A stretch of 64,000 nucleotides of DNA from Tetracentron sinense (Eukaryota; Streptophyta; Magnoliopsida; Trochodendrales; Trochodendraceae): contig CM026562.1 of NCBI GenBank assembly GCA_015143295.1, positions 16,954,041 to 17,018,040 of the forward strand, read 5' to 3'. The position numbers and the translations under genes are program-made. The notes beneath the pieces were generated by a model that saw only the letters and a program-made list of their open reading frames with translations, did not search any database and was not told the DNA's origin. Numbering within the stretch: position 1 is the stretch's first letter; every line of letters starts with the position of its first letter. This document shows positions 1 through 64,000 of the stretch, in pieces.

Positions 1-2071
1 CGGGGTGAACGATGTACTTGGACCGGTGAGCTTCGTATAAGATTTCTCGTTTAAGCTTCTCATCGGCTGGGACACATACTCTTCCCTTGAAAGTGATTAT
101 CCCATCATCCCTCAACGCAAAATCCTTGCTGCCACCCTTAACTGACTTGTCTCGGCAAGACTGTAGCTCGGCATCCATTCCCTGCAACTCCTTGATCATG
201 CTCAGCATAAAAGGCCTAACTGTGATGTTAGCCATTACCGGCCCAAAGGTAGGGAGACTAAAACTGATGTCGAGGTTGGATGCATCCTCTAGCAACCCCC
301 ACTCCTTCAGCATCATATGCGCCAAAAGTCCAGTGGCCTTCCGGCTAAGAGCATCGGCTACAACATTCGCTTTGCCCGGGTGGTATTGAATAGAGCACTC
401 GTAGTCTTTCAAAAATTCTACCCATCTTCTTTGCCTCAGGTTCAGCTCTTTCTGGGAAAACAAATACTTAAGGATAATGTCGCCAAATCTTCAATGCAAA
501 CACAACCGCGGCGAGCTCTAAGTCGTGAGTGGGGTAATTCTTTTCATGTTCCTTCAATTGCCTTCATGCATAGGCAATGACTTTCTTGTGCTGCATAAGG
601 ACACATCCAAGTCCGATGTGCGAAGCATTGCTATACACCTCATAACCACCATGTCCGGATGGCACACTAAGGACGGGGGCCGTGGTGAGGCGTTTCTTCA
701 ACTCTTGGAAGCTCACTTCACATTTGTCACTCCAACTAAACTTGGCATTTTTCCTCATCAAGTAAGTGAGAGGTGCAGCCAAACTGGAGAATCCCTCCAT
801 AAATCTCCGGTAATAGCCTGCCAATCCGTGGAAACTACGTATCTCCGTGATGCTCTTGGGTCTCTCCCAGCTCATAACTGCCTCTATCTTTATCGGGTCT
901 ACAGAAATACCCTCGGCCGACACTACGTGGCCTAGGAATGCCACTTTCTCTAACCAGAATTCACACTTGCTCAATTTGGCATATAGCCTATGCTCTCTCA
1001 ACATCTTTAGAGCAAGGCAGAGGTCTCGTGCGTGATCTTCCCGTGTCTGGGAATACACCAAAATGTCGTCGATGAACACAATCACGCATTGATCCAAGTA
1101 TGATCGGAACACCCGGTTCATCAAATCCATGAATGCCACCGGTGCATTCGTCAGCCCAAAAGGCATGACCAGGAACTCGTAATGCCCATACCGAGTCCTG
1201 AAAGCCGTCTTCGGAACATCCTCCGACTTGATCTTTAGCTGATGATACCCCGATCTATGATCAATCTTGGAGAAAAATGTCGCTCCCTTTAGTTGGTCGA
1301 ACAAGTCGTCTATCCTTGGCAAGGGATAACGATTCTTGATAGTTACCTTGTTCAACTAACGGTAGTCTATACACATTCTCATTGACCCGTCTTTCTTCTT
1401 CACAAGGAGAACCGGAGCTCCCCACGGCGAGACACTTGGTTGGATGAAACCCAGTTGTTATAACTCCTCAATCTGTTTCTTCAATTCTTCAAGCTCTATA
1501 GGGGCCATTCTATATGGTGCCCTTGAAATCGAAGCGGTACCCGGAGCAAGCTCTATAGCAAACTCGATCTCTCTATCAGGAGGTAATCCGAGAAGTTCTT
1601 CCAGGAACACATCTAAGAACTCACTCACAACCGGAATGGCCAAAGAGTTTGGTGCCTCTAGGTTTGCTATGCTCAAAGCTGCGAGGCGAGCAATGTCCCT
1701 CTCTCTTAATCCTCGGAAGTGAAAAGGCTTACCCCTTTCCGGCTTGAAGTTCACCATCTTTTCAAAACACGCAACATGCCCGTGATGGTTTGCCAACCAA
1801 TCCATCCCTACGATGACATCGAAATCCAGGTCTCGGAAGTCTAGGATGACGAGATCAGCTAACAGTTCATTCTCCCCCACTTGAACCACACTATCCCTGA
1901 ATATCTTGTCCGTATTAACTGACTTGCCGAGTGGAGTTGCAATGGTCAACTCCCGATCCAACGGAGTAGCCTCAGTCAAAAAGCCCTTTGCAAAACTTGG
2001 TGAGACAAAATAGTGAGTAGATCCTGTGTCTATCAACACTCGAGCGAGACACTCATTCACTAATAAAGCGC
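1..2071 (-). pseudogene. pol: G1 pol: protease, reverse transcriptase, RNase H (partial)
   Basis: The protease shows the aspartic active site LIDTGSTHYF near 2030. Reverse transcriptase follows with [19 protein letters not shown], the MPFGLTNAP motif and catalytic [10 protein letters not shown] near 1080, then RNase H up to the [12 protein letters not shown] motif. Breaks are a TAA near 1457 (QQLGF became stop-QLGF), a TAG at about 1356 (YRQLN), a TGA at 564 (ASRQL), and a deletion of about 13 codons after the IWRHY motif near 450, which removes the LYGEQF...DHKS stretch. The sequence leaves the window in the spacer before the integrase zinc finger. The reading is certain as a family; the gene is dead. 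Confidence 0.9.
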
Positions 2072-2203
2072 CTGTGCGATTAAGTAATTAATATCAGTAG
2101 ATTTCAAATAGTAACAAGCATCATACATAGGTAACCCCTAATAATAGTTACAAAATCAACCATAGAAATCTTACACAACTTAAACTCTAGGATTTTTGCA
2201 TAC
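2072..2203 (-). other. Spliceosomal-type intron between gag and protease of G1
   Basis: Read on the minus strand, exon sequence GTGAAAG meets GTATGC at 2203, and TCGCACAG ends at 2072 before GCGCTTTA. Removing these 132 bases joins DVVK, a glycine split by the intron (phase 1), and ALLVNECLARVLIDTGS, the expected run into the protease. Unspliced, the segment holds several stops. G2 has the same donor position (6350). The borders and restored reading are seen directly; actual splicing is inferred. Confidence 0.72.
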
Positions 2204-3440
2204 CTTTCACGACATCGTCGGATGAACGTGCGTCTCTCTCTGACAGGGCAAAGACTCGGCCCTGTGTGGCCGAGCGAGGAGGTCATGTAGACTGTGAGGC
2301 CCTCGAAGCCTGAGAAGAGCTAGGCTGAGATGTCTGCCTAATCGGGGGCCTGCTCCTCTGAGACTGAGCTGGCATATGACGTCGGGGACAATCTCTAACC
2401 ATGTGGCCTTGGTCACCACAATGGAAGCAACTTCCTGTAACCCTCCGGCATTCGCCCGCTGGATGCCTCCTTCCACAAAGGGTGCAGATATCATGCGCAT
2501 AGGTGGGAGGAGCATATCCCGTAGCCTGAGTCATTGCGGGGCGAGGAGCCTGAGGAAAAGCTGGGTGAAAAGTCGGTGGAGCGAAAGGGCGGGGAGCCTG
2601 TGGTGTAGAATATATCCTCTGTGACTGAGTTGGCCCTACGAACTGATACAAGCTAGTCCTTGCTCTTTTCTCCCCTGAACTACTCGACTGTCCTTTCTCC
2701 ATTCCTCTTCTCTTGAAGAACTCCTCGGAGTTCGACTCGGCCAAAAGTGCCTTGTCCACTACTTCTGAATATGTCTCATGTCTGAACATTGAGACTCGGT
2801 CCTTGAGGTAGGCCTTCAACCCCCTCTCAAATTTTTGGGCTTTCATAGCCTCGGTCGCTATCATATGTGGAGCAAATCTGGATAGTTCCGAAAACTTAGC
2901 TTCATAAGCCGCTACCGACATATTACCTTGCTCCAAGGTAATGAACTCAACTTCCATCTTTTCATTCATCCCTATTGGGAAGTACTTCTTGTTGAAAACG
3001 TCCAAGAATTCCTCCCAAGTCCAGTCTTGACCTTGTCGGGTCAACTATCGGGTCCGAAGTGCGGACTTCCACCAATGATCGGCCTCACCTTCAAGCATGA
3101 AGGTGGCCCAAGTAACCTTTTCCGCCTCCGTAGGCGCCAATACAGAGAATATCTTTTCTAATTGCCGAATCCATCCTTCAACAACAAGCGGGTTAGTACT
3201 CCCACAAGAGGTTGGAGGCCTCATCCTCCGGAAAGCCTCTATTCCGGCTTGTGCTCGATTAGGAGGAGCCGGTATAAGCGCCGCATTAGGTGGAGTAGCC
3301 GGTTGCCTTGCTGCTAGCATAGCCAAAGTCTCGGCTATTGAGGCAAAAGCTTGGACAAAATCGGGTTGATCATCACCTGATGGAGCATCACCTCTATTGC
3401 CCCTTGTGTTGTACCCGCGATCCCGGGTATTGCGTCTCAT
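2204..3440 (-). pseudogene. gag: G1 gag (capsid/nucleocapsid), exon 1 of gag-pol
   Basis: Gag would form the cytoplasmic virus-like particle. I start at the ATG at 3440 (MRRNTRDRGYN), which matches the start context of the other gags here. The retrotransposon gag domain has an EADHWWKSA motif and WTWEEFLDVFNKKYFP. Near the C end are a cysteine-rich CTLCGRRHPAGEC stretch and a zinc knuckle, CFHCGDQGHMVRDC. Two in-frame stops interrupt it: TAG at 3045-3047 within an RELTRQ-like motif, and TGA at 2283-2285. The frame then continues through GRVFALSERDARSSDDVVK up to a splice donor at 2203. It is a recognisable but inactivated gag. Confidence 0.88.
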
Positions 3441-3754
3441 GATTTCTCCTGAGAACGACAATACAACATGAGTCTAACTTGGATACGCATTTAGTACAAA
3501 TTTCACAATTCACTCAATACATATTCATCAAGCATATTTACTAAACAAAATAACGCACACATGGTATACAACCCAATATCATAACATACAATCCATGTTC
3601 CTAGCGTAGGACTCTAAGTTTGGTTGAAGTTCAATCCATTTGACTAAGACTAACTTGTTAGTCCATACTTGGAATACACTCTTTCCTAACACCTAATGCC
3701 TTGTTCAATTAAAGTATCTAGTACCAAGCAACCCTAGGGACTCTACTACCTAGA

Positions 3755-3766
3755 GCTCTGATACCA
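3755..3766 (-). other. G1 primer-binding site (initiator tRNA-Met)
   Basis: The minus strand reads TGGTATCAGAGC, complementary to the 3' end of plant initiator tRNA-Met. It is four bases downstream of the LTR end and fixes that border. Confidence 0.9.
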
Positions 3767-4061
3767 CCTCTGTCGCGCCCCAAAATACCCCCTAGGAGTT
3801 AAGGGATACTTTAGGTGTAACTATACGTACCTGCCAAACCATCCTATAATGAATAAGATAATTACAGTACTAAACAATGAAAATCAGAGCGTGGAAGCTA
3901 AACATAAATGCGGAAGCGTAAACTAACTTTTTCATTTCTTCTATAGTTCTCAAAATGGTATTCCAAGTTTAACATATATACAAAACATGTCTAAGTATAA
4001 GGTGGACAGGCCCACCTATCAAAATGTCACAACTACTCGAAAATCCCCTCGCACTCTCCCC

Positions 4062-4202
4062 TCAACAGTAGTCAAGGTATGGCCACACATCGGGGTCTCG
4101 ATCCGCCTGAGACTGTAGTTGAATAGACGGCTCTCTCTCCTCTATGTACTCTTCCTCGACCCAAGGCTTCGGGTCGAGGGCTCTCTCAGTACCTGCCGAT
4201 AT
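4062..4202 (-). pseudogene. LTR small frame, G1 copy (start codon lost)
   Basis: This is an uninterrupted 46-codon frame beginning ATA-TCG-GCA-GGT where other LTRs have ATG, and ending TGA. It contains KPWVEEEYIEE and ends PYLDYC. The PWVEEEY core and the stop position match the small frames of the other LTRs. The upstream ATG inside the GCTGAG stem is in frame here (MLSRTF), so it may serve as an alternative start. Function unknown. Confidence 0.45.
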
Positions 4203-4507
4203 GAAAGTACGGCTGAGCATGGAATACTCAGCGAGTACAAGCTACTAGCTAACCATAACAATAATAAACACACAAAGAGTAATACAATACCAATCATCAA
4301 TTCAAGGCAATAAATCATAGAATTAAACCATATTAACCATGGAGCAATATTATCATCTTATGTACGTGCATGAATGCAAAAATGCCGATAAAACTCTTGC
4401 TTGAAAACTAGTTTCCATATCTCGGTATGCCTTGTGGAAATCATGTATGCGTGCATGCATGAATGCCTTGTCATCATCTTGTAAACTTGCATCTTGTAAC
4501 TTGTGAG

Positions 4508-4778
4508 CCAGAGGCTAGCACCCGAATCTCCCTGGACTGCCAACCTCCTTGATATATAGTTTTCTTGTGAGCCAGAGGTTAGTACCCGAATGTCCCTGGG
4601 CTACCAACCTCCTTGACAATATGTGATTTTTATTACTTGTTTAGTTTTCTTGTGAGCCAGAGGCTAGTACCCGAATGTCCCTGGGCTACCAACCTCCTTG
4701 ACAATATGCTTTTTAGGGGTTTTCTTGTGAGCTAGAGGCTAGTACCCATATCTCCCTGGGCTACCAACCTCCTTGACA
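4508..4778 (-). repeat. G1 LTR hairpin-unit array
   Basis: Four units are spaced by a GTGAGCCAGAG-type linker (linker and units quoted as read on the plus strand). Each reads GAGG(C/T)TAG(C/T)ACCC, a short loop, then (A/G)CT(G/A)CCAACCTC, so the arms pair. The first unit has AGCA against TGCC. The others have AGTA against TACC, so both arms changed together. Confidence 0.75.
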
Positions 4779-6112
4779 TGCAATATTTTCTTGTTGGTTA
4801 TTGTATGCACATGCTCTTGAAATCTCGGTTCATGCTATCATGCGTGCTCGTGTACGTGTCAATCCTGCCAATAGTGGGATGAGGATAACAAAAGAGAGAT
4901 ATTGCATTTCATTTAAATTCATAGCATATCATGCAAACATTTAGGTGATCAACATAGCATTTGGTCGAGTCATCATTTACAAGAACAATTACATAAGGCT
5001 TACATCCAATTCCTTTAAGTCATCATTTTATAGGTTAGGCATTTATCAAACACATACATACGATGTCCATTAATAGTTCATCTTCTTCTTCTTTAATGCA
5101 TATTTTTCATCCAATCACATAAGGGTAAGTTTCTTATTTGTAAAATGCTCATCCTCCATTTTTCATTTCCCACACCACACATATCGTACATCATACATTT
5201 GGCATCCCATCGCCTCAATCAACATTCCATACACATCCCTATCCTTTTTTTTCCTTATCTTGTTTATATTTATTGAGATGATACAACTCATAGGAAATGA
5301 AAGCATAATATAAAGAATCACCATTTACAATAGAAAACCTAGGTTATTGCTAGGGAAAGTTAGTAGGGCGTACTAACCTTAGATCAAGGCTTGATCTTGG
5401 TAGGAACCTTGATTTGAGCTCCAACTTGAAAGGAGGAAACCTTTTCTTGAGGGAGACTTGATTTGGGGAAGAAAACCCTCTTGAAATACCTTGGAGAATG
5501 CTGTCCTAGCTTGAGAACGAGATCCCCCCATGAGCTTGAGCCTTGAACTTAAAGCAATCCAAGTTTGAGGATGATCTAGGGTTGTCATACCCTTTGATTT
5601 CCTTCTCCAATGAAAACCCTAGGTGAAAACCCTCTTCTTCTTCTCCCTTTCTCTCTAAATGTTCTAAGTGTAGTGAATGAGGATTCAAATGGTCGAGCAA
5701 GCCTTTATGGGTAAGGTTTTAACGCCCAAAAGATGAAAAAGCCCTTACAGAAATTTTTACAAAAATGCGAGGACCGAGCGATCGGTGTTCTGACCGATCG
5801 ACCGGTCAAAAATCTGTTCTTTGGAAAAAATTTTCCCCATAAAAAATTTTTGACCAGTCGATAGCTACCGATCGATCGCTGAATGGACCGAGTGATCGGT
5901 GCTCTGCAGGTCAGAACTGTTTTGACCATATCTCTTGACTCGCTCGCCCGATTTCAACGATTCAACTTGCGTTGGATTCATCTTTCAAAAATGAACATTT
6001 TTGACATTTCAGAATTTCCAATTTCTCCCTTATTTATTAATTAGACTACGAGAAAGACCAATTAGGCACGAAAGTGCTATTCATTAAATATAGAAAAGTT
6101 CGGGATGCTACA

Positions 6113-6350
6113 CAATGTTACCTATGGAACTTTATGTCTTCATCATATGAGATAGTAATTAATATAAATACTCTTTATAGTTGGTTGTGTGAATATGATG
6201 CTTGCCTAATCAACATAGAAAAGTCTTTTATAGGCTTTTGAGGGCATATATGTCCAACAATGTATAGGTATATAACATGCCATATACGTACACAAGGAAT
6301 AAGGCATAATAAGACAATCACGTATAAATGAATAAACTCTAAACGTGTAC
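6113..6350 (-). other. G2 gag-protease intron, 5' part
   Basis: The minus strand reads GTACAAG then GTACACG at 6350, so the donor falls after the first base of the same glycine codon as in G1. The following 238 bases have stops in all frames and no gag or protease similarity. No convincing acceptor is seen before the G1 LTR starts, so G1 probably landed within the intron. Confidence 0.55.
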
Positions 6351-7617
6351 CTTGTACCACATCATCCGATGCAAGTGCATCTCCCTCTGTCAAGGCGAAT
6401 ACTCGCCCCTGGTTCACCTGGCGAGGCGGAGGTGTAGACCGTGCAGGCTGGGAGGACACCTACTATGATCCTATTGGACAAACTAGGGGCCTAATCCCCT
6501 GAGACTAGCCTAGCAAATGCCTCATCGGGCAATCCCTGATCATGTGGCCCTGGCGACAACAGTGGAAACATCCACCCGATGCCTTCTGGCAATCTCCTGC
6601 CAAGTGCTTTCGGTCGTAAGATGTGCAGACCTCATATGTATAGGTCGGAGGGGCTGGAGGTGGAGCATGCCTCACTGCCTGAGGCGCAACGGACCATGGG
6701 GCCGGAAGAGCCTGAGGTCATGGTGCTTGAGGCAGGTACGGTCGTGGAGCTGGAGGCGCATAAGATGACCTCTGCGGTGGTGCTAGTCATGCATACTGAG
6801 GTGGTGTTTGCCAAGTATACTGATAAAGGTCAGTTCGGATCCGCCTCTTTGGAGGTGCTGAATTGCTGGATTGGCCTCTCGCCAAATCCCTCTTCTTAGA
6901 CATGGCCTCAGAGTTGGTCTCGATCAATAAGGCCTTGTCTACTACCTCGAGGTAGGTAGCCTGCCTGAAAGCCGAGACTCTCTCCATGATCACGTCTTTG
7001 AGCCCTTGCTCAAACCTCCTCGCCTTCATCGCCTTGGTGGCGATCATGTGGGGTGCGAAGTGTGACAACTCCGAGAACTTGGCCTCATATTGGGCCATAA
7101 TCATAGAACCCTGTTCAAGGTTAATGAACTCCCACTCCTTCTTTTCTCGAGATCCCACTGGGAAGTACTTCCTATAGAAGGTATCTATGAACTCGCCCCA
7201 AGTCCATGGTTGACCTTGCCTAGTCAATTCCCGAGTCCTCAAGGCAGACAACCACCAATGGTGGGCTTCGCCCTCTAGCATGAAAATAACCCATGCCACT
7301 CTCTCTTCCTCCATGGGTGAGAGGACCGCAAAGATCTTCTCCTACTGGAGGATCCAAGCCTCTGCAGCAAGAGGGTCCACACTCCTATGGAATGATGGAG
7401 GCCTCATTCTCCAAAATGCCTCAACCCCAGCTATGTGATGTACTGGAGCTACAGACGGTAGGTGCTGCCGATGATGGAATAGTATGCCAAGCCACCAGTA
7501 TGGCTAGCGTCTCAGTAATAGAGCCTAAGACCTGAGAGAGGTCCGGCTGCTCATCCTCATCCCGAGAAAAAGAGGAAGCTCTAGTGTGTGGTCCTCGACC
7601 TCGTGTGCCCCGCCTTA
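6351..7617 (-). pseudogene. gag: G2 gag, frameshifted
   Basis: The homologue of the G1 gag. The N-terminal part (IRRGTRGRG...EDEQPDLSQVLGSITETLA) is at about 7617-7421. The start codon appears as ATA, so ATG was probably lost. After a frameshift near 7320-7420 the main domain runs from 7314 to 6787 with EAHHWWLSALRTRELTRQGQPWTW and GEFIDTFYRKYFP. The zinc knuckle CFHCCRQGHMIRDC is near 6540. The end reads NQGRVFALTEGDALASDDVVQ, then a splice donor at 6350. The cysteine after CFHC replaces the usual glycine/aspartate. It cannot be made as one protein. Confidence 0.85.
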
Positions 7618-7961
7618 TGACTAAAGTCCTGAGAACAATAGCACCACATGAGTCTATCTTGGAACCACAATTTATCACATTGATTCAATTTTCACAATAG
7701 AGCAGTCAATAATAGTATAGTACCATCATATTCATCACATCAAGTCATGAGAGTATTTATAATATTATACTTTGGTGTTCTAGCGTTCCTAAGACCCGTA
7801 CATGGCTGAAGCAACCATTTTAGACTAAGACTAAAGTTTAGTCTTGCACTTGGAACATCAATCCCTTCCAACTTACTACCTTCCTAACTTGCTTCCTGAC
7901 ATATGCTCTTGTCAAGCCGTGGTACCAGATTCTAAGTGACCCTACGGGACCTAAAGCCTAA

Positions 7962-7973
7962 GCTCTGATACCA
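7962..7973 (-). other. G2 primer-binding site (initiator tRNA-Met)
   Basis: TGGTATCAGAGC on the minus strand, four bases from the LTR end at 7978. Confidence 0.9.
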
Positions 7974-8273
7974 CTTCTGTCATGACCCAAAACCCACCCT
8001 AGGAGTTAGAGTGAATCTTGGACGACTTATCATGATCTACATGACGTGGTTGACAAACCATTCTGCAAAACACATGGAGCATATACAGAAGAGGACATAA
8101 TAACGGAAGCATAACTAACATGGCACAACGGAAGTCTAACCAAAACCTCAATGTATATACATAATCCAAGTTTAGTACAAAGTGAAATCAACAAAAGAAG
8201 GTGTGGGCATGGCCGCCAAAATACATGGGTATAAATCTCTCTCACTCACCCCCAGTCACTTAGAATCTACCAC

Positions 8274-8396
8274 CTAGTAGTAGCCCTCCACATGAGGCTC
8301 CTCAGCAGGGGCCTCCACGACATAATCCTCTTCCTCCCATGGACCGAGAGCACATATGTCAAAAGGAGTGGGCGCTCCACTAACACCTGCCAACAT
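8274..8396 (-). CDS. LTR small frame, G2 copy (intact, 40 aa)
   Basis: ATG at 8396, stop TAG at 8274-8276. It reads MLAG, then TPFDICALGPWEEEDY, then an acidic proline-containing tail ending EGYY. S1 has PFDVCAPGPWVEEEY in the same place, although most of the surrounding LTR DNA differs. No signal peptide or membrane segment is evident. The ATG lies just downstream of the GCTGAG stem. It could be a leader peptide, the end of an exon, or chance; the cross-family match favours coding. Confidence 0.5.
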   Translation of the reverse strand: MLAGVSGAPTPFDICALGPWEEEDYVVEAPAEEPHVEGYY

Positions 8397-8753
8397 CAAA
8401 AGTAAGGCTGAGCATGGAATACTCAGCGATTACCAAACACCAACCAACAGTCATAGCAATATAGTAATGGAAATAAAGTAGGAAGCAGTTCATATAATTG
8501 ACAGGAAACTAAACAGTTTATATTTCATGCTTGCATCGCATCAAAGTCGGAAAGACTCTCTAAAACGTCTTGTGCTTGAATTGACTTGGGATACTCCTTT
8601 CATGCTTGAAAAACTTGTCTTGTCATGTTCTGTCTTGTTGGTCTTGTCGAGTCATGCTTGGCTTGTCATGTGTGTCATGTTGTGTCATGCTATGAAACTT
8701 AAATGCTCATGCTTGCTTGTTTGCCTGGAAAATAAACATGCTCATGCTACTTG

Positions 8754-8822
8754 TGAGGGAGGGTGGTTTAGAACCCCCTCTTCTAAATGAGATACAACTT
8801 GTGAGGGAGAGGAAACTCCTCT
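8754..8822 (-). repeat. G2 LTR hairpin units
   Basis: Two units follow CTTGTGAG linkers: GAGGGAGGGTGGTTTAGAAC followed by CCCCTC, and GAGAGGAAACTCCTC. The arms are GAGGG/CCCTC and GAGG/CCTC. The position equals that of the longer arrays in other LTRs. Confidence 0.55.
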
Positions 8823-10865
8823 TTAGCGAAAATGCATTGAAAGTAAACATGCATGCTTGGAGTCTTGCTTGGCGGGTTCTTGTTCTTGTCAAAAGCGAGG
8901 CAAAACATATCTTAAGATATGTCCTACCTCTATTTACCAATCCTTACATTTGGCCTTCTCATGGTGTTCATGAATCGAGAATAAAAACCCTTGTCTTGTA
9001 GAACACCGATAAACCATGTCATGCATGTCGTGCTCGTGAAGCCGTGTACATGCTTTAGCTTATAATTAAACGTGACATTTGAGGTTCAACAATACATGGA
9101 CTAGCATTCATTTCAACTTCATAGGAATATTCATGCCGTAATAGAAAGTGAATAAATTTATACGTGCATTTATAGAACTAATTCTTCACCTTGGCATTTC
9201 ATCAAACACTTGGTGTGTACATTATGGTTAAAGCCTACCTCATGCTTTTCTAGATGGATTAATACTCATTTCGTTATTGGTACAATGCCCTTCCCATTTC
9301 ACTCATCACAAGATATACACATGGCATTTATCGCCCATACACGACCATCCATCTCCATCCATTCACCCCAACCCATTATCATGATGAGAATTTGGGGAAA
9401 AATCATAAAAATGAATAAAAAGAGGAAAATGAATGACTAGGAGGGTAGCATAGGGTACCGACCTTGAATAGATGAGGGAAAACCCTCCAAAACGTGCATG
9501 GAGTTCCTATCGAGCTTGGAGAACGTGTTCCTCACTTGCTTTGCCTTGGATTTGAAGAATCCAAGCCTTGAAGTGATCTTGGGTTCTTAAACCCTTGATT
9601 TCTCTTAAGTTGAAAACCCTAGGTTAAAACCCCTTCTCCTCTCTTACTCTCTCTCTCAAAATGTTGCTAAGTGTAGGGTGTGGGGACCCAAAGCTCGAAC
9701 AAGCCCTTATAGGCAAGGGTGGAATGCCCAAAAGACAATAAAGCCCTTAATGAAATTCTGCAAAAATACGAAAGACCGAGCGATCGATGGTTAGGACTAA
9801 GCGATCGGTCTCCTACCTCTCTGGAATTTTTCCCCATACCAATTTTTGGACCAATCGACAGATACTGATCGATCGGTTGTGGACCGATCGATCGCTAATA
9901 TGGACCGAGCAATCGTTGCTCTGCAAATTTCGACACTGAATCCATTTCTCACTCAATTCCACTACTTGGACTTATCCCACTTCCATTCTAACATCTTCTA
10001 GACATGACTAGGGCCCTTCTAAGGCTATAGTACATTATTAATTATTTTATTTAATTATTTTTAATACAAATGCAAAATTTTCAAAGGTTCCAAATTCTCA
10101 TTTCATTAAAAAATGGAGATTACACGCATTATGCCTTGACATGCACTCCAAGACATATACAAAAGTTCCGAGGCTCTACACTTGCATCCATGCATTTTAA
10201 TTTATTGACCCATAACGATTAATCTCGTATATTATTTTAATTCTCATGAGATGATACTTGTTGTTTATTTATCATGAGATGATATTTGATGTTTAATTAT
10301 TCTGTTGAAATAATTGCGCTAAAATATCATGTGTATATAAGACTAGGGACAAGTCCCAAAGTATTATGATCTTCTACCATACACTATGTGATCCTATAGC
10401 GGGGAGTGTGAGTAAGCTGACAGGCCAAAGCCGGGTCCAATCCCTCTCACCTATGTGTGAACATGGTGAAAACGAATAAGCAAATAGTGGGAGCAATAAC
10501 GTCAAAGCGTGAGCTTTCGTTAGATGTTTATTAGGTTCATTGTAGGTGGGCACATGAATAGGAGATATTATACAATAATGCCAAAGCGTGAGTCTAACAT
10601 CCCTTATAGATCTGACAGTAGATTGAATACTCCAAAATTCACAAGATGAGATCTGTGAAATTGGAGAAGATAGTTTCTATCTGCCTATTCAAGACGATGT
10701 GATGATGTACCCAAATGCAGGATTACATAAGCCAGTGTCTAGGTTTTCGATGTCAATTGATTCTTCTAAAATTGGCAATACCATTAAAAACAGACCCATA
10801 ATCTAATAGGTATTAATGAATACAATAGATCCCTAATACTATCTTATTTGTCATTTGATTAGATC

Positions 10866-11660
10866 ATGACATGCCTTCTCCCTATGACTGAAATTCTTCA
10901 TGATGAAAAGTTAGTCGGAACTAACTATGTAGACTGGGAATTTAGAATATACCTGGTTCTCTCTGCTAAAAAGCTTACCCTGTGTCATACAACTCCTAAA
11001 CCTGTGGTTCTCCTGGATTCAACACCAGATCTGTTAGCTGAAGCTGATTTATGGAATCGTTCCCATCAAACAGCAAAAAAATGGGTGTTAGCATCATTAT
11101 CCACTATATTGTATAACCATCATAATCATATGGATAATACTTCAAACATATTGCATCACCTACATGAGATGTTTGGTGAAGAGAATAAGTCTGCTAAACA
11201 AACAACATTAAGATCTCTTCTTACCACTGAGATGAAAGAGGGAACTTCAGTCAGAGAACACGTCATGAAGATGATGGGTTTTATTAAAGAACTGGAGCTG
11301 TACGATGGAGAGATGGATCATATCACCAAAATCAATACTATTCTATAGTCACTCCCTTGGTCATTCAACTTGTTTGTAGTGAATTACAGTATAAACAAGT
11401 TAGAGATGACTCTTAGTGGATTGTTGGACTCACTGTTAGCTGTAGAGGATGAGATCAGAAAAGATATTGATGGTGAAATCGTGTTTGTTGAAAGACCTAT
11501 ACTTGTGATGGTGTCTGAAAAGAAAAGGAAGAGAAACAATGGTAAAGGAAAGTTGAAAGACAACTGGGGTAAGGCAATAGTTGCTGGCAAGGAAAACAAA
11601 GGCAAGGAAAAGTGTTTCCACTGTGGTAAAATAGGCCACTGGAAGAGAAATTATAGGACT
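10866..11660 (+). pseudogene. gag: C1 gag
   Basis: Copia gag starting at the ATG at 10866 (MTCLLPMTEILHDEKLVG) with the NYVDWEF motif. C2 has the same start region (MTGLHPLTEILRDEKFVGTN). The LHEMFGEENKSAKQ segment is typical of the UBN2-type gag domain. A TAG at 11346-11348 breaks it where C2 reads TVLQSLPPSFNS. The lysine-rich linker leads to a zinc knuckle, CFHCGKIGHWKRNY, whose last cysteine is replaced by tyrosine. A second gag defect therefore comes on top of the stop. Confidence 0.85.
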
Positions 11661-11780
11661 TACCTCGCAACTCTTAAGAAGGGTGGTGGCAATACTCAAG
11701 GTATGAGATGCTTTGAAGTATTATTTACTATTAAGTCAAACTTTCTTGATGGTTTCCCTAATTGTAGGACTTACCTCGCA
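11654..11780 (+). repeat. 16-bp direct repeat at the lost C1 protease
   Basis: TAGGACTTACCTCGCA occurs at 11654-11669 and again at 11765-11780. The sequence between and just after them should hold the copia protease active site (D-S/T-G-A), which is not found. Confidence 0.6.
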
Positions 11781-12090
11781 GTCAAGTCAATAAGTGGTTT
11801 TACTCTTTATTTAGCTTATGGAAAGACATTAATTTTAGAAGACTACTTTTATGTGTCTTCTGCACATCGTAATTTGATTTCAGTATCTAGACTCTTATTT
11901 TTTGGATTCTCTATCGTTTTTAATTCATTTGTTGAAATTAAGAAAGATGGAATGGTCTTGATAACTGGTAATCTCATTAATGGTCTTTATTTAATATTTT
12001 CATTGGTAAATAATGAATGTCTGCAAAGTGACAATGTCTCATCATCTAGAATGTCTGGAATGAAGAGACATTGCACTGAGTCTACTTATC

Positions 12091-13083
12091 TTTGACATAA
12101 GAGACTTGGTCACATTAATCTTGATAGGATCAAGAGGTTAGTAATAGATGGTCCCCTTGACTTCCTCAAGGTAGAACCACTCCTTACTTACGAGTCTTGT
12201 CTCGAAGGGAAGATGACCAAGAAGCCTTACCCTAAAAAGGTAGGAAGAGCTGAAGAAAAGTTAAGACTAATACATATTGATGTATGTGGTCCATTTAACA
12301 TTGTTGCACGAGGTCAAGACCGATATTTTGTCACATTTACCGGTGATTATTCCAAATATGGATATGTCTATTTGATGCAACACAAATCTGACACCTTTGA
12401 AAAATTCAAAGAATTCAGATGAGAAGTTGAGAATCAAACTGACAAATCCATAAAGACACTTCAATCAGATCGAGGTGGTGAATACCTCACTAACGAGTTT
12501 ATGGATTACTTAAGAGATAATGGGATTATCACACAATGGACAAGTCCTGCCTCTCCTCAACAAAATAGAGTTTCTAAAAGAAGAAACCAGACCTTATTAG
12601 ATATGGTTCGCTCTATGATGAGCCATGCCCGATGTTCCTTCATATCTTTGGGGATATGCTATACAAACTGCCATTTATATTCTGAACTGTCCATCTAATT
12701 CTATTCCGGTTACACCCTATGAATTGTGGACTGGGCGAAAACCTAGTTTACAACATTTAAGGGTATGGGGTTATCCTGCGCATGTTCGCAAACTCGAACC
12801 CACTAAGTTGGAATCTAGGATAGAGAAATGGAATTTTGTAGTATATCCAAAAGAAACTAAGGGTCTCTATTTCTACTCTAAGGCGGACCAAACAATAGTT
12901 GTTAGGCTTCATACCACTTTCTTGGAGGAAGAAATAGATCTCCTTAAGAAGGTTGAATTTCATGAGATGAAAGACAACACAGCCAGTGTCCAAGATGAAC
13001 CTAATCCTTCCACTAATAATTTTCCTAATTCTATTCAACTAAGAAGGTCTGAAAGAGTTTCAAGACCATCAGATAGACTTTAA
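12091..13083 (+). pseudogene. pol: C1 integrase
   Basis: It starts with HKRLGHINLDRIKRL (zinc-binding part); the preceding codon is TGA where tryptophan is expected. The core shows the first aspartate in LIHIDVCGPF (about 12270) and the second in LQSDRGGEYL (about 12465). The third catalytic residue is lysine instead of glutamate: the expected NGVSERRN reads NRVSKRRN, with the lysine codon at 12574-12576. A TGA near 12420 and a frameshift near 12640 break the frame. The C-terminal part runs to 13083 (RRSERVSRPSDRL). Confidence 0.85.
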
Positions 13084-13113
13084 TATTACAATAATGAGGT
13101 TTATCTAGTTAAC

Positions 13114-14375
13114 CCTGATGATGAGGATATGGATCCTAATACTTATCAGGAAGTTACATTAGATGTAGATGCATCTCAATGGAATAAAGCCATGAATGCT
13201 GAAATAGATTCCATGTATGACAACGGCGTCTGGACTTTAGTGAATCCACCAGATGGTATAAGGCCAATTGGATGCAAATGGATTTTAAAAAAAAAGAAGA
13301 GTGTCGATGGTAATGTAGAGACCTATAAAGCTAGACTTGTTGTAAAAGGTTACACTCAAATTCAAGGAGTTGATTATGAGGATACCTTTTCACCTGTAGC
13401 TATGCTTAAATCCATCAGGATATTGCTAGCTATAGCTGCACACCATGACTATGAGATATGGCAAATGGATGTCAAAACTGCTTTCCTTAACAGAATGCTA
13501 GATGAAGACATCTATATGAAGTAACCAGAGGGCTTCATTGCTCCTAACCAGGAGAACATGGTATGTAAACTCAACAAGTCGATATATGGTTTGAAATAAG
13601 CTTCAAGAAGCTGGAACCAAATATTTGATCTTTCCATCAAAGAATTTGGATTCCAAAAGAATTTAGAGGAATCTTATATATACAAAAAGGACAATGGGAG
13701 AGTGGTAGTATACCTAATTCTAAATGTTGATGACATTCTACTCATTAGGAATGATGTAGGGATGTTATCATCAGTCAAGATATGGCTTTCTCAGCATTTC
13801 TCAATAAAAGACTTGGGAGAGGCATCTTATATTCTCGAAAGAAAGATTCTGAGAGATAGAAAATGCCAAATGTTGGGATTGAGCCAAACTTCCTACATAG
13901 ACAAGATATTGTCTAGGTTCAGTATGAGTGATTGTAAGACAACACTCATTCCTTTTAGACATGGTGTCACTTTGTCTAAAAAGATAGCCCCTACATCAGC
14001 TGATGAGATCGAACAAATGAAGAGGTGCTCTTATGCTTCGATAGTAGGGAGCCTCATATATGCCATGTTATGTACTAGACTGGATATCTGTCATTCAGTG
14101 GGAGTTGTTAGTCAGTTCCAAAACAATCCAAGTATGAGATAATTGGACTGCAGTGAAGCACATCATGAAGTACCTGAAAAGGACTAGGGATTATGTGCTT
14201 ATTTTTCACACAGAGGAAGTATTTTCTCATTAATGAGATTATTGAGAAGCAAGGCATCTTTGTTACAAAGATCAGGTCTCAACCTAACGTTGCTAACCCA
14301 ATGACCAAAGCTTTACCAGATAAAGTATTTGTAACACACTTAGATAGTATGGGATTGAAATCTATGGCACGGTGA
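13114..14375 (+). pseudogene. pol: C1 reverse transcriptase and RNase H remnant
   Basis: Copia reverse transcriptase from DASQWNKAMNAEIDSM through KARLVVKGYTQIQGVDYEDTFSPVA, WQMDVKTAFLN and the catalytic NVDDILL (about 13725), to YILERKILRDRKCQMLGLSQ and GSLIYAMLCTRLDI. TAA at 13522-13524, TAA at about 13598 and another stop near 14140 interrupt it. RNase H is mostly deleted: after LKRTRDYVL the sequence jumps to a near-terminal FVTKIRSQPNVANPMTKALP. The region ends just before the polypurine tract. Confidence 0.88.
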
Positions 14376-14380
14376 CTTTT

Positions 14381-14396
14381 AGGGCAAGTGGGAAAT
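14381..14396 (+). other. C1 polypurine tract
   Basis: AGGGCAAGTGGGAAAT immediately precedes the 3' LTR start TGTTAAACATG at 14397. This is where plus-strand DNA synthesis would be primed. Confidence 0.75.
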
Positions 14397-16558
14397 TGTT
14401 AAACATGATGCCCAGAAAATTCATTTACATTGTTAGATTCTTATTAATTTGATTAATAAAGATTTCTTCTTAATCTATTGTGTATTCATTATGGGTAATT
14501 GACCATGATCATGAGATGATCTATATGATATGAGATATTGATAAAGGTCCATAGGATATATTGTAGGAAATTTATGTGATTAGATTATCACAGGCAGATA
14601 TAACTTTCCGGTTCCTTATACATTATATAGTCACAGCTATAGGTGAAGCTGGGCACTTCACTTATATGGCTACCAGAATGCTAAGATGTTCTCAATGGTT
14701 GAGATTTAGTTCTATCTCGAACTATTGTAGTGGAGACTACACATCAGCATATGGGTGCTTAAATGTACACTAACTGATTGCATTCAATGAGAGATCTCTT
14801 GCATAAACATACTATCTAAATAGTTGGCCTCTCATTCACATTGAACAGTTTCGATGATCCTTAGATCTGATGAGTTCATCTATGACTGAGCAGTGATTTG
14901 ACTGTTTTGATTCCACCAACGTATTTTCCAACTTAGGGAATACAGTACAGTGACAGTTGCATAGTTAGAAAGTTGTTCGAGTCATAATGAATTTCAAATC
15001 CTACGCAGGTGATTTTGAAAAAAAAATAAGTTTTCAAATATACTTTTATTAAATTGTATTATACTTATAAAAGGTTTTTCTCAAAAAAATTTTCATGAGA
15101 AATTGTTTCTCATGGCTTAATCATAAGTCTTAGAAACCCGGATGATTTGTAATGGGCTATGGGTTAGATAGTATGTCAATCTCGAAGGCCCATTAGGGAT
15201 AATGTATTTGAAAGGGTAAATCGAATTTAAAAGTTCATGTGGCAGGATCCGTATTGGTTAAATTTTCATACACTGGGATTTAATTGCAACATGGATATCT
15301 CATGTCACTTGCAATTCTGATGTAATTCCTATTTAGGGTCAATGGGATAACATTGGGTAAGCCAGGGTAAGAATGTCCCAGAGCAATATTTGGAGGTGCT
15401 CACATAAGAAATACAAGCTCAATAATTGATTAAAAGTTAATAAATTATTTAAGTGAATAAAAGTTAATCATTTAATTAAATAGATTAAAAGTTAATCTAT
15501 GGTTTAGATTAATTGTTAATTTAAATATAGGGATTATTTAAGTAATTATTTAATTAACATAATAAAAGGGGAAATGGGTTTGACCTATATCCATAAACCT
15601 ATTAAACATGGACCTTTAATATGGGCCAAAGCCCATGGGTTTAAACCCTAGGGTGGGGCACCCACTTGAGGAATCCTAATTGGATTAGGAATATGTTAAT
15701 TGAATAATTGTTGAAATATAATTCCTTTAATTATGGAATTAAAATCCAATTGTTGGATTGCAATAAGGATGAGGATAAGTTGTAATTGGATTACAATATG
15801 GAGTGTTTAACTCCCCAAAGTCCACGCCGCCTTGAAGCTCACACCCCCCCCCCCTCTTTGGTTTAGGTTTCCTAGTTTGACTAGGATTCTTCTCTTGTGT
15901 TGGATGTTGACTTATCCCATTAATTAAGGAACCCTCTTATTAGAAGGACTCCTTAATTAGTAGGTATTCTATAATTAGAGTAGTTATAGATAAATTAGGA
16001 TATGTTTAATTAATAATAAGAGTTATTATTGATAAACAATTTCTAAGGGATAAGATCAAGTTGGAGTAGGATTAGGATAGGATCCTAGTCCATATATACC
16101 CCAACACCCTAGACCATTAAGTACTTTTCTCCAAAAAATTTTCTCTCCTCTCCTCTCTCTCTCCAAACCGTGAGACCCTAGGGATCCCCCTTGGGATTTT
16201 CGTGAGCTTCATTGGTGGTGTAAGTTGGGTTTTGTTTATTCTAGGGTTTTGAGCCTTAGTACTTTTGGTGATAGAAGGTCTACACCATTAGTCCATATTC
16301 TTCCTCTTGCTTTTATAATTCCAAAGGAGATTCTAAAGCTTCGTGGGGATAGCGAAGAACAAGGATTGAGCTTCCAGTATTTTTTCAGAGAAATCTCTAC
16401 AAAGAGTTCTGACGGTTCGAGTGGATTAAGCTTCACCGGTGAACATCATTCACCGAGGTGATATGACTAAAACTCTTAGATAGTTTTGATGCTATCTATA
16501 GTGTTAAGATCTAGGGGATCCAGTTTCAGCATATTTTTTTTATCCAGATCCCCCTACA
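14397..16558 (+). repeat. C1 3' LTR (2162 bp)
   Basis: Starts TGTTAAACATGATGCCC and ends CCCCCTACA; the next bases TAAGC (16559-16563) would be the target-site copy. A TATATA box lies at about 16092. A run of 12 C lies near 15845-15858. The C2 LTR is closely similar apart from an interruption. Long AT-rich stretches hold no genes; the frame at 16225-16461 is not supported as a protein. Confidence 0.9.
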
Positions 16559-16565
16559 TAAGCCA

Positions 16566-19542
16566 TTTCACTTTCGAGGATTGAGATAAAGGGATATTGC
16601 TCGCTTCGCAGCTTTGAGCTTAGCAAACCCAGAGGCACCGAACTCCTCAACCATCCCGGTTGTTAGTGAGTTCTTGGATGTGTTTCCAAAAAAACTTCCC
16701 GGATTACCTCCTGATCGAGAGATCAAGTTCGCTATAGAGCTTACTTTGGGCACAGCTCCAATTTCAAGAGCTCCATATGGAATGGCCCCGATTGAACTCA
16801 AGGAGTTGAAGGTGTAGTTAGAAGAACTGCAAAACCTGGATTTTATTAGACCGAGTGTCTCACTATGGGGTGCCCTAGTGCTATTTCTGAAGAAGAAGGA
16901 TGGGTCAATGCGTATGTACATTAATTACAGACAATTGAATAAGGTCACAATTAAGAATCGTTATCCTTTGTCACGGATAGACGACTTGTTCGACCAATTG
17001 AAGGGAGCAAGATTCTTTTCCAAGATTGATCTTAAGTCGAGGTATCATCGGTTAAAGGTCAAGGTAGAAGATATTCAGAACACGGCTTTCAGGACTCGGT
17101 ATGGGCACTACGAGTTCCTTGTCATGCCTTTCGGGTTAACGAATGCACTGATGGCATTCATGGATTTGATGAACCGGGTGTTCATACCTTATCTGGATAA
17201 ATGTGTCGTGGTGTTCGTAGACGACATATTAGTATATTCCCCCACACGGGAAGATCATGATCGAGACCTTCGCCTTACTCTAGAGACACTTCGAGAGCAC
17301 AGGTTATATGCCAAGCTAAGTAAGTGCAAATTCTGGTTGGAAAAGGTGGCTTTCCTAGGTTATGTGGTGTCCGCAGAAGGCATTTCAGTAGACCCCACCA
17401 AGGTAGAGGCAGTATTGAATTGGAAAAGACCCAGAAGCGTTACCGAGATTCGGAGTTTCCTCAGGTTGGCCGGCTACTACCGGAGATTTGTGGAGGGATT
17501 CTCCAGTTTGGCTACACCTCTCACTTACTTGATGAGGAAAAATGCCAAGTTCAGTTGGAGTGACAAATGCCAAGTGAGCTTCCAGGAGTTGAAGAAGCAG
17601 GCTCACTACGGCTCCATACTTACAATACCATCCGGGAGTGGTGGTTTTATCGTTTATAGTGATGCCTCCCACGTGGGATTGAGATGTGTACTCATGCAGC
17701 ATGGCAAGGTCATTGCCTACGCCTCAAGGCAATTGAAAGAGCATAAGAAGAATTATCCCACTCACGACTTAGAGCTCGCCGCAGTTGTCTTTGCTTTGAA
17801 GTTTTGGCGACATTATCTCTACGGGGAACAGTTTGAGGGTTCATAGATCACAAGAGCTTGAAGTATCTGTTTTCCTAGAAGGAGCTGAATATAAGGCAAA
17901 GAAGATGGGTAAAGTTTTTGAAAGACTATGATTGCTCCATCCAATACCACCTAGGTAAAGCAAATGTGGTGGTGGATGCATTGAGTATGAAGTCACATGG
18001 GCTTGTTGCATACATGATGGTTTGAGAATGGAAGTTGTTGGAGGATGCCTCTAACCTCGACATTTGGTTCAGCCCACCTACGCACAGGCCATTGATGGCA
18101 AATATCACGGTGAAGCCATGCATCATAGATCGGATCCAAGAGTTACAAGTAGCGGATGCCGAGTTGATTGCTCTCTATGACAAGGCGGTTAGCAAAGGAA
18201 GTGTTGAGTTCGCCATGAATGATGATGGGGCAATCACATTCAAGAGTAGACTTTGTGTCCCGGTCGATGTAGATCTCCGGAGTGAGATTTTGGATGAAGC
18301 CCACCGGTCCAAGTATACCGTTCACCCCGGGGTTACCAAACTGTATAGAAACTTAAAATGACACTTTTGGTGGTGGAACATGAAGAGAGAAGTGGTCGAG
18401 TACGTGTCTCGATGCTTGGTGTGTCAGCAAGTTAAAGCTAAGCACAGGAGACCGACAGGTCTTATACAGTCCCTCCCTATTCCCAAGTGGAAATGGGAAC
18501 ACATATCCATAGATTTTATTATGGGGTTGTCGAGGACGGCTAGAAACTCTGATGCTATATGGGTTGTAGTTGACAAACTCACAAAGTTCGTCTATTTCTT
18601 GCCATATCAAACTACATTCAATTCAAATCAGTTAGCTATATTGTATATCAAAGAGATAGTCCGGTTGCATGGGGTGCCAGTGAGCATCGTGTCAGATCAG
18701 GATCCTAGATTTACATCCAGGTTCTGGAAGAGTTTTCAGAGTGCCATGGGTTCCCGACTAGACTTTAGCATGACTTTCCACCCACAGACCGATGGGCAAA
18801 CCGAGAGAGTGAATCAGGTAATAGAAGACATGCTCCGGGCATTTATGCTAGACTTCAAAGGTAGTTGAGAAGATCACCTCCCTTTGGTGGAATTCGCCTA
18901 CAACAATAGTTATCAGGCAAGCATCCAGATAGTGCCTTTTGAGGCATTATATTGGAGAAGTTGTGGATCCCCTTTGTATTGGGATGAAGTTGGAGAAAGA
19001 AAGGTTTTGGGCCCCAAATTGATTGAGCAGACCGTAGACAGGGTATCCGGGAAAGGTTAAAGACCGCATAGGATCGACAGAAGAGCTACGCCGACAATCG
19101 AATGAGAGATCTTGAATTTCGAGTTGGCGACTTGGTTTTTTTCAAGATTTCAATGACCAAGGGTGTTATGAGATTCGGGAAGAGAGGCAAGCTCAGTCTG
19201 AGATACATGGGTCCATTCAAAATCACCACTAGAGTAGGTGAGGTGGCTTACCGTGTGGCCTTACCCGCTCATATGGCAACCGTCCATAATGTATACCATG
19301 TCTCTATGCTTCGAAAGTATATCCCGGACCCTTCCCATGTCATCGAGCTTGATCTGGTAGAAATCCGAGAGGATCTCACACTAGTTGAGCAAACAGTGCA
19401 GATCTTGGACAGGCAAAATCAAGTCTTACGCAACAAGACCATTGCCTTGATCCTTGTAAGGTGGCAACACCATTCGGTAGAAGAGGCTACATGGGAACGA
19501 GAGGCCGAACTAAGAGAAAAGTATTATCAACTGTTTATTTAG
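16566..19542 (+). pseudogene. pol: G3 pol: RT, RNase H, integrase, chromodomain
   Basis: From the protease-RT linker ([16 protein letters not shown]) it goes through RT ([20 protein letters not shown], catalytic [10 protein letters not shown] near 17215), RNase H to LYGEQFEG, then the integrase zinc region (CLVCQQVKAKHRRP). The integrase core keeps all three acidic residues: SIDFIMGL, VSDQDPRF and GQTERVNQ (glutamate codon 18803-18805). The chromodomain follows: VQILDRQNQVLRNKTIALIL, then VRWQHHSVEEATWERE. Breaks include TGA at about 16583, TAG at about 16816, a frameshift near 17838, stops at about 17877, 18024, 18360 and 18867, and a frameshift near 19040-19100. It is a complete but inactive Tekay-type pol C-terminal half. 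Confidence 0.93.
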
Positions 19543-19617
19543 GGCCTTGGCACTCTTTTGTATTGCAAGTTTTTGTACGTATATGTATCATCCAAATTTT
19601 GAGGACAAAATTTTTGT

Positions 19618-19630
19618 AAGGGAGGGAGAA
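19618..19630 (+). other. G3 polypurine tract
   Basis: AAGGGAGGGAGAA lies directly before the LTR start TGTAGCACCCCGG at 19631. Confidence 0.88.
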
Positions 19631-21462
19631 TGTAGCACCCCGGAACTTTTCGTACCTAATGAATAGTGTTCTTATAGCCAACTGGCCTTTCACGTAGTCT
19701 AATTAATAAATAAAGAAGAATTCTAAAATTCTAAAATACCAGAATTGTTCCTTTTCGAAAGACGAATCCAACGTAAGTTGAATTGTCAAAATCCAATGAA
19801 CGAGTCAAAAGATATGGCCAAAATACCAAAGTACAAAAAATTAAGGAAAATCAGCAAAATAGGCAAAACACAGACCAACCGGTCGACCGCTCTAGCCACC
19901 GGTCGACCCGTAGCCTATTGATCGACCGCTCTTACCACCGGTCGACCGCTCCTCACCACCGGTCTATCGCTAGCCTACCGATCAACCGCTCATATGACCG
20001 GTCAACCGCTCCTCAAGCACTTTGCCTATTTGGTCTGTTTTGGTCAAAATTTTAAGGGTAGGATGGTCATTTGACCACCCCTTTTTCTATATAAAGCCCC
20101 AACTCATGGGTGAGGGTTTCATAAACCCTCAAAGCTCATATCTGGGGATTATGGGAGATTGGAGAATGAAGAGAAGTGAAGCTAGGTTTTGGCCAAGGGT
20201 TGGTTTGTGTGATCAAGGGGAAAGCTTGGATCTCATCTTTTGACAAGTCCCCACAAGTTATTCTCCAAATTTCAAGGTTAGTACACCCTACTAACTACCT
20301 TGGTAATAACCTAGGATTTTTTTAAGTATATGTGTGTTGAATCTTCCCCCATTTCTCCTTTGTGTTGAAATATGCTATATTCCCTAAAAATAAACAAGAT
20401 AATGTGAATGGTGGAATGTATGGATGGATGAGGGGTTTGAGGCATTTGGATGCCGTGTGGATGTGATGTAATGTGTGTGATGGAAAAATGATGGAAGGGT
20501 ATCCTACAAATAATGAATGCACCCTGATGTTTTGTTGGAACGGATGCACTGAAAAGGGGAAATAAAACGACTATGAAATATTGCATGCTAAGTGTTTAAT
20601 TAAATGCCTAAATGAGAAGTTTCCAAATCAATGAAGAATATGAAAGCATGAATATGTGTAGTTTCCTCCAAATTCATAACCTTGATCATATACCATGTAG
20701 ATTATCTAAATTCTCTCATGTTTTTACTATGAATTGAAATGCTATACACTATCCTTCATGTCATATTGTCATCATGATTACTACAAGTGCTACACACACT
20801 CATGCATGCATGCATGAACCGACGTTTTTAAAGTACAAGTATTTGAATGAAACAAACAAGAACAAGAATTGTGATTCACGAATACGAATGATAAAGTCGG
20901 ACATCGGGCCGGTCAGGAGTAGGGCATATCCCCAGGATATGTCATACCTGGCTCACAAGGAAAACAAGCATGATTGTCAAGGGTAGGGCATATCCCAGGA
21001 TATGTCATACCTGGCTCACAAGAAAAACAAGCATGAATGTCAAGGGTAGGGCATATCACGAGATATGTCATACCTGGCTCATAGGAAAACAAAACAAGGA
21101 GGTTGGTGTACCTTTTCTATATATATATTTCGCTGAAGGGAATTTACATTCCCGGCTCACAAGTCACTTCAAGGGCACTAACCTCTGGCTCACAAGAAAA
21201 CAAGCAAGTCAAGTCAAGAACATGACAAGAACAAGCAAGACAAGACAAGCATGTGTAATTCTCACGAACAAGACCAGGACAAGAAACAAGTTTTCAATTA
21301 TGACAAACAAGTTTTGAAAGAAACAGGAAAGACTATTTTCAAGTATAAGACATGGATTTTAAATACGAGTTTTATCAGAGATTTTGCATTCATGCAAGCA
21401 TGTCAAGATTATCATACTGCTTTACTTTCAATGCTCTTGTCATATGCTGCTATTATTTACAC
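19631..21462 (+). repeat. G3 3' LTR, left part
   Basis: Starts TGTAGCACCCCGG. The conserved block is at 19763-19825 and a GGTCGACC/CCGGTCGACCG palindrome cluster at 19875-20010. A TATATAAAG box is near 20089, and hairpin units lie at 20915-21170. The part with the GCTGAG stem and the small frame is missing. The break to T1 gag sequence is at about 21462. The frames at 19783-20243 and 20970-21613 are not credible genes. Confidence 0.88.
20915..21170 (+). repeat. G3 LTR hairpin units
   Basis: Three tandem copies of a unit carry AGGGCATATCC then GGATATGTCATACC, separated by a CTGGCTCACAAG linker; a fourth related hairpin is GGGAATTTACATTCCC. The third copy has CACGAGATATG, which weakens its arm. 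Confidence 0.65.
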
Positions 21463-21849
21463 CTGGTTTCAAGGTTCTCCGGTGCAGAAGGTGAAGAAGA
21501 GAAGTCAAACTGACGTCTCATGGAAGACCTCTGTAGTGGCACCTCATCCACCTCGAGCCTGCTATGCTCGAACGCCTCCAGCCTTGCCTGCATCAACTGC
21601 TGCTGCCTGGTGATCTGATCCAGAGCAGACTGTTGCATTTGCAACATCGCCAAAATACGATCAGAAACAGAAAGCTCGACAGGAGGAGGCACGGTCCTCT
21701 CTGGTTGCCCAGACGAAGGACTGACCCCAGGGATGTGCACGACAGAAGGTACAAAAGGAGTGGCCTGAGGGGTTTGATCCTCACGCCCGAACATAGATGA
21801 CTGGTCAGCCATGATCACAAAGAGCAAAAAGGGGGGTTCGTTTATTATT
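21463..21849 (-). pseudogene. gag: T1 duplicate gag 5' fragment
   Basis: This repeats the first part of the T1 gag (MADQSSMFGREDQTPQ, ATG at 21812) downstream of the 3' LTR, with a copy of the primer-binding site at 21850-21866. It matches 32324-32710 with only about two differences. It stops abruptly in a region matching NLETR of the main gag, where G3 LTR sequence begins. It is a leftover of a second internal region. Confidence 0.9.
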
Positions 21850-21871
21850 TCCCACAGACGGCGCCAATTTT

Positions 21872-22775
21872 TGTGGGGGAAAAAATCCGGAAAGGACACG
21901 CGTCAGCAACAGCTCCTCCCACGCTCTGGTTTACCGGTAGAAGGTTGGAGAGGAGGGTGTGACACCCTGACCTGTACTCCGATGCTAAAGTCAGTAGATG
22001 TAGAAGATGATGAACAGTACACACTGAAAGAGGTACTGAAAGTTATACAAGGCTCTGGGAAGCACTGAACACGTATACTCTCGAATACGGATGATGAACA
22101 ACTAACCAACCCCTAAGCACTAAAAATCACGGGGTTTTTATAGGGTAAGGTTGATATAGCCATCGATGACCATGGATGGCCATAGGTGTCCATACCACGT
22201 GTTTTGCACTCATTGCCAAATATGTCAAGTTATATCTGCCGCCGGTTGCATCACACGCGAGAGCCTCCTAAGCGTCCAATCGGACGGGATCGAACAGTAC
22301 GCAGAAGTGACCAGCATTAAATGCCAAGACAGTGCTTTCGGCACGCAACAGTGTTTTCGGCACGCCTGTCAGAATTATGGATCGCCTCCTGATCACTTCC
22401 TCCTACGAGTCGGTCTCGTTGTTGACTCGAGCTCAGTTACGGTGTAGTTGTCTTAGAATACAGCCAGGACATCGTTGTCGGTGAGACAACGGGCTCGTTG
22501 TTCGTATACGACAAAAACGTTGTCAAGAGTACAACGGTTACATTGTGCTTCAGACAACGAGGATGTTGTCAAGCCACAACGGAAGCGTTGTTCTACAAGA
22601 GAACAAAGACGTCGTAATGCGCACAACGGGAACGTTGTGCATCAGACAACGTGTGATCCCTCTATTTTAAGCACGTGACCCCAACTCGTGTCCACGTGTC
22701 ACTTTCGTGAACAAAACAACAAAAACGAGCTAGTTCTCCAACGCTAAGTTGATTTTACGAATTTTATCCGTTACA
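21872..22775 (-). repeat. T1 LTR-A (3' LTR, 904 bp)
   Basis: On the minus strand it begins TGTAACGGATAAAATTCG at 22775 and ends CCCCCACA at 21872. A TATAAAAA box is near 22137 (minus). The region at 22455-22660 is dense in CAACG and CGTTG, often as facing pairs. Confidence 0.93.
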
Positions 22776-22800
22776 ATTTGCCCCTTTATGATGCTTGGAA
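22776..22800 (-). other. T1 polypurine tract
   Basis: The minus strand reads GCATCATAAAGGGGCAAAT directly before the LTR start TGTAACGG. Confidence 0.75.
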
Positions 22801-24011
22801 CGTAGTTCGAAGCATCATAAATGAACAAAAAGATCATACCTGGCACTACTCCAGAAGATGTAACGTTGCGTGCTTTAAACGCTCGCTGGGAAGACGACCG
22901 TTCACGCCAGCTGGTTGCGCGTGCGAACCGTCACGTCTCTTTAATGCAGACAGGCTGTCATCATCGCCAATTTGAATTTCAAAACGCTTGGATAACTCTG
23001 ACGGTTACTCTCTTTTGGTGAAAAGACGATCTTGCCACTGCTCTTCTCCCCTTTGACACAGGTGTACGGCTCTGATGAAGGGTAGTGGTGTAGTTTCACA
23101 AATCTGAGACGCTTATAAAATCCCCATCGAATACCCCTTCTCTTTCACCCTGTTCCTTCAAGCACTGTTACTCTGTCGATTTTTCGTCTCAAACGAAAGT
23201 TCATCTTCCTCAAGCTCTCAACAATCTCTCTCAGTCGCCTACTGTTCGGTACGCTCTTCACTCTTCTCCTTAATATTTCTTACTATTTCTCCCTCTCTCT
23301 CTTCTCTGGTTCTTGAGTGATTCTGCTCTGTGTACTCTCCGTGCTCTGTTCCCTGTTCTTGTTCATTTTCCCTGTTTCTTCCAATCACTATGGTTGCCAT
23401 CATTCCCATAGAACCCGCTAGGTTAGAGGAAGTTAGAGGCCCTACTAAAGATGAGGCCAGTTGCACAGGTAGCGCACCTCATGGTGCCTACATCGAAAAA
23501 TCCTCAGCCCTGCGCCAACATCAGTTGGCGCATCTGAACCACTACAAGGAACGTTTCGACTTCCCTTCCAATGTCAATCTCCACTTCAAACGGGATGACG
23601 CTATCATTGATAAGCGCTCTGCTTGCACCGTCGTCTATCTCTCCCAGCTCGAGGCTGGCCTCCGCTTCCCTCTCCATCCCGTCCTGGACGACGTTCTGTC
23701 CACCCTGCAACTCGCACCGGGACAAATGCATCCCAGCTTCCACAAATACATGTCCATGATGATCAAATTCACCAAGGACGGTTACCCAATAGAAGCTAGG
23801 CATCTATTCCACTTCTGCCATGCTGTCAGATGCCGAGGCACTGACGATGGTTTGTTCTCCTACTACTCGTGGAACAAGAAACCTCGACATCCAGAGCTCG
23901 TCTCAGGCATTCTTGATAGAGAAAGAGGGTGGAAAGCCATTCCTTTCGTCGTCTCTGGCGGTTGGAAGGCAGAAAATTCTAGGGTCCCCAATGTCTTCTG
24001 AGTGGAGGCAG

Positions 24012-24176
24012 GTATACTACTACGGTCGTCCATTGTCCGTTGTCCGTTGTCCGTTGTCCGTTGTCCGTTGTCCGTTGTCCGTTGTGCACCACTGTTCTGA
24101 CTCTGTTCTCGTTGTACGTTGTATGCTTAAGTCCTGCTGACTCTCGTTGTACTTATTCTGCTTTTTCTGTGTGCAG
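24012..24176 (+). other. Intron 1 of the T1 antisense gene with a 7-bp tandem repeat
   Basis: GAGGCAG then GTATAC at the donor, TGTGTGCAG at the acceptor; phase 1, 165 bases. It contains seven perfect TTGTCCG copies at 24033-24081. Confidence 0.65.
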
Positions 24177-25027
24177 TTGACACAAAGAAATTCCCGTATA
24201 AGAAGTTGGCCCCAGAAGAAGAAGGCCTCCTCACCAACATCAGTCGTGCTCGAGGTGGGGAATACATCTGGTGGAAACCACTGGAGCCTGACACGTGGGT
24301 CGCCTTCAGCACTCCTACTACAACTGCTCAACGACGACAACCACAACAACAGCAACAGCAACAGCATCCAGGTGCTTCTACTTCTGCACCTTCACCAACA
24401 ATTAATCTAGCCGAAGAAGAAGAAGACATGGCTGGCATGGATCCACCTCCACTGAGCAGGAAGCCAAGGTCTGCTCGCCCTGCAGTTCAGCTTCCACCAC
24501 CGCCACCACCGCTGAAGAAGAGGAATCCACCTTCCAAGGGTACAGGGACTGCTGACCCGAAAAGAAAGATGCCTACCCAGGCCGAGTACGAGGCCAGAAA
24601 GAAAGCGAAGGCGGACAAACGCCTGGAGAAAGAGAATGCAGCCATTGCTGCTCCCCCCTCCACCTCTGCCATTCCTGCAACAACTCCAGGAGCAGAGGTG
24701 ACAATGGCGGTGCCCGAAGCCAGCTCGGCACCTAACCCCTCTTGAGCTGCAACTGCCCCAGCCAGCACGAGTTCCACTGTGATTGCCCTGGCCGCAACGG
24801 AAGCTAGCACAATGAGTCTTCCAGCTCGTATGCTACCGACGAGCGTTCCGGACTGGTCACCCGACTTCTCTCGGTACGGGATACCGACTGTGAACGACTC
24901 GGTGCAGAGTTCGGAGAAGACCGCCCGAGCTCTGACTCATGCAATGAGGTTGCCTCGGGACATCGCTGACGTCGTCAAACTCCATCTGACCGATCTGTCC
25001 TACGCCGCCTGCCAGTCTGTGGCGTCA

Positions 25028-25111
25028 GTAAGTTTCTCACTTCCTCTTCTTCTTACTCTACTACTGAAACTTTACTCCTCGTTGTGCTAACGCCTGGACA
25101 CTTCCTTGCAG
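25028..25111 (+). other. Intron 2 of the T1 antisense gene
   Basis: GCGTCA then GTAAGTTTC at the donor and CTTCCTTGCAG at the acceptor; phase 0, 84 bases, pyrimidine-rich before the acceptor. Confidence 0.7.
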
Positions 25112-26234
25112 ATGAACGTCCTCGTGCACGAACTCTGTGATCGTAGCCAATATAGCTACAATCACCTCCGAGACGGGATCAACTACTAGAAAGGCAGGAC
25201 TGAGACGCTGGAGAAGACTCTCGTCGAAGAGAGACTCAAGGCAGACTTTGATCTGTCTCAAGCCAAAGCTGACGCTGCTCGCGTTGAGGGGAAGCTGAAA
25301 ACTGCCACCAAGGCACAAGAAAAAGCTGAGGCTGAGACACGATCAGCAAAGGAGGCTGAGAAGAAGGCCAAACAGGAGGTTGAGAACGCTGTTCTACGCA
25401 TCAGCGAACTGGAGCACGTCTCCCAAGCTTTGGGCAGACAGCTGGAGGAAACTGAGGCAGCCAGGACAGCACTGGCGGAGGAGCTTGAGGAGGCCAAGAA
25501 AACTCAAGAGACTATCGAGAGGACCGTGACCCTGAGACTGCAACAGCACTATCAGTCTCAGTTGGACACGCTCTTGGATGAGGATCGGGCAGAGACCGAG
25601 AAGGAGACACTTGAATCGCTCCGCCAGCAAGGCCGTCTGAAAGAAGACAATGAAGAGGATGCCATCACGGTCTCCGAGCTTCAGAGCAAAGACTTGATCG
25701 AGCTAGACGACGAGGCCGAGGTCCAAGGCGTGGAGCAACCTCACTCTCTCGAAGGTCCTGCACCCCTCCCTGCTGAGCCGTTCTTCGAGCCAACTGCTCC
25801 CGAAGTCCCTGCTGCTGCCGATGAAGCTACTCCAGTGGAAACCCCAACCGCTGAAGCCTCTACTTCTGCCCCTGCTACAACGACGACAGATGCTGATCTT
25901 GAGCTCGTCTGATCTGTTGCTTCTCTGATCTACTGCTCCTCTTCATATTTCTGTTTCTCTTTTTGAATGATGTAAACTCTTTTCTTTCCCTCTTATGGGA
26001 GTTTGTTGTTGTGATTGCCCAGAAATGGGCCTTCTGAATGAATGGATCACTCCTTTCTCTTATGTTTGCATTTCTTTTCACCTCGTAGCGTAGCACAACG
26101 TATGCACACAGAGAAAGAAAAAAATACAACATGAGTAGTTGAATAAACTTTCTCAGTTCACTGTACTGATGTTAATGCGGTACTTCGCTATGTGGAAATC
26201 ATAAATGTTACACACACTAAACAAATTATTTCGA

Positions 26235-26513
26235 TCAAAGCACTACGAACAGAACACTGTGAGTAGAGCACTGTGATCAAAGCACTACGAATCAAGCACT
26301 ACGAATAGAGCACTACGAGCAAAGCACTACGAGCAAAGCACTACGAGCAAAGCACTACGATCAAAGCACTACGAGCAAAGCACTACGAGCAAAGCACTAC
26401 GAGCAAAGCACTACGATCAAAGCACTACGAGCAAAGCACTACGATCAAAGCACTACGAGCAAAGCACTACGATCAAAGCACAACGAATAGAGCACTACGA
26501 GCAAAGCACTAAT
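26235..26513. repeat. T1 14-bp minisatellite
   Basis: About 20 tandem copies of a 14-base unit, GCACTACGA(G/T)CAAA, with degenerate copies at both ends. It lies between the end of the pol frame (26887) and the end of the antisense gene (25912). Flanks 25913-26234 and 26514-26886 hold no gene that I can see. Confidence 0.9.
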
Positions 26514-26886
26514 CCAAATACATCATTCGCGTAGTTCACTGTGAATGCAATCTGACAAATAAAATTTATATGATGAACACAATGTAACTCAGTTTCGAAG
26601 CACATGCTCAGAGGATGTCATTAGGATAAGCCACAGGATTTGCTCAGATGACATCCTTATATAAGCCACTCGTGTTCGTTATGAGTAGGTTGTTCAGTCA
26701 AAATTTTATTTGAATTACTTGCAAAACATTCACAATATTACACTGATGAATCAGACAGAGCATAGTGTAGACAACGAGCAGGCGCATAATATTACAAGTC
26801 ACATGTTGAAATATGAGCACTATGATAATGTAAAATCACTAAAAATTCGTAAGCACAACGACGCATGTAGTAGCATATCATAGATT

Positions 26887-29800
26887 CTATTGAAAGAATT
26901 GCCTCAAATTCATAATGTTCCAGGATTTTGAGATGAGGTTACCTTGTAAGTCTTTCAAGTAACAGACTCCAGGACTTCCCAACCACTCTACGATATAAGG
27001 CCCTTCCCAGTTAGGTCCCAACTTGCCACTGTTAAGCTCTCTCGTGTTCTGGAACACTCTTCGGAGAACGAGATCACCGACCTGTAGCACTCTCCGTTGT
27101 ACTTTCTTGTTGTAGGCTTTCCTCAATCGTTGCTGATACCTCCTCATCTGAATGCTGGCATCTTCTCGCTTCTCTTCTAGCAGATCGAGATAGATAGCCA
27201 TAAGCTCTGTGTTCTGATCTTTCTCTTCATCCTTCTTCTTGTTGTGCCAAGAACGCACTGTAGGCAAACTGATCTCAGTAGGAATGACAGCTTCCATACC
27301 ATACGCCAGAGAGAAAGGAGTTTCATTGGTAGGACTCCTCGGAGTTGTTCTGTATCCCCACAAAACGTTGTGCAAATCGGCGGTCCACTTCCCCTTTGAA
27401 TCTTCCAGTCTTCTCTTCAAGGCATTGAGAATATTCTTATTGGCTGCCTCGGCCAATCCATTCCCCTGAGGATAATATGGGGAAGAGAAAACATGCTTGA
27501 TCTTCAGCTCGCTGCAAAATTCGGCAATCAAACGTCCTGAAAATTGCTTCCCGTTGTCAGTAATGATGGACTGCGGTATGCCAAATCTGCAGATGATATG
27601 CTCCCACAAGAACTTCTTCACCTCTTGCTCTCTGATACGTGCAAGGGGAACAACTTCAATCCAACGAGAGAAGTAATCAGTTGCCACTAGAAGAAAGATC
27701 AGATTCCCTGGAGCCCTAGGGAAAGGTCCTACAATATCAAGTCCCCAACGTGCAAATGGCCAAGGCTGAGATACAGTGCTGAGCTCTTGAGCCAGAGCAT
27801 GAATCAAACGAGCAAACCGCTGGCACTGGCTGCACTTCTTCACATACTTCTGAGCATCAGCCTGCATGTAAGGCCAAAAGTAACCTTGCCCCAGAGCTCG
27901 ATGAGCAATGGTTCTCCCACCTGAATGAATACCACATATACCTTCATGCAACTCAGCAAGTATTCTCTCCACATCTGCAGGATGAACACACTTCAACAAA
28001 GGCCCACCAAAAGATTTCCTGAACAACTCTCCTTGCACCAAGGTATAACGAGATGCCTTGAACTGAATGCGCCTCGACTCCTTCACACTGATAGGAAGAA
28101 TTCCGTCCTTCAGATAAGCCACCAGCCCTATCATCCAGCTCGGAACTGGATTGACAAAAAATACTTCCCACTGTGCCTGAAGAGTTATTGAAGGATACTC
28201 TTGGAACTCCATCAGAATAGCCTTAGGCTCGTCAGCCTGCACCATGGAAGCTAGATACGCCAAAGCGTCAGCATGCCTGTTCTCATCTCTCCGGGTGTGC
28301 CTGATCTCCACAACGGTGAATGCTTCACACTGCGAACGAATGAGAGTAGCATACTGCTTCATCCGGTAGTCCTTACAGTCATAAACACCATTCACCTGAT
28401 TCACCACGAGCTGTGAATCACAAAACACTCTCAACATGGAGATCTGCAGCTCTCGAGCACTCTCCAGCCCAAGCAGTAAGGCTTCGTACTCAGCTTCGTT
28501 GTTGGAGTCAGTGAAGCCAAGACGCGACATCTTCTGCACTTTGATGTTCTCTGGACTTATAAGCACAATGCCCAGTCCTGAACCACTTGAATTAGAAGAT
28601 CCGTCTACGTACAATAGCCAACCATTCCACTCTGATGACTCGGCTCCATCCACAACGATATCTCCGTTGTCAACTTCAATAGGAAGTTCCCGAAGATCAA
28701 CAACCATCTCCTCTGCTTCCTCCTTTACAGGGAAATCAGAAAGAAAACCTGCCATTGCTTGCCCCTTTTCTGAACTCCTAGCCTGATACTGAATATCGAA
28801 CTCACTCAGAGCCACAGCCCACTTTGACATCCTCCCCGCCAGCTCGGGTCGTCCCAGCACGACTTTCAAGGAATACGTTGTGATGACAACGATAGAATGA
28901 GCATGAAAGTAAGGACGAAGCTTTTCCGCAGAAAAGACAAGAGCTAGACATACCTTCTCGAGCTTGCTATAATTGCACTCCGCTTTGAGAAAGGTTTTAC
29001 TGATGAAATAGACAGGTTTCTCCACGCCATCACAACTCCTGACCAGGACGGAACCAAGGGCTTGCTCTGAAACAGACAGATAAAGATATAAGATTTCACC
29101 TGGCTCGGGCACCGAAAGGATAGGAGCTGAGCCCAAATACTCCTTCAAGGCAAGGAAAGCTCGAGAACATTCTGGAGTCCACGCAAAAATGGAGTCCTTT
29201 CTCAGCAACTCGAAAAGAGGTTTGCAACGATCGGATGACTTGGAGATAAACCAATTGAGTGCAGCAATCCGGCCTGTCAGCTTCTGGATCTCCTTCTTCG
29301 ACTTAGGCTCTGGCATGTCCAGCAAAGCACGGATCTGAGCTGGATTAGCCTCAATCCCCCGCTGACTCACAAGATAACCCAAAAATTTCCCTGAGGTAAC
29401 CCCGAAAGTGCACTTCTCTGGGTTGATCTTAAGATTGAAAGATCGCAGAACAGAGAAAGGCTCAGCAAGGTCCGTCACCAGAGTACCTCGTACCCGACTC
29501 TTCACAACGATGTCATCGATGTAAACTTCAACTGTCTTGCCAAGAAGTGACCCAAACATGAGATTCATAAGACGCTGATAGGTGGCACCTGTATTCTTCA
29601 AGCCAAAAGGCATCACTCGATAACAGAACAAGCCCCGCTCTGTTATGAAGGTGGTCTTCTCTCGATCTGCTTCCGCCAGGAGGATCTGGTTATAGCCTGA
29701 ATAACCATCCATGAAGGATAACATCTCGTGGCCAGCAGTGGCGTTGATGAGCCTGTCTATCCTTGGCATGGGAAAAGAGTCCTTGGGGCAGGCCTTATTG

Positions 29801-30228
29801 ACACCAGTGAAGTCAATACAAACTCTCACCTTCCCGCTCTTCTTAGGCACAGCCACAACATTGGCTATCCAATCAAGGTACTGCACCTCCTGAATGAACC
29901 CGAACTGAATCAGCTTGTCAATCTCCTCGTTCACTGCATCATGATAAGCTGGAGCAAGCCTCCGAGGTTTCTGCTTCACTGGAGGGATAGCAGGATCAAC
30001 ATTGAGGTGGTGACAGATAACACTCGGATCGATTCCAGTCATGTCTTTGTGAGACCATGCAAAGACATCAAGGTTCTGCCTAAGGAAACTCAGCAACTCG
30101 AGCTCTTCCTCCGCTGTCAAGCTCGTCCCGACCTGCAACACCTTTGGCTCTTCTTCCGTTCCCAAATTGACAGCTTTCGTGGGCTCAACGGAAGGTCTGC
30201 ACAACGATGTTTCTGAGCTCTCTTCCAC
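26887..30228 (-). CDS. pol: T1 pol: reverse transcriptase, RNase H, second RNase H, integrase
   Basis: An open 1113-codon frame, continuous with gag-protease apart from stops upstream. RT has VPKKSGKVRVCIDF, FMDGYSGYNQI, MPFGLKNTGATYQ and catalytic VYIDDIVVKS near residue 239. The first RNase H lies at about residues 355-480. A second, archaeal-type RNase H follows at about 535-660 (WLLYVDGSSNSSGSGLGIVL, NNEAEYEALLLGL, HADALA). The integrase zinc domain is near residue 770 on (HEGICGIHSGG, CSQCQRF). The core holds LDIVGPF, TDNGKQF and GLAEAANK, the D-D-E residues. There is no chromodomain. It has no start of its own; the first in-frame methionine follows a stop at 30250-30252, so expression would require the damaged upstream frame. 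Confidence 0.93.
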   Translation of the reverse strand: MEESSETSLCRPSVEPTKAVNLGTEEEPKVLQVGTSLTAEEELELLSFLRQNLDVFAWSHKDMTGIDPSVICHHLNVDPAIPPVKQKPRRLAPAYHDAVNEEIDKLIQFGFIQEVQYLDWIANVVAVPKKSGKVRVCIDFTGVNKACPKDSFPMPRIDRLINATAGHEMLSFMDGYSGYNQILLAEADREKTTFITERGLFCYRVMPFGLKNTGATYQRLMNLMFGSLLGKTVEVYIDDIVVKSRVRGTLVTDLAEPFSVLRSFNLKINPEKCTFGVTSGKFLGYLVSQRGIEANPAQIRALLDMPEPKSKKEIQKLTGRIAALNWFISKSSDRCKPLFELLRKDSIFAWTPECSRAFLALKEYLGSAPILSVPEPGEILYLYLSVSEQALGSVLVRSCDGVEKPVYFISKTFLKAECNYSKLEKVCLALVFSAEKLRPYFHAHSIVVITTYSLKVVLGRPELAGRMSKWAVALSEFDIQYQARSSEKGQAMAGFLSDFPVKEEAEEMVVDLRELPIEVDNGDIVVDGAESSEWNGWLLYVDGSSNSSGSGLGIVLISPENIKVQKMSRLGFTDSNNEAEYEALLLGLESARELQISMLRVFCDSQLVVNQVNGVYDCKDYRMKQYATLIRSQCEAFTVVEIRHTRRDENRHADALAYLASMVQADEPKAILMEFQEYPSITLQAQWEVFFVNPVPSWMIGLVAYLKDGILPISVKESRRIQFKASRYTLVQGELFRKSFGGPLLKCVHPADVERILAELHEGICGIHSGGRTIAHRALGQGYFWPYMQADAQKYVKKCSQCQRFARLIHALAQELSTVSQPWPFARWGLDIVGPFPRAPGNLIFLLVATDYFSRWIEVVPLARIREQEVKKFLWEHIICRFGIPQSIITDNGKQFSGRLIAEFCSELKIKHVFSSPYYPQGNGLAEAANKNILNALKRRLEDSKGKWTADLHNVLWGYRTTPRSPTNETPFSLAYGMEAVIPTEISLPTVRSWHNKKKDEEKDQNTELMAIYLDLLEEKREDASIQMRRYQQRLRKAYNKKVQRRVLQVGDLVLRRVFQNTRELNSGKLGPNWEGPYIVEWLGSPGVCYLKDLQGNLISKSWNIMNLRQFFQ

Positions 30229-32673
30229 AACAGGAACGACCTGTAACTGCTATGAAGGCACAACGGAAGCAGGAATATCGCACTTCTACGACGCCGACTG
30301 ATCACCCTTGATCTCTTGAGGCCCGTCCTGCGTTGGATACTTCAACACCTGATAGTACGAGGATGGGACAGCCTTCATCTCATGGGTCCACCAACGACCC
30401 AAGATGGCATTGTACGGTGATGGCGCATCCAGGATGGAGAACCTGGTCTGAAGGAAAACGGGTCCAGCCACAACGGGTAAGACAACGTCACCTACAGGCT
30501 TCATCGAACTGCCATCAAATCCGAACAGTGGAGTCTGAGCAGGGATGAGAACGGAAGGATCCAGCTTCATCTGGGTGAAAGCATGAAGATACAAGATGTC
30601 TGCTCCACTCCTGGAATCCACGAGCACTCTCCTGATGTCGAAATCTCCTATTCTCATGGTGAGAACAAGAGCATCATAGTGAGGTCGGATCACTGCTGCC
30701 AGATCACGATCGGTGAATGTAAGTGCCCGCTCAACGCTTCTGCTAGGCACTTGCACCTGACACACTGCAGCATCATGAGACAGCTTCCTAGCCTTCGCCC
30801 TGAAGTTCCTCTCCACATCTGCTTCCGGCGCTTGCACGCGGTAAATGACATTGATCGTGCCCCGGGAAGCTCCTCCACTGGTACTTGGATTACTGGCAGG
30901 TTCTCCTCCATGAGCCTGGGATACCGGCTCCCTGGCATGCTCCATGCCGCCGTCGCTAGAAGCAAGATACTCTCCCAAGTATCCTTCTTGGACCAGCCTC
31001 TCCAAGTACTCCCTCAGAATACGACATCGGTTGGTGAGATGACCACGGCACTTGTGATAATGACAATACTCATGCACCCGTGGTCCCGATGTAACATCCT
31101 GCACAGCCCTAGCCGGCCACTCGAAGTATGGCTGATCCTCCATCGACCTCATGATGGTCGCCGGGCTAACTGTGAAATTGATGCACTGTGCTCGATCTGT
31201 AAAAGATCACCACTCATTAGGCTGCACGCCTCTCTCGTGCTGTACCTGAGGCTGCACCTGGCGTGGCTGATACTGCTGCCTCGCCTGCTGTTGGTCATTA
31301 GGACGTCTCTCCATCCTACTCTGTTGCTGATTAAAGTTTCTTTCCAGCGGACGCCGATCCGGCTGATCCTGCTGAGTCACATAGACTACTCTCTCCCTCT
31401 GCTTCCTTGGTGGCGAGTCCTCTGATGATGAAGACTCGTACCTCTGCTTCTTCTCCTTCCTCTTCGAAGATCGGTGTGTCCTCTCCACGACATCCACCGC
31501 TCTCGTCCTAGGCTTCGGCGCTGGCACAACGGATACGTCCTCCTCATACCTCCCGTACTTGGTGGCACGAACCATCAACTCGTCCATCTTGACAAGATAG
31601 TCAAGAGCCAAGGACTTATAGAGCTCGGAATGGCTGGGGATAGCATTCTTGAAAGCAGCGATACAGCTCGCTTCGTCGACCTTGTCGATGTTGTGGACTT
31701 CATCGGTGAAACGCGAAATGAAGTCCATCAAGGATTCGGCCGGCTTCATCCTCAAAGAGAAAAGAGTATCTGCACTTACTTTCTTCTTTTTATTGATGAT
31801 AAAACGATCAATAAAAGCTGACCTGAGCTCAGAGAAATTACTGATGGAACCAGGAGGCAAGTTCTAAAACCACTTCGACGCTGCCCCAGACAGGCTGTTG
31901 AGGAAAGCTTTGCAATACAGGTCATCATCTGGATTGCGAACAGCCATCGCGTGTTTGAAATCAAACAAATGCTCCTTTGGATCCGTCCTTCCAGTGTACA
32001 TGGGGAAGATCGGAGTTATAAACTTCGAAGAAGTATATGACTGATTGATGGCGTCCGTGAAAGGAGAGTTCTCAACGTTGTCCTTTGCTGACTGAGCAAA
32101 GTGGTCAGGAATCCCTCCCTTCATGCCCTTAACACGAGCACCGATCAAAGCTTCCACCTCCTTGGCAGTCACCCAAGTCTTCTGGGCATCTACACCTCTG
32201 GTATTCCCTCTCAAGTCTTCTCGCCCTGCCCCTTCCCGCAAATCCACACGATCTGAGGGAATACTCTGCTCTGCCCAAACCTGAGGCTGTCTTACATCCC
32301 CTTCAGTAGGATGAAGCATAAACCTGGTTTCAAGGTTCTCCGGTGCAGAAGGTGAAGAAGAGAAGTCAAACTGACGTCTCATGGAAGACCTCTGCAGTGG
32401 CACCTCATCCACCTCGAGCCTGCTATGCTCGAACGCCTCCAGCCTTGCCTGCATCAACTGCTGCTGCCTGGTGATCTGATCCAGAGCAGACTGTTGCATT
32501 TGCAACATCGCCAAAATACGATCAGAAACAGAAAGCTCGACAGGAGGAGGCACGGTCCTCTCTGGTTGCCCAGACGAAGGACTGACCCCAGGGATGTGCA
32601 CGACAGAAGGTACAAAAGGAGTGGCCTGAGGGGTTTGATCCTCACGCCCGAACATAGATGACTGGTCAGCCAT
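30229..32673 (-). pseudogene. gag-pro: T1 gag-protease with four stops and a damaged protease
   Basis: ATG at 32673 (MADQSSMFGREDQTPQ). Gag includes a glutamine-rich coiled stretch, FMDFISRFTDEVHNID-like capsid sequence and an R/Q-rich tail, then a zinc-finger-like HEYCHYHKCRGHLTNRC. The protease follows; its active site reads VDSRSGADILY where DSGSSADIL is usual, so arginine (codon complement 30610-30612) replaces the catalytic-loop glycine. In-frame stops: TAG 31864-31866, TGA 31207-31209, TAG 30286-30288 and TAG 30250-30252. The frame is otherwise continuous into pol. Confidence 0.88.
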
Positions 32674-32710
32674 GATCACAAAGAGCAAAAAGGGGGGTTC
32701 GTTTATTATT

Positions 32711-32727
32711 TCCCATAGACGGCGCCA
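32711..32727 (-). other. T1 primer-binding site
   Basis: The minus strand reads TGGCGCCGTCTATGGGA, the TGGCGCC-type site common in Tat elements (probably tRNA-Asp). It lies five bases from the LTR-B end. A second copy is at 21850-21866. Confidence 0.75.
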
Positions 32728-32732
32728 ATTTT

Positions 32733-33636
32733 TGTGGGGGAAAAACTCCGGAAAGGACACGCGTCAGCAACAGCTCCTCCCACGCTCTGGTTTACCGGTA
32801 GAAGGTTGGAGTGGAGGGTGTGACACCCTGACCTGTACTCCAATGCTAAAGTCAGTAGATGTAGAAGATGATGAACAGTACACACTGAAAGAGGTACTGA
32901 AAGTTACGCAAGGCTCTGGGAAGCACTGAACACGTATACTCTCGAATACGGATGATGAACAACTAACCAACTCCTAAGCACTAAAAATCACGGGGTATTT
33001 ATAGGGTAAGGTTGGTATGGCCATCGATGACCATGGATGGCCATAGGTGTCCATACCATGTGTTTTGCACTCATTGCCAAATATGTCAAGTCATATCTGC
33101 CGCTGGTTGCATCACACGCGAGAGCCTCCTAAGCGTCCAATCGGACGGGATCGAACAGTACGCAGAAGTGACCAGCATTAAATTCCAAGATAGTGCTTTC
33201 AGCATGCAACAGTGTTTTCGGCACGCCTGTCAGAATTATGGATCGCCTCCTGATCACTTCCTCCTACAAGTCGGTCTCGTTGTTGACTCGAGCTCGGTTA
33301 CGGTGTAGTTGTCTTAGAATACAGCCAGGACATCGTTGTCGGTGAGACAACGGGCTCGTTGTTCGTATACGACAAAAACGTTGTCAAGAGTACAACGGTT
33401 ACGTTGTGCTTCAGACAACGAGGACGTTGTCAAGCCACAACGGAAGCGTTGTTCTACAAGAGAACAAAGACGTTGTAATGTGCACAACGGGAACGTTGTG
33501 CATCAGACAACGTGTGATCCCTCTATTTTAAGCACGTGACCCCAACTCGTGTCCACGTGTCACTTTCGTGAACAAAACAACAAAAATGAGCTCGTTCTCC
33601 AACGCTAAGTTGATTTTACGAATTTTATCCGTTACA
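32733..33636 (-). repeat. T1 LTR-B (5' LTR, 904 bp)
   Basis: Same length and borders as LTR-A, about 24 base differences by eye, most of them transitions. A TATAAATA box (minus) is near 33000. The CAACG/CGTTG-dense part is 33315-33520. Its right neighbour GTATC is G3 LTR sequence. Confidence 0.93.
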
Positions 33637-33675
33637 GTATCCCTTAATTCCTAGAGGTTATTTTGGGGCGCGACA
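33637..33675 (+). repeat. G3 3' LTR, terminal 39 bases
   Basis: GTATCCCTTAATTCCTAGAG and on to GGGGCGCGACA matches the minus-strand end of the G1 LTR. It closes the G3 LTR after T1. The five bases CCGGG that follow are G4 sequence and the likely target-site copy. Confidence 0.85.
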
Positions 33676-36055
33676 CCGGGTGTTCAAGCCTTGTCTCGAC
33701 AGATGTGTTATTGTCTTTATTGATGATATCTTAGTATATTCCCCGACACGGGAGGATCATAATCGAGACCTTCGCTTTACACTTGAGACTCTTCGAGAGC
33801 ATAGACTGTATACCAAGTTGAGTAAGTGCAAATTTTGGTTGGAGAAAGTGGCGTTCCTTGGCAACGTGGTATCTGCCTAGGGTATTTCAGTGGACCTAAC
33901 AAAGATAGAAGCAGTGATGAAATGGGAGAGACCCAGGAGTGTTACTGAGATACGCAGCTTCCTCAGTTTGGCAAGATACTATAGAAGATTTGTAGAGGGA
34001 TTCTCCAGCTTAAGGCACCACTCACGTATTTGACGCGGAAGAATGCCAAGTTCGCTTGGAGTGAAAAATGTGAAGCGAGTTTCATGGACTTAAAGAAGAG
34101 GCTTACTACGGCTCCCGTTCTCACAGTATTATCTGAGAGTGGAGGTTTCATGGCCTACAGTGATGCCTCAAATATTGGGCTAGGATGTGTTCTTATACAG
34201 CACAGGAATGTCATCGCCTACGCTTCTCGACAGTTGAAGGACCATGAAAAGAACTATCCTACTCATGACTTGGAGTTGGCTGCAGTGGTATTTGTGTTAA
34301 AGATTTGGAGGCATTACCTTTATGGGGAATAGTTTGATGTTTTCACGGATTACAAAAGCTTAAAATACCTATTTTCCCAAAAGGAGTTGAATATGCGACA
34401 GCACCGATGGATGGAATTCTTAAAGGACTACGAGTGTTCTATCCAATATCATCCGGGTAAGGCTAATGTGGTGGCAGATGCGTTAAACAGAAAGCCTACT
34501 GGACTTGTAGCTCACATGATGATTTTACGAGTGGAAGATGTTGGAGGTCATGGCAAACCTTGACACCATTTTCAGTGTTCCCACCTATGGGCCAGTCATG
34601 GCTAATCTTATAGTCAGGCCTTACATCTTAATTCGAATCTGAGAGTTGCAAGATTCGGATGCGAAGCTACTTACAGAGATAAAGCGGTTAGCAAAGGACG
34701 TGATGAGTTCTCCTTGAACGATAGTGGAGCAATCACCTTTAAAAGAAGGTTGTGTGTTCCTGCGAATGCAGAATTGAAGAGCGAGATTTTAGATGAAGCT
34801 CACCGGTCTAAGTACACCATGCATCCTGGTGGTACTAAGATGTACCAGAATCTGAAGAAGCATTATTGGTGACGAAAGATGAAGAGGGAAGTCGCCGAGT
34901 ATGTGTCAAGATGCTTGGTATGCTAACAGGTAAAGGCCGAGCATATGAGGCCAATAGGGCTTTTGCAATCCCTTCCTATTCCTGAGTGGAAATGGGAGAC
35001 ATCTCTATGGATATCATCGTTGGGTTGCCAAGGACGGCGAAGAACTCAGATGCAATATGGGTAGTTGTTGATCGTTTGACAAAGTCCGTCCATTTCTTGC
35101 CTTATCAAACTACATTCAACTCGAACCAACTTGCATCACTATACATCAAAGAAGTGGTTCGGTTGCATGGAGTGCCAGTAAGTATTGTGTCAGACAGGGA
35201 TCCAAGATTCACTTCCAAGTTCTAGAAGAGCTTTTAGAGTGCTATGGGTTCCTGCTTGGACTTTAGCACCGCCTTTCATCCTCATACAAATGGCCAGACT
35301 AAGAGGGTGAACCAGATTATAGAGGACATGCTCCGAGCTTGCATGTTAGACTTTAAGGATAGTTGAGAGGATCACTTGCCGTTGGTGGAGTTCGCCTACA
35401 ATAATAGTTATCAGGCGAGTATCCAAATGGCACCTTTTGAAGCCTTGTATAGTCGCAGTTGTAGATCTCCTCTATATTGGGATGAAGTTAGGGAGAGGAA
35501 AGTATTGGGTCCCGAGTTGATCGAGCAGACTATGGATAAGGTTAAGATCATCAGGGAAAGATTGAAGACGGCTCAGGATAGGCAAAAGAGCTATGCCGAC
35601 ACCCGTAGACGAGATCTTGAGTTCCGTGTTGGCGATATGGTATTTGTGAAGGTTTCGCCGACAAAGGGTGTTATGAGGTTTGGAAAAAGAAGAAAGCTCA
35701 GCCCGAGGTATGTGGGTCCGTTTGAAATCGTCACCCGAGTTAGTGAAGTTGCATATCAGGTTGCTCTACCCACCCACATGGAGGCGGTTCACAATGTCTT
35801 CCATATGTCCATGCTTTGAAAATATATCCCGGATCCTTAACATATTATAGATCTTGATCTGTTGGAAATCCGGGAGGATCTCACACTAGTGGAAGAGCTG
35901 GTTCAGATTTTGGACCGTAGATATCAAGTTTTGCGCAACAAGGTTATTCCCTTGGTTCTCGTTCGATGGCAACATCACTCTAGGGAAGAAGCTATATGGG
36001 AGTGTGAAGCAGAAATAAGGGAAAAGTATCCCCATTTATTTGTACAATTGATATT
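33676..36055 (+). pseudogene. pol: G4 pol: late RT, RNase H, integrase, chromodomain (oldest element)
   Basis: It begins inside RT ([20 protein letters not shown]) where G3 was inserted, with catalytic FIDDILVYS. RNase H holds [20 protein letters not shown] and DLELAAVVF. The integrase has [17 protein letters not shown] and VSDRDPRF. The third catalytic residue is lysine: GQTKRVNQ, codon 35301-35303, instead of GQTERVNQ as in G3. The chromodomain is VQILDRRYQVLRNKVIPLVL, then VRWQHHSREEAIWECE, ending near 36040. Breaks include TAG near 33879, a frameshift near 34012, TAG near 34330, several stops at 34560-34925 and at 35223, 35235, 35365 and 35818. Every other element in the window lies within it. 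Confidence 0.92.
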
Positions 36056-36348
36056 TTTCGCGCCCCAAAACCCACCCTAGGAGTTAGAGTGAATCTTGGA
36101 CAACTTATCATGACTTACATGACATGCTTGACAAACCATCCTACAAAATACCTGGAGCATATACAATAGAGGACAATAATAGTGGAAACATAACTAACAT
36201 GGCACAGCGGAAGACTAACCAAACCTCTAAGTATATACATGATCCAAGTTGTACAAAACGGAAAAACAAAAGAAGGCGCGGTCAGGTCCGCCAAAATCCA
36301 GTAATACAATCTCTCACACCTTACCCACACTCACTCAGAATCTACCAC

Positions 36349-36467
36349 CTAGTAGTACTCATCTACATGAGGCTCCTCCATAGGTTCCTCAACGTACTCC
36401 TTCTCCACCCAAGGACCAGGAGCACATATGCCAAAAGAGCTGCAGCTCCAATATCACCTGCCGACAT
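36349..36467 (-). pseudogene. LTR small frame, G5 copy (one-base frameshift)
   Basis: ATG at 36467 (MSAGDIGAA). One base is missing in the next codons relative to S1. The other frame then reads PFGICAPGPWVEKEYVEEP and ends DEYY at the stop 36349-36351. The downstream part matches S1 and G2 at protein level. Confidence 0.42.
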
Positions 36468-36713
36468 GAGAAGTACGGCTGAGCATGGAATACTCAGTGG
36501 GTACCAAATACTAACCACCAGTCATAGCATAATAGTAACATAGTAAAGCAAGAAGCAGTTCATATCATTAACATGAAAAGTAAACAATTTATAGTTCATG
36601 CTTGCATTGTATCAAAGTCGGAAAAACCCTTGAAATCATCTTGTACTTGACTTGACTTGAAATACTCATTTCATGCGTGAAAACTTGTCATGTCTGACTT
36701 GCTTGACTTATGC

Positions 36714-36893
36714 TCGACTGGGTATGCCTAGATGTCATTCATAGACTGTCGCAACTAGTATCCCCTATGTTGAACTGGGTATGCCTAGATGCCGTTCGTA
36801 GACCGTCGCAACTAGTATCCCCTATGCTGAACTGGGTATACCTAGATGTTGTTCATAGACCGTCGCAACTAGTATCCCCTATGCTGAAATTGT
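36714..36893 (-). repeat. G5 LTR 57-bp repeats
   Basis: Three tandem 57-base copies, each with GGGTATGCCTAG ... CTAGTATCCCC, which can pair around a loop of about 23 bases. They give an apparent 19-residue peptide repeat, which I treat as an artefact. Confidence 0.75.
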
Positions 36894-38328
36894 GATATCG
36901 GAGCAAAGCATATCTTAGGATATGCCTTACCCCTATTACCAACCCTTACGTTTGACCTTGTCATGGTGTTCGTGAATCGAGAATAAAACCCTTGCTTTTC
37001 TTAAAACAAAACGCCGTGTTTAATGCTTGAAAACCCTACTCATGGACTACATGCCGTGCTCGTGGCTTCGTGTACAATTAAGGATGGCAATAGTATAGAA
37101 CATTGCATTTGATAATCAATCAATCAATTAATAAGCATTTAATCTACTAACATGCAATTCTAGGAAAATAGAGGAGTTCACACATGCATTTTCTAAGAAA
37201 GATTATCATTTTCTTCATAGTGGCATTTCATCGAACACTTGGTATGTGTATTATTGTTAAAACCTAAATCTTATATTTCTAGGTGGGTTAATGCTACAAC
37301 ATGCGTGTATGTTCATTCTTGGTACAATGTCCTTCCCATTTCATTCATCACAACAACCACACGGCATCCATCGCCCATACACGACCATCCATCTCCATCC
37401 ATTTATTCCATCTCATTTTTATACTTAGAATATAAGGAAAAACCAAGAAAAGAAGAAGAATATGAACTAGGAGGGTAGTATAGAGTACCGACCTTAAATA
37501 GAGGAAGAAGACTCTTGCAAATGCCGAGGATGAACGCTGCCCTAGCTTGGAGAACGTGTTCCTCACAAGCTTGAGCCTTGGATTGAAGAATCCAAGCCTT
37601 TGGAGTGATCTTGGGTTCACAAGCCCTTGATTTCTTCTCAAGTGGAAAACCCTAGGTTAGAAACCCTCTTTCTCTCCTCTACTCTCTCTCAAAATGCTGC
37701 CCTAAGGGTTTATGAAACCCTTAGGCTCGAGCAAGCCTTTATAGGCAAGGTGAAAATGCCCTAAAGATGAAAAATCCCTTAATGAAATTTCTGCAAAACA
37801 CGATAGACTGATCGATCGATTGTCAATACCGAGCGACCGGTGTTCTTGACCGGGCGATTGGTCAAATACATGCTCTTTGAAATTTTTTTCCCATACAGAA
37901 AAGTGCACCAGTCGATAGCTACCGATCGATCGCTAATATGGACCGAGCGATCGGTTGTGGACCGATCGATCCCTAGTGATAGGTGCTTTGTGGATTTGAG
38001 TCCATTTTACTGTTTCGGCCATAACTCTTGACTCGTTTGTCGGATTTTGACGATTCAACTTGTGTTGGATTCGTTATTTGAAAGGCAACATTTTTGGTAT
38101 TTTAGAATTTTCAATTTCCTCTTTATTCATTTACCAAATTACCCCCAAATTTAACTGATCTGCAAATGGAGTTCAGTAAACCGGATTTTAACATATCTGA
38201 CTTAGGAATCCCACTTCTCAACACTTAAAGTTCTTTAAAATTTCACCTTCCATAGAAATGGAAGATTACAAAGGCATCATTCCTTGACATGCATTCCAAG
38301 ACATGTGCAAAAGTTCCGGGGTTCTAGA

Positions 38329-38639
38329 TCCTCCCCCCTTTATAAAAATTTCATCCCCGAAATTTAGACGGTACTAAATCAAACGAGGATACTTTCCCAC
38401 GCTTAACCTTGCATACTGAACGATATGCTAATCCTTTATTGATCAATTTAAGGCCAGGCACTCACTTATCGGTGAGGCACCTAGGTTTTCTCATAAAACG
38501 AAACATCAATCCAAACAGCTAGGAAACTTTCATAACATAAGGTAGCATAATTACATACATGTGGCAACTGACTGCCCATGACAAAACACAAAATACATTC
38601 CTTTCTACAAAAAATTTCTTCTCTCTCTCATATCCTCAT
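38329..38639 (-). other. G5 polypurine tract and pol-less spacer
   Basis: The minus strand ends AAAGGGGGGAGGA directly at the LTR. The preceding 300 bases match the same place in G7 (49353-49650) and hold no protein. Confidence 0.7.
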
Positions 38640-38828
38640 GCCATATCATTTGGTGCCTGAGCACTCTGTCTTGACGTGGCAAAGGCTTGTCCCTGGTTAG
38701 CCTAGCAAGGTGGCTGTGTGGACTGTTGGGGGCTTGATGCCTGTGTAGAGCCCTATGGAGGTGACCACCTAACCGAGGGCCTATTTCTCTGAGAATAAGG
38801 TGGTATCTGATGGCGCGGACAATCTTTG
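38640..38828 (-). pseudogene. gag: G5 gag C-terminus
   Basis: The sequence from the zinc knuckle onward (KDCPRHQIPPYSQRN) to NQGQAFATSRQSAQAPNDMA, then a stop. It aligns with the end of the G1 gag (GRVFALSERDARSSDDVVK). It stops within a few codons of the place where G1 has its intron. One in-frame stop (WSPP-stop-GST) is present. Confidence 0.75.
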
Positions 38829-39137
38829 TGTAACGCCCCAAAATACCCCCTAGGAGATAGGATACTTTAGCAACGTGACTTAACCTTAAATCAACCTGCA
38901 AAGAGTATACAAGGCAAGCTAAACAGTGAACTAAAAATTTTCTTTTAATAACTCACTATATTCCAAGTGCAATTGATTACAATAATCGGATAGAAATTTA
39001 AAACATGTACATGAACGCCTTAGCTTGAGTCTCAACTCAAGTAATACAAACCTCCCCAGACACAAGAACCCAAAATACATGTCTCTCTCTCTCTCACTCA
39101 TCCCAACCATTGGCTACATGCCAAGATTTCCTAATAT

Positions 39138-39230
39138 CTAGGTAACCATCTGAATGACATCCTGCTCACCCTGAGCAGCCTCGATCCAAGAAACCGGTGT
39201 ACATATGTCATATAGTGTACCTACCGACAT
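39138..39230 (-). pseudogene. LTR small frame, G6 copy (30 codons, early stop)
   Basis: ATG at 39230 reads MSVGTLYDICTPVSWIEAAQ, then GEQDVIQMVT and TAG. G7 copies have CAG at that TAG and run 12 codons further, so this stop is probably a C-to-T change. Confidence 0.42.
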
Positions 39231-39974
39231 AAAAGTACGGCTGAGTATGGAATACTCAGTGAGTACAAGCTACTAGCTAACAATAGTAATAACATTAATA
39301 TGTCATACATGATACAGTTCATCAAAAAGATACATAATCAGAGTGCGGAAGCTAAAAGAAATAATAATGTAAAGTAAATTATAAACAACATATTTTAACT
39401 CATGCATTGTAAACTTGTACTCAAAATTCATGACTTGTTCTTGAAAATACTTTTTGTGGTTTCCAAAACTTGCTTGCCGTATGTAGAGCCCCGGACCTTT
39501 TCACATTTAATGCATGACACTTTCATTTCCATTTTGCCTTTAAAGAGGTATAATTAATAAATAAGGAAGAAATTGGAAATTCCAAAATATTAGAAATGTT
39601 CCTTTTCGAAGTATGAATCCAACGCAAGTTGAATCGTCAAAATCAGACGAACGAGTCAAAAGATATGGCCAAAACAGTATCGACCTGCAGGCAATCGATC
39701 GTTGGGTTATGCACTTGAGGACGAGCTCTGGAGAGGCACTAAGGACGTAGCTCGGAAGGCACTAAGGACGTAGCTCTGATAACGTGCTCTGATAAGGCAC
39801 AGACAACGCATAGACAATGTACTCTGATAACGTAGCTCTAGATAACGTATACGTTGTGCATCCGTTGTGCAACAGACAACGGGTACGTCGTGCAGTAGAC
39901 AATGTGTACGTTGTACAGCAAACAACGTGTACGTTGTACAGCTCACGACGGGCACGTTGTACATAAGACAACGT

Positions 39975-40405
39975 GACAACGGGTTCGGCACCCTTCACAG
40001 CACAACGTACTCGGTGCTATTCACAGCACAACGTACTCGGCACTATTCACAGCACAACGTGTTCAGCACTATTCACAGCACAACGTGTTCGGCACTATTC
40101 ACAGCACAACGAGTTCGGCACCCTTCACAGCGCAACATACTCGGCACTATTCACAGCACAACGTGTTCAGCACTATTCACAACACAACGTGTTCGGCACT
40201 ATTCACAGCACAACGTGTTTGGCACTATTCACAGCACAACGTGTTCGGCACTATTCACAGCACAACGTGTTTGGCACTATTCACAGCACAACGTGTTCGG
40301 CACTATTCACAGCACAACGTGTTCGGCACTATTCACAGCACAACGTGTTTGGCACTATTCACAGCACAACGTGTTTGGCACTATTCACAGCTCAACCTGT
40401 TCGGC
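39975..40405 (+). repeat. S1 26-bp tandem array
   Basis: About 16 copies of a 26-base unit, CACTATTCACAG joined to CACAACGTGTTCGG. Before it, 39840-39975 is rich in CAACG/CGTTG pairs. The unit has no stop in any frame, so three overlapping frames appear open through it. Confidence 0.92.
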
Positions 40406-41325
40406 ACTCGTGTTTTTGCAGAAATTTCAGTAAGGGTATTATGGTCTTTTGGTCGGTTCACTCTTACCTTAAGAGTTTAACCCGAGCCTTTAGGGCTCAT
40501 TCTCAACACTTAGAGGATTTGGGAGATTAGAAGAGAGGAGAAAGGGTTTCCTAAGCTAGGGTTTTGCTTTTGGAGAAGAATCAAAGGGATTTTGAGACCC
40601 TAGATCACTTCAAGTCCGGTTTTTCTCCAAGATCACGGCTCAAGCACTCGTGGAGAGCTTTCCCCAAGCTAGGGCAGTACCTCACGGTCATTTTTGGAAG
40701 GGGTTTCTTCCTCATTTCTTCAAGGTCGGTACTTCTTACTACCCTCCTAGTTATAGTTCCTCTTTTCCCTTTATTTCTTTCGATTTTCTTTCATTTACAC
40801 ATGTGCTATAAGATGGATGGTTGTGAATGGTGAATGGAGATGGAATGGGCGATTGCATGCCAAGGGTTGTATTGTGATGATTAAAATGGGGAGGGCATTG
40901 TATCCATAATAAACACACCTTTATGATGTGAGTAAACTCACCTAGAAAAGCATGATTTAGGTTTAAATGAATAATGAATAATGAACACACCATGTTTGAT
41001 GAAATGCCAAGGTGAATAAAATGAGTTGTAAATTAGGAAATGCATGCATAATAAATTATGAATATTGCTAGGGCCTATGATAGTGTGTTTTCTTGCTTTC
41101 CCTAAATGATTTGAATATTACATTGCTCAATCATTGATGTTATATGTGTCGTGAAATTACCCAAATGTCATATTTAAATTTAAATGCAAGTATGTACACG
41201 GTTTCCACGAGCACGGCATGCATGACATGATTTATCGAGGTTTTCAAGAACATGGTTAGAGGTGGGACATATCCTACAATATGTTTTACCTCGCTTTTCA
41301 CAAGAAAACAAGAACCAACATTCCA

Positions 41326-41460
41326 CGAGGGGTCTCCCCTCACTCACAAGTGCATATCATGAAGAAGGGCCTCCCTTCCCTCGCAAGTACATACATATCA
41401 TGAAGAAGGGTCTCCTTTCCCTCGCAAGTGCATTGCATAAAGAAGGGTCTCCCTTCCCTC
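41326..41460 (+). repeat. S1 LTR hairpin units
   Basis: GAGGGGTCTCCCCTC, GAAGGGCCTCCCTTC, GAAGGGTCTCCTTTC and GAAGGGTCTCCCTTC, separated by CTCACAAGTGCAT-type linkers. GAGGGG/CCCCTC against GAAGGG/CCCTTC is a paired change. The third unit has one mismatch. Confidence 0.75.
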
Positions 41461-41843
41461 TCAAGGCATCTCTCAAGCGCATCTCACAAGGATATCTCAC
41501 AAGTGTATCTCACAAGTTACATGATCACAAGCAAGCACGCATGACATGCATGACATGACACGTACGACACGCTCGACAAGATCAAGTAAGACAAACACGA
41601 CAAGCTTTCTAGTACGAAGAGATATTTCAAGCCAAGTCAAGTGCACGATGTTTTCAAGAGGTTTTATCGGCTTTCTACGAAATACAAGCATGATTATAAA
41701 TTGCTTTACTTCCTTGTATGATATGAATTGTTTCTATCTAACATATATGAATTGCTCCTGATTTATGTATTGCCATTTTTATGCTATGACTATTGGTTAG
41801 TATTTGGTACCCGCTGAGTATTCCATGCTCAGCCGTACTTCTT

Positions 41844-41963
41844 ATGTCGGCAAGTTCTGAGGGAGCTGCTGCTCCATTTGATGTTTGTGCTCCTGGTCCA
41901 TGGGTGGAGGAGGAGTACGTCGAGGAGCCTTTGGAGGAACCTCCCGTAGAGGGTTATCAGTAG
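41844..41963 (+). CDS. LTR small frame, S1 copy (intact, 39 aa)
   Basis: ATG at 41844, stop TAG at 41961-41963. It reads MSASSEGAAAPFDVCAPGPW and then an acidic VEEEYVEEP-type tail ending EGYQ. It begins about 20 bases after the GCTGAG stem. The match with G2 (PFDICALGPWEEEDY) continues to the stop. Function unknown; it would lie in the 5' leader or 3' end of the transcript, depending on where transcription starts. Confidence 0.5.
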   Translation: MSASSEGAAAPFDVCAPGPWVEEEYVEEPLEEPPVEGYQ

Positions 41964-42334
41964 GTGGTGTTAGATTCTGAGTGGAATTGCTGTGGGTGAG
42001 ATGAGAGATATACATTCATGTATTTTGGCGGGTCCGTCCGCACTTTCTTTTGGATTCCTTTTGTGTAAACTTGGATTCGTATATACATAGAGGTTTGTTT
42101 AGACTTCCGCTGTGCTATGTTAGAATATGTTTCCGCTGTTTATATCCTCTATTGTATATGCTCTGTGGGTTTTTACAGGTTGGTTTGTCAAGCAAGTCAT
42201 GTAAGCCATGATTAGTCGTCCAAAGTTCACTCTAACTCCTAGGGTGGGTTTTGGGTCGCGACACCGTATTTACAACTTATTCTTGTCTTGTTCTTGTATC
42301 ATGGGAATCACACATGCCTTGTTTTGTTCTTGTT

Positions 42335-42922
42335 TAGCTAGTACCCGAACTATGAAATGGACGGACATACTAGGTTCTTGTTATTCTTGCTTGTCATGTT
42401 TAACTAGTACCCGAACTATGAAATGGACGGACATACTAGGCTCTTGTCTTGCTTGACTAATGCCCGGACTATAATGGAACGGAACACATTAGCCTCATGT
42501 CTTGTTTAACTAGTACCCGAACTATGACTTGGACGGTCATACTAGCTCTTGCTTTACTTTGCTAATGCCCGGACTATGATGTAACGGAACACATTAGCCT
42601 CATGACTTGTTTAACTAGTACCTGAACTATGACTTGGACGGTCATACTAGCTCTTGCTTTACTTTGCTAATGCCCGGACTATAATGGAACGGAACACATT
42701 AGCCTCATGTCTTGTTTAACTAGTACCCGAACTATGACTTGGACGGTCATACTAGCTCTTGCTTTACCTTGCTACTGCCAAGACTATAATAAAACGGAAC
42801 ACATTAGCATCCTTGCCTTGACTTGACTAGTGCCCGGACTATGGTGGAATGGAACACACTAATTATTCTTGCTTGACTTGCTTTACTAATGCCCGGACTA
42901 TAATGGAACGGAACACATTAGC
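42335..42922 (-). repeat. G6 LTR hairpin-unit array
   Basis: Eleven units with cores CCCGAACTATG or CCCGGACTATAATGG. Arms come in matching kinds: CTAGTA/TACTAG, CTAGTG/CACTAG (one copy ends CACTAA) and CTAATG/CATTAG; one unit (CTACTG/CATTAG) is mismatched. An inner CCG/CGG pair is also kept. Confidence 0.85.
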
Positions 42923-42927
42923 CTCAT

Positions 42928-43282
42928 CCCTCGATGGAGGAGGAGATACTCCACCTCTCCTAGTGTGGTATCCACTACCCTGATTGCCACGCCTCATGGT
43001 TTATTCCTGAGGACAATAACAAAGCATGAGTCTAACTCGTATCCCATCATATTCCGATATTGCATTTTCATAATAGCAGGTATCCATCAAAGTATAGAAC
43101 ATACATCAAGACACACACACCATATTATAATAATATACTTCAAGGTTCCCCGCGAAGCCAAGATACGTGGTCAGTTGAGTTGTAACCGGTTATGGTCTAG
43201 GGCTAACTTGTTAGTCGATACTCAAGGGCAATAACTTCTCCTGAGTATAATTTGAACTGAAGCCCCTAAACTATGCAAGCAC
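42928..43282 (-). pseudogene. gag: G6 gag start and leader fragment
   Basis: ATG at 42997 reads MRRGNQGSGYHTRRGGVSPP, close to the G7 gag start, but is cut off after about 23 codons by the junction with LTR sequence. The remainder is untranslated leader. Confidence 0.75.
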
Positions 43283-45271
43283 TGTTGGACATGATGCCCA
43301 GAAAAGTCATTTAGATTGTTAGAACTTTATTAATTAGATTAATAAATGCTTCTTATTAATCTATTATGTATTCATTATGGGTAGTTGACCATGATCATGA
43401 GATGATCTATACGATATGAGATATTGATAAAGGACCATAGGATATATTATAGGAAAGTTATGTGATTAGATTATCATAGGTAGATATAACTTTCCGGTTC
43501 CTTATACCTTATATAGTCACAGCTGTGGGTGAAGCTGGGCACTTCACTTATGTGGCTGCCAGAATGCAAAGATGTTCTCAATAGTTGAGATGTAGTTCTA
43601 TCTCGAACTATTGTAGTGAAGACTACACATCAGCATATGGGTGCTTAAATTTACACTGACTAATTGCATTCAATGAGAGACCTCTTGCATAAACATACTC
43701 TCAGATAGTTGGTCTCTCATTCACATTGAACGGTTTCAATGATCCCTAGATCTGATGAGTTCATCTATAACTGGGCAGTGATCTGACTGTTTTGATTCCA
43801 CCAACGTATTTTCTAACTTAGGGAATACAATACAATGACAGTTGGATAGCCAGAAAGTTGTTCGAGTCATGATGAATTTCAAACAAGAAATCCATGCTCA
43901 TTAATTTGAGAGATTATCCAAGTTCCGGGTAAGACAGTTGATTAAGTTCAAATCCTGCGAAGGTGATTTTGAAAACAAAATAATTTTTGAAATATTCTTT
44001 TATTAAAAGGTATTATACTTATAAAATGATTTTTTCAAAAAAATTTTCATGAGAAATTGTTTCTCATGGCTTAATCATAAGTCTTGGAAACCCAGATGAT
44101 TTGCAATGGGCTATGGGTTAGATAGTATGTCAATCTCAAAGGCCCATCAGGGATAATGTATTTGGAAGGGTAAATCGAATTTAAAAGTTCATGTGGCGGG
44201 ATCCGTAATGGTTAATGTTCATACACTGGGATTCAATTGCAACATGGATATCTCACGTCACTTGCAATTCCGATGTAATTCCCATTTAGGGTCAATGGGA
44301 TAACATTAGATAAGCCAGGGTAAGAATGTCCCAGAGCAATCTGTGGAGGTGCTCACATAAAAAATACAAGCTCAATAATTGATTAAAAGTTAATCAATTA
44401 TTTTAAGTGATTAAAAGTTAATCATTTAATTAAATAGATTAATAGTTAATCTATTGTTTAAATTAATTGTTAATTTAAACTAATGGATTATTTTAGTAAT
44501 TATTTAATTAACATAATTAAGGGGAAATGGGTTTGACCCATATCCATAAACCCATTAAAATGGACCTTTAATATGGGCCAAAGCCCATGGGTTTAAACCC
44601 TAGGGTGGGGCGCCGACTTGAGGAATCCTAATTGGATTAGGATTTGTTTAATTGAATAATTATTGAAATATAATTCCTTTTATTATGGAATTAAAATCCA
44701 AGTGTTGGATTGCAATTAGGATTAAAATGTTATTGTAATTAGATTACAATAAGGAGTTTTAACTCCTCAAATCCCACACCTCATAGAAGCTCACGCCCCC
44801 CCTTGTGGATTCCTAGTTTGATTAGGTTTCCTACTTTGGTGTAGGATGTTGACTTATCCCTTTTAATTAAGGAATCCTCTTATAATAGGGACTCTTTAAT
44901 TAATAGAATTACTATAATTAAAGTAATTATAGATTAAGTAGGAGTTTATTTAATTAATAATAAGAGTTATAGTTAATTAATAAATCCTACTAGATAAGAT
45001 CAAGTTGGAGTAGGATTAGGATAAGATCCTAGTCTATAAATACCCTCATTCCCTAGACCATTAAGTAGAATTCTCCATAATTTTTTCTCTCCTCTCCTCT
45101 CCTCTCTCTCTCCAAACTGTGAGCCCTAGGGGAGACCCCTAGGGATTTTCGTGAGCTATATTGGTGGTCCTAGTTGGGTTTTCCAAATCTAGGGTTTTGG
45201 AACCTTAGTATTATTGGTGATAGAAGGTCTACACCATTAATCCATCTTCTTCCTCTTGCTTCTATAATTCC
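43283..45271 (+). repeat. C2 5' LTR, left part
   Basis: Starts TGTTGGACATGATGCCC and matches the C1 LTR to ATAATTCCAA at 45271. A TATAAATA box is near 45034. No genes are seen. Confidence 0.88.
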
Positions 45272-46135
45272 AATTGAGTTATTTACGCTGCTTCCACTTA
45301 ATCTTGGGGACATGTATGATGCTTCTAAGATCTACGTGATGCATGCAGGATGTGTGTGATGCTTATGATGTGTATGGAGTGCATACCATTCATGATACTT
45401 ATGCGATGCACGATTCTTATGCCATGCATGAAATGCATGCTATGTATGAATGCTCATGATATGCATCAAAGTGCATGATGCTCATGCTATGCATGATGCT
45501 CATGTTATGTATGATGCTTATGTGATGCATGATGCTTATGCCATGCATGAGTTATGTTCATTTGTGATGTAAGACACATTAAGTACAGTTTAACCAATCA
45601 ATTTACACTAGATACGCATAATAGTATATGTATCAAAACCTATGTCCATATTGTCGCATCGACTCTAAATACTCTAAACTTGTAAGACCTAAGATCATCC
45701 TATAGCCTCCCTTGGGAAACAATTCCCTATAGAAACCTAATGACACAATGTATGACAAGGACCTACCCCTCCCTTGTCAAACAACACCTAGGCTAGACTC
45801 TAGTCTAAGTATCACATCACTCATGGGTCTAACTGGAAAACACGTTGACATATCATAAGTGTTCATTAAGCATGTAACATACAGTATACACACAACACAT
45901 AGCATATAATACCACATAACAATACATCATATTATAGTATAAGTATATAGAATTTTTGCTTTTCTAGCGTAAATGTACACTAACTTCGGTTGAAATCAAC
46001 CTATTTTGGACAAGGACTAAGGGATTAGTCCACACTTGGAATACGACTCTCTTCTTAGACCTAATGTCTTGTATTAATCGTGGTATCGAACTCTAAACGA
46101 CCATAGAGACCTAATGTCTACTCTAATACCACATC
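45272..46135 (-). other. G7 extra leader fragment with degenerate primer site
   Basis: It matches the main G7 leader. The primer site reads TGGTATTAGAGT (46120-46131), two changes from the functional form. It contains a tandem array rich in ATGCAT and GATGCT(C/T)ATG at 45310-45560. Confidence 0.8.
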
Positions 46136-46399
46136 TGTCACGCCTCAAAATACCCCCTAGGAGTTAGGATACTTTGGCGACATGACTTAACCTTAATCAA
46201 TCCTGCAAAGAGTATACAAGGCATGCCAAATAGTGATCCGAAAAATTTTCTTTAACATAAATGTAATTCCAAGTGTCAACGTAAAACAATGACTGGATAA
46301 AATACAATAATCAAAAGGGTGCAAATGCTTGAGTTACCCACTCATGCTCACATGAAAAATCTCCAAAAGGAAATCCCAAAATACATTTCTCTCTCTCTC

Positions 46400-46528
46400 T
46401 CATCCCAACCTATGGCCACAGGCCAACCCTAACATCTGGCTAACCATCCGAATAACCTCCTGCTCTCCTTGAGTTGCCTCAATCCAAGGGACCAGAGTCC
46501 ATATGTTATATAGTGTACCTGCCGATAT
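46400..46528 (-). pseudogene. LTR small frame, G7 left copy (ATA instead of ATG)
   Basis: Open for 42 codons: ISAGTLYNIWTLVPWIEATQ onward to a TGA at 46400-46402. Its twin at 54901-55029 begins with ATG. The ATG in the GCTGAG stem is in frame. Confidence 0.42.
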
Positions 46529-46850
46529 AAAAGTATGGCTGAGCATGGATTACTCAGCGAAGTACAAGCTACTAACTGACAAGAGTAATAACATTAATAT
46601 GTAATACAAGATACAGATCATCCAAAAGATACATAATCAGAGTGCGGAAGTTAAAACGACATAACAACGTAAAGTAAATCATGAACATCATATTTTAACT
46701 TACGCAATGTAAATTCGTATTCAAAAGTAATGACTTATTCTTGAAAATACTTTTTGTGGTTTCCAAAACTTCCTTGTAGTATTTACAACTTATTCTTGTC
46801 TTATTCTTGTATCGTGGGAATCACACATGCCTTGTTTTGTTCCTATTTAG

Positions 46851-47330
46851 CTAGTACCCGAACTATGAAATGGACGGACATACTAGGTTCTTGTTATTCT
46901 TGCTTGTCTTGTTTCACTAGTACCCGAACTATAAAATGGACGGACGTACTAAGTTCTTCTCATGCTCAACTAATGCCCGGACTATAATGGAATGGAACAC
47001 ATTAGCCTCGTGTCTTAACTTGACTAGTGCCCGGACTATGGTGGAACGGAACACACTAGTTATTCTTGCTTTACTAATGCCCGGACTATAACGGAATGGA
47101 ACACATTAGTCTCCTTGCCTTGCCTTGACTAGTTCCCGAACTATGGTGGAACGGAACACACTAGTTACTCTTGCTTACTAATGCCCGGACTATGATTGTA
47201 CGGAACACATTAGTATCTAGCTGGACTAATGCCCGGACTATAATGGAACGGAACACATTAGCCTCCTTGCTTGACTTGACTAGTGCCCGGACTATGGTGG
47301 AACAGAACACACTAGTTATTCTTGCTTGCT
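46851..47330 (-). repeat. G7 left LTR hairpin-unit array
   Basis: Nine units with the same paired arms as in G6 (CTAGTA/TACTAG, CTAGTG/CACTAG, CTAATG/CATTAG); two units have one-base arm mismatches. Confidence 0.82.
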
Positions 47331-49352
47331 TGCCTTGCTTAACTTGTGAGCCAGGTATGACATATTGTAGGATATGCCCTACCCTTGACATTCATGCTTG
47401 TTTGACTTGTGAGCCAGGTATGATATATTCTAAGGATATGCCCTACCCTTGACATTTATGCTTGTTTATTCACATTTCTTATTCGTGTCGTTTTCTTATA
47501 TACATATACTTGAAAAGTCGATTCATGAATGCATATGTACTTGTGGGTGTAGTTTGTAAACATAATAATAATAGCATCGAAAAATTGAGGATAATAGATA
47601 GCATTTGAAGAATTATATGAACATGAGAGATTTAAGGAATTCATAAAGCATATCATCATTTTTACCATTCTTGGGGAAATATCCCTATCTCATATCTCAT
47701 AGATTAGGTTTTACATTTTACACAAGCATTTAATCAAATATCTTACATGCCACGTTTTCTTCATTTTCATTAATTTGTTTTTAGCCGTAGGTTTTTATCT
47801 CATTCATGCATTTTATCAAACACATTAAGCACAACTCCTTTCTAACCATTTAATTTCCTCTTTTTATGGTTGTAATTTCATCAACATTCAAGTCTGTTCG
47901 TTATGTATACAATACCCTTCCACCTTTTTCATCACATAACACCGATCAGATCCATATGGCATCCATCACCTTAACCACACATTCCCACATCCATCATTCC
48001 TTCTTTTTCTTGATTAAATTTAGGGATTTAATCAAACAAGTCAAGAAAAGAATGAACTAAAGAAATCTATAATTATGCTTTTAAAATAAACCTAGGTTAT
48101 TACTAAAGTAGTTAGTAGGGTGTACTAACCTTGAATAGGGGAAGAAACCCTTGAAAATGTCGAGGAAGAATGCTGCTGAGCTTGGAGAATGTGCTCCTCA
48201 CGTGCTTGAGCCGTGGATTCAGAAATCCAAGCTTTTGGGATGCTCTAGGGTTTCTAAACCCTTGATCTTTCTCCACTTGATGCCCTAGGAGAAAACCCCT
48301 TTTCTCCCCTCTTACTCTCTCTCAAAATATTGCTAAGGGTGTTTGTGAACACCCTTGGCTCGAGCCAACCCTTAAAAATAAGGGTGGAGTGGCCAAAAGA
48401 CCAAAAAATCCCTAATAAAATTTCTGCAAAACGCGTAGGACCGATAGATGACCGATCTACCGGTAGTGGACCAATCGATCGGTGCTTATGACCGATCTAC
48501 CAGTAGTGGACTGATCGATCGGTGCATATGACCGATCTACCGGTAGTGGACCGAGCGATCGGTAGTGGCCGGTGCTCTGCAAAAATGTGCTTCGGTATTT
48601 CGGCCATAACTTTTGACTCGCCTGTCCGATTTTGACGATTCAATTGCGTTGGATTCTTCTTTCAAAGAGGAACAACTTTTATGTTTTGGAAAAATTATAA
48701 TTCTTCTTTATTGGTGGACCAAAATGCGCCTAAAGCGGACTGGTCTGCAATGGGTTGCGACAGCCTAGATTTTCAACAGTCTCGACTTTGGAAATTGGAC
48801 TTTTGACTCAACCCAGACTCAAAATCAGGGAAAGTGATCAGCATGAACCTTAAAGAGGGTTCTAGTGCCTTTCCAAAAATTCAATAATCACTCGATTCTG
48901 AGCAACGATGAGTAAACTAGAGCCCTTTAAAGTTGAGATAAATGCCGAGACATACCTTTTCAACACCTAGAATACCTCGAGTGTTTTCACACTCTTTTCC
49001 CTTGTGTCCAATACCCTAATCACACCTCATAAATCCTTCTCCATAGGTTTTTAACCCACCTCAATGATAATTAAATTCACACCGACATGCATGAGAGGCT
49101 CCGGCCTCTTTATGCCTCATGCACTAGCACTATTCACCAACAACCCATTTAAACAGTTAGAATATTTTATACCCTTGATTTTACCCACTTAGAGATCTTT
49201 ACACTCTTTTTAAGACTCAAACCATGTACCTAAAACCCTCACTTGACTAATCATAATATCAAGAACACAATTGGAGGCCTTAGGCCTTTACACACACACC
49301 ATGTAAGGGCACTATTCACATGAACAGTGAACTCAATTTCTGGGGCTCTACA

Positions 49353-49679
49353 TCCTCCCCTCCTTATAGGAATTTTGTCCTCGAAATTTGGATGAAACAA
49401 AATCAAGTGGAAACAACTTTCCCGCCCTTGACCTTCAACTCAGTCACCTTGTTACACTAAAATACATACTAATTCATCAACAATCAACACATGACTAGGC
49501 ACTTCCTTGTTGGTAAGGTACTTAGGTTTTTCATATCACTAAACACCCATGAAACATAAGAAAACTTACATAGCATAATATAATAAGTTTATACATGAAG
49601 GCAACATACTGAACACAACATTTCCTCATCCTTTTTCCAACATCCGAGCACTTAACATCTAGCCTCAGCATGGCAACTT
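49353..49679 (-). other. G7 polypurine tract and pol-less spacer
   Basis: The minus strand reads ATAAGGAGGGGAGGA directly before the LTR. The roughly 300 bases before it match G5 and contain no pol sequence. Confidence 0.75.
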
Positions 49680-50773
49680 CTGCTCTAATTCACCTAGAGA
49701 GGCAACTATGAGAGCTACTTTGGCTTGCTTCCTAGAGGTTGAGCCGGAAGCGGACGATGAGGACAACCTTTGAGCAAGTGGCCTTGATCACCACAATGGA
49801 AACATCCACCCTTGAGCTTTCAACAATTTCCGGCATGCTTTCTTCCACAATGTGCACAGGCCCCAAACGTGGGTGAAGAAGATTGCACTTGTCGAGTGAT
49901 TTGCGTAGTTGTAGGGCGAGGAGCCTGGGGTGTAATAGAAGGGCTCTACACCTGTGTATGTCTTGAGGACTGGTATGGGGTCATTCTAGCCCTCCTCTCC
50001 GACTGTGTTGAGCCACTGGATTGGCCTCTCCACAATTCTCTCTTGTAGAGTTCCTCAGCATTCGTTTCCACTAACTGGGCCTTATCCACAACTTCGGCGT
50101 AGGTCTCGTGCCTGAACATGGAGACCCGGTCTTTAATGTAGGCCTGCAATCCCCTCTCAAATTTCCTGGCCTTCATTGCCTCTGTGGCTATCAGATATAG
50201 GATGAACCTTGACAATTCAGAGAACTTGGCTTCGTATTTTGCCACTGTCATGTTCCCCTGCTCCAAGGTAATGAACTCTAATTCTTTCTTTTCTCTAACT
50301 CCTATTGGGAAGTATTTCCTGTCGAAAACATCTACGAACTCTTCCCAAGTCCATTCTTGACCCACTCAATTCAAGTCCCTCATTCTAATGGCGGATCTCC
50401 ACCAGTGATTAGCCTCACCCTCCATCATAAAGGCGGCCCAGGTGACTTTCTCTACCTCAGTAGGCAGTAATACTGAATACAGCTTCTCCAGCTGCCTGAT
50501 CCATGCTTCATCAACCAATGGATCAATGCCACTATAAAATGTCGGTGGCCTCATCCTCTGAAATGCCTCTATCCCCGTGGCATGATGTGTAGGAGTAGGT
50601 ACAAGTGCCACAGTAGGAGTTTGGGTAGAGGGCTGCCTAGCTGCAAGCACTGCTAGTGTCTCTGCTATGGATCCCAAGACTTGGGTGAGATCAGGCTGCT
50701 CATCCCCCGATGGAGGAGGAGATGCTCCACCTCTCCTAGTGTGGTTTCCACGACCCCGATTTCCACGTCTCAT
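49680..50773 (-). pseudogene. gag: G7 gag
   Basis: ATG at 50773 (MRRGNRGRGNHTRRGGASPP). The gag domain has EANHWWRSAIRMR, WTWEEFVDVFDRKYFPIG and KYEAKFSELSRF. The cysteine-rich FGACAHCGRKHAGNC and the knuckle GCFHCGDQGHLLKGC lie at about 49740-49870. In-frame stops are TGA near 50366 and others near 49946 and 49810. The frame ends soon after the knuckle, and the polypurine tract follows without protease or RT. Confidence 0.85.
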
Positions 50774-51842
50774 GATCGAATCCTGAGAACAATAGCAAAG
50801 CATGAGCCTAGTTTGGAACCCAACTTATCTCGTCCCTAATTTCAACGATCATTTCATGTTTATGCATACATAACATACATAAGAATACATCAAGGCATAC
50901 AATAAGAAAATATTAACATACAAGAAATGTTTCTTAGAGTAGAACACCAAGCTCGGTTGGAATTTCAATTGGTTTGGAATAAAACTAATTTGCTAGTCTA
51001 CTTAAGAACAATAACATGGCCTGAGCACAACTTGAACTCAAGCTCCTAACAATTTAGTTCTTCTGCTCATTTTTCAAGTATTAAATTAATGAGTAGTTTA
51101 TCCAATTGTGTTATTTACGCCGCTTCCTCTTAATCTTGGGGACATGTATGATGCTTCTAAGATCTACGTAATGCATGCAGGATGTGTGTGATGCTTATGA
51201 TGTGTATGGAGTGCATACCATGCATGATGCTTATGCGATGCACGATGCTTATGCCATGCATGAAATGCATGCTATGTATGAATGCTCATGATATGCATGA
51301 AAGTGCATGATGCTCATACTATGCATGATGCTCATGTTATGTATGATGCTTATGCGATGCATGATGCTTATGCCATGCATGAGTTATGTTTATTTGTGGT
51401 GTAAGACACATTAAGTACAGTTTAACCAATCAATTTACACTGGATAGGCATAATAGTATATGTATCAAAACCTATGTCCCTATTGTCGCAACGACTCTAA
51501 ATACTCTAAACTTGTAAGACCTAACATCATCCTATAGCCTCTCTTGGGAAACAATTCCCTATAGAAACCTAATGACACAATGTAACGACCCAAGATACCC
51601 CCTAGGAGTTAGGGATACTTTAGGCACATGACCGCCGTGTCACATCATCCGGTCATGGCACATAAGGCAAACATATCAACCTACAAGAGCATACAAGGCA
51701 TACTAAAAGTGGAACTGAAAATTTCTTTATACATAAACCTACAATTTGTATTCTAAGTCTAAACCAACACTTTATACAAAATGTAAATTCTAAAGTGGAC
51801 ATTCCCCACTTTCAAAATACACAACCCTCTTCCTCACATCCC

Positions 51843-51977
51843 TCAATAATAGTCTAGATAGGGCCTCCTATCTAGAGCTCCATCATCCTGGTGATGATCC
51901 ATGGTAGGCTCTGACTCGTAGTACTCCTTCTCTATCTAGGGCTCAGGAGCGTGTGCATCCACAGTACCTACTGAAGT
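51843..51977 (-). pseudogene. LTR small frame, S2 copy (start lost, one stop)
   Basis: It starts at ACT in place of ATG, then TSVGTVDAHAPEP, TAG where W is expected, IEKEYYESEP and an end of PYLDYY before TGA. The PYLDY ending matches the G1 copy. Confidence 0.4.
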
Positions 51978-52254
51978 CAACAATTCGGCTGAGTGTGGAA
52001 TACTCAGTGTATACAGACTACTAAATAGCATTACCATAATTATCAACGATAGCCTAGGCATTTATCAGAGTAAAACAGACAAAAGTGAAGCGTACCAAGC
52101 ATATGACTTAGAGCAGTTCATAAAACATATATCATGTGAGCATTTCTTTACAAGGTACATATCATTGATCATTTCACTAACCATGTTCTTCAAACCATAA
52201 CAATTCCAATACTTAGAGTGATCCATAAGACTAATAACAAATCGACACTTTACA

Positions 52255-52480
52255 AGCTAGGAGATAGACTCCCTTGAGTTCAAAATGAAAACAATACTTT
52301 ACAAGCAAGGTGGTCCCTTAAGAACACCCTTGAGTTCAAAACAAAGCGATACTTTACAAGCAAGGAGGTAAGCTCCCTTGAATCAAAATCAAGCAATACT
52401 TTACAAGCCAGGAGGTAAACTCCCTTGAGTACGAAAATCAAAGCGATACTTTACAAGCCAGGCTTAAGCCCTTGAATCCC
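52255..52480 (-). repeat. S2 LTR hairpin units
   Basis: About five units of roughly 45 bases containing CAAGCAAGGAGGTAAGCTCC and CTTG, so GGAG/CTCC and CAAG/CTTG arms can pair. Confidence 0.6.
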
Positions 52481-54620
52481 GAAAATCATTCTTTGAGCGA
52501 ATCCACTTTTGAGAAAAACCTCTTTCAGCAAAACCATACTTGGAAACCTTAACTTAGAACAAAAACCCTTTTGAGCCACAATCTTAACTTATGAACTTGA
52601 TAGAATACTTTTCTTGTGAGAAATCATCTAATCATGCAATATTTGTGAACATAGAGTGCATATAGTACGTGTGAGCATCATGTGGATTTAGGAACCTTGT
52701 AGACATAACATCACATTCATAGAACTCAATACTAGTGATAACTTACATCTTATAGCAACTTAGGAGTATATTTAAACATATGATCCCTTAGAGGCATTTA
52801 ACCAAACACATAGAATGCATAATAATACTAGTTTACATCCAAGTATAAACTCAACATCCAATCAACCCAAGAACATACTTCAATCATGGTTTTCTTAAGA
52901 GGAATAATACTTGGTAAGTAGTAGAGTGTATCTACAATTTGTCTTATCAAAATCATGCTTTGAATCTTGCTTATAGTATGGGAATTACAAATATGGCCAA
53001 AACATCCTAACTTTCATCAAAACCCTTTGTTTAAACCATAGAAAACAACGTACACATCAATGAAATATAGCAAGGCAAGTTAGAAGAGTGTTCTACAATT
53101 TGTCCTATCAAACTCATGCTTTGAATCTTGCTTATAGTATAGGAATTACAAATATGGCCAAAACATCCTAACTTTCATCAAAACCCTTTGTTTAAACCAT
53201 AGGAAACAACATACACATCAATGAAATATAGCAAGGCAAGTTAGTAGAGTGTTCTACCTTGGTGAAATCAATGAATTTGATTCCAAAGGCTTTGAACAAG
53301 TGAGAACCTTGAGTTCTTAGTTGAAAAATACCAAAGAAGGGAAGATTTGATCTTCTTCTTCAAGCTTGAGCAAACCCCAACTTTCCCCCTTCTTCTCCTC
53401 TCAAATGTCTCTAAAAATTATGCTCTAAGGGTTTCTAAAACCCTAAGGCAAGAGTTGGGCCTTTTATAGGCAAAGAGGTGGTGGTTAAAGACTAAAAAAC
53501 CCTTAATGAAGAAAATCAGCGTAGGACCAATAGATGACCGATCTACTGGTAGTGGACCGATTGATCGGTGGTTTTGACCGATCTACCGGTAGTGGACCGA
53601 GCTCTCGGTATTGACTGGTGCTGCAGAACGTACTTCAGTATTTTGGCCATAACTTTTGATTCAGTGCTCCGATTTTGATGATTCAACTTACGTTGGATTT
53701 TTATTTTAAAGGGAAACAACTTTTATGTTTTGCACAAATCCCAATTCTAAGATTTGAGTGGTCCAAATGGGACCACAAGTGGACTAGTCCAACATGACTG
53801 TTGAACTGACAGCAGACCACCATTCGGAAATCCCACATTTGACTTAACTTCTAATCATAATCTGGCAAAGTGATAAACATGAAGTTTAAAGAGGGCTTGA
53901 ATACATTTCCAATGGTTCAATAGTCACTTTATTTCGATAAGATACGACGAAACTATAGATCCCACAAGTTGAGGGAATGGTAAGAAATCCACCCTCTTTG
54001 ACACTTAGAGTATTTTATACTCTTGTTTTAGTTCACAAACCCACATACATCATACCTTATGTTGCATCTACCAAACTAACACCATAACACTCATTTTAAC
54101 ATGTGACACCTCATTTCCATTCAAACAAAAACTAAGGTCACATGGAAAACTTGGCCTTTACATACACCGTTCATAGACACTATTCACACACTATTCACAG
54201 CACTATTCACTCTACAGTGATCCCAAGTTTCGGGGTTCTACACACAATGTATGACAAGGACCTACCCCTCCCTTGTCAAACAACACCTAGGCTAGACTCT
54301 AGTCTAAGTATCACATCACTCATGGGTCTAACTGGAAAACACGTTCATATATCATAAGTGTTCATTAAGCATGTAACATACAGTATACACACAACACATA
54401 GCATATAATATCACATAACAATACATCATATTATAGTATAAGTATATAGAATTTTTGCTTTTCTAGCGTAAATGTACACTAACTTCGGTTGAAATCAACC
54501 TATTTTGGACAAGGACTAAGGGATTAGTCCACACTTGGAATACGACTCTTTTCTTAGACCTAATGCCTTGTATTAATCGTGGTATCGAACTCTAAACTAC
54601 CCTAGAGACCTAATGTCTAA

Positions 54621-54632
54621 GCTCTGATACCA
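54621..54632 (-). other. G7 primer-binding site (initiator tRNA-Met)
   Basis: TGGTATCAGAGC on the minus strand, four bases from the LTR. Confidence 0.9.
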
Positions 54633-54900
54633 CTTCTGTCACGCCTCAAAATACCCCCTAGGAGTTAGGATACTTTGGCGACATGACTTAACCTTAATCA
54701 ATCCTGCAAAGAGTATACAAGGCATGTCAAATAGTGATTCAAAAAATTTTCTTTAACATAAATGTAATTCCAAGTGTCAACGTAAAACAATGACTGGATA
54801 AAATACAATAATCACAAGGGTGCAAATGCTTGAGTTACCACCTCAAGCTCACATTAAAAATCCCCAAAAGAAAATCCCGAAATACATTTCTCTCTCTTTC

Positions 54901-55029
54901 TCATCCCAACCTATGGCCACAGGCCAACCCTAACATCTGGCTAACCATCCGAATAACCTCCTGCTCTCCCTGAGCTGCCTCAATCCAAGGGACTAGAGTC
55001 CATATGTTGTATAGTGTACCTGCCAACAT
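54901..55029 (-). CDS. LTR small frame, G7 right copy (intact, 42 aa)
   Basis: ATG at 55029, TGA at 54901-54903. It reads MLAGTLYNIWTLVPWIEAAQ and on to a glycine-leucine-rich end. The ATG inside the GCTGAG stem is also in frame (MLSCTF), which would add six residues. It keeps the PWIE core but has a different tail from G2 and S1. Confidence 0.48.
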   Translation of the reverse strand: MLAGTLYNIWTLVPWIEAAQGEQEVIRMVSQMLGLACGHRLG

Positions 55030-55344
55030 AAAAGTACAGCTGAGCATGGAATACTCAGCGAGTACAAGCTACTAACTAATAAGAGTAATAACATTAATAT
55101 GTAATACAAGATACAGTTCATGCAAAAGATACATAATCAGAGTGCGGAAGCTAAAACGACATAACAATGTAAAGTAAATCATGAACATCATATTTTAACT
55201 TACGCATTGTAAATTCGTATTCAAAAGTAATGACTTATTCTTGAAAATACTTTTTGTTCCAAAACTTGCTCGCCATATTTCTAACTTATGCTTGTCTTAT
55301 TCTTGTATCGTGGGAATCACCAATGCCTTGTTTTGTTCCTGTTT

Positions 55345-55815
55345 AGCTAGTACCCGAACTATGAAATGGACGGACATACTAGGTTCTTGTTATTCTTGCT
55401 TGTCTTGTTTAACTAGTCCCCGAACTATGAAATGGACGGACGTACTAGGTTCTTGTCATGCTCGACTAATGCCCGGACTATAATGGAACGGAACACATTA
55501 GCCTCGTGTCTTGACTTGACTAGTGCCCGGACTATGGTGGAACGGAACACACTAATTATTCTTGCTTGACTAATGCCCTGACTATAACAGAACGGAACAC
55601 ATTAGTCTCCTTGCCTTGCCTTGATTAGTGCCCGGACTATGGTGGAATGGAACACACTAGTTACCCTTGTTTACTAATGCCCGGACTATGATTGAACGGA
55701 ACACATTAGTATCTTGCTGGACTAATGCCCGGACTATAATGGAATGGAACACATTAGCCTCCTTGCTTGACTTGACTAGTGCCCGGACTATGGTGGAACG
55801 GAACACACTAGTTAT
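55345..55815 (-). repeat. G7 right LTR hairpin-unit array
   Basis: The same nine-unit series as in the left LTR, with small differences, including CTAGTC/TACTAG and CTAGTG/CACTAA mismatches. Confidence 0.82.
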
Positions 55816-57842
55816 TCTTGCTTGCTTGCCTTGCTTAACTTATGAGCCAGGTATGACATATCGTAGGATATGCCCTACCCTTGACATTCATGCTTGTTTG
55901 ACTTGTGAGCCAGGTATGATATATCCTAGGGATATGCCCTACCCTTGACATTTATGCTTGTTTATTCACATTTCTTATTCGTGTCGTTTTCTTATATACA
56001 TATACTTGAAAAGTCGATTCATACATGCATGTGTACTTGTGGGTGTAGTTTGTAAACATAATAATAATAGCATCGAAAAATTGAGGATAATAGATAGCAT
56101 TTGAACAATTATATGCACATGAGAGATGTAAGGAATTCATAAAGCATATCATCATTTTTACAATTCTTGGGGAAATATCCCTATCTCATATCTCATAGAT
56201 TAGGTTTTACATTTTACACAAGCATTTAATCAAACATCTTACATGCCACGTTTTCTTCATTTTCATTAATTTGTTCTTAGCCATAGGTTTTTATCTCATT
56301 CATGCATTTTATCAAACACATAAAGCACAACTCCTTTCTAACCATTTAATTTCCTCCTTTTATGGTTGTAATTTCATCAACATTCAAGTTTGTTCATTAT
56401 GTATACAATACCCTTCCACCTTTTTCATCACATAACACCCATCATATCCATATGGCATCCATCGCCTTAACCATACATTCCCACATCCATCATTCCTTCT
56501 TTTTCTTAATTAAATTTAGGGATTTATTAAAACAAGTCAAGAAAAGAATGAACTAAAGAAATCTACAAGTATGCTTTTAAAATAAACCTAGGTTATTACT
56601 AAAGTAGTTAGTAGGTTGTACTAACCTTGAATAGGGGAAGAAACCCTTGAAAATGTCAAGGAAGAACGCTGCCGAGCTTGGAGAATGTGCTCCTCACGTG
56701 CTTGAGCCGTGAATTCAGAAATCCAAGCTTTTGGGATGCTCTAGGGTTTCTAAACCCTTGATCTTTCTCCACTTGATGCCCTAGGAGAAAACCCCTTTTC
56801 TCCCCTCTTACTCTCTCTCAAAATATTGCTAAGGGTGTTTGTGAACACCCTTGGCTTGAGCCAACCCTTAAAAATAAGGGTGGAGTGGCCAAAAGACCAA
56901 AAAACCCTTAATAAAATTTCTGCAAAACGCGTAGGACCGATAGATGACCGATCTACCGGTAGTGGACCGATCGATTGGTGCTTATGACCGATCTACCGGT
57001 AGTGGACCGATTGATCGGTGCTTATGACCGATCTACCGGTAGTGGACCGAGCGATCGGTAGTGACCGGTGCTCTGCAAAAATGCGCTTCGGTATTTCGGC
57101 CATAACTTTTGACTCGCTCGTTCGATTTTGACGATTCAATTGCGTTGGATTCATCTTTCAAAGAGGAACAACTTTCATATTTTGTAAAAATTATAATTCT
57201 TCTTTATTGGTGGACCAAAATGCCCCTAAAGCGGACTGGTCTGCAATGGGTTGCGACAGCCCAGATTTGCAACAGTCACTACTTTGGAAATTAGACTTTT
57301 GACTCAACCCCAACTCAAAATCAGGGAAAGTGATCAGCATGAACCTTGAAGTGGGTTCTAGTGCCTTTCCAAAAATTCAATAATCACTCGATTCCGAGTA
57401 ACGATGACTAAACTAGAGCCCTTTAAAGTTGAGGTAAATGCCGAGACATACCTTTTCATCACCTAGAACACCTCGAGTGTTTTCACACTCTTTTCCCTTG
57501 TGTCCAATACCCTACTCACACCTCATAAATCCTTCTCCATAGGTTTTTAACCCACCTCAATGATAATTAAATTCACACCAACATGCGTGAGAGGCTCCGG
57601 CCTCTTTATGCCTCATGCACTAGCACTATTCGCCAACATCCCATTTAAACAGTTAGGATATTTTATACCCTTGATTTTACCCACTTAGAGTATCTTTACA
57701 CTCTTTTTAAGACTCAAACCATGTACCTAAAACCCTCACTTGACTAATCATAATATCAAGAACGAGGCCTTAGGCCTTTACACACACACCATGTAAGGGC
57801 ACTATTCACATGAACAGTGAACTCAATTTCTGGGGCTCTACA

Positions 57843-58007
57843 AATCTCCACAAAGGGTTATGACAGTTCGAGTGGATTAAGCTTCACCTGTGAAAAACTT
57901 TCTCTAAGGTGATATGACTAAAACTCTTATATAATTTGATGCTTTTTATGGTGGTAAGATCTAGGAGATTCAATTTCCGCATAAATTTTTATCCGGATCC
58001 CCCTTCA
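57843..58007 (+). repeat. C2 5' LTR, right part
   Basis: AATCTCCACAAAGGG to CCCCCTTCA matches the last 165 bases of the C1 LTR. Confidence 0.88.
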
Positions 58008-58008
58008 T

Positions 58009-58020
58009 TGGTATCGGAGC
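58009..58020 (+). other. C2 primer-binding site
   Basis: TGGTATCGGAGC, one base off the usual TGGTATCAGAGC, directly after the LTR. Confidence 0.8.
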
Positions 58021-59768
58021 ACATGGTTTGGAGTATTTTTTGTTTATTTTGATAAGGTAATTAAAAGGATGATTTAATTCATAAGATGAATTAATTTAGA
58101 TCTATTTAATATTGCTCGTATTTTTTATTATTTTATTTGTTCATAAGATGAATAAATAAATATTTATTATATTATTGAATGAGATTTGATAATTAAATAA
58201 ATTTGAAAAACTAGTATTATATGTGATATAATTAAATTCAAAACAAAGAGTTTATTTTGAAATTCCTTTTAAATGATTTGATCATTAATTAATAAATCTC
58301 ATGGTGTTTGACACCCTTGCTTAAGCATTCTTGGAGATTAAAGCTTATTTCGATTTAAATTGATTCATAGATTTTCGGATTTGTATTTGATTAGAAGAAT
58401 CGATACAGTTTCGGTATTTTGACCGTAAGTCCGATTTAGGTCTGTCAGGACATCATTTCTAAGCCGTCGAAAAGATCTACAACTTTCGTGAAGAAAGTTT
58501 TTCCAGAATCAATCTTTTTGAGGGTCAAAACTTGAGTCAAAAATCTAATGCGGAAAAATGAGTTTTCTGAATTAATTTTCCAAGAGGCTTTCAAATTTTT
58601 CCTCAATTGCATTATTTGATTATGAAAATTATTTTATGAAAAATATAATTGTTTTATTTTTTCTGGGGTTTCATCTATATAAGATATAGATTTTTATCGG
58701 GCAATTTGATAATTGTTATCAAATTTTAAATTATTTTAAAAATAAGAAAAAGTACTCCATCACCATGTAGCATCTTTTTTTTTTATATGAGATTATAGTT
58801 ATGGGTCATAATATATGATAAATTGTTTATCATTCATGTATTCATACTAGAGGTTAATATGTAGTAGGTTTTGGAAATCTGTAAAGGGCAGATTCATTCG
58901 GTTTCCCTGAAAATGGCGAATAGAATACCAGTTTCCCTAGTGCCATTTAAATTCTATTTAATGCATTAGTGGACATGCTGCGAAGGAGGATGTTGCGATG
59001 TGATCTAGATAAGATGATAAAGGAAGGGATCACGAAGGAGTTTGCGAGGTACCTTTGTTCTTATCACATTCCCTTGCATCCATGCATTTTAATTTATTGA
59101 CCCATAACGATTAATCTTGTATACTAATGTTTTATTATCATAAGATGATAACTACTGTTTATTTATCATGAGATGATATCTGTTTATATGTTTAATTATT
59201 TTGTTGAAATAATTGCTCTTGATATATCATGTGTATATAAGACTGGGGACAATTCCCTAAGTATTATGATCTTCTACCATACACTATGTGATCCTATAGT
59301 GGGGAGTGTGAGTAAGCTGACAAGCCAAAGCCGGGCCCAATCCCTCTCACCTATGAGTGAACATGGTGAAAACTGAATAAGCAAATAGAGGGAGCAATAA
59401 CGCCAAAGCATGAGCTTTCATTAGGTGTTTACTAGGTTCATGGTAGGTGGGCACATGAATAAGAGATATTATACAATAATGCCAAAGCGTGAGTATAACA
59501 TCTCTTGTAGATCAAACAGTAGATCGAATACTCCAGAATTCACAAGATGAGATCTGTGAAATTGGAGAAGATAGTTTTTATCTACCTATTCAAGGTGATT
59601 TGATGATGTGCCCAAAGGTAAGGATCACATTAAGCCAGTGTCTAGGTTTTCGATGCCAATTAATTCTTCCCAAATTGGCAATACCATTAGAAATAGACCC
59701 ATAATCTAATTGGTATTAATGAATACAATAGATCCCTAATACTGTCTTATTTGTCATTTGATTAGATC
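58021..59768 (+). other. C2 untranslated leader
   Basis: About 1.75 kb of AT-rich sequence between primer site and gag. Its second part (from about 59073) matches the C1 leader. Several short frames are present, none of them supported. Confidence 0.7.
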
Positions 59769-60542
59769 ATGACAGGCCTACACCCATTAACTGAAATTCT
59801 TCGTGATGAAAAGTTTGTAGGAACTAACTATGTAGACTGGAAAAGAAAGATAAGAATTGTGTTTGCCGTGGATAACCTTGACCTATGTCTTAAGACACCT
59901 AAGCCCAAAATTCCTCCAGATGCTTCACCGGCCCAAAAGGCTGAGTTACAGCAATGGGAGAGGTCCAATCAGATGACCAAGTGTTACATACTGGCTTCGA
60001 TGTCTAACATTTTGCAAAGCCAGCATGAACACATGGATAAGGCTTCTGACATTTTGCGAAACCTTCATGAGATGTTTGGTGAGCAAAATAGGTCAGCTCG
60101 ACAAGTAAAGTTGAAATCCCTTGTTAACACCAAGATGGCTGAGGGAACTCCAGTCAGGGAACACATCATAAAGATGATGGGATTATTGAATGAACTGGAA
60201 ATTCTTGGTGGAGAGATGGAAGTCATCACTCAAGTTGACACTGTTCTACAGTCACTCCCTCCATCCTTCAATTCGTTCGTGTTAAATTATAACATGAACA
60301 AGAGTGAAATGTCACTAAGTGAGCTTATGAACTCACTTGTGGCTGCAGAAGATTTGATCAAAAAGTCAACTAAAGGTGAAACATTAATCGTCGATAAACC
60401 TGATACCTCCAAGAAATCTAAAAATTTTAGAAAATGGAAGAAAGGCAAAGGAAAGTTTAAAGACAATAGGGGTAAGGCAAGAGTTGCCAAAGGTTCTTCA
60501 GGGATAGCTGGCAAGGAAAACAAAGGCAATGGAAAGTGTTTC
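59769..60542 (+). CDS. gag: C2 gag, open but cut at the zinc knuckle
   Basis: ATG at 59769 (MTGLHPLTEILRDEKFVGTN). An open copia gag with NYVDWKRKIR, LHEMFGEQNRSARQVKLKSL and QSLPPSFNSFVLNYNMNKSE. A lysine-rich stretch follows (KKSKNFRKWKKGKGKFKDNR). It runs to GKCF, the first residues of the CFHCG zinc knuckle, where the G8 LTR starts at 60543. It is the healthiest gag here but lacks nucleic-acid binding and all of pol in the window. Confidence 0.88.
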
Positions 60543-61344
60543 TGTAGAGCCCCGAAAATTTGATTCACTGTTCATGTGAATAGAGCCCTTGTATGGTATG
60601 TGTAAAGGCCTAATGCCTTACATGGTATTCTTAGTATTATGATGAGTCAAGTGAGGGTCTTAGGTATGTATTTGGAGTCTCAAAATGAGAGTATAAAGAT
60701 ACTCTAAATGGTTAAAAACAAGGGTATAAATACCCAAGGTGTTTAATGGGTTGTGAATGAATAGTGTAATGAATAGTGCTAGTGCGCGAGGCATAAGGAG
60801 GCCGGGCCCTCTCATGCATATTGGTGTATGTTAAATGATCACTTAGAAGGATTTAAAAATATATGTGGAATGATTAATGAGGTGTGATATGGTTTTGGAC
60901 CCGAGGGAAAGGAGTGTGAAAACACTCGAAGTGTTCTAGATGTTGAAGAGGTATGTTTCGGCATTTCCCTCAACTTTACGAAGCCTTAGTTTAGGCTCCA
61001 TTGCTCAGAATCAAGTGATTCTTGAGTTTTTGGAGAGGCATGTGAACCCTCTTCGGGGTTCATGTTCATCACTTTCCCTGATTTTGAGCTGGGGTTGAGT
61101 CAAAAGTCCGATTTCCAAAGTCGGGACTGTTGGAAATCTGGACAGTTAAAACCCAGTTTCAGACCAGTAAACTTTAGGGGTAAAATGGTCCAATAATAAA
61201 TATGAATTAGAAGTTGTATGAAACATGAAAGTGGTTCTCCTTTGAAAGAAGAATCCAACGCAAGTTGAATAGTCAAAATCGGACAAGCGAGTCAAACGTT
61301 ATGGCCGAAATACCAAAGCGGGAAAAATCTGGAAAATCATCCTG

Positions 61345-61545
61345 TCAGAGCTACGATCAATCGTAGAAGACCTACGAACGATCGTAGTTACGAACGATCG
61401 TAAAGTTACAGAAATGCTGAAAACTCACTGGAGAAGCTACGATCGATCGTAGGAAGCCTACGAACGATCGTAGAACTCCATAAACTGAGCAAACTTACTG
61501 TAAGACCTACGATCGATCGTAGGAAGCCTACGAACGATCGTAGGT
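61345..61545 (+). repeat. G8 palindrome cluster
   Basis: Perfect 16-base palindromes CTACGATCGATCGTAG occur at least twice, together with several near-palindromes CTACGAACGATCGTAG, about 50-250 bases before the TATA box. Confidence 0.88.
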
Positions 61546-62639
61546 GCGCGAATCAAACTCTTTAGTGCGTGATTTTAGGGTTTTCACCCCTTGGCCTATA
61601 AATAGGGGATCATTTTGGGGGGTTTTGGGTTACCCTAAACCTAGAGAGAGATCTTAGAAGAGAAGGGAAGAGAGTGGAGGATTGCAAGAGGGGTTTTTGG
61701 ATTTGGAGAAGAAGAGCACAAATCGAGCCTTGATCTCGCTCCTACGCGCCATTGGAGCTTGGATCTCCAACATCAAGCTTGGGTTTCGCTTCTACAAGCT
61801 TCGTCAAGCCTTTTCAAGCATTGGATCAAAGGGATTTCATCCCATAAGGTAGATACACTCTACTAGGTTCTAATTTCATAAACCCTTAATGAAAAGCATG
61901 ATTTTCTTGACAAGTATAGTTATATATAGCCTCTTATATGTAAAAATACACTCTTCTAGCAATTGATTTCATGAAACCCTTTCTACATCAAGATAAAATC
62001 CCATGAATGATGGTGTGAATTAAATGTGATGATGTTATGCTTTCAACCAACAAATAAAATATGGTAATTTTTGAGTTGTTCTATATGTTAGTATCCAAGA
62101 TGAAAAGCATGTTAAAAGCAACAAGTTTTGGGAAGAACAAGTAGAAAAACCTTATTTTAAATGTGATTGGAATGGTGTGATGTTATTGTATATGGATTAT
62201 GGTGATGGATGAATTATGTTGAGTATGAGACATATGACCATATGTAAAGGGTTTTCCCTAATGTCTACCATGTTATATCACAACTGCTATACGGACACAT
62301 ATGCATATGCATGATCGAGTTTTTCTAAATTATGGGTATCCCAAAAGAAGAAATACATGTATATAAGATGCAATACAAGAATAAGAAGAAGAAGAGTATA
62401 AGATGCAAATGAACCACACGAAAAGTATAAGATGTAAATGAACCAAATGAATAGTACAAGAAGCATAAGAAGTATAAGAAAAGTACAAGAAGTAAAAAAG
62501 AGGTCTACGGAAAAGTATAAGAAGCACAAGATACATACGGAAAATACAAGAAGCACAAGATGTTACAAGAAATACAAGAAGATGGAAGGTATACGGAAAA
62601 AGCCGACAGGGATGCGACGATAGCAGGCCACCTGAAAGG

Positions 62640-62810
62640 GAAAGGGATACTGGCATCGGACTCCGATGATAGCAGGCCGCCCGGAAGGGAGATGGATACT
62701 GGTCGTCTACCCTTAAGGTAGCCGAAGGTGAGGAGAACATTAGGCCACCCAGCTTACGTGGGTACGGGTACTAGTTGTCCTACTCCGGAGGTAGCAAATG
62801 ATGAATACCA
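62640..62810 (+). repeat. G8 LTR hairpin units
   Basis: CATCGGACTCCGATG, CTACCCTTAAGGTAG and CTACTCCGGAGGTAG are inverted repeats (the second has a one-base bulge) joined by GATAGCAGGCC/GGATACTGG-type sequence. Confidence 0.65.
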
Positions 62811-63093
62811 AGGTATTTTAAATACCCGTATATGCAAAGGTACAAGATGATAAGAAGATGTTTTCGACAAAAGATGATAAGAAGATGTAAAAGACAAAAG
62901 ATGATAAAAAGATGTTTTCCGATAGTATTTTCCGAGATATATGCACATGATATGATTTTGTTTTCCGCGCTCTGATTTCAGGAATGCTTATGAGATGATT
63001 AAATTGTGATATGTACACGTTGTATTCTTGTTTACGATATTACTATCTAGTGGTTTGTATACACTGAGTATTCCATGCTCAGCCGTACATATT

Positions 63094-63232
63094 ATGTTGG
63101 CAGGTCCCTTCGACATTTGTGGCCGAGCGTCCTCAAGAACCATGGGTCGAGGAAGAGTCTGTTGAGAAGGAGGAGACTTGGGGTAGTCTTCAGCAGCAGA
63201 GGGCTCAGGAGGAGCAGAGGGCTTTTGGTTAG
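63094..63232 (+). pseudogene. LTR small frame, G8 copy (frameshift)
   Basis: ATG at 63094 reads MLAGPFDICG. After a one-base shift the next frame reads RPQEPWVEEESVEKEETWGS and a Q/E-rich end at a TAG (63230-63232). Confidence 0.42.
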
Positions 63233-63514
63233 GTGACCCCATCATTAGTGACGAGAGGGAGAGACATGTACATATATTTTGTTGAGCGAGTATGTTCGCT
63301 CTTTATTTTGGGTCATGTATAAACTGAGACATATAGTATTGATAGAAATTTTGTAGTCCGCTTCCACTACCATATATAGATTAGTATTACGCTTCCGCTA
63401 TCACAGGTTTTATATGTTGTACAGGATTCATATGTTATATAAGATGGTTTGGTTATGAGTTCACGTCGCCAAAGTATCCTAACTACTAGGGGGTATTTTG
63501 GGTCATGACCGATT

Positions 63515-63526
63515 TGGTATCAGAGC
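63515..63526 (+). other. G8 primer-binding site and following leader
   Basis: TGGTATCAGAGC. The remaining 63527-64000 is AT-rich leader without a credible gene. Confidence 0.88.
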
Positions 63527-64000
63527 TTAGGCTCTAGATTCCATCGGGCTGGGGTTGTTGTCTTAGGGTAGACATGTCTCCTTCAAGTTGGAGTATGTTC
63601 AAGTTTAGGCATTAAAACGGTATGGGTAGAAGTGATCCTTGAGTTAAACTTAGAGCTTGAAGTTTAGGATAATACAAACGACAAAGTAGATACAAAGTAA
63701 GGATATTAGGTCCATATAGGAAATGGTATTCCAAGTATAGACTACGTGGATACTTCTACTAACTTGAGTCCTAGCTTCGCTAGGTTATTTAGGAATCCCT
63801 ATTTTTGGTATACTATATGTACGGTGTCACATCATGTTTAGGAACCCTGGAGGAAAGAAATAATAATAATACTAATAAAAATAAATGAATAAATATATAT
63901 GTATAATTTTTATCAAGCTCAGGGATGTTTGATGCACGCTTCTAGATACAGATGCGCATTTCTGCAGCATGTTCTAGACACAGTGCTCAGTCCCAATTGA

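What the first reader, a model, noticed from the sequence alone, without database searches (positions are those of the whole stretch)
41844..41963. A small reading frame conserved in nine LTR copies of several families
Sequence: frames at 4062-4202, 8274-8396, 36349-36467, 39138-39230, 41844-41963, 46400-46528, 51843-51977, 54901-55029 and 63094-63232 start at the same place after the GCTGAG stem. They share MSAG/MLAG, a PW(V/I)E core, an acidic stretch and, in five copies, a YY-, YC- or YQ-type end. G2, S1 and one G7 copy are intact; others have single breaks. Inference: a peptide or exon within the LTR has been kept while surrounding DNA diverged. I know of no such gene in Tekay elements.
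Basis: partly seen in the sequence, partly recalled or inferred. Interest (0 to 1): 0.85.

Follow-up and report, generated by a model that had tools for sequence, protein, structure and literature searches.

The report
Tiny conserved gene inside retrotransposon LTRs
The long terminal repeats of plant jumping genes in this stretch carry a short reading frame of about 40 amino acids whose changes follow the pattern of a real protein-coding sequence, which suggests that these elements carry a previously undescribed small gene reached by RNA splicing.

Summary
The nine frames exist as described, about 400 nt before the 3' end of LTRs of Ty3/gypsy elements. In four comparisons 54 of 105 substitutions fall on the third codon position (p 1e-4). 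Over all windows and phases of the 720-nt region the frame gives the strongest period-3 signal (0 of 2000 permutations). dN/dS is 0.21-0.28 for BvE, DvH, FvH, AvG (DvF 0.36); gag 0.10. At DNA level the frame is not generally better conserved than its flanks. Further anatomy: a leader stretch almost free of ATG ends at a shared AAG|GT donor (9 of 9), followed by 1.0-1.6 kb rich in ATG. Acceptor-like CTCAG| lies 10-11 nt before the frame's start and 8-10 nt before the start of gag. Best explanation: an LTR-resident micropeptide gene, read from an alternatively spliced mRNA. No transcript data and no copies outside the window could be obtained; start codon and acceptor are unresolved.

The parts
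41844..41963 (+). Frame E (39 aa, intact, MSASSEG..PWVEEEYVEE..VEGYQ*), in a solo LTR
8274..8396 (-). Frame B (40 aa, intact, ends VEGYY*)
36349..36467 (-). Frame C, 1-nt deletion; downstream piece compared alone: dN/dS 0.19 to E and 0.19 to B
39138..39230 (-). Frame D (30 aa, ATG to early stop; differs from F and H by a 4-nt gap after that stop)
46400..46528 (-). Frame F (42 aa open, ATA in place of ATG)
54901..55029 (-). Frame H (42 aa, intact)
4062..4202 (-). Frame A (46 aa open, ATA in place of ATG, ends PYLDYC*), in the 5' LTR of an element with gag, protease and RT
51843..51977 (-). Frame G (ACT start, TAG in core, ends PYLDYY*), in a solo LTR
63094..63232 (+). Frame I (frameshifted)
41814..41832 (+). 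Stem CTGAGTATTCCATGCTCAG before frame E; the arms CTGAG and CTCAG are the same in 9 of 9 copies
40497..40724 (+). Proposed leader exon 1 of LTR E (5' end set by me at the aligned TATA position +30), no ATG
40725..40726 (+). Donor GT of LTR E (CAAG|GTCGGTAC); the same donor at 5377 (A), 9462 (B), 37492 (C), 48129 (F), 53257 (G), 56625 (H) on - and 61849 (I), 20277 (J) on +
61595..61606 (+). TATA box CCTATAAATAGG of LTR I, 254 nt before the donor
39482..42263 (+). Solo LTR E, 2782 nt, TGTAGAG..GCGACA, with 5-bp target duplication CCGTA on both sides, inserted in the LTR of D
51581..54242 (-). Solo LTR G, 2662 nt, with target duplication TTGTG; appears nested in the leader of element H
3440..3449 (-). 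gag start of element A (ATG at 3440, MRRNTR..) with acceptor-like CTCAG| 8 nt upstream; likewise H (ATG 50773, 9 nt) and B (ATA 7618, 10 nt)
54621..54632 (-). PBS TGGTATCAGAGC after LTR H; exact also from 7973 (B) and 3766 (A) on - and from 63515 (I) on +

Best explanation
The frame is a short protein-coding segment that Tekay-like Ty3/gypsy retrotransposons carry inside their LTRs and that purifying selection has kept within three LTR subfamilies (B/C/E, D/F/H, A/G; shown, by codon pattern). Inferred expression: transcription starts near the TATA box in mid-LTR and gives a leader exon almost without AUG. Its AAG|GT donor is joined either to an acceptor at the CTGAG/CTCAG stem, so that the micropeptide's AUG becomes the first AUG, or to the acceptor 8-10 nt before gag, giving the gag-pol mRNA; unspliced RNA serves as genome. 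The micropeptide would be an accessory product made from the same leader, like small regulatory products of spliced retroviral mRNAs. Its biochemical role is not known; since spliced and unspliced RNA must be balanced, a role in RNA fate or in expression control is my guess.
For: Third-position substitutions: BvE 17/33, DvH 10/18, FvH 4/6, AvG 23/48, pooled 54/105; 50/99 without FvH, p 3e-4. Scan maximum z 4.57 in the right phase, 0 of 2000 permutations. dN/dS BvE 0.22, DvH 0.25, FvH 0.28, AvG 0.21, DvF 0.36; piece of C 0.19. Gaps inside frames 3, 3, 3 nt in BvE and AvG against mixed lengths in flanks. A neighbouring mini-ORF (MVCQ..) has 5 of 5 B-C changes nonsynonymous, a negative control. 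Donor AAG|GT in 9 of 9 LTRs holding that region. ATG 3 in 1821 nt of exon 1 against 427 in 10107 nt from donor to frame, 8 copies; J, without a frame, adds 2 ATG in 160 nt. CTCAG| 10-11 nt before the frame in 9 of 9 with no ATG between, and 8-10 nt before the gag start in 3 of 3.
Against: No transcript, ribosome or protein data. ATG is lost in 3 of 9 copies; its context is weak (T or C at -3 in 8 of 9, T at +4 in 9 of 9). The CTCAG| acceptor at the frame lacks a clear pyrimidine tract; GGCAG|GT looks the better acceptor by eye but would remove the ATG. The TATA position is degenerate in A, E, F, H. ATG scarcity extends upstream of the TATA (8 ATG in the 400 nt before the donor in 8 copies, 6 of them beyond -200), and dinucleotide shuffles explain part of it (expected 12.8, observed 5, 12 of 2000 shuffles as low). 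Open frames alone are not improbable (0.29-0.62). 1-nt gap in C and 4-nt gap of D after its stop; I is frameshifted. Between subfamilies dN/dS is higher or undefined (0.26-0.64). DvH and FvH share a branch. No homologue found outside the window.
Confidence: 0.55

Rival explanations
1. Coding, but as the last exon of a longer protein: the acceptor is ATGTCGGCAG|GT, the ATG is incidental, and the upstream coding exon lies elsewhere (for example a gag-derived N-terminus spliced into the 3' LTR).
For: AG at the exact place in 8 of 9 and ATG in only 6 of 9 copies; a 1-nt length difference between copies lies just before the ATG, so a frame reaching further upstream is not kept.
Against: E, an intact copy, has AA at the acceptor place. 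Exon 1 is excluded as coding partner by junction stops in A, C, I; no partner exon was found.
Confidence: 0.17
2. A peptide-coding uORF or poison exon: inclusion of the exon places the small frame before gag and switches gag translation off, the peptide sequence mattering through ribosome stalling or not at all.
For: Position between leader exon and gag; a good donor after the stop in B, C, E (GGGTGAGT, GGGTAAGG, GGGTGAGA; sequences) would allow a cassette exon; short length.
Against: dN/dS about 0.2 over the frame is more than a mere stop signal needs; no equivalent donor in F and H and only weak ones in A, D, G, I, judged by eye.
Confidence: 0.13
3. Non-coding: the segment is conserved as RNA (stem, GA-rich splicing enhancer, 3' processing signal) and the codon pattern is a chance result of few comparisons.
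For: Flanks are often as conserved as the frame; stem predicted in nine of nine, though its folding z-score is modest (-3.03 to +0.10); frames A, B, C, E rich in GAG/GAA; open frames alone are not improbable.
Against: Permutation 0 of 2000 over all windows and phases; signal in three subfamilies in the same phase; the antisense frame that would share this phase has stops in A, B, D, F, G, H.
Confidence: 0.12

Closest known systems
Additional ORFs (aORFs) of plant LTR retrotransposons, including the 5' aORF of Tekay elements (PMC11728184, PMC7264820; passages)
   Same: Extra coding segment beside gag-pol in sense orientation; Tekay lineage; proposed accessory role.
   Different: Known aORFs are described by their place 5' or 3' of gag-pol, and the sunflower Tekay one has about 400 aa; this one is 30-46 aa and inside the LTR. 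The passages seen do not mention an ORF inside an LTR.
Spliced accessory or subgenomic mRNAs of retroelements: Cer1 CERV (PMC10309623), EVADE and Ogre splicing (PMC12786077), RTBV P4 (PMC5902531); passages
   Same: Spliced RNA of a retroelement gives a product other than that of the unspliced RNA; in RTBV a leader donor is joined to a distant ORF.
   Different: Here splicing is only inferred; the donor and the micropeptide acceptor lie within the LTR; the product is far smaller than CERV (517 aa).
LTR-encoded retroviral proteins (MMTV superantigen; recalled, no call)
   Same: Coding sequence inside an LTR.
   Different: Animal retrovirus, long protein; no sequence relation tested.

Membership tests
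Tekay-type chromovirus (host element of the frame) | Ty3/gypsy pol with chromodomain after integrase | tested here: inconclusive
   J: RT, RNase H, integrase, SH3_Tf2-1, then a Chromo match below the curated cut-off (20.8 of 25.1 bits, E 3.7e-4), followed by the J LTR, which lacks the frame. Frame-bearing element A has gag, protease, RT; its end lies outside the window. Clade Tekay was not tested by a tree.
Tekay-type chromovirus (host element of the frame) | Initiator-Met type PBS (TGGTATCAGAGC) right after the LTR | tested here: met
   Exact in A, B, H, I; 2 mismatches in F. That this is the iMet PBS is recalled.
aORF of plant LTR retrotransposons | Open frame conserved among copies beyond gag-pol, under coding constraint | tested here: met
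aORF of plant LTR retrotransposons | Located in the internal region, 5' or 3' of gag-pol (internal region is my reading of the papers) | tested here: not met
   The frame is inside the LTR, also in solo LTRs E and G
Retroviral-type spliced accessory gene | Expressed from a spliced mRNA sharing the leader | not testable with these tools
   Only splice-site-like sequence and ATG distribution; no RNA data
Known protein domain | Match to a Pfam family | tested here: not met
   0 families for frames A, B, D, E, H at E up to 10; C, F, G, I were not given

The most novel reading that the evidence does not exclude
Each LTR of these plant elements, solo LTRs included, is a two-exon mini-gene (promoter, AUG-free leader, intron, micropeptide exon), and the same leader is switched by alternative splicing between a small accessory peptide, gag-pol and unspliced genome: a retrovirus-like programme that I did not find described for plant Ty3/gypsy elements in the searches made.
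Probability: 0.4. Interest if true: 0.82.

Novelty: new variant of a known kind. Interest (0 to 1): 0.63.

Why it matters
LTRs are treated as non-coding control regions. A selected peptide gene inside them would mean that solo LTRs, common in plant genomes (general knowledge), can still carry a protein-coding unit, and that an abundant plant retrotransposon lineage may run a spliced leader programme. A 2025 review states that plant LTR elements generally lack introns, with Ogre and EVADE as exceptions (PMC12786077, passage). Both points can be tested directly with long-read RNA and Ribo-seq data.

Tried and rejected
Rejected: (1) Coding continuation upstream of the frame: the gap between stem and frame start is 10 nt in A, D, F, H and 11 nt in B, C, E, G, I, so no common frame. 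(2) Exon 1 as N-terminal coding exon with acceptor GGCAG|GT: stops at the junction in A, C, I. (3) Antisense coding: stops in the phase concerned in A, B, D, F, G, H. (4) A second mini-ORF after the later acceptor-like TTTGCAG|GATGG: 5 of 5 B-C changes nonsynonymous. (5) Other period-3 segments in the LTRs: the five top windows of 660 all overlap the frame (one of them by about 35 nt only); frame windows average z 0.55 in the third-position phase, the others -0.05. (6) The simple statement that the frame is better conserved than its flanks: not so in general. (7) Regional folding of the 110 nt after the frame: z -3.36 in G, -0.96 to 1.23 in the other eight.

Led nowhere: protein search with an alignment of six frame peptides (A, B, D, E, F, H of nine), 2 candidates, none at E <= 1; with four peptides joined, 95 candidates, none at E <= 1. 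The database holds some plant gag relatives (7 proteins at E <= 1e-5 among 490 candidates), so it is thin for plants rather than empty. Viral contigs: 9 pattern matches, none confirmed; stem sequence 0 in genome contigs, viral contigs and papers. These collections are mainly not plant, so the negatives say little. The genome search did not complete, so no copies beyond the window. Steinbauerova 2011 is not held. Choices to note: the exon-1 5' end was set by me at the aligned TATA position +30; D is missing from the exon-1 counts, as that part was not found joined to it; C and I are left out of the four main codon comparisons because they are frameshifted (a piece of C was tested apart; I was not). 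Splice-site quality was judged by eye; no splice-site model was run.

Full report
Observation. Labels by frame start: A 4202, B 8396, C 36467, D 39230, F 46528, G 51977, H 55029 on the - strand; E 41844 and I 63094 on the + strand. B, D, E and H run from ATG to a stop without break; A and F are open but begin ATA; C and I are frameshifted; G has a TAG in the core and begins ACT. D stops where F and H read CAG. All nine begin 10-11 nt after the CTCAG arm of a CTGAG...CTCAG stem. Absence of stops alone is weak evidence: random substitutions leave B, E, H, A open with probability 0.59, 0.51, 0.62, 0.29.

Setting. The frames sit about 400 nt before the 3' end of LTRs that start TGTAGAGCCCC or similar and end in ..CGACA..TTACA or similar. 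Exact initiator-type PBS sequences follow LTRs A, B, H and I, and one with 2 mismatches follows F. Element A has gag, protease and reverse transcriptase downstream in the same orientation. LTR J follows a pol with RT, integrase, SH3_Tf2-1 and a Chromo match below the curated cut-off. E and G are solo LTRs with 5-bp target duplications, CCGTA and TTGTG. J lacks the stem and so the frame.

Coding test. Pairwise nucleotide alignments without protein guidance give substitutions by codon position of 8/8/17 (BvE), 4/4/10 (DvF), 3/5/10 (DvH), 1/1/4 (FvH) and 11/14/23 (AvG). Pooled over BvE, DvH, FvH, AvG, 54 of 105 are on the third position (binomial p 1e-4). DvH and FvH share a branch; without FvH it is 50 of 99 (p 3e-4). 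BvC (4/9/13 in B's coordinates) and CvE (6/14/6) are mixed by the 1-nt deletion of C; the piece of C after its break, compared alone, gives 3/2/9 with E and 2/5/11 with B and dN/dS 0.19 for both. In a scan of 660 windows from all pairs the five highest period-3 scores overlap the frame. In the pooled scan the maximum is z 4.57 at +17 to +137 in the right phase; block permutation reaches it in 0 of 2000 (95% point 2.93). dN/dS is 0.22, 0.25, 0.36, 0.28, 0.21 for BvE, DvH, DvF, FvH, AvG; between the more distant classes it is 0.26 (AvB), 0.41 (BvH), 0.50 (DvE), 0.64 (AvH), with poor alignments, and undefined for AvE and EvH. gag in A and H gives 0.10. Gaps inside the frame are 3 nt in BvE and AvG, absent in DvH and DvF up to D's stop (a 4-nt gap follows it) and absent in FvH; C has a 1-nt gap beside a 3-nt one with B; flanking gaps have mixed lengths. 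At DNA level the frame is not generally better conserved than the flanks.

Splicing layout. Aligning the middle of the LTRs shows a shared AAG|GT in A, B, C, E, F, G, H, I and J (9 of 9 LTRs for which that region was located; not located for D), with a CTACTAAC-like block after it in several. A TATA-like position lies 190-334 nt before the donor; it is degenerate in A, E, F and H. From 30 nt after that position to the donor ATG occurs 3 times in 1821 nt in the eight frame-bearing copies (0 in six of them; J adds 2 in 160 nt), whereas the 1.0-1.6 kb from donor to frame holds 427 ATG in 10107 nt. The rise is seen within 50-100 nt after the donor. Two cautions: the stretch upstream of the TATA is also poor in ATG, and dinucleotide shuffles already expect only 12.8 over nine copies (observed 5, 12 of 2000 as low). 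With so many ATG upstream, scanning ribosomes would hardly reach the frame on unspliced RNA, so if it is translated, splicing or a closer start site is needed (inference). gag begins MRR.. at 3440 (A) and 50773 (H), ATA at 7618 (B), each 8-10 nt after CTCAG| with a T-rich stretch before it. The frame begins 10-11 nt after CTCAG|. The likeness suggests a common plan: acceptor, then first AUG. The competing acceptor GGCAG|GT inside the first codons keeps AG in 8 of 9 copies (E has AA); it would drop the ATG and needs another coding exon, which was not found. The stem arms do not vary, so they give no covariation evidence; they may hide or present the acceptor (speculation).

What it might do. 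Five of the nine peptides were scanned and have no Pfam match. Types A, B, E are acidic (net -8 to -10), D -4, H -1, with a W in PW(V/I)E or a variant of it. Size and placement fit a small regulatory product. I rank it as an accessory micropeptide from an alternatively spliced leader mRNA; a role in the balance of spliced and unspliced RNA is a guess by analogy with CERV of Cer1, which is needed for export of unspliced RNA (PMC10309623, passages including part of the abstract).

Literature. PMC11728184 (passages including the abstract) describes conserved 5' aORFs of about 400 aa in a sunflower Tekay group. PMC7264820 (passages) reviews aORFs; the terms 'within the LTR' and 'in the LTR' do not occur in it. 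PMC6317226 (passages) reports Ogre introns. PMC12786077 (passages) says that plant LTR elements generally lack introns except Ogre and EVADE. PMC5902531 (passages) covers RTBV and CaMV leader splicing. PMC7730604 (passages) reports splicing in some expressed sunflower elements and no Tekay among the expressed set. Searches for Tekay with small ORF, Tekay with intron, ORF within the LTR, leader splicing, chromovirus introns and LTR-encoded peptides listed no title or abstract start describing such a frame; of the other papers only listings were seen, the lists were cut at 12-20 rows, and subscription journals are mostly not held.

Verdict. A real coding signature in an unexpected place, from nine copies in one window, with a coherent but unproven splicing model. 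Outside copies and RNA data would settle it.

Noticed in passing
39898-40495: Head-to-tail array of a 26-bp unit inside solo LTR E, reaching about the aligned TATA position (40467), so mostly in the upstream (U3) part.
   Followed up: partly
21458-33636 (- strand): Ty3/gypsy element with 1.3-kb LTRs 98% identical and a 1120-aa RT-integrase frame; an opposite-strand frame downstream of pol (23321-24001) has a Transposase_28 match just below the cut-off, as in antisense aORFs.
   Followed up: partly
45269-57842: LTR F has a polypurine-like stretch before it and a PBS-like stretch after it, and LTR H is of the same family: looks like a tandem LTR-internal-LTR-internal arrangement left by recombination, with solo LTR G nested in the leader.
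   Followed up: partly
after the frame's stop in A, G, I, H (folded) and, by eye, C, D, E: Short stems of different sequence at a roughly like place (GGTGG/CCACC in A, AAAGTGG/CCACTTT in G, GAGCGA/TCGCTC in I, GCTTGAG/CTCAAGC in H), possibly kept as structure; regional folding energy stands out only in G.
   Followed up: partly
exon 1 stretches, e.g. 40497-40724: CAG strongly depleted (7 seen, 60.7 expected in shuffles over nine copies) and CTG too (3 against 15.7); perhaps CHG methylation decay.
   Followed up: no
10181-11618 and 59073-60542: Two stretches with copia-type gag, 78% identical; LTR I begins at 60543, inside the second one's gag frame.
   Followed up: no
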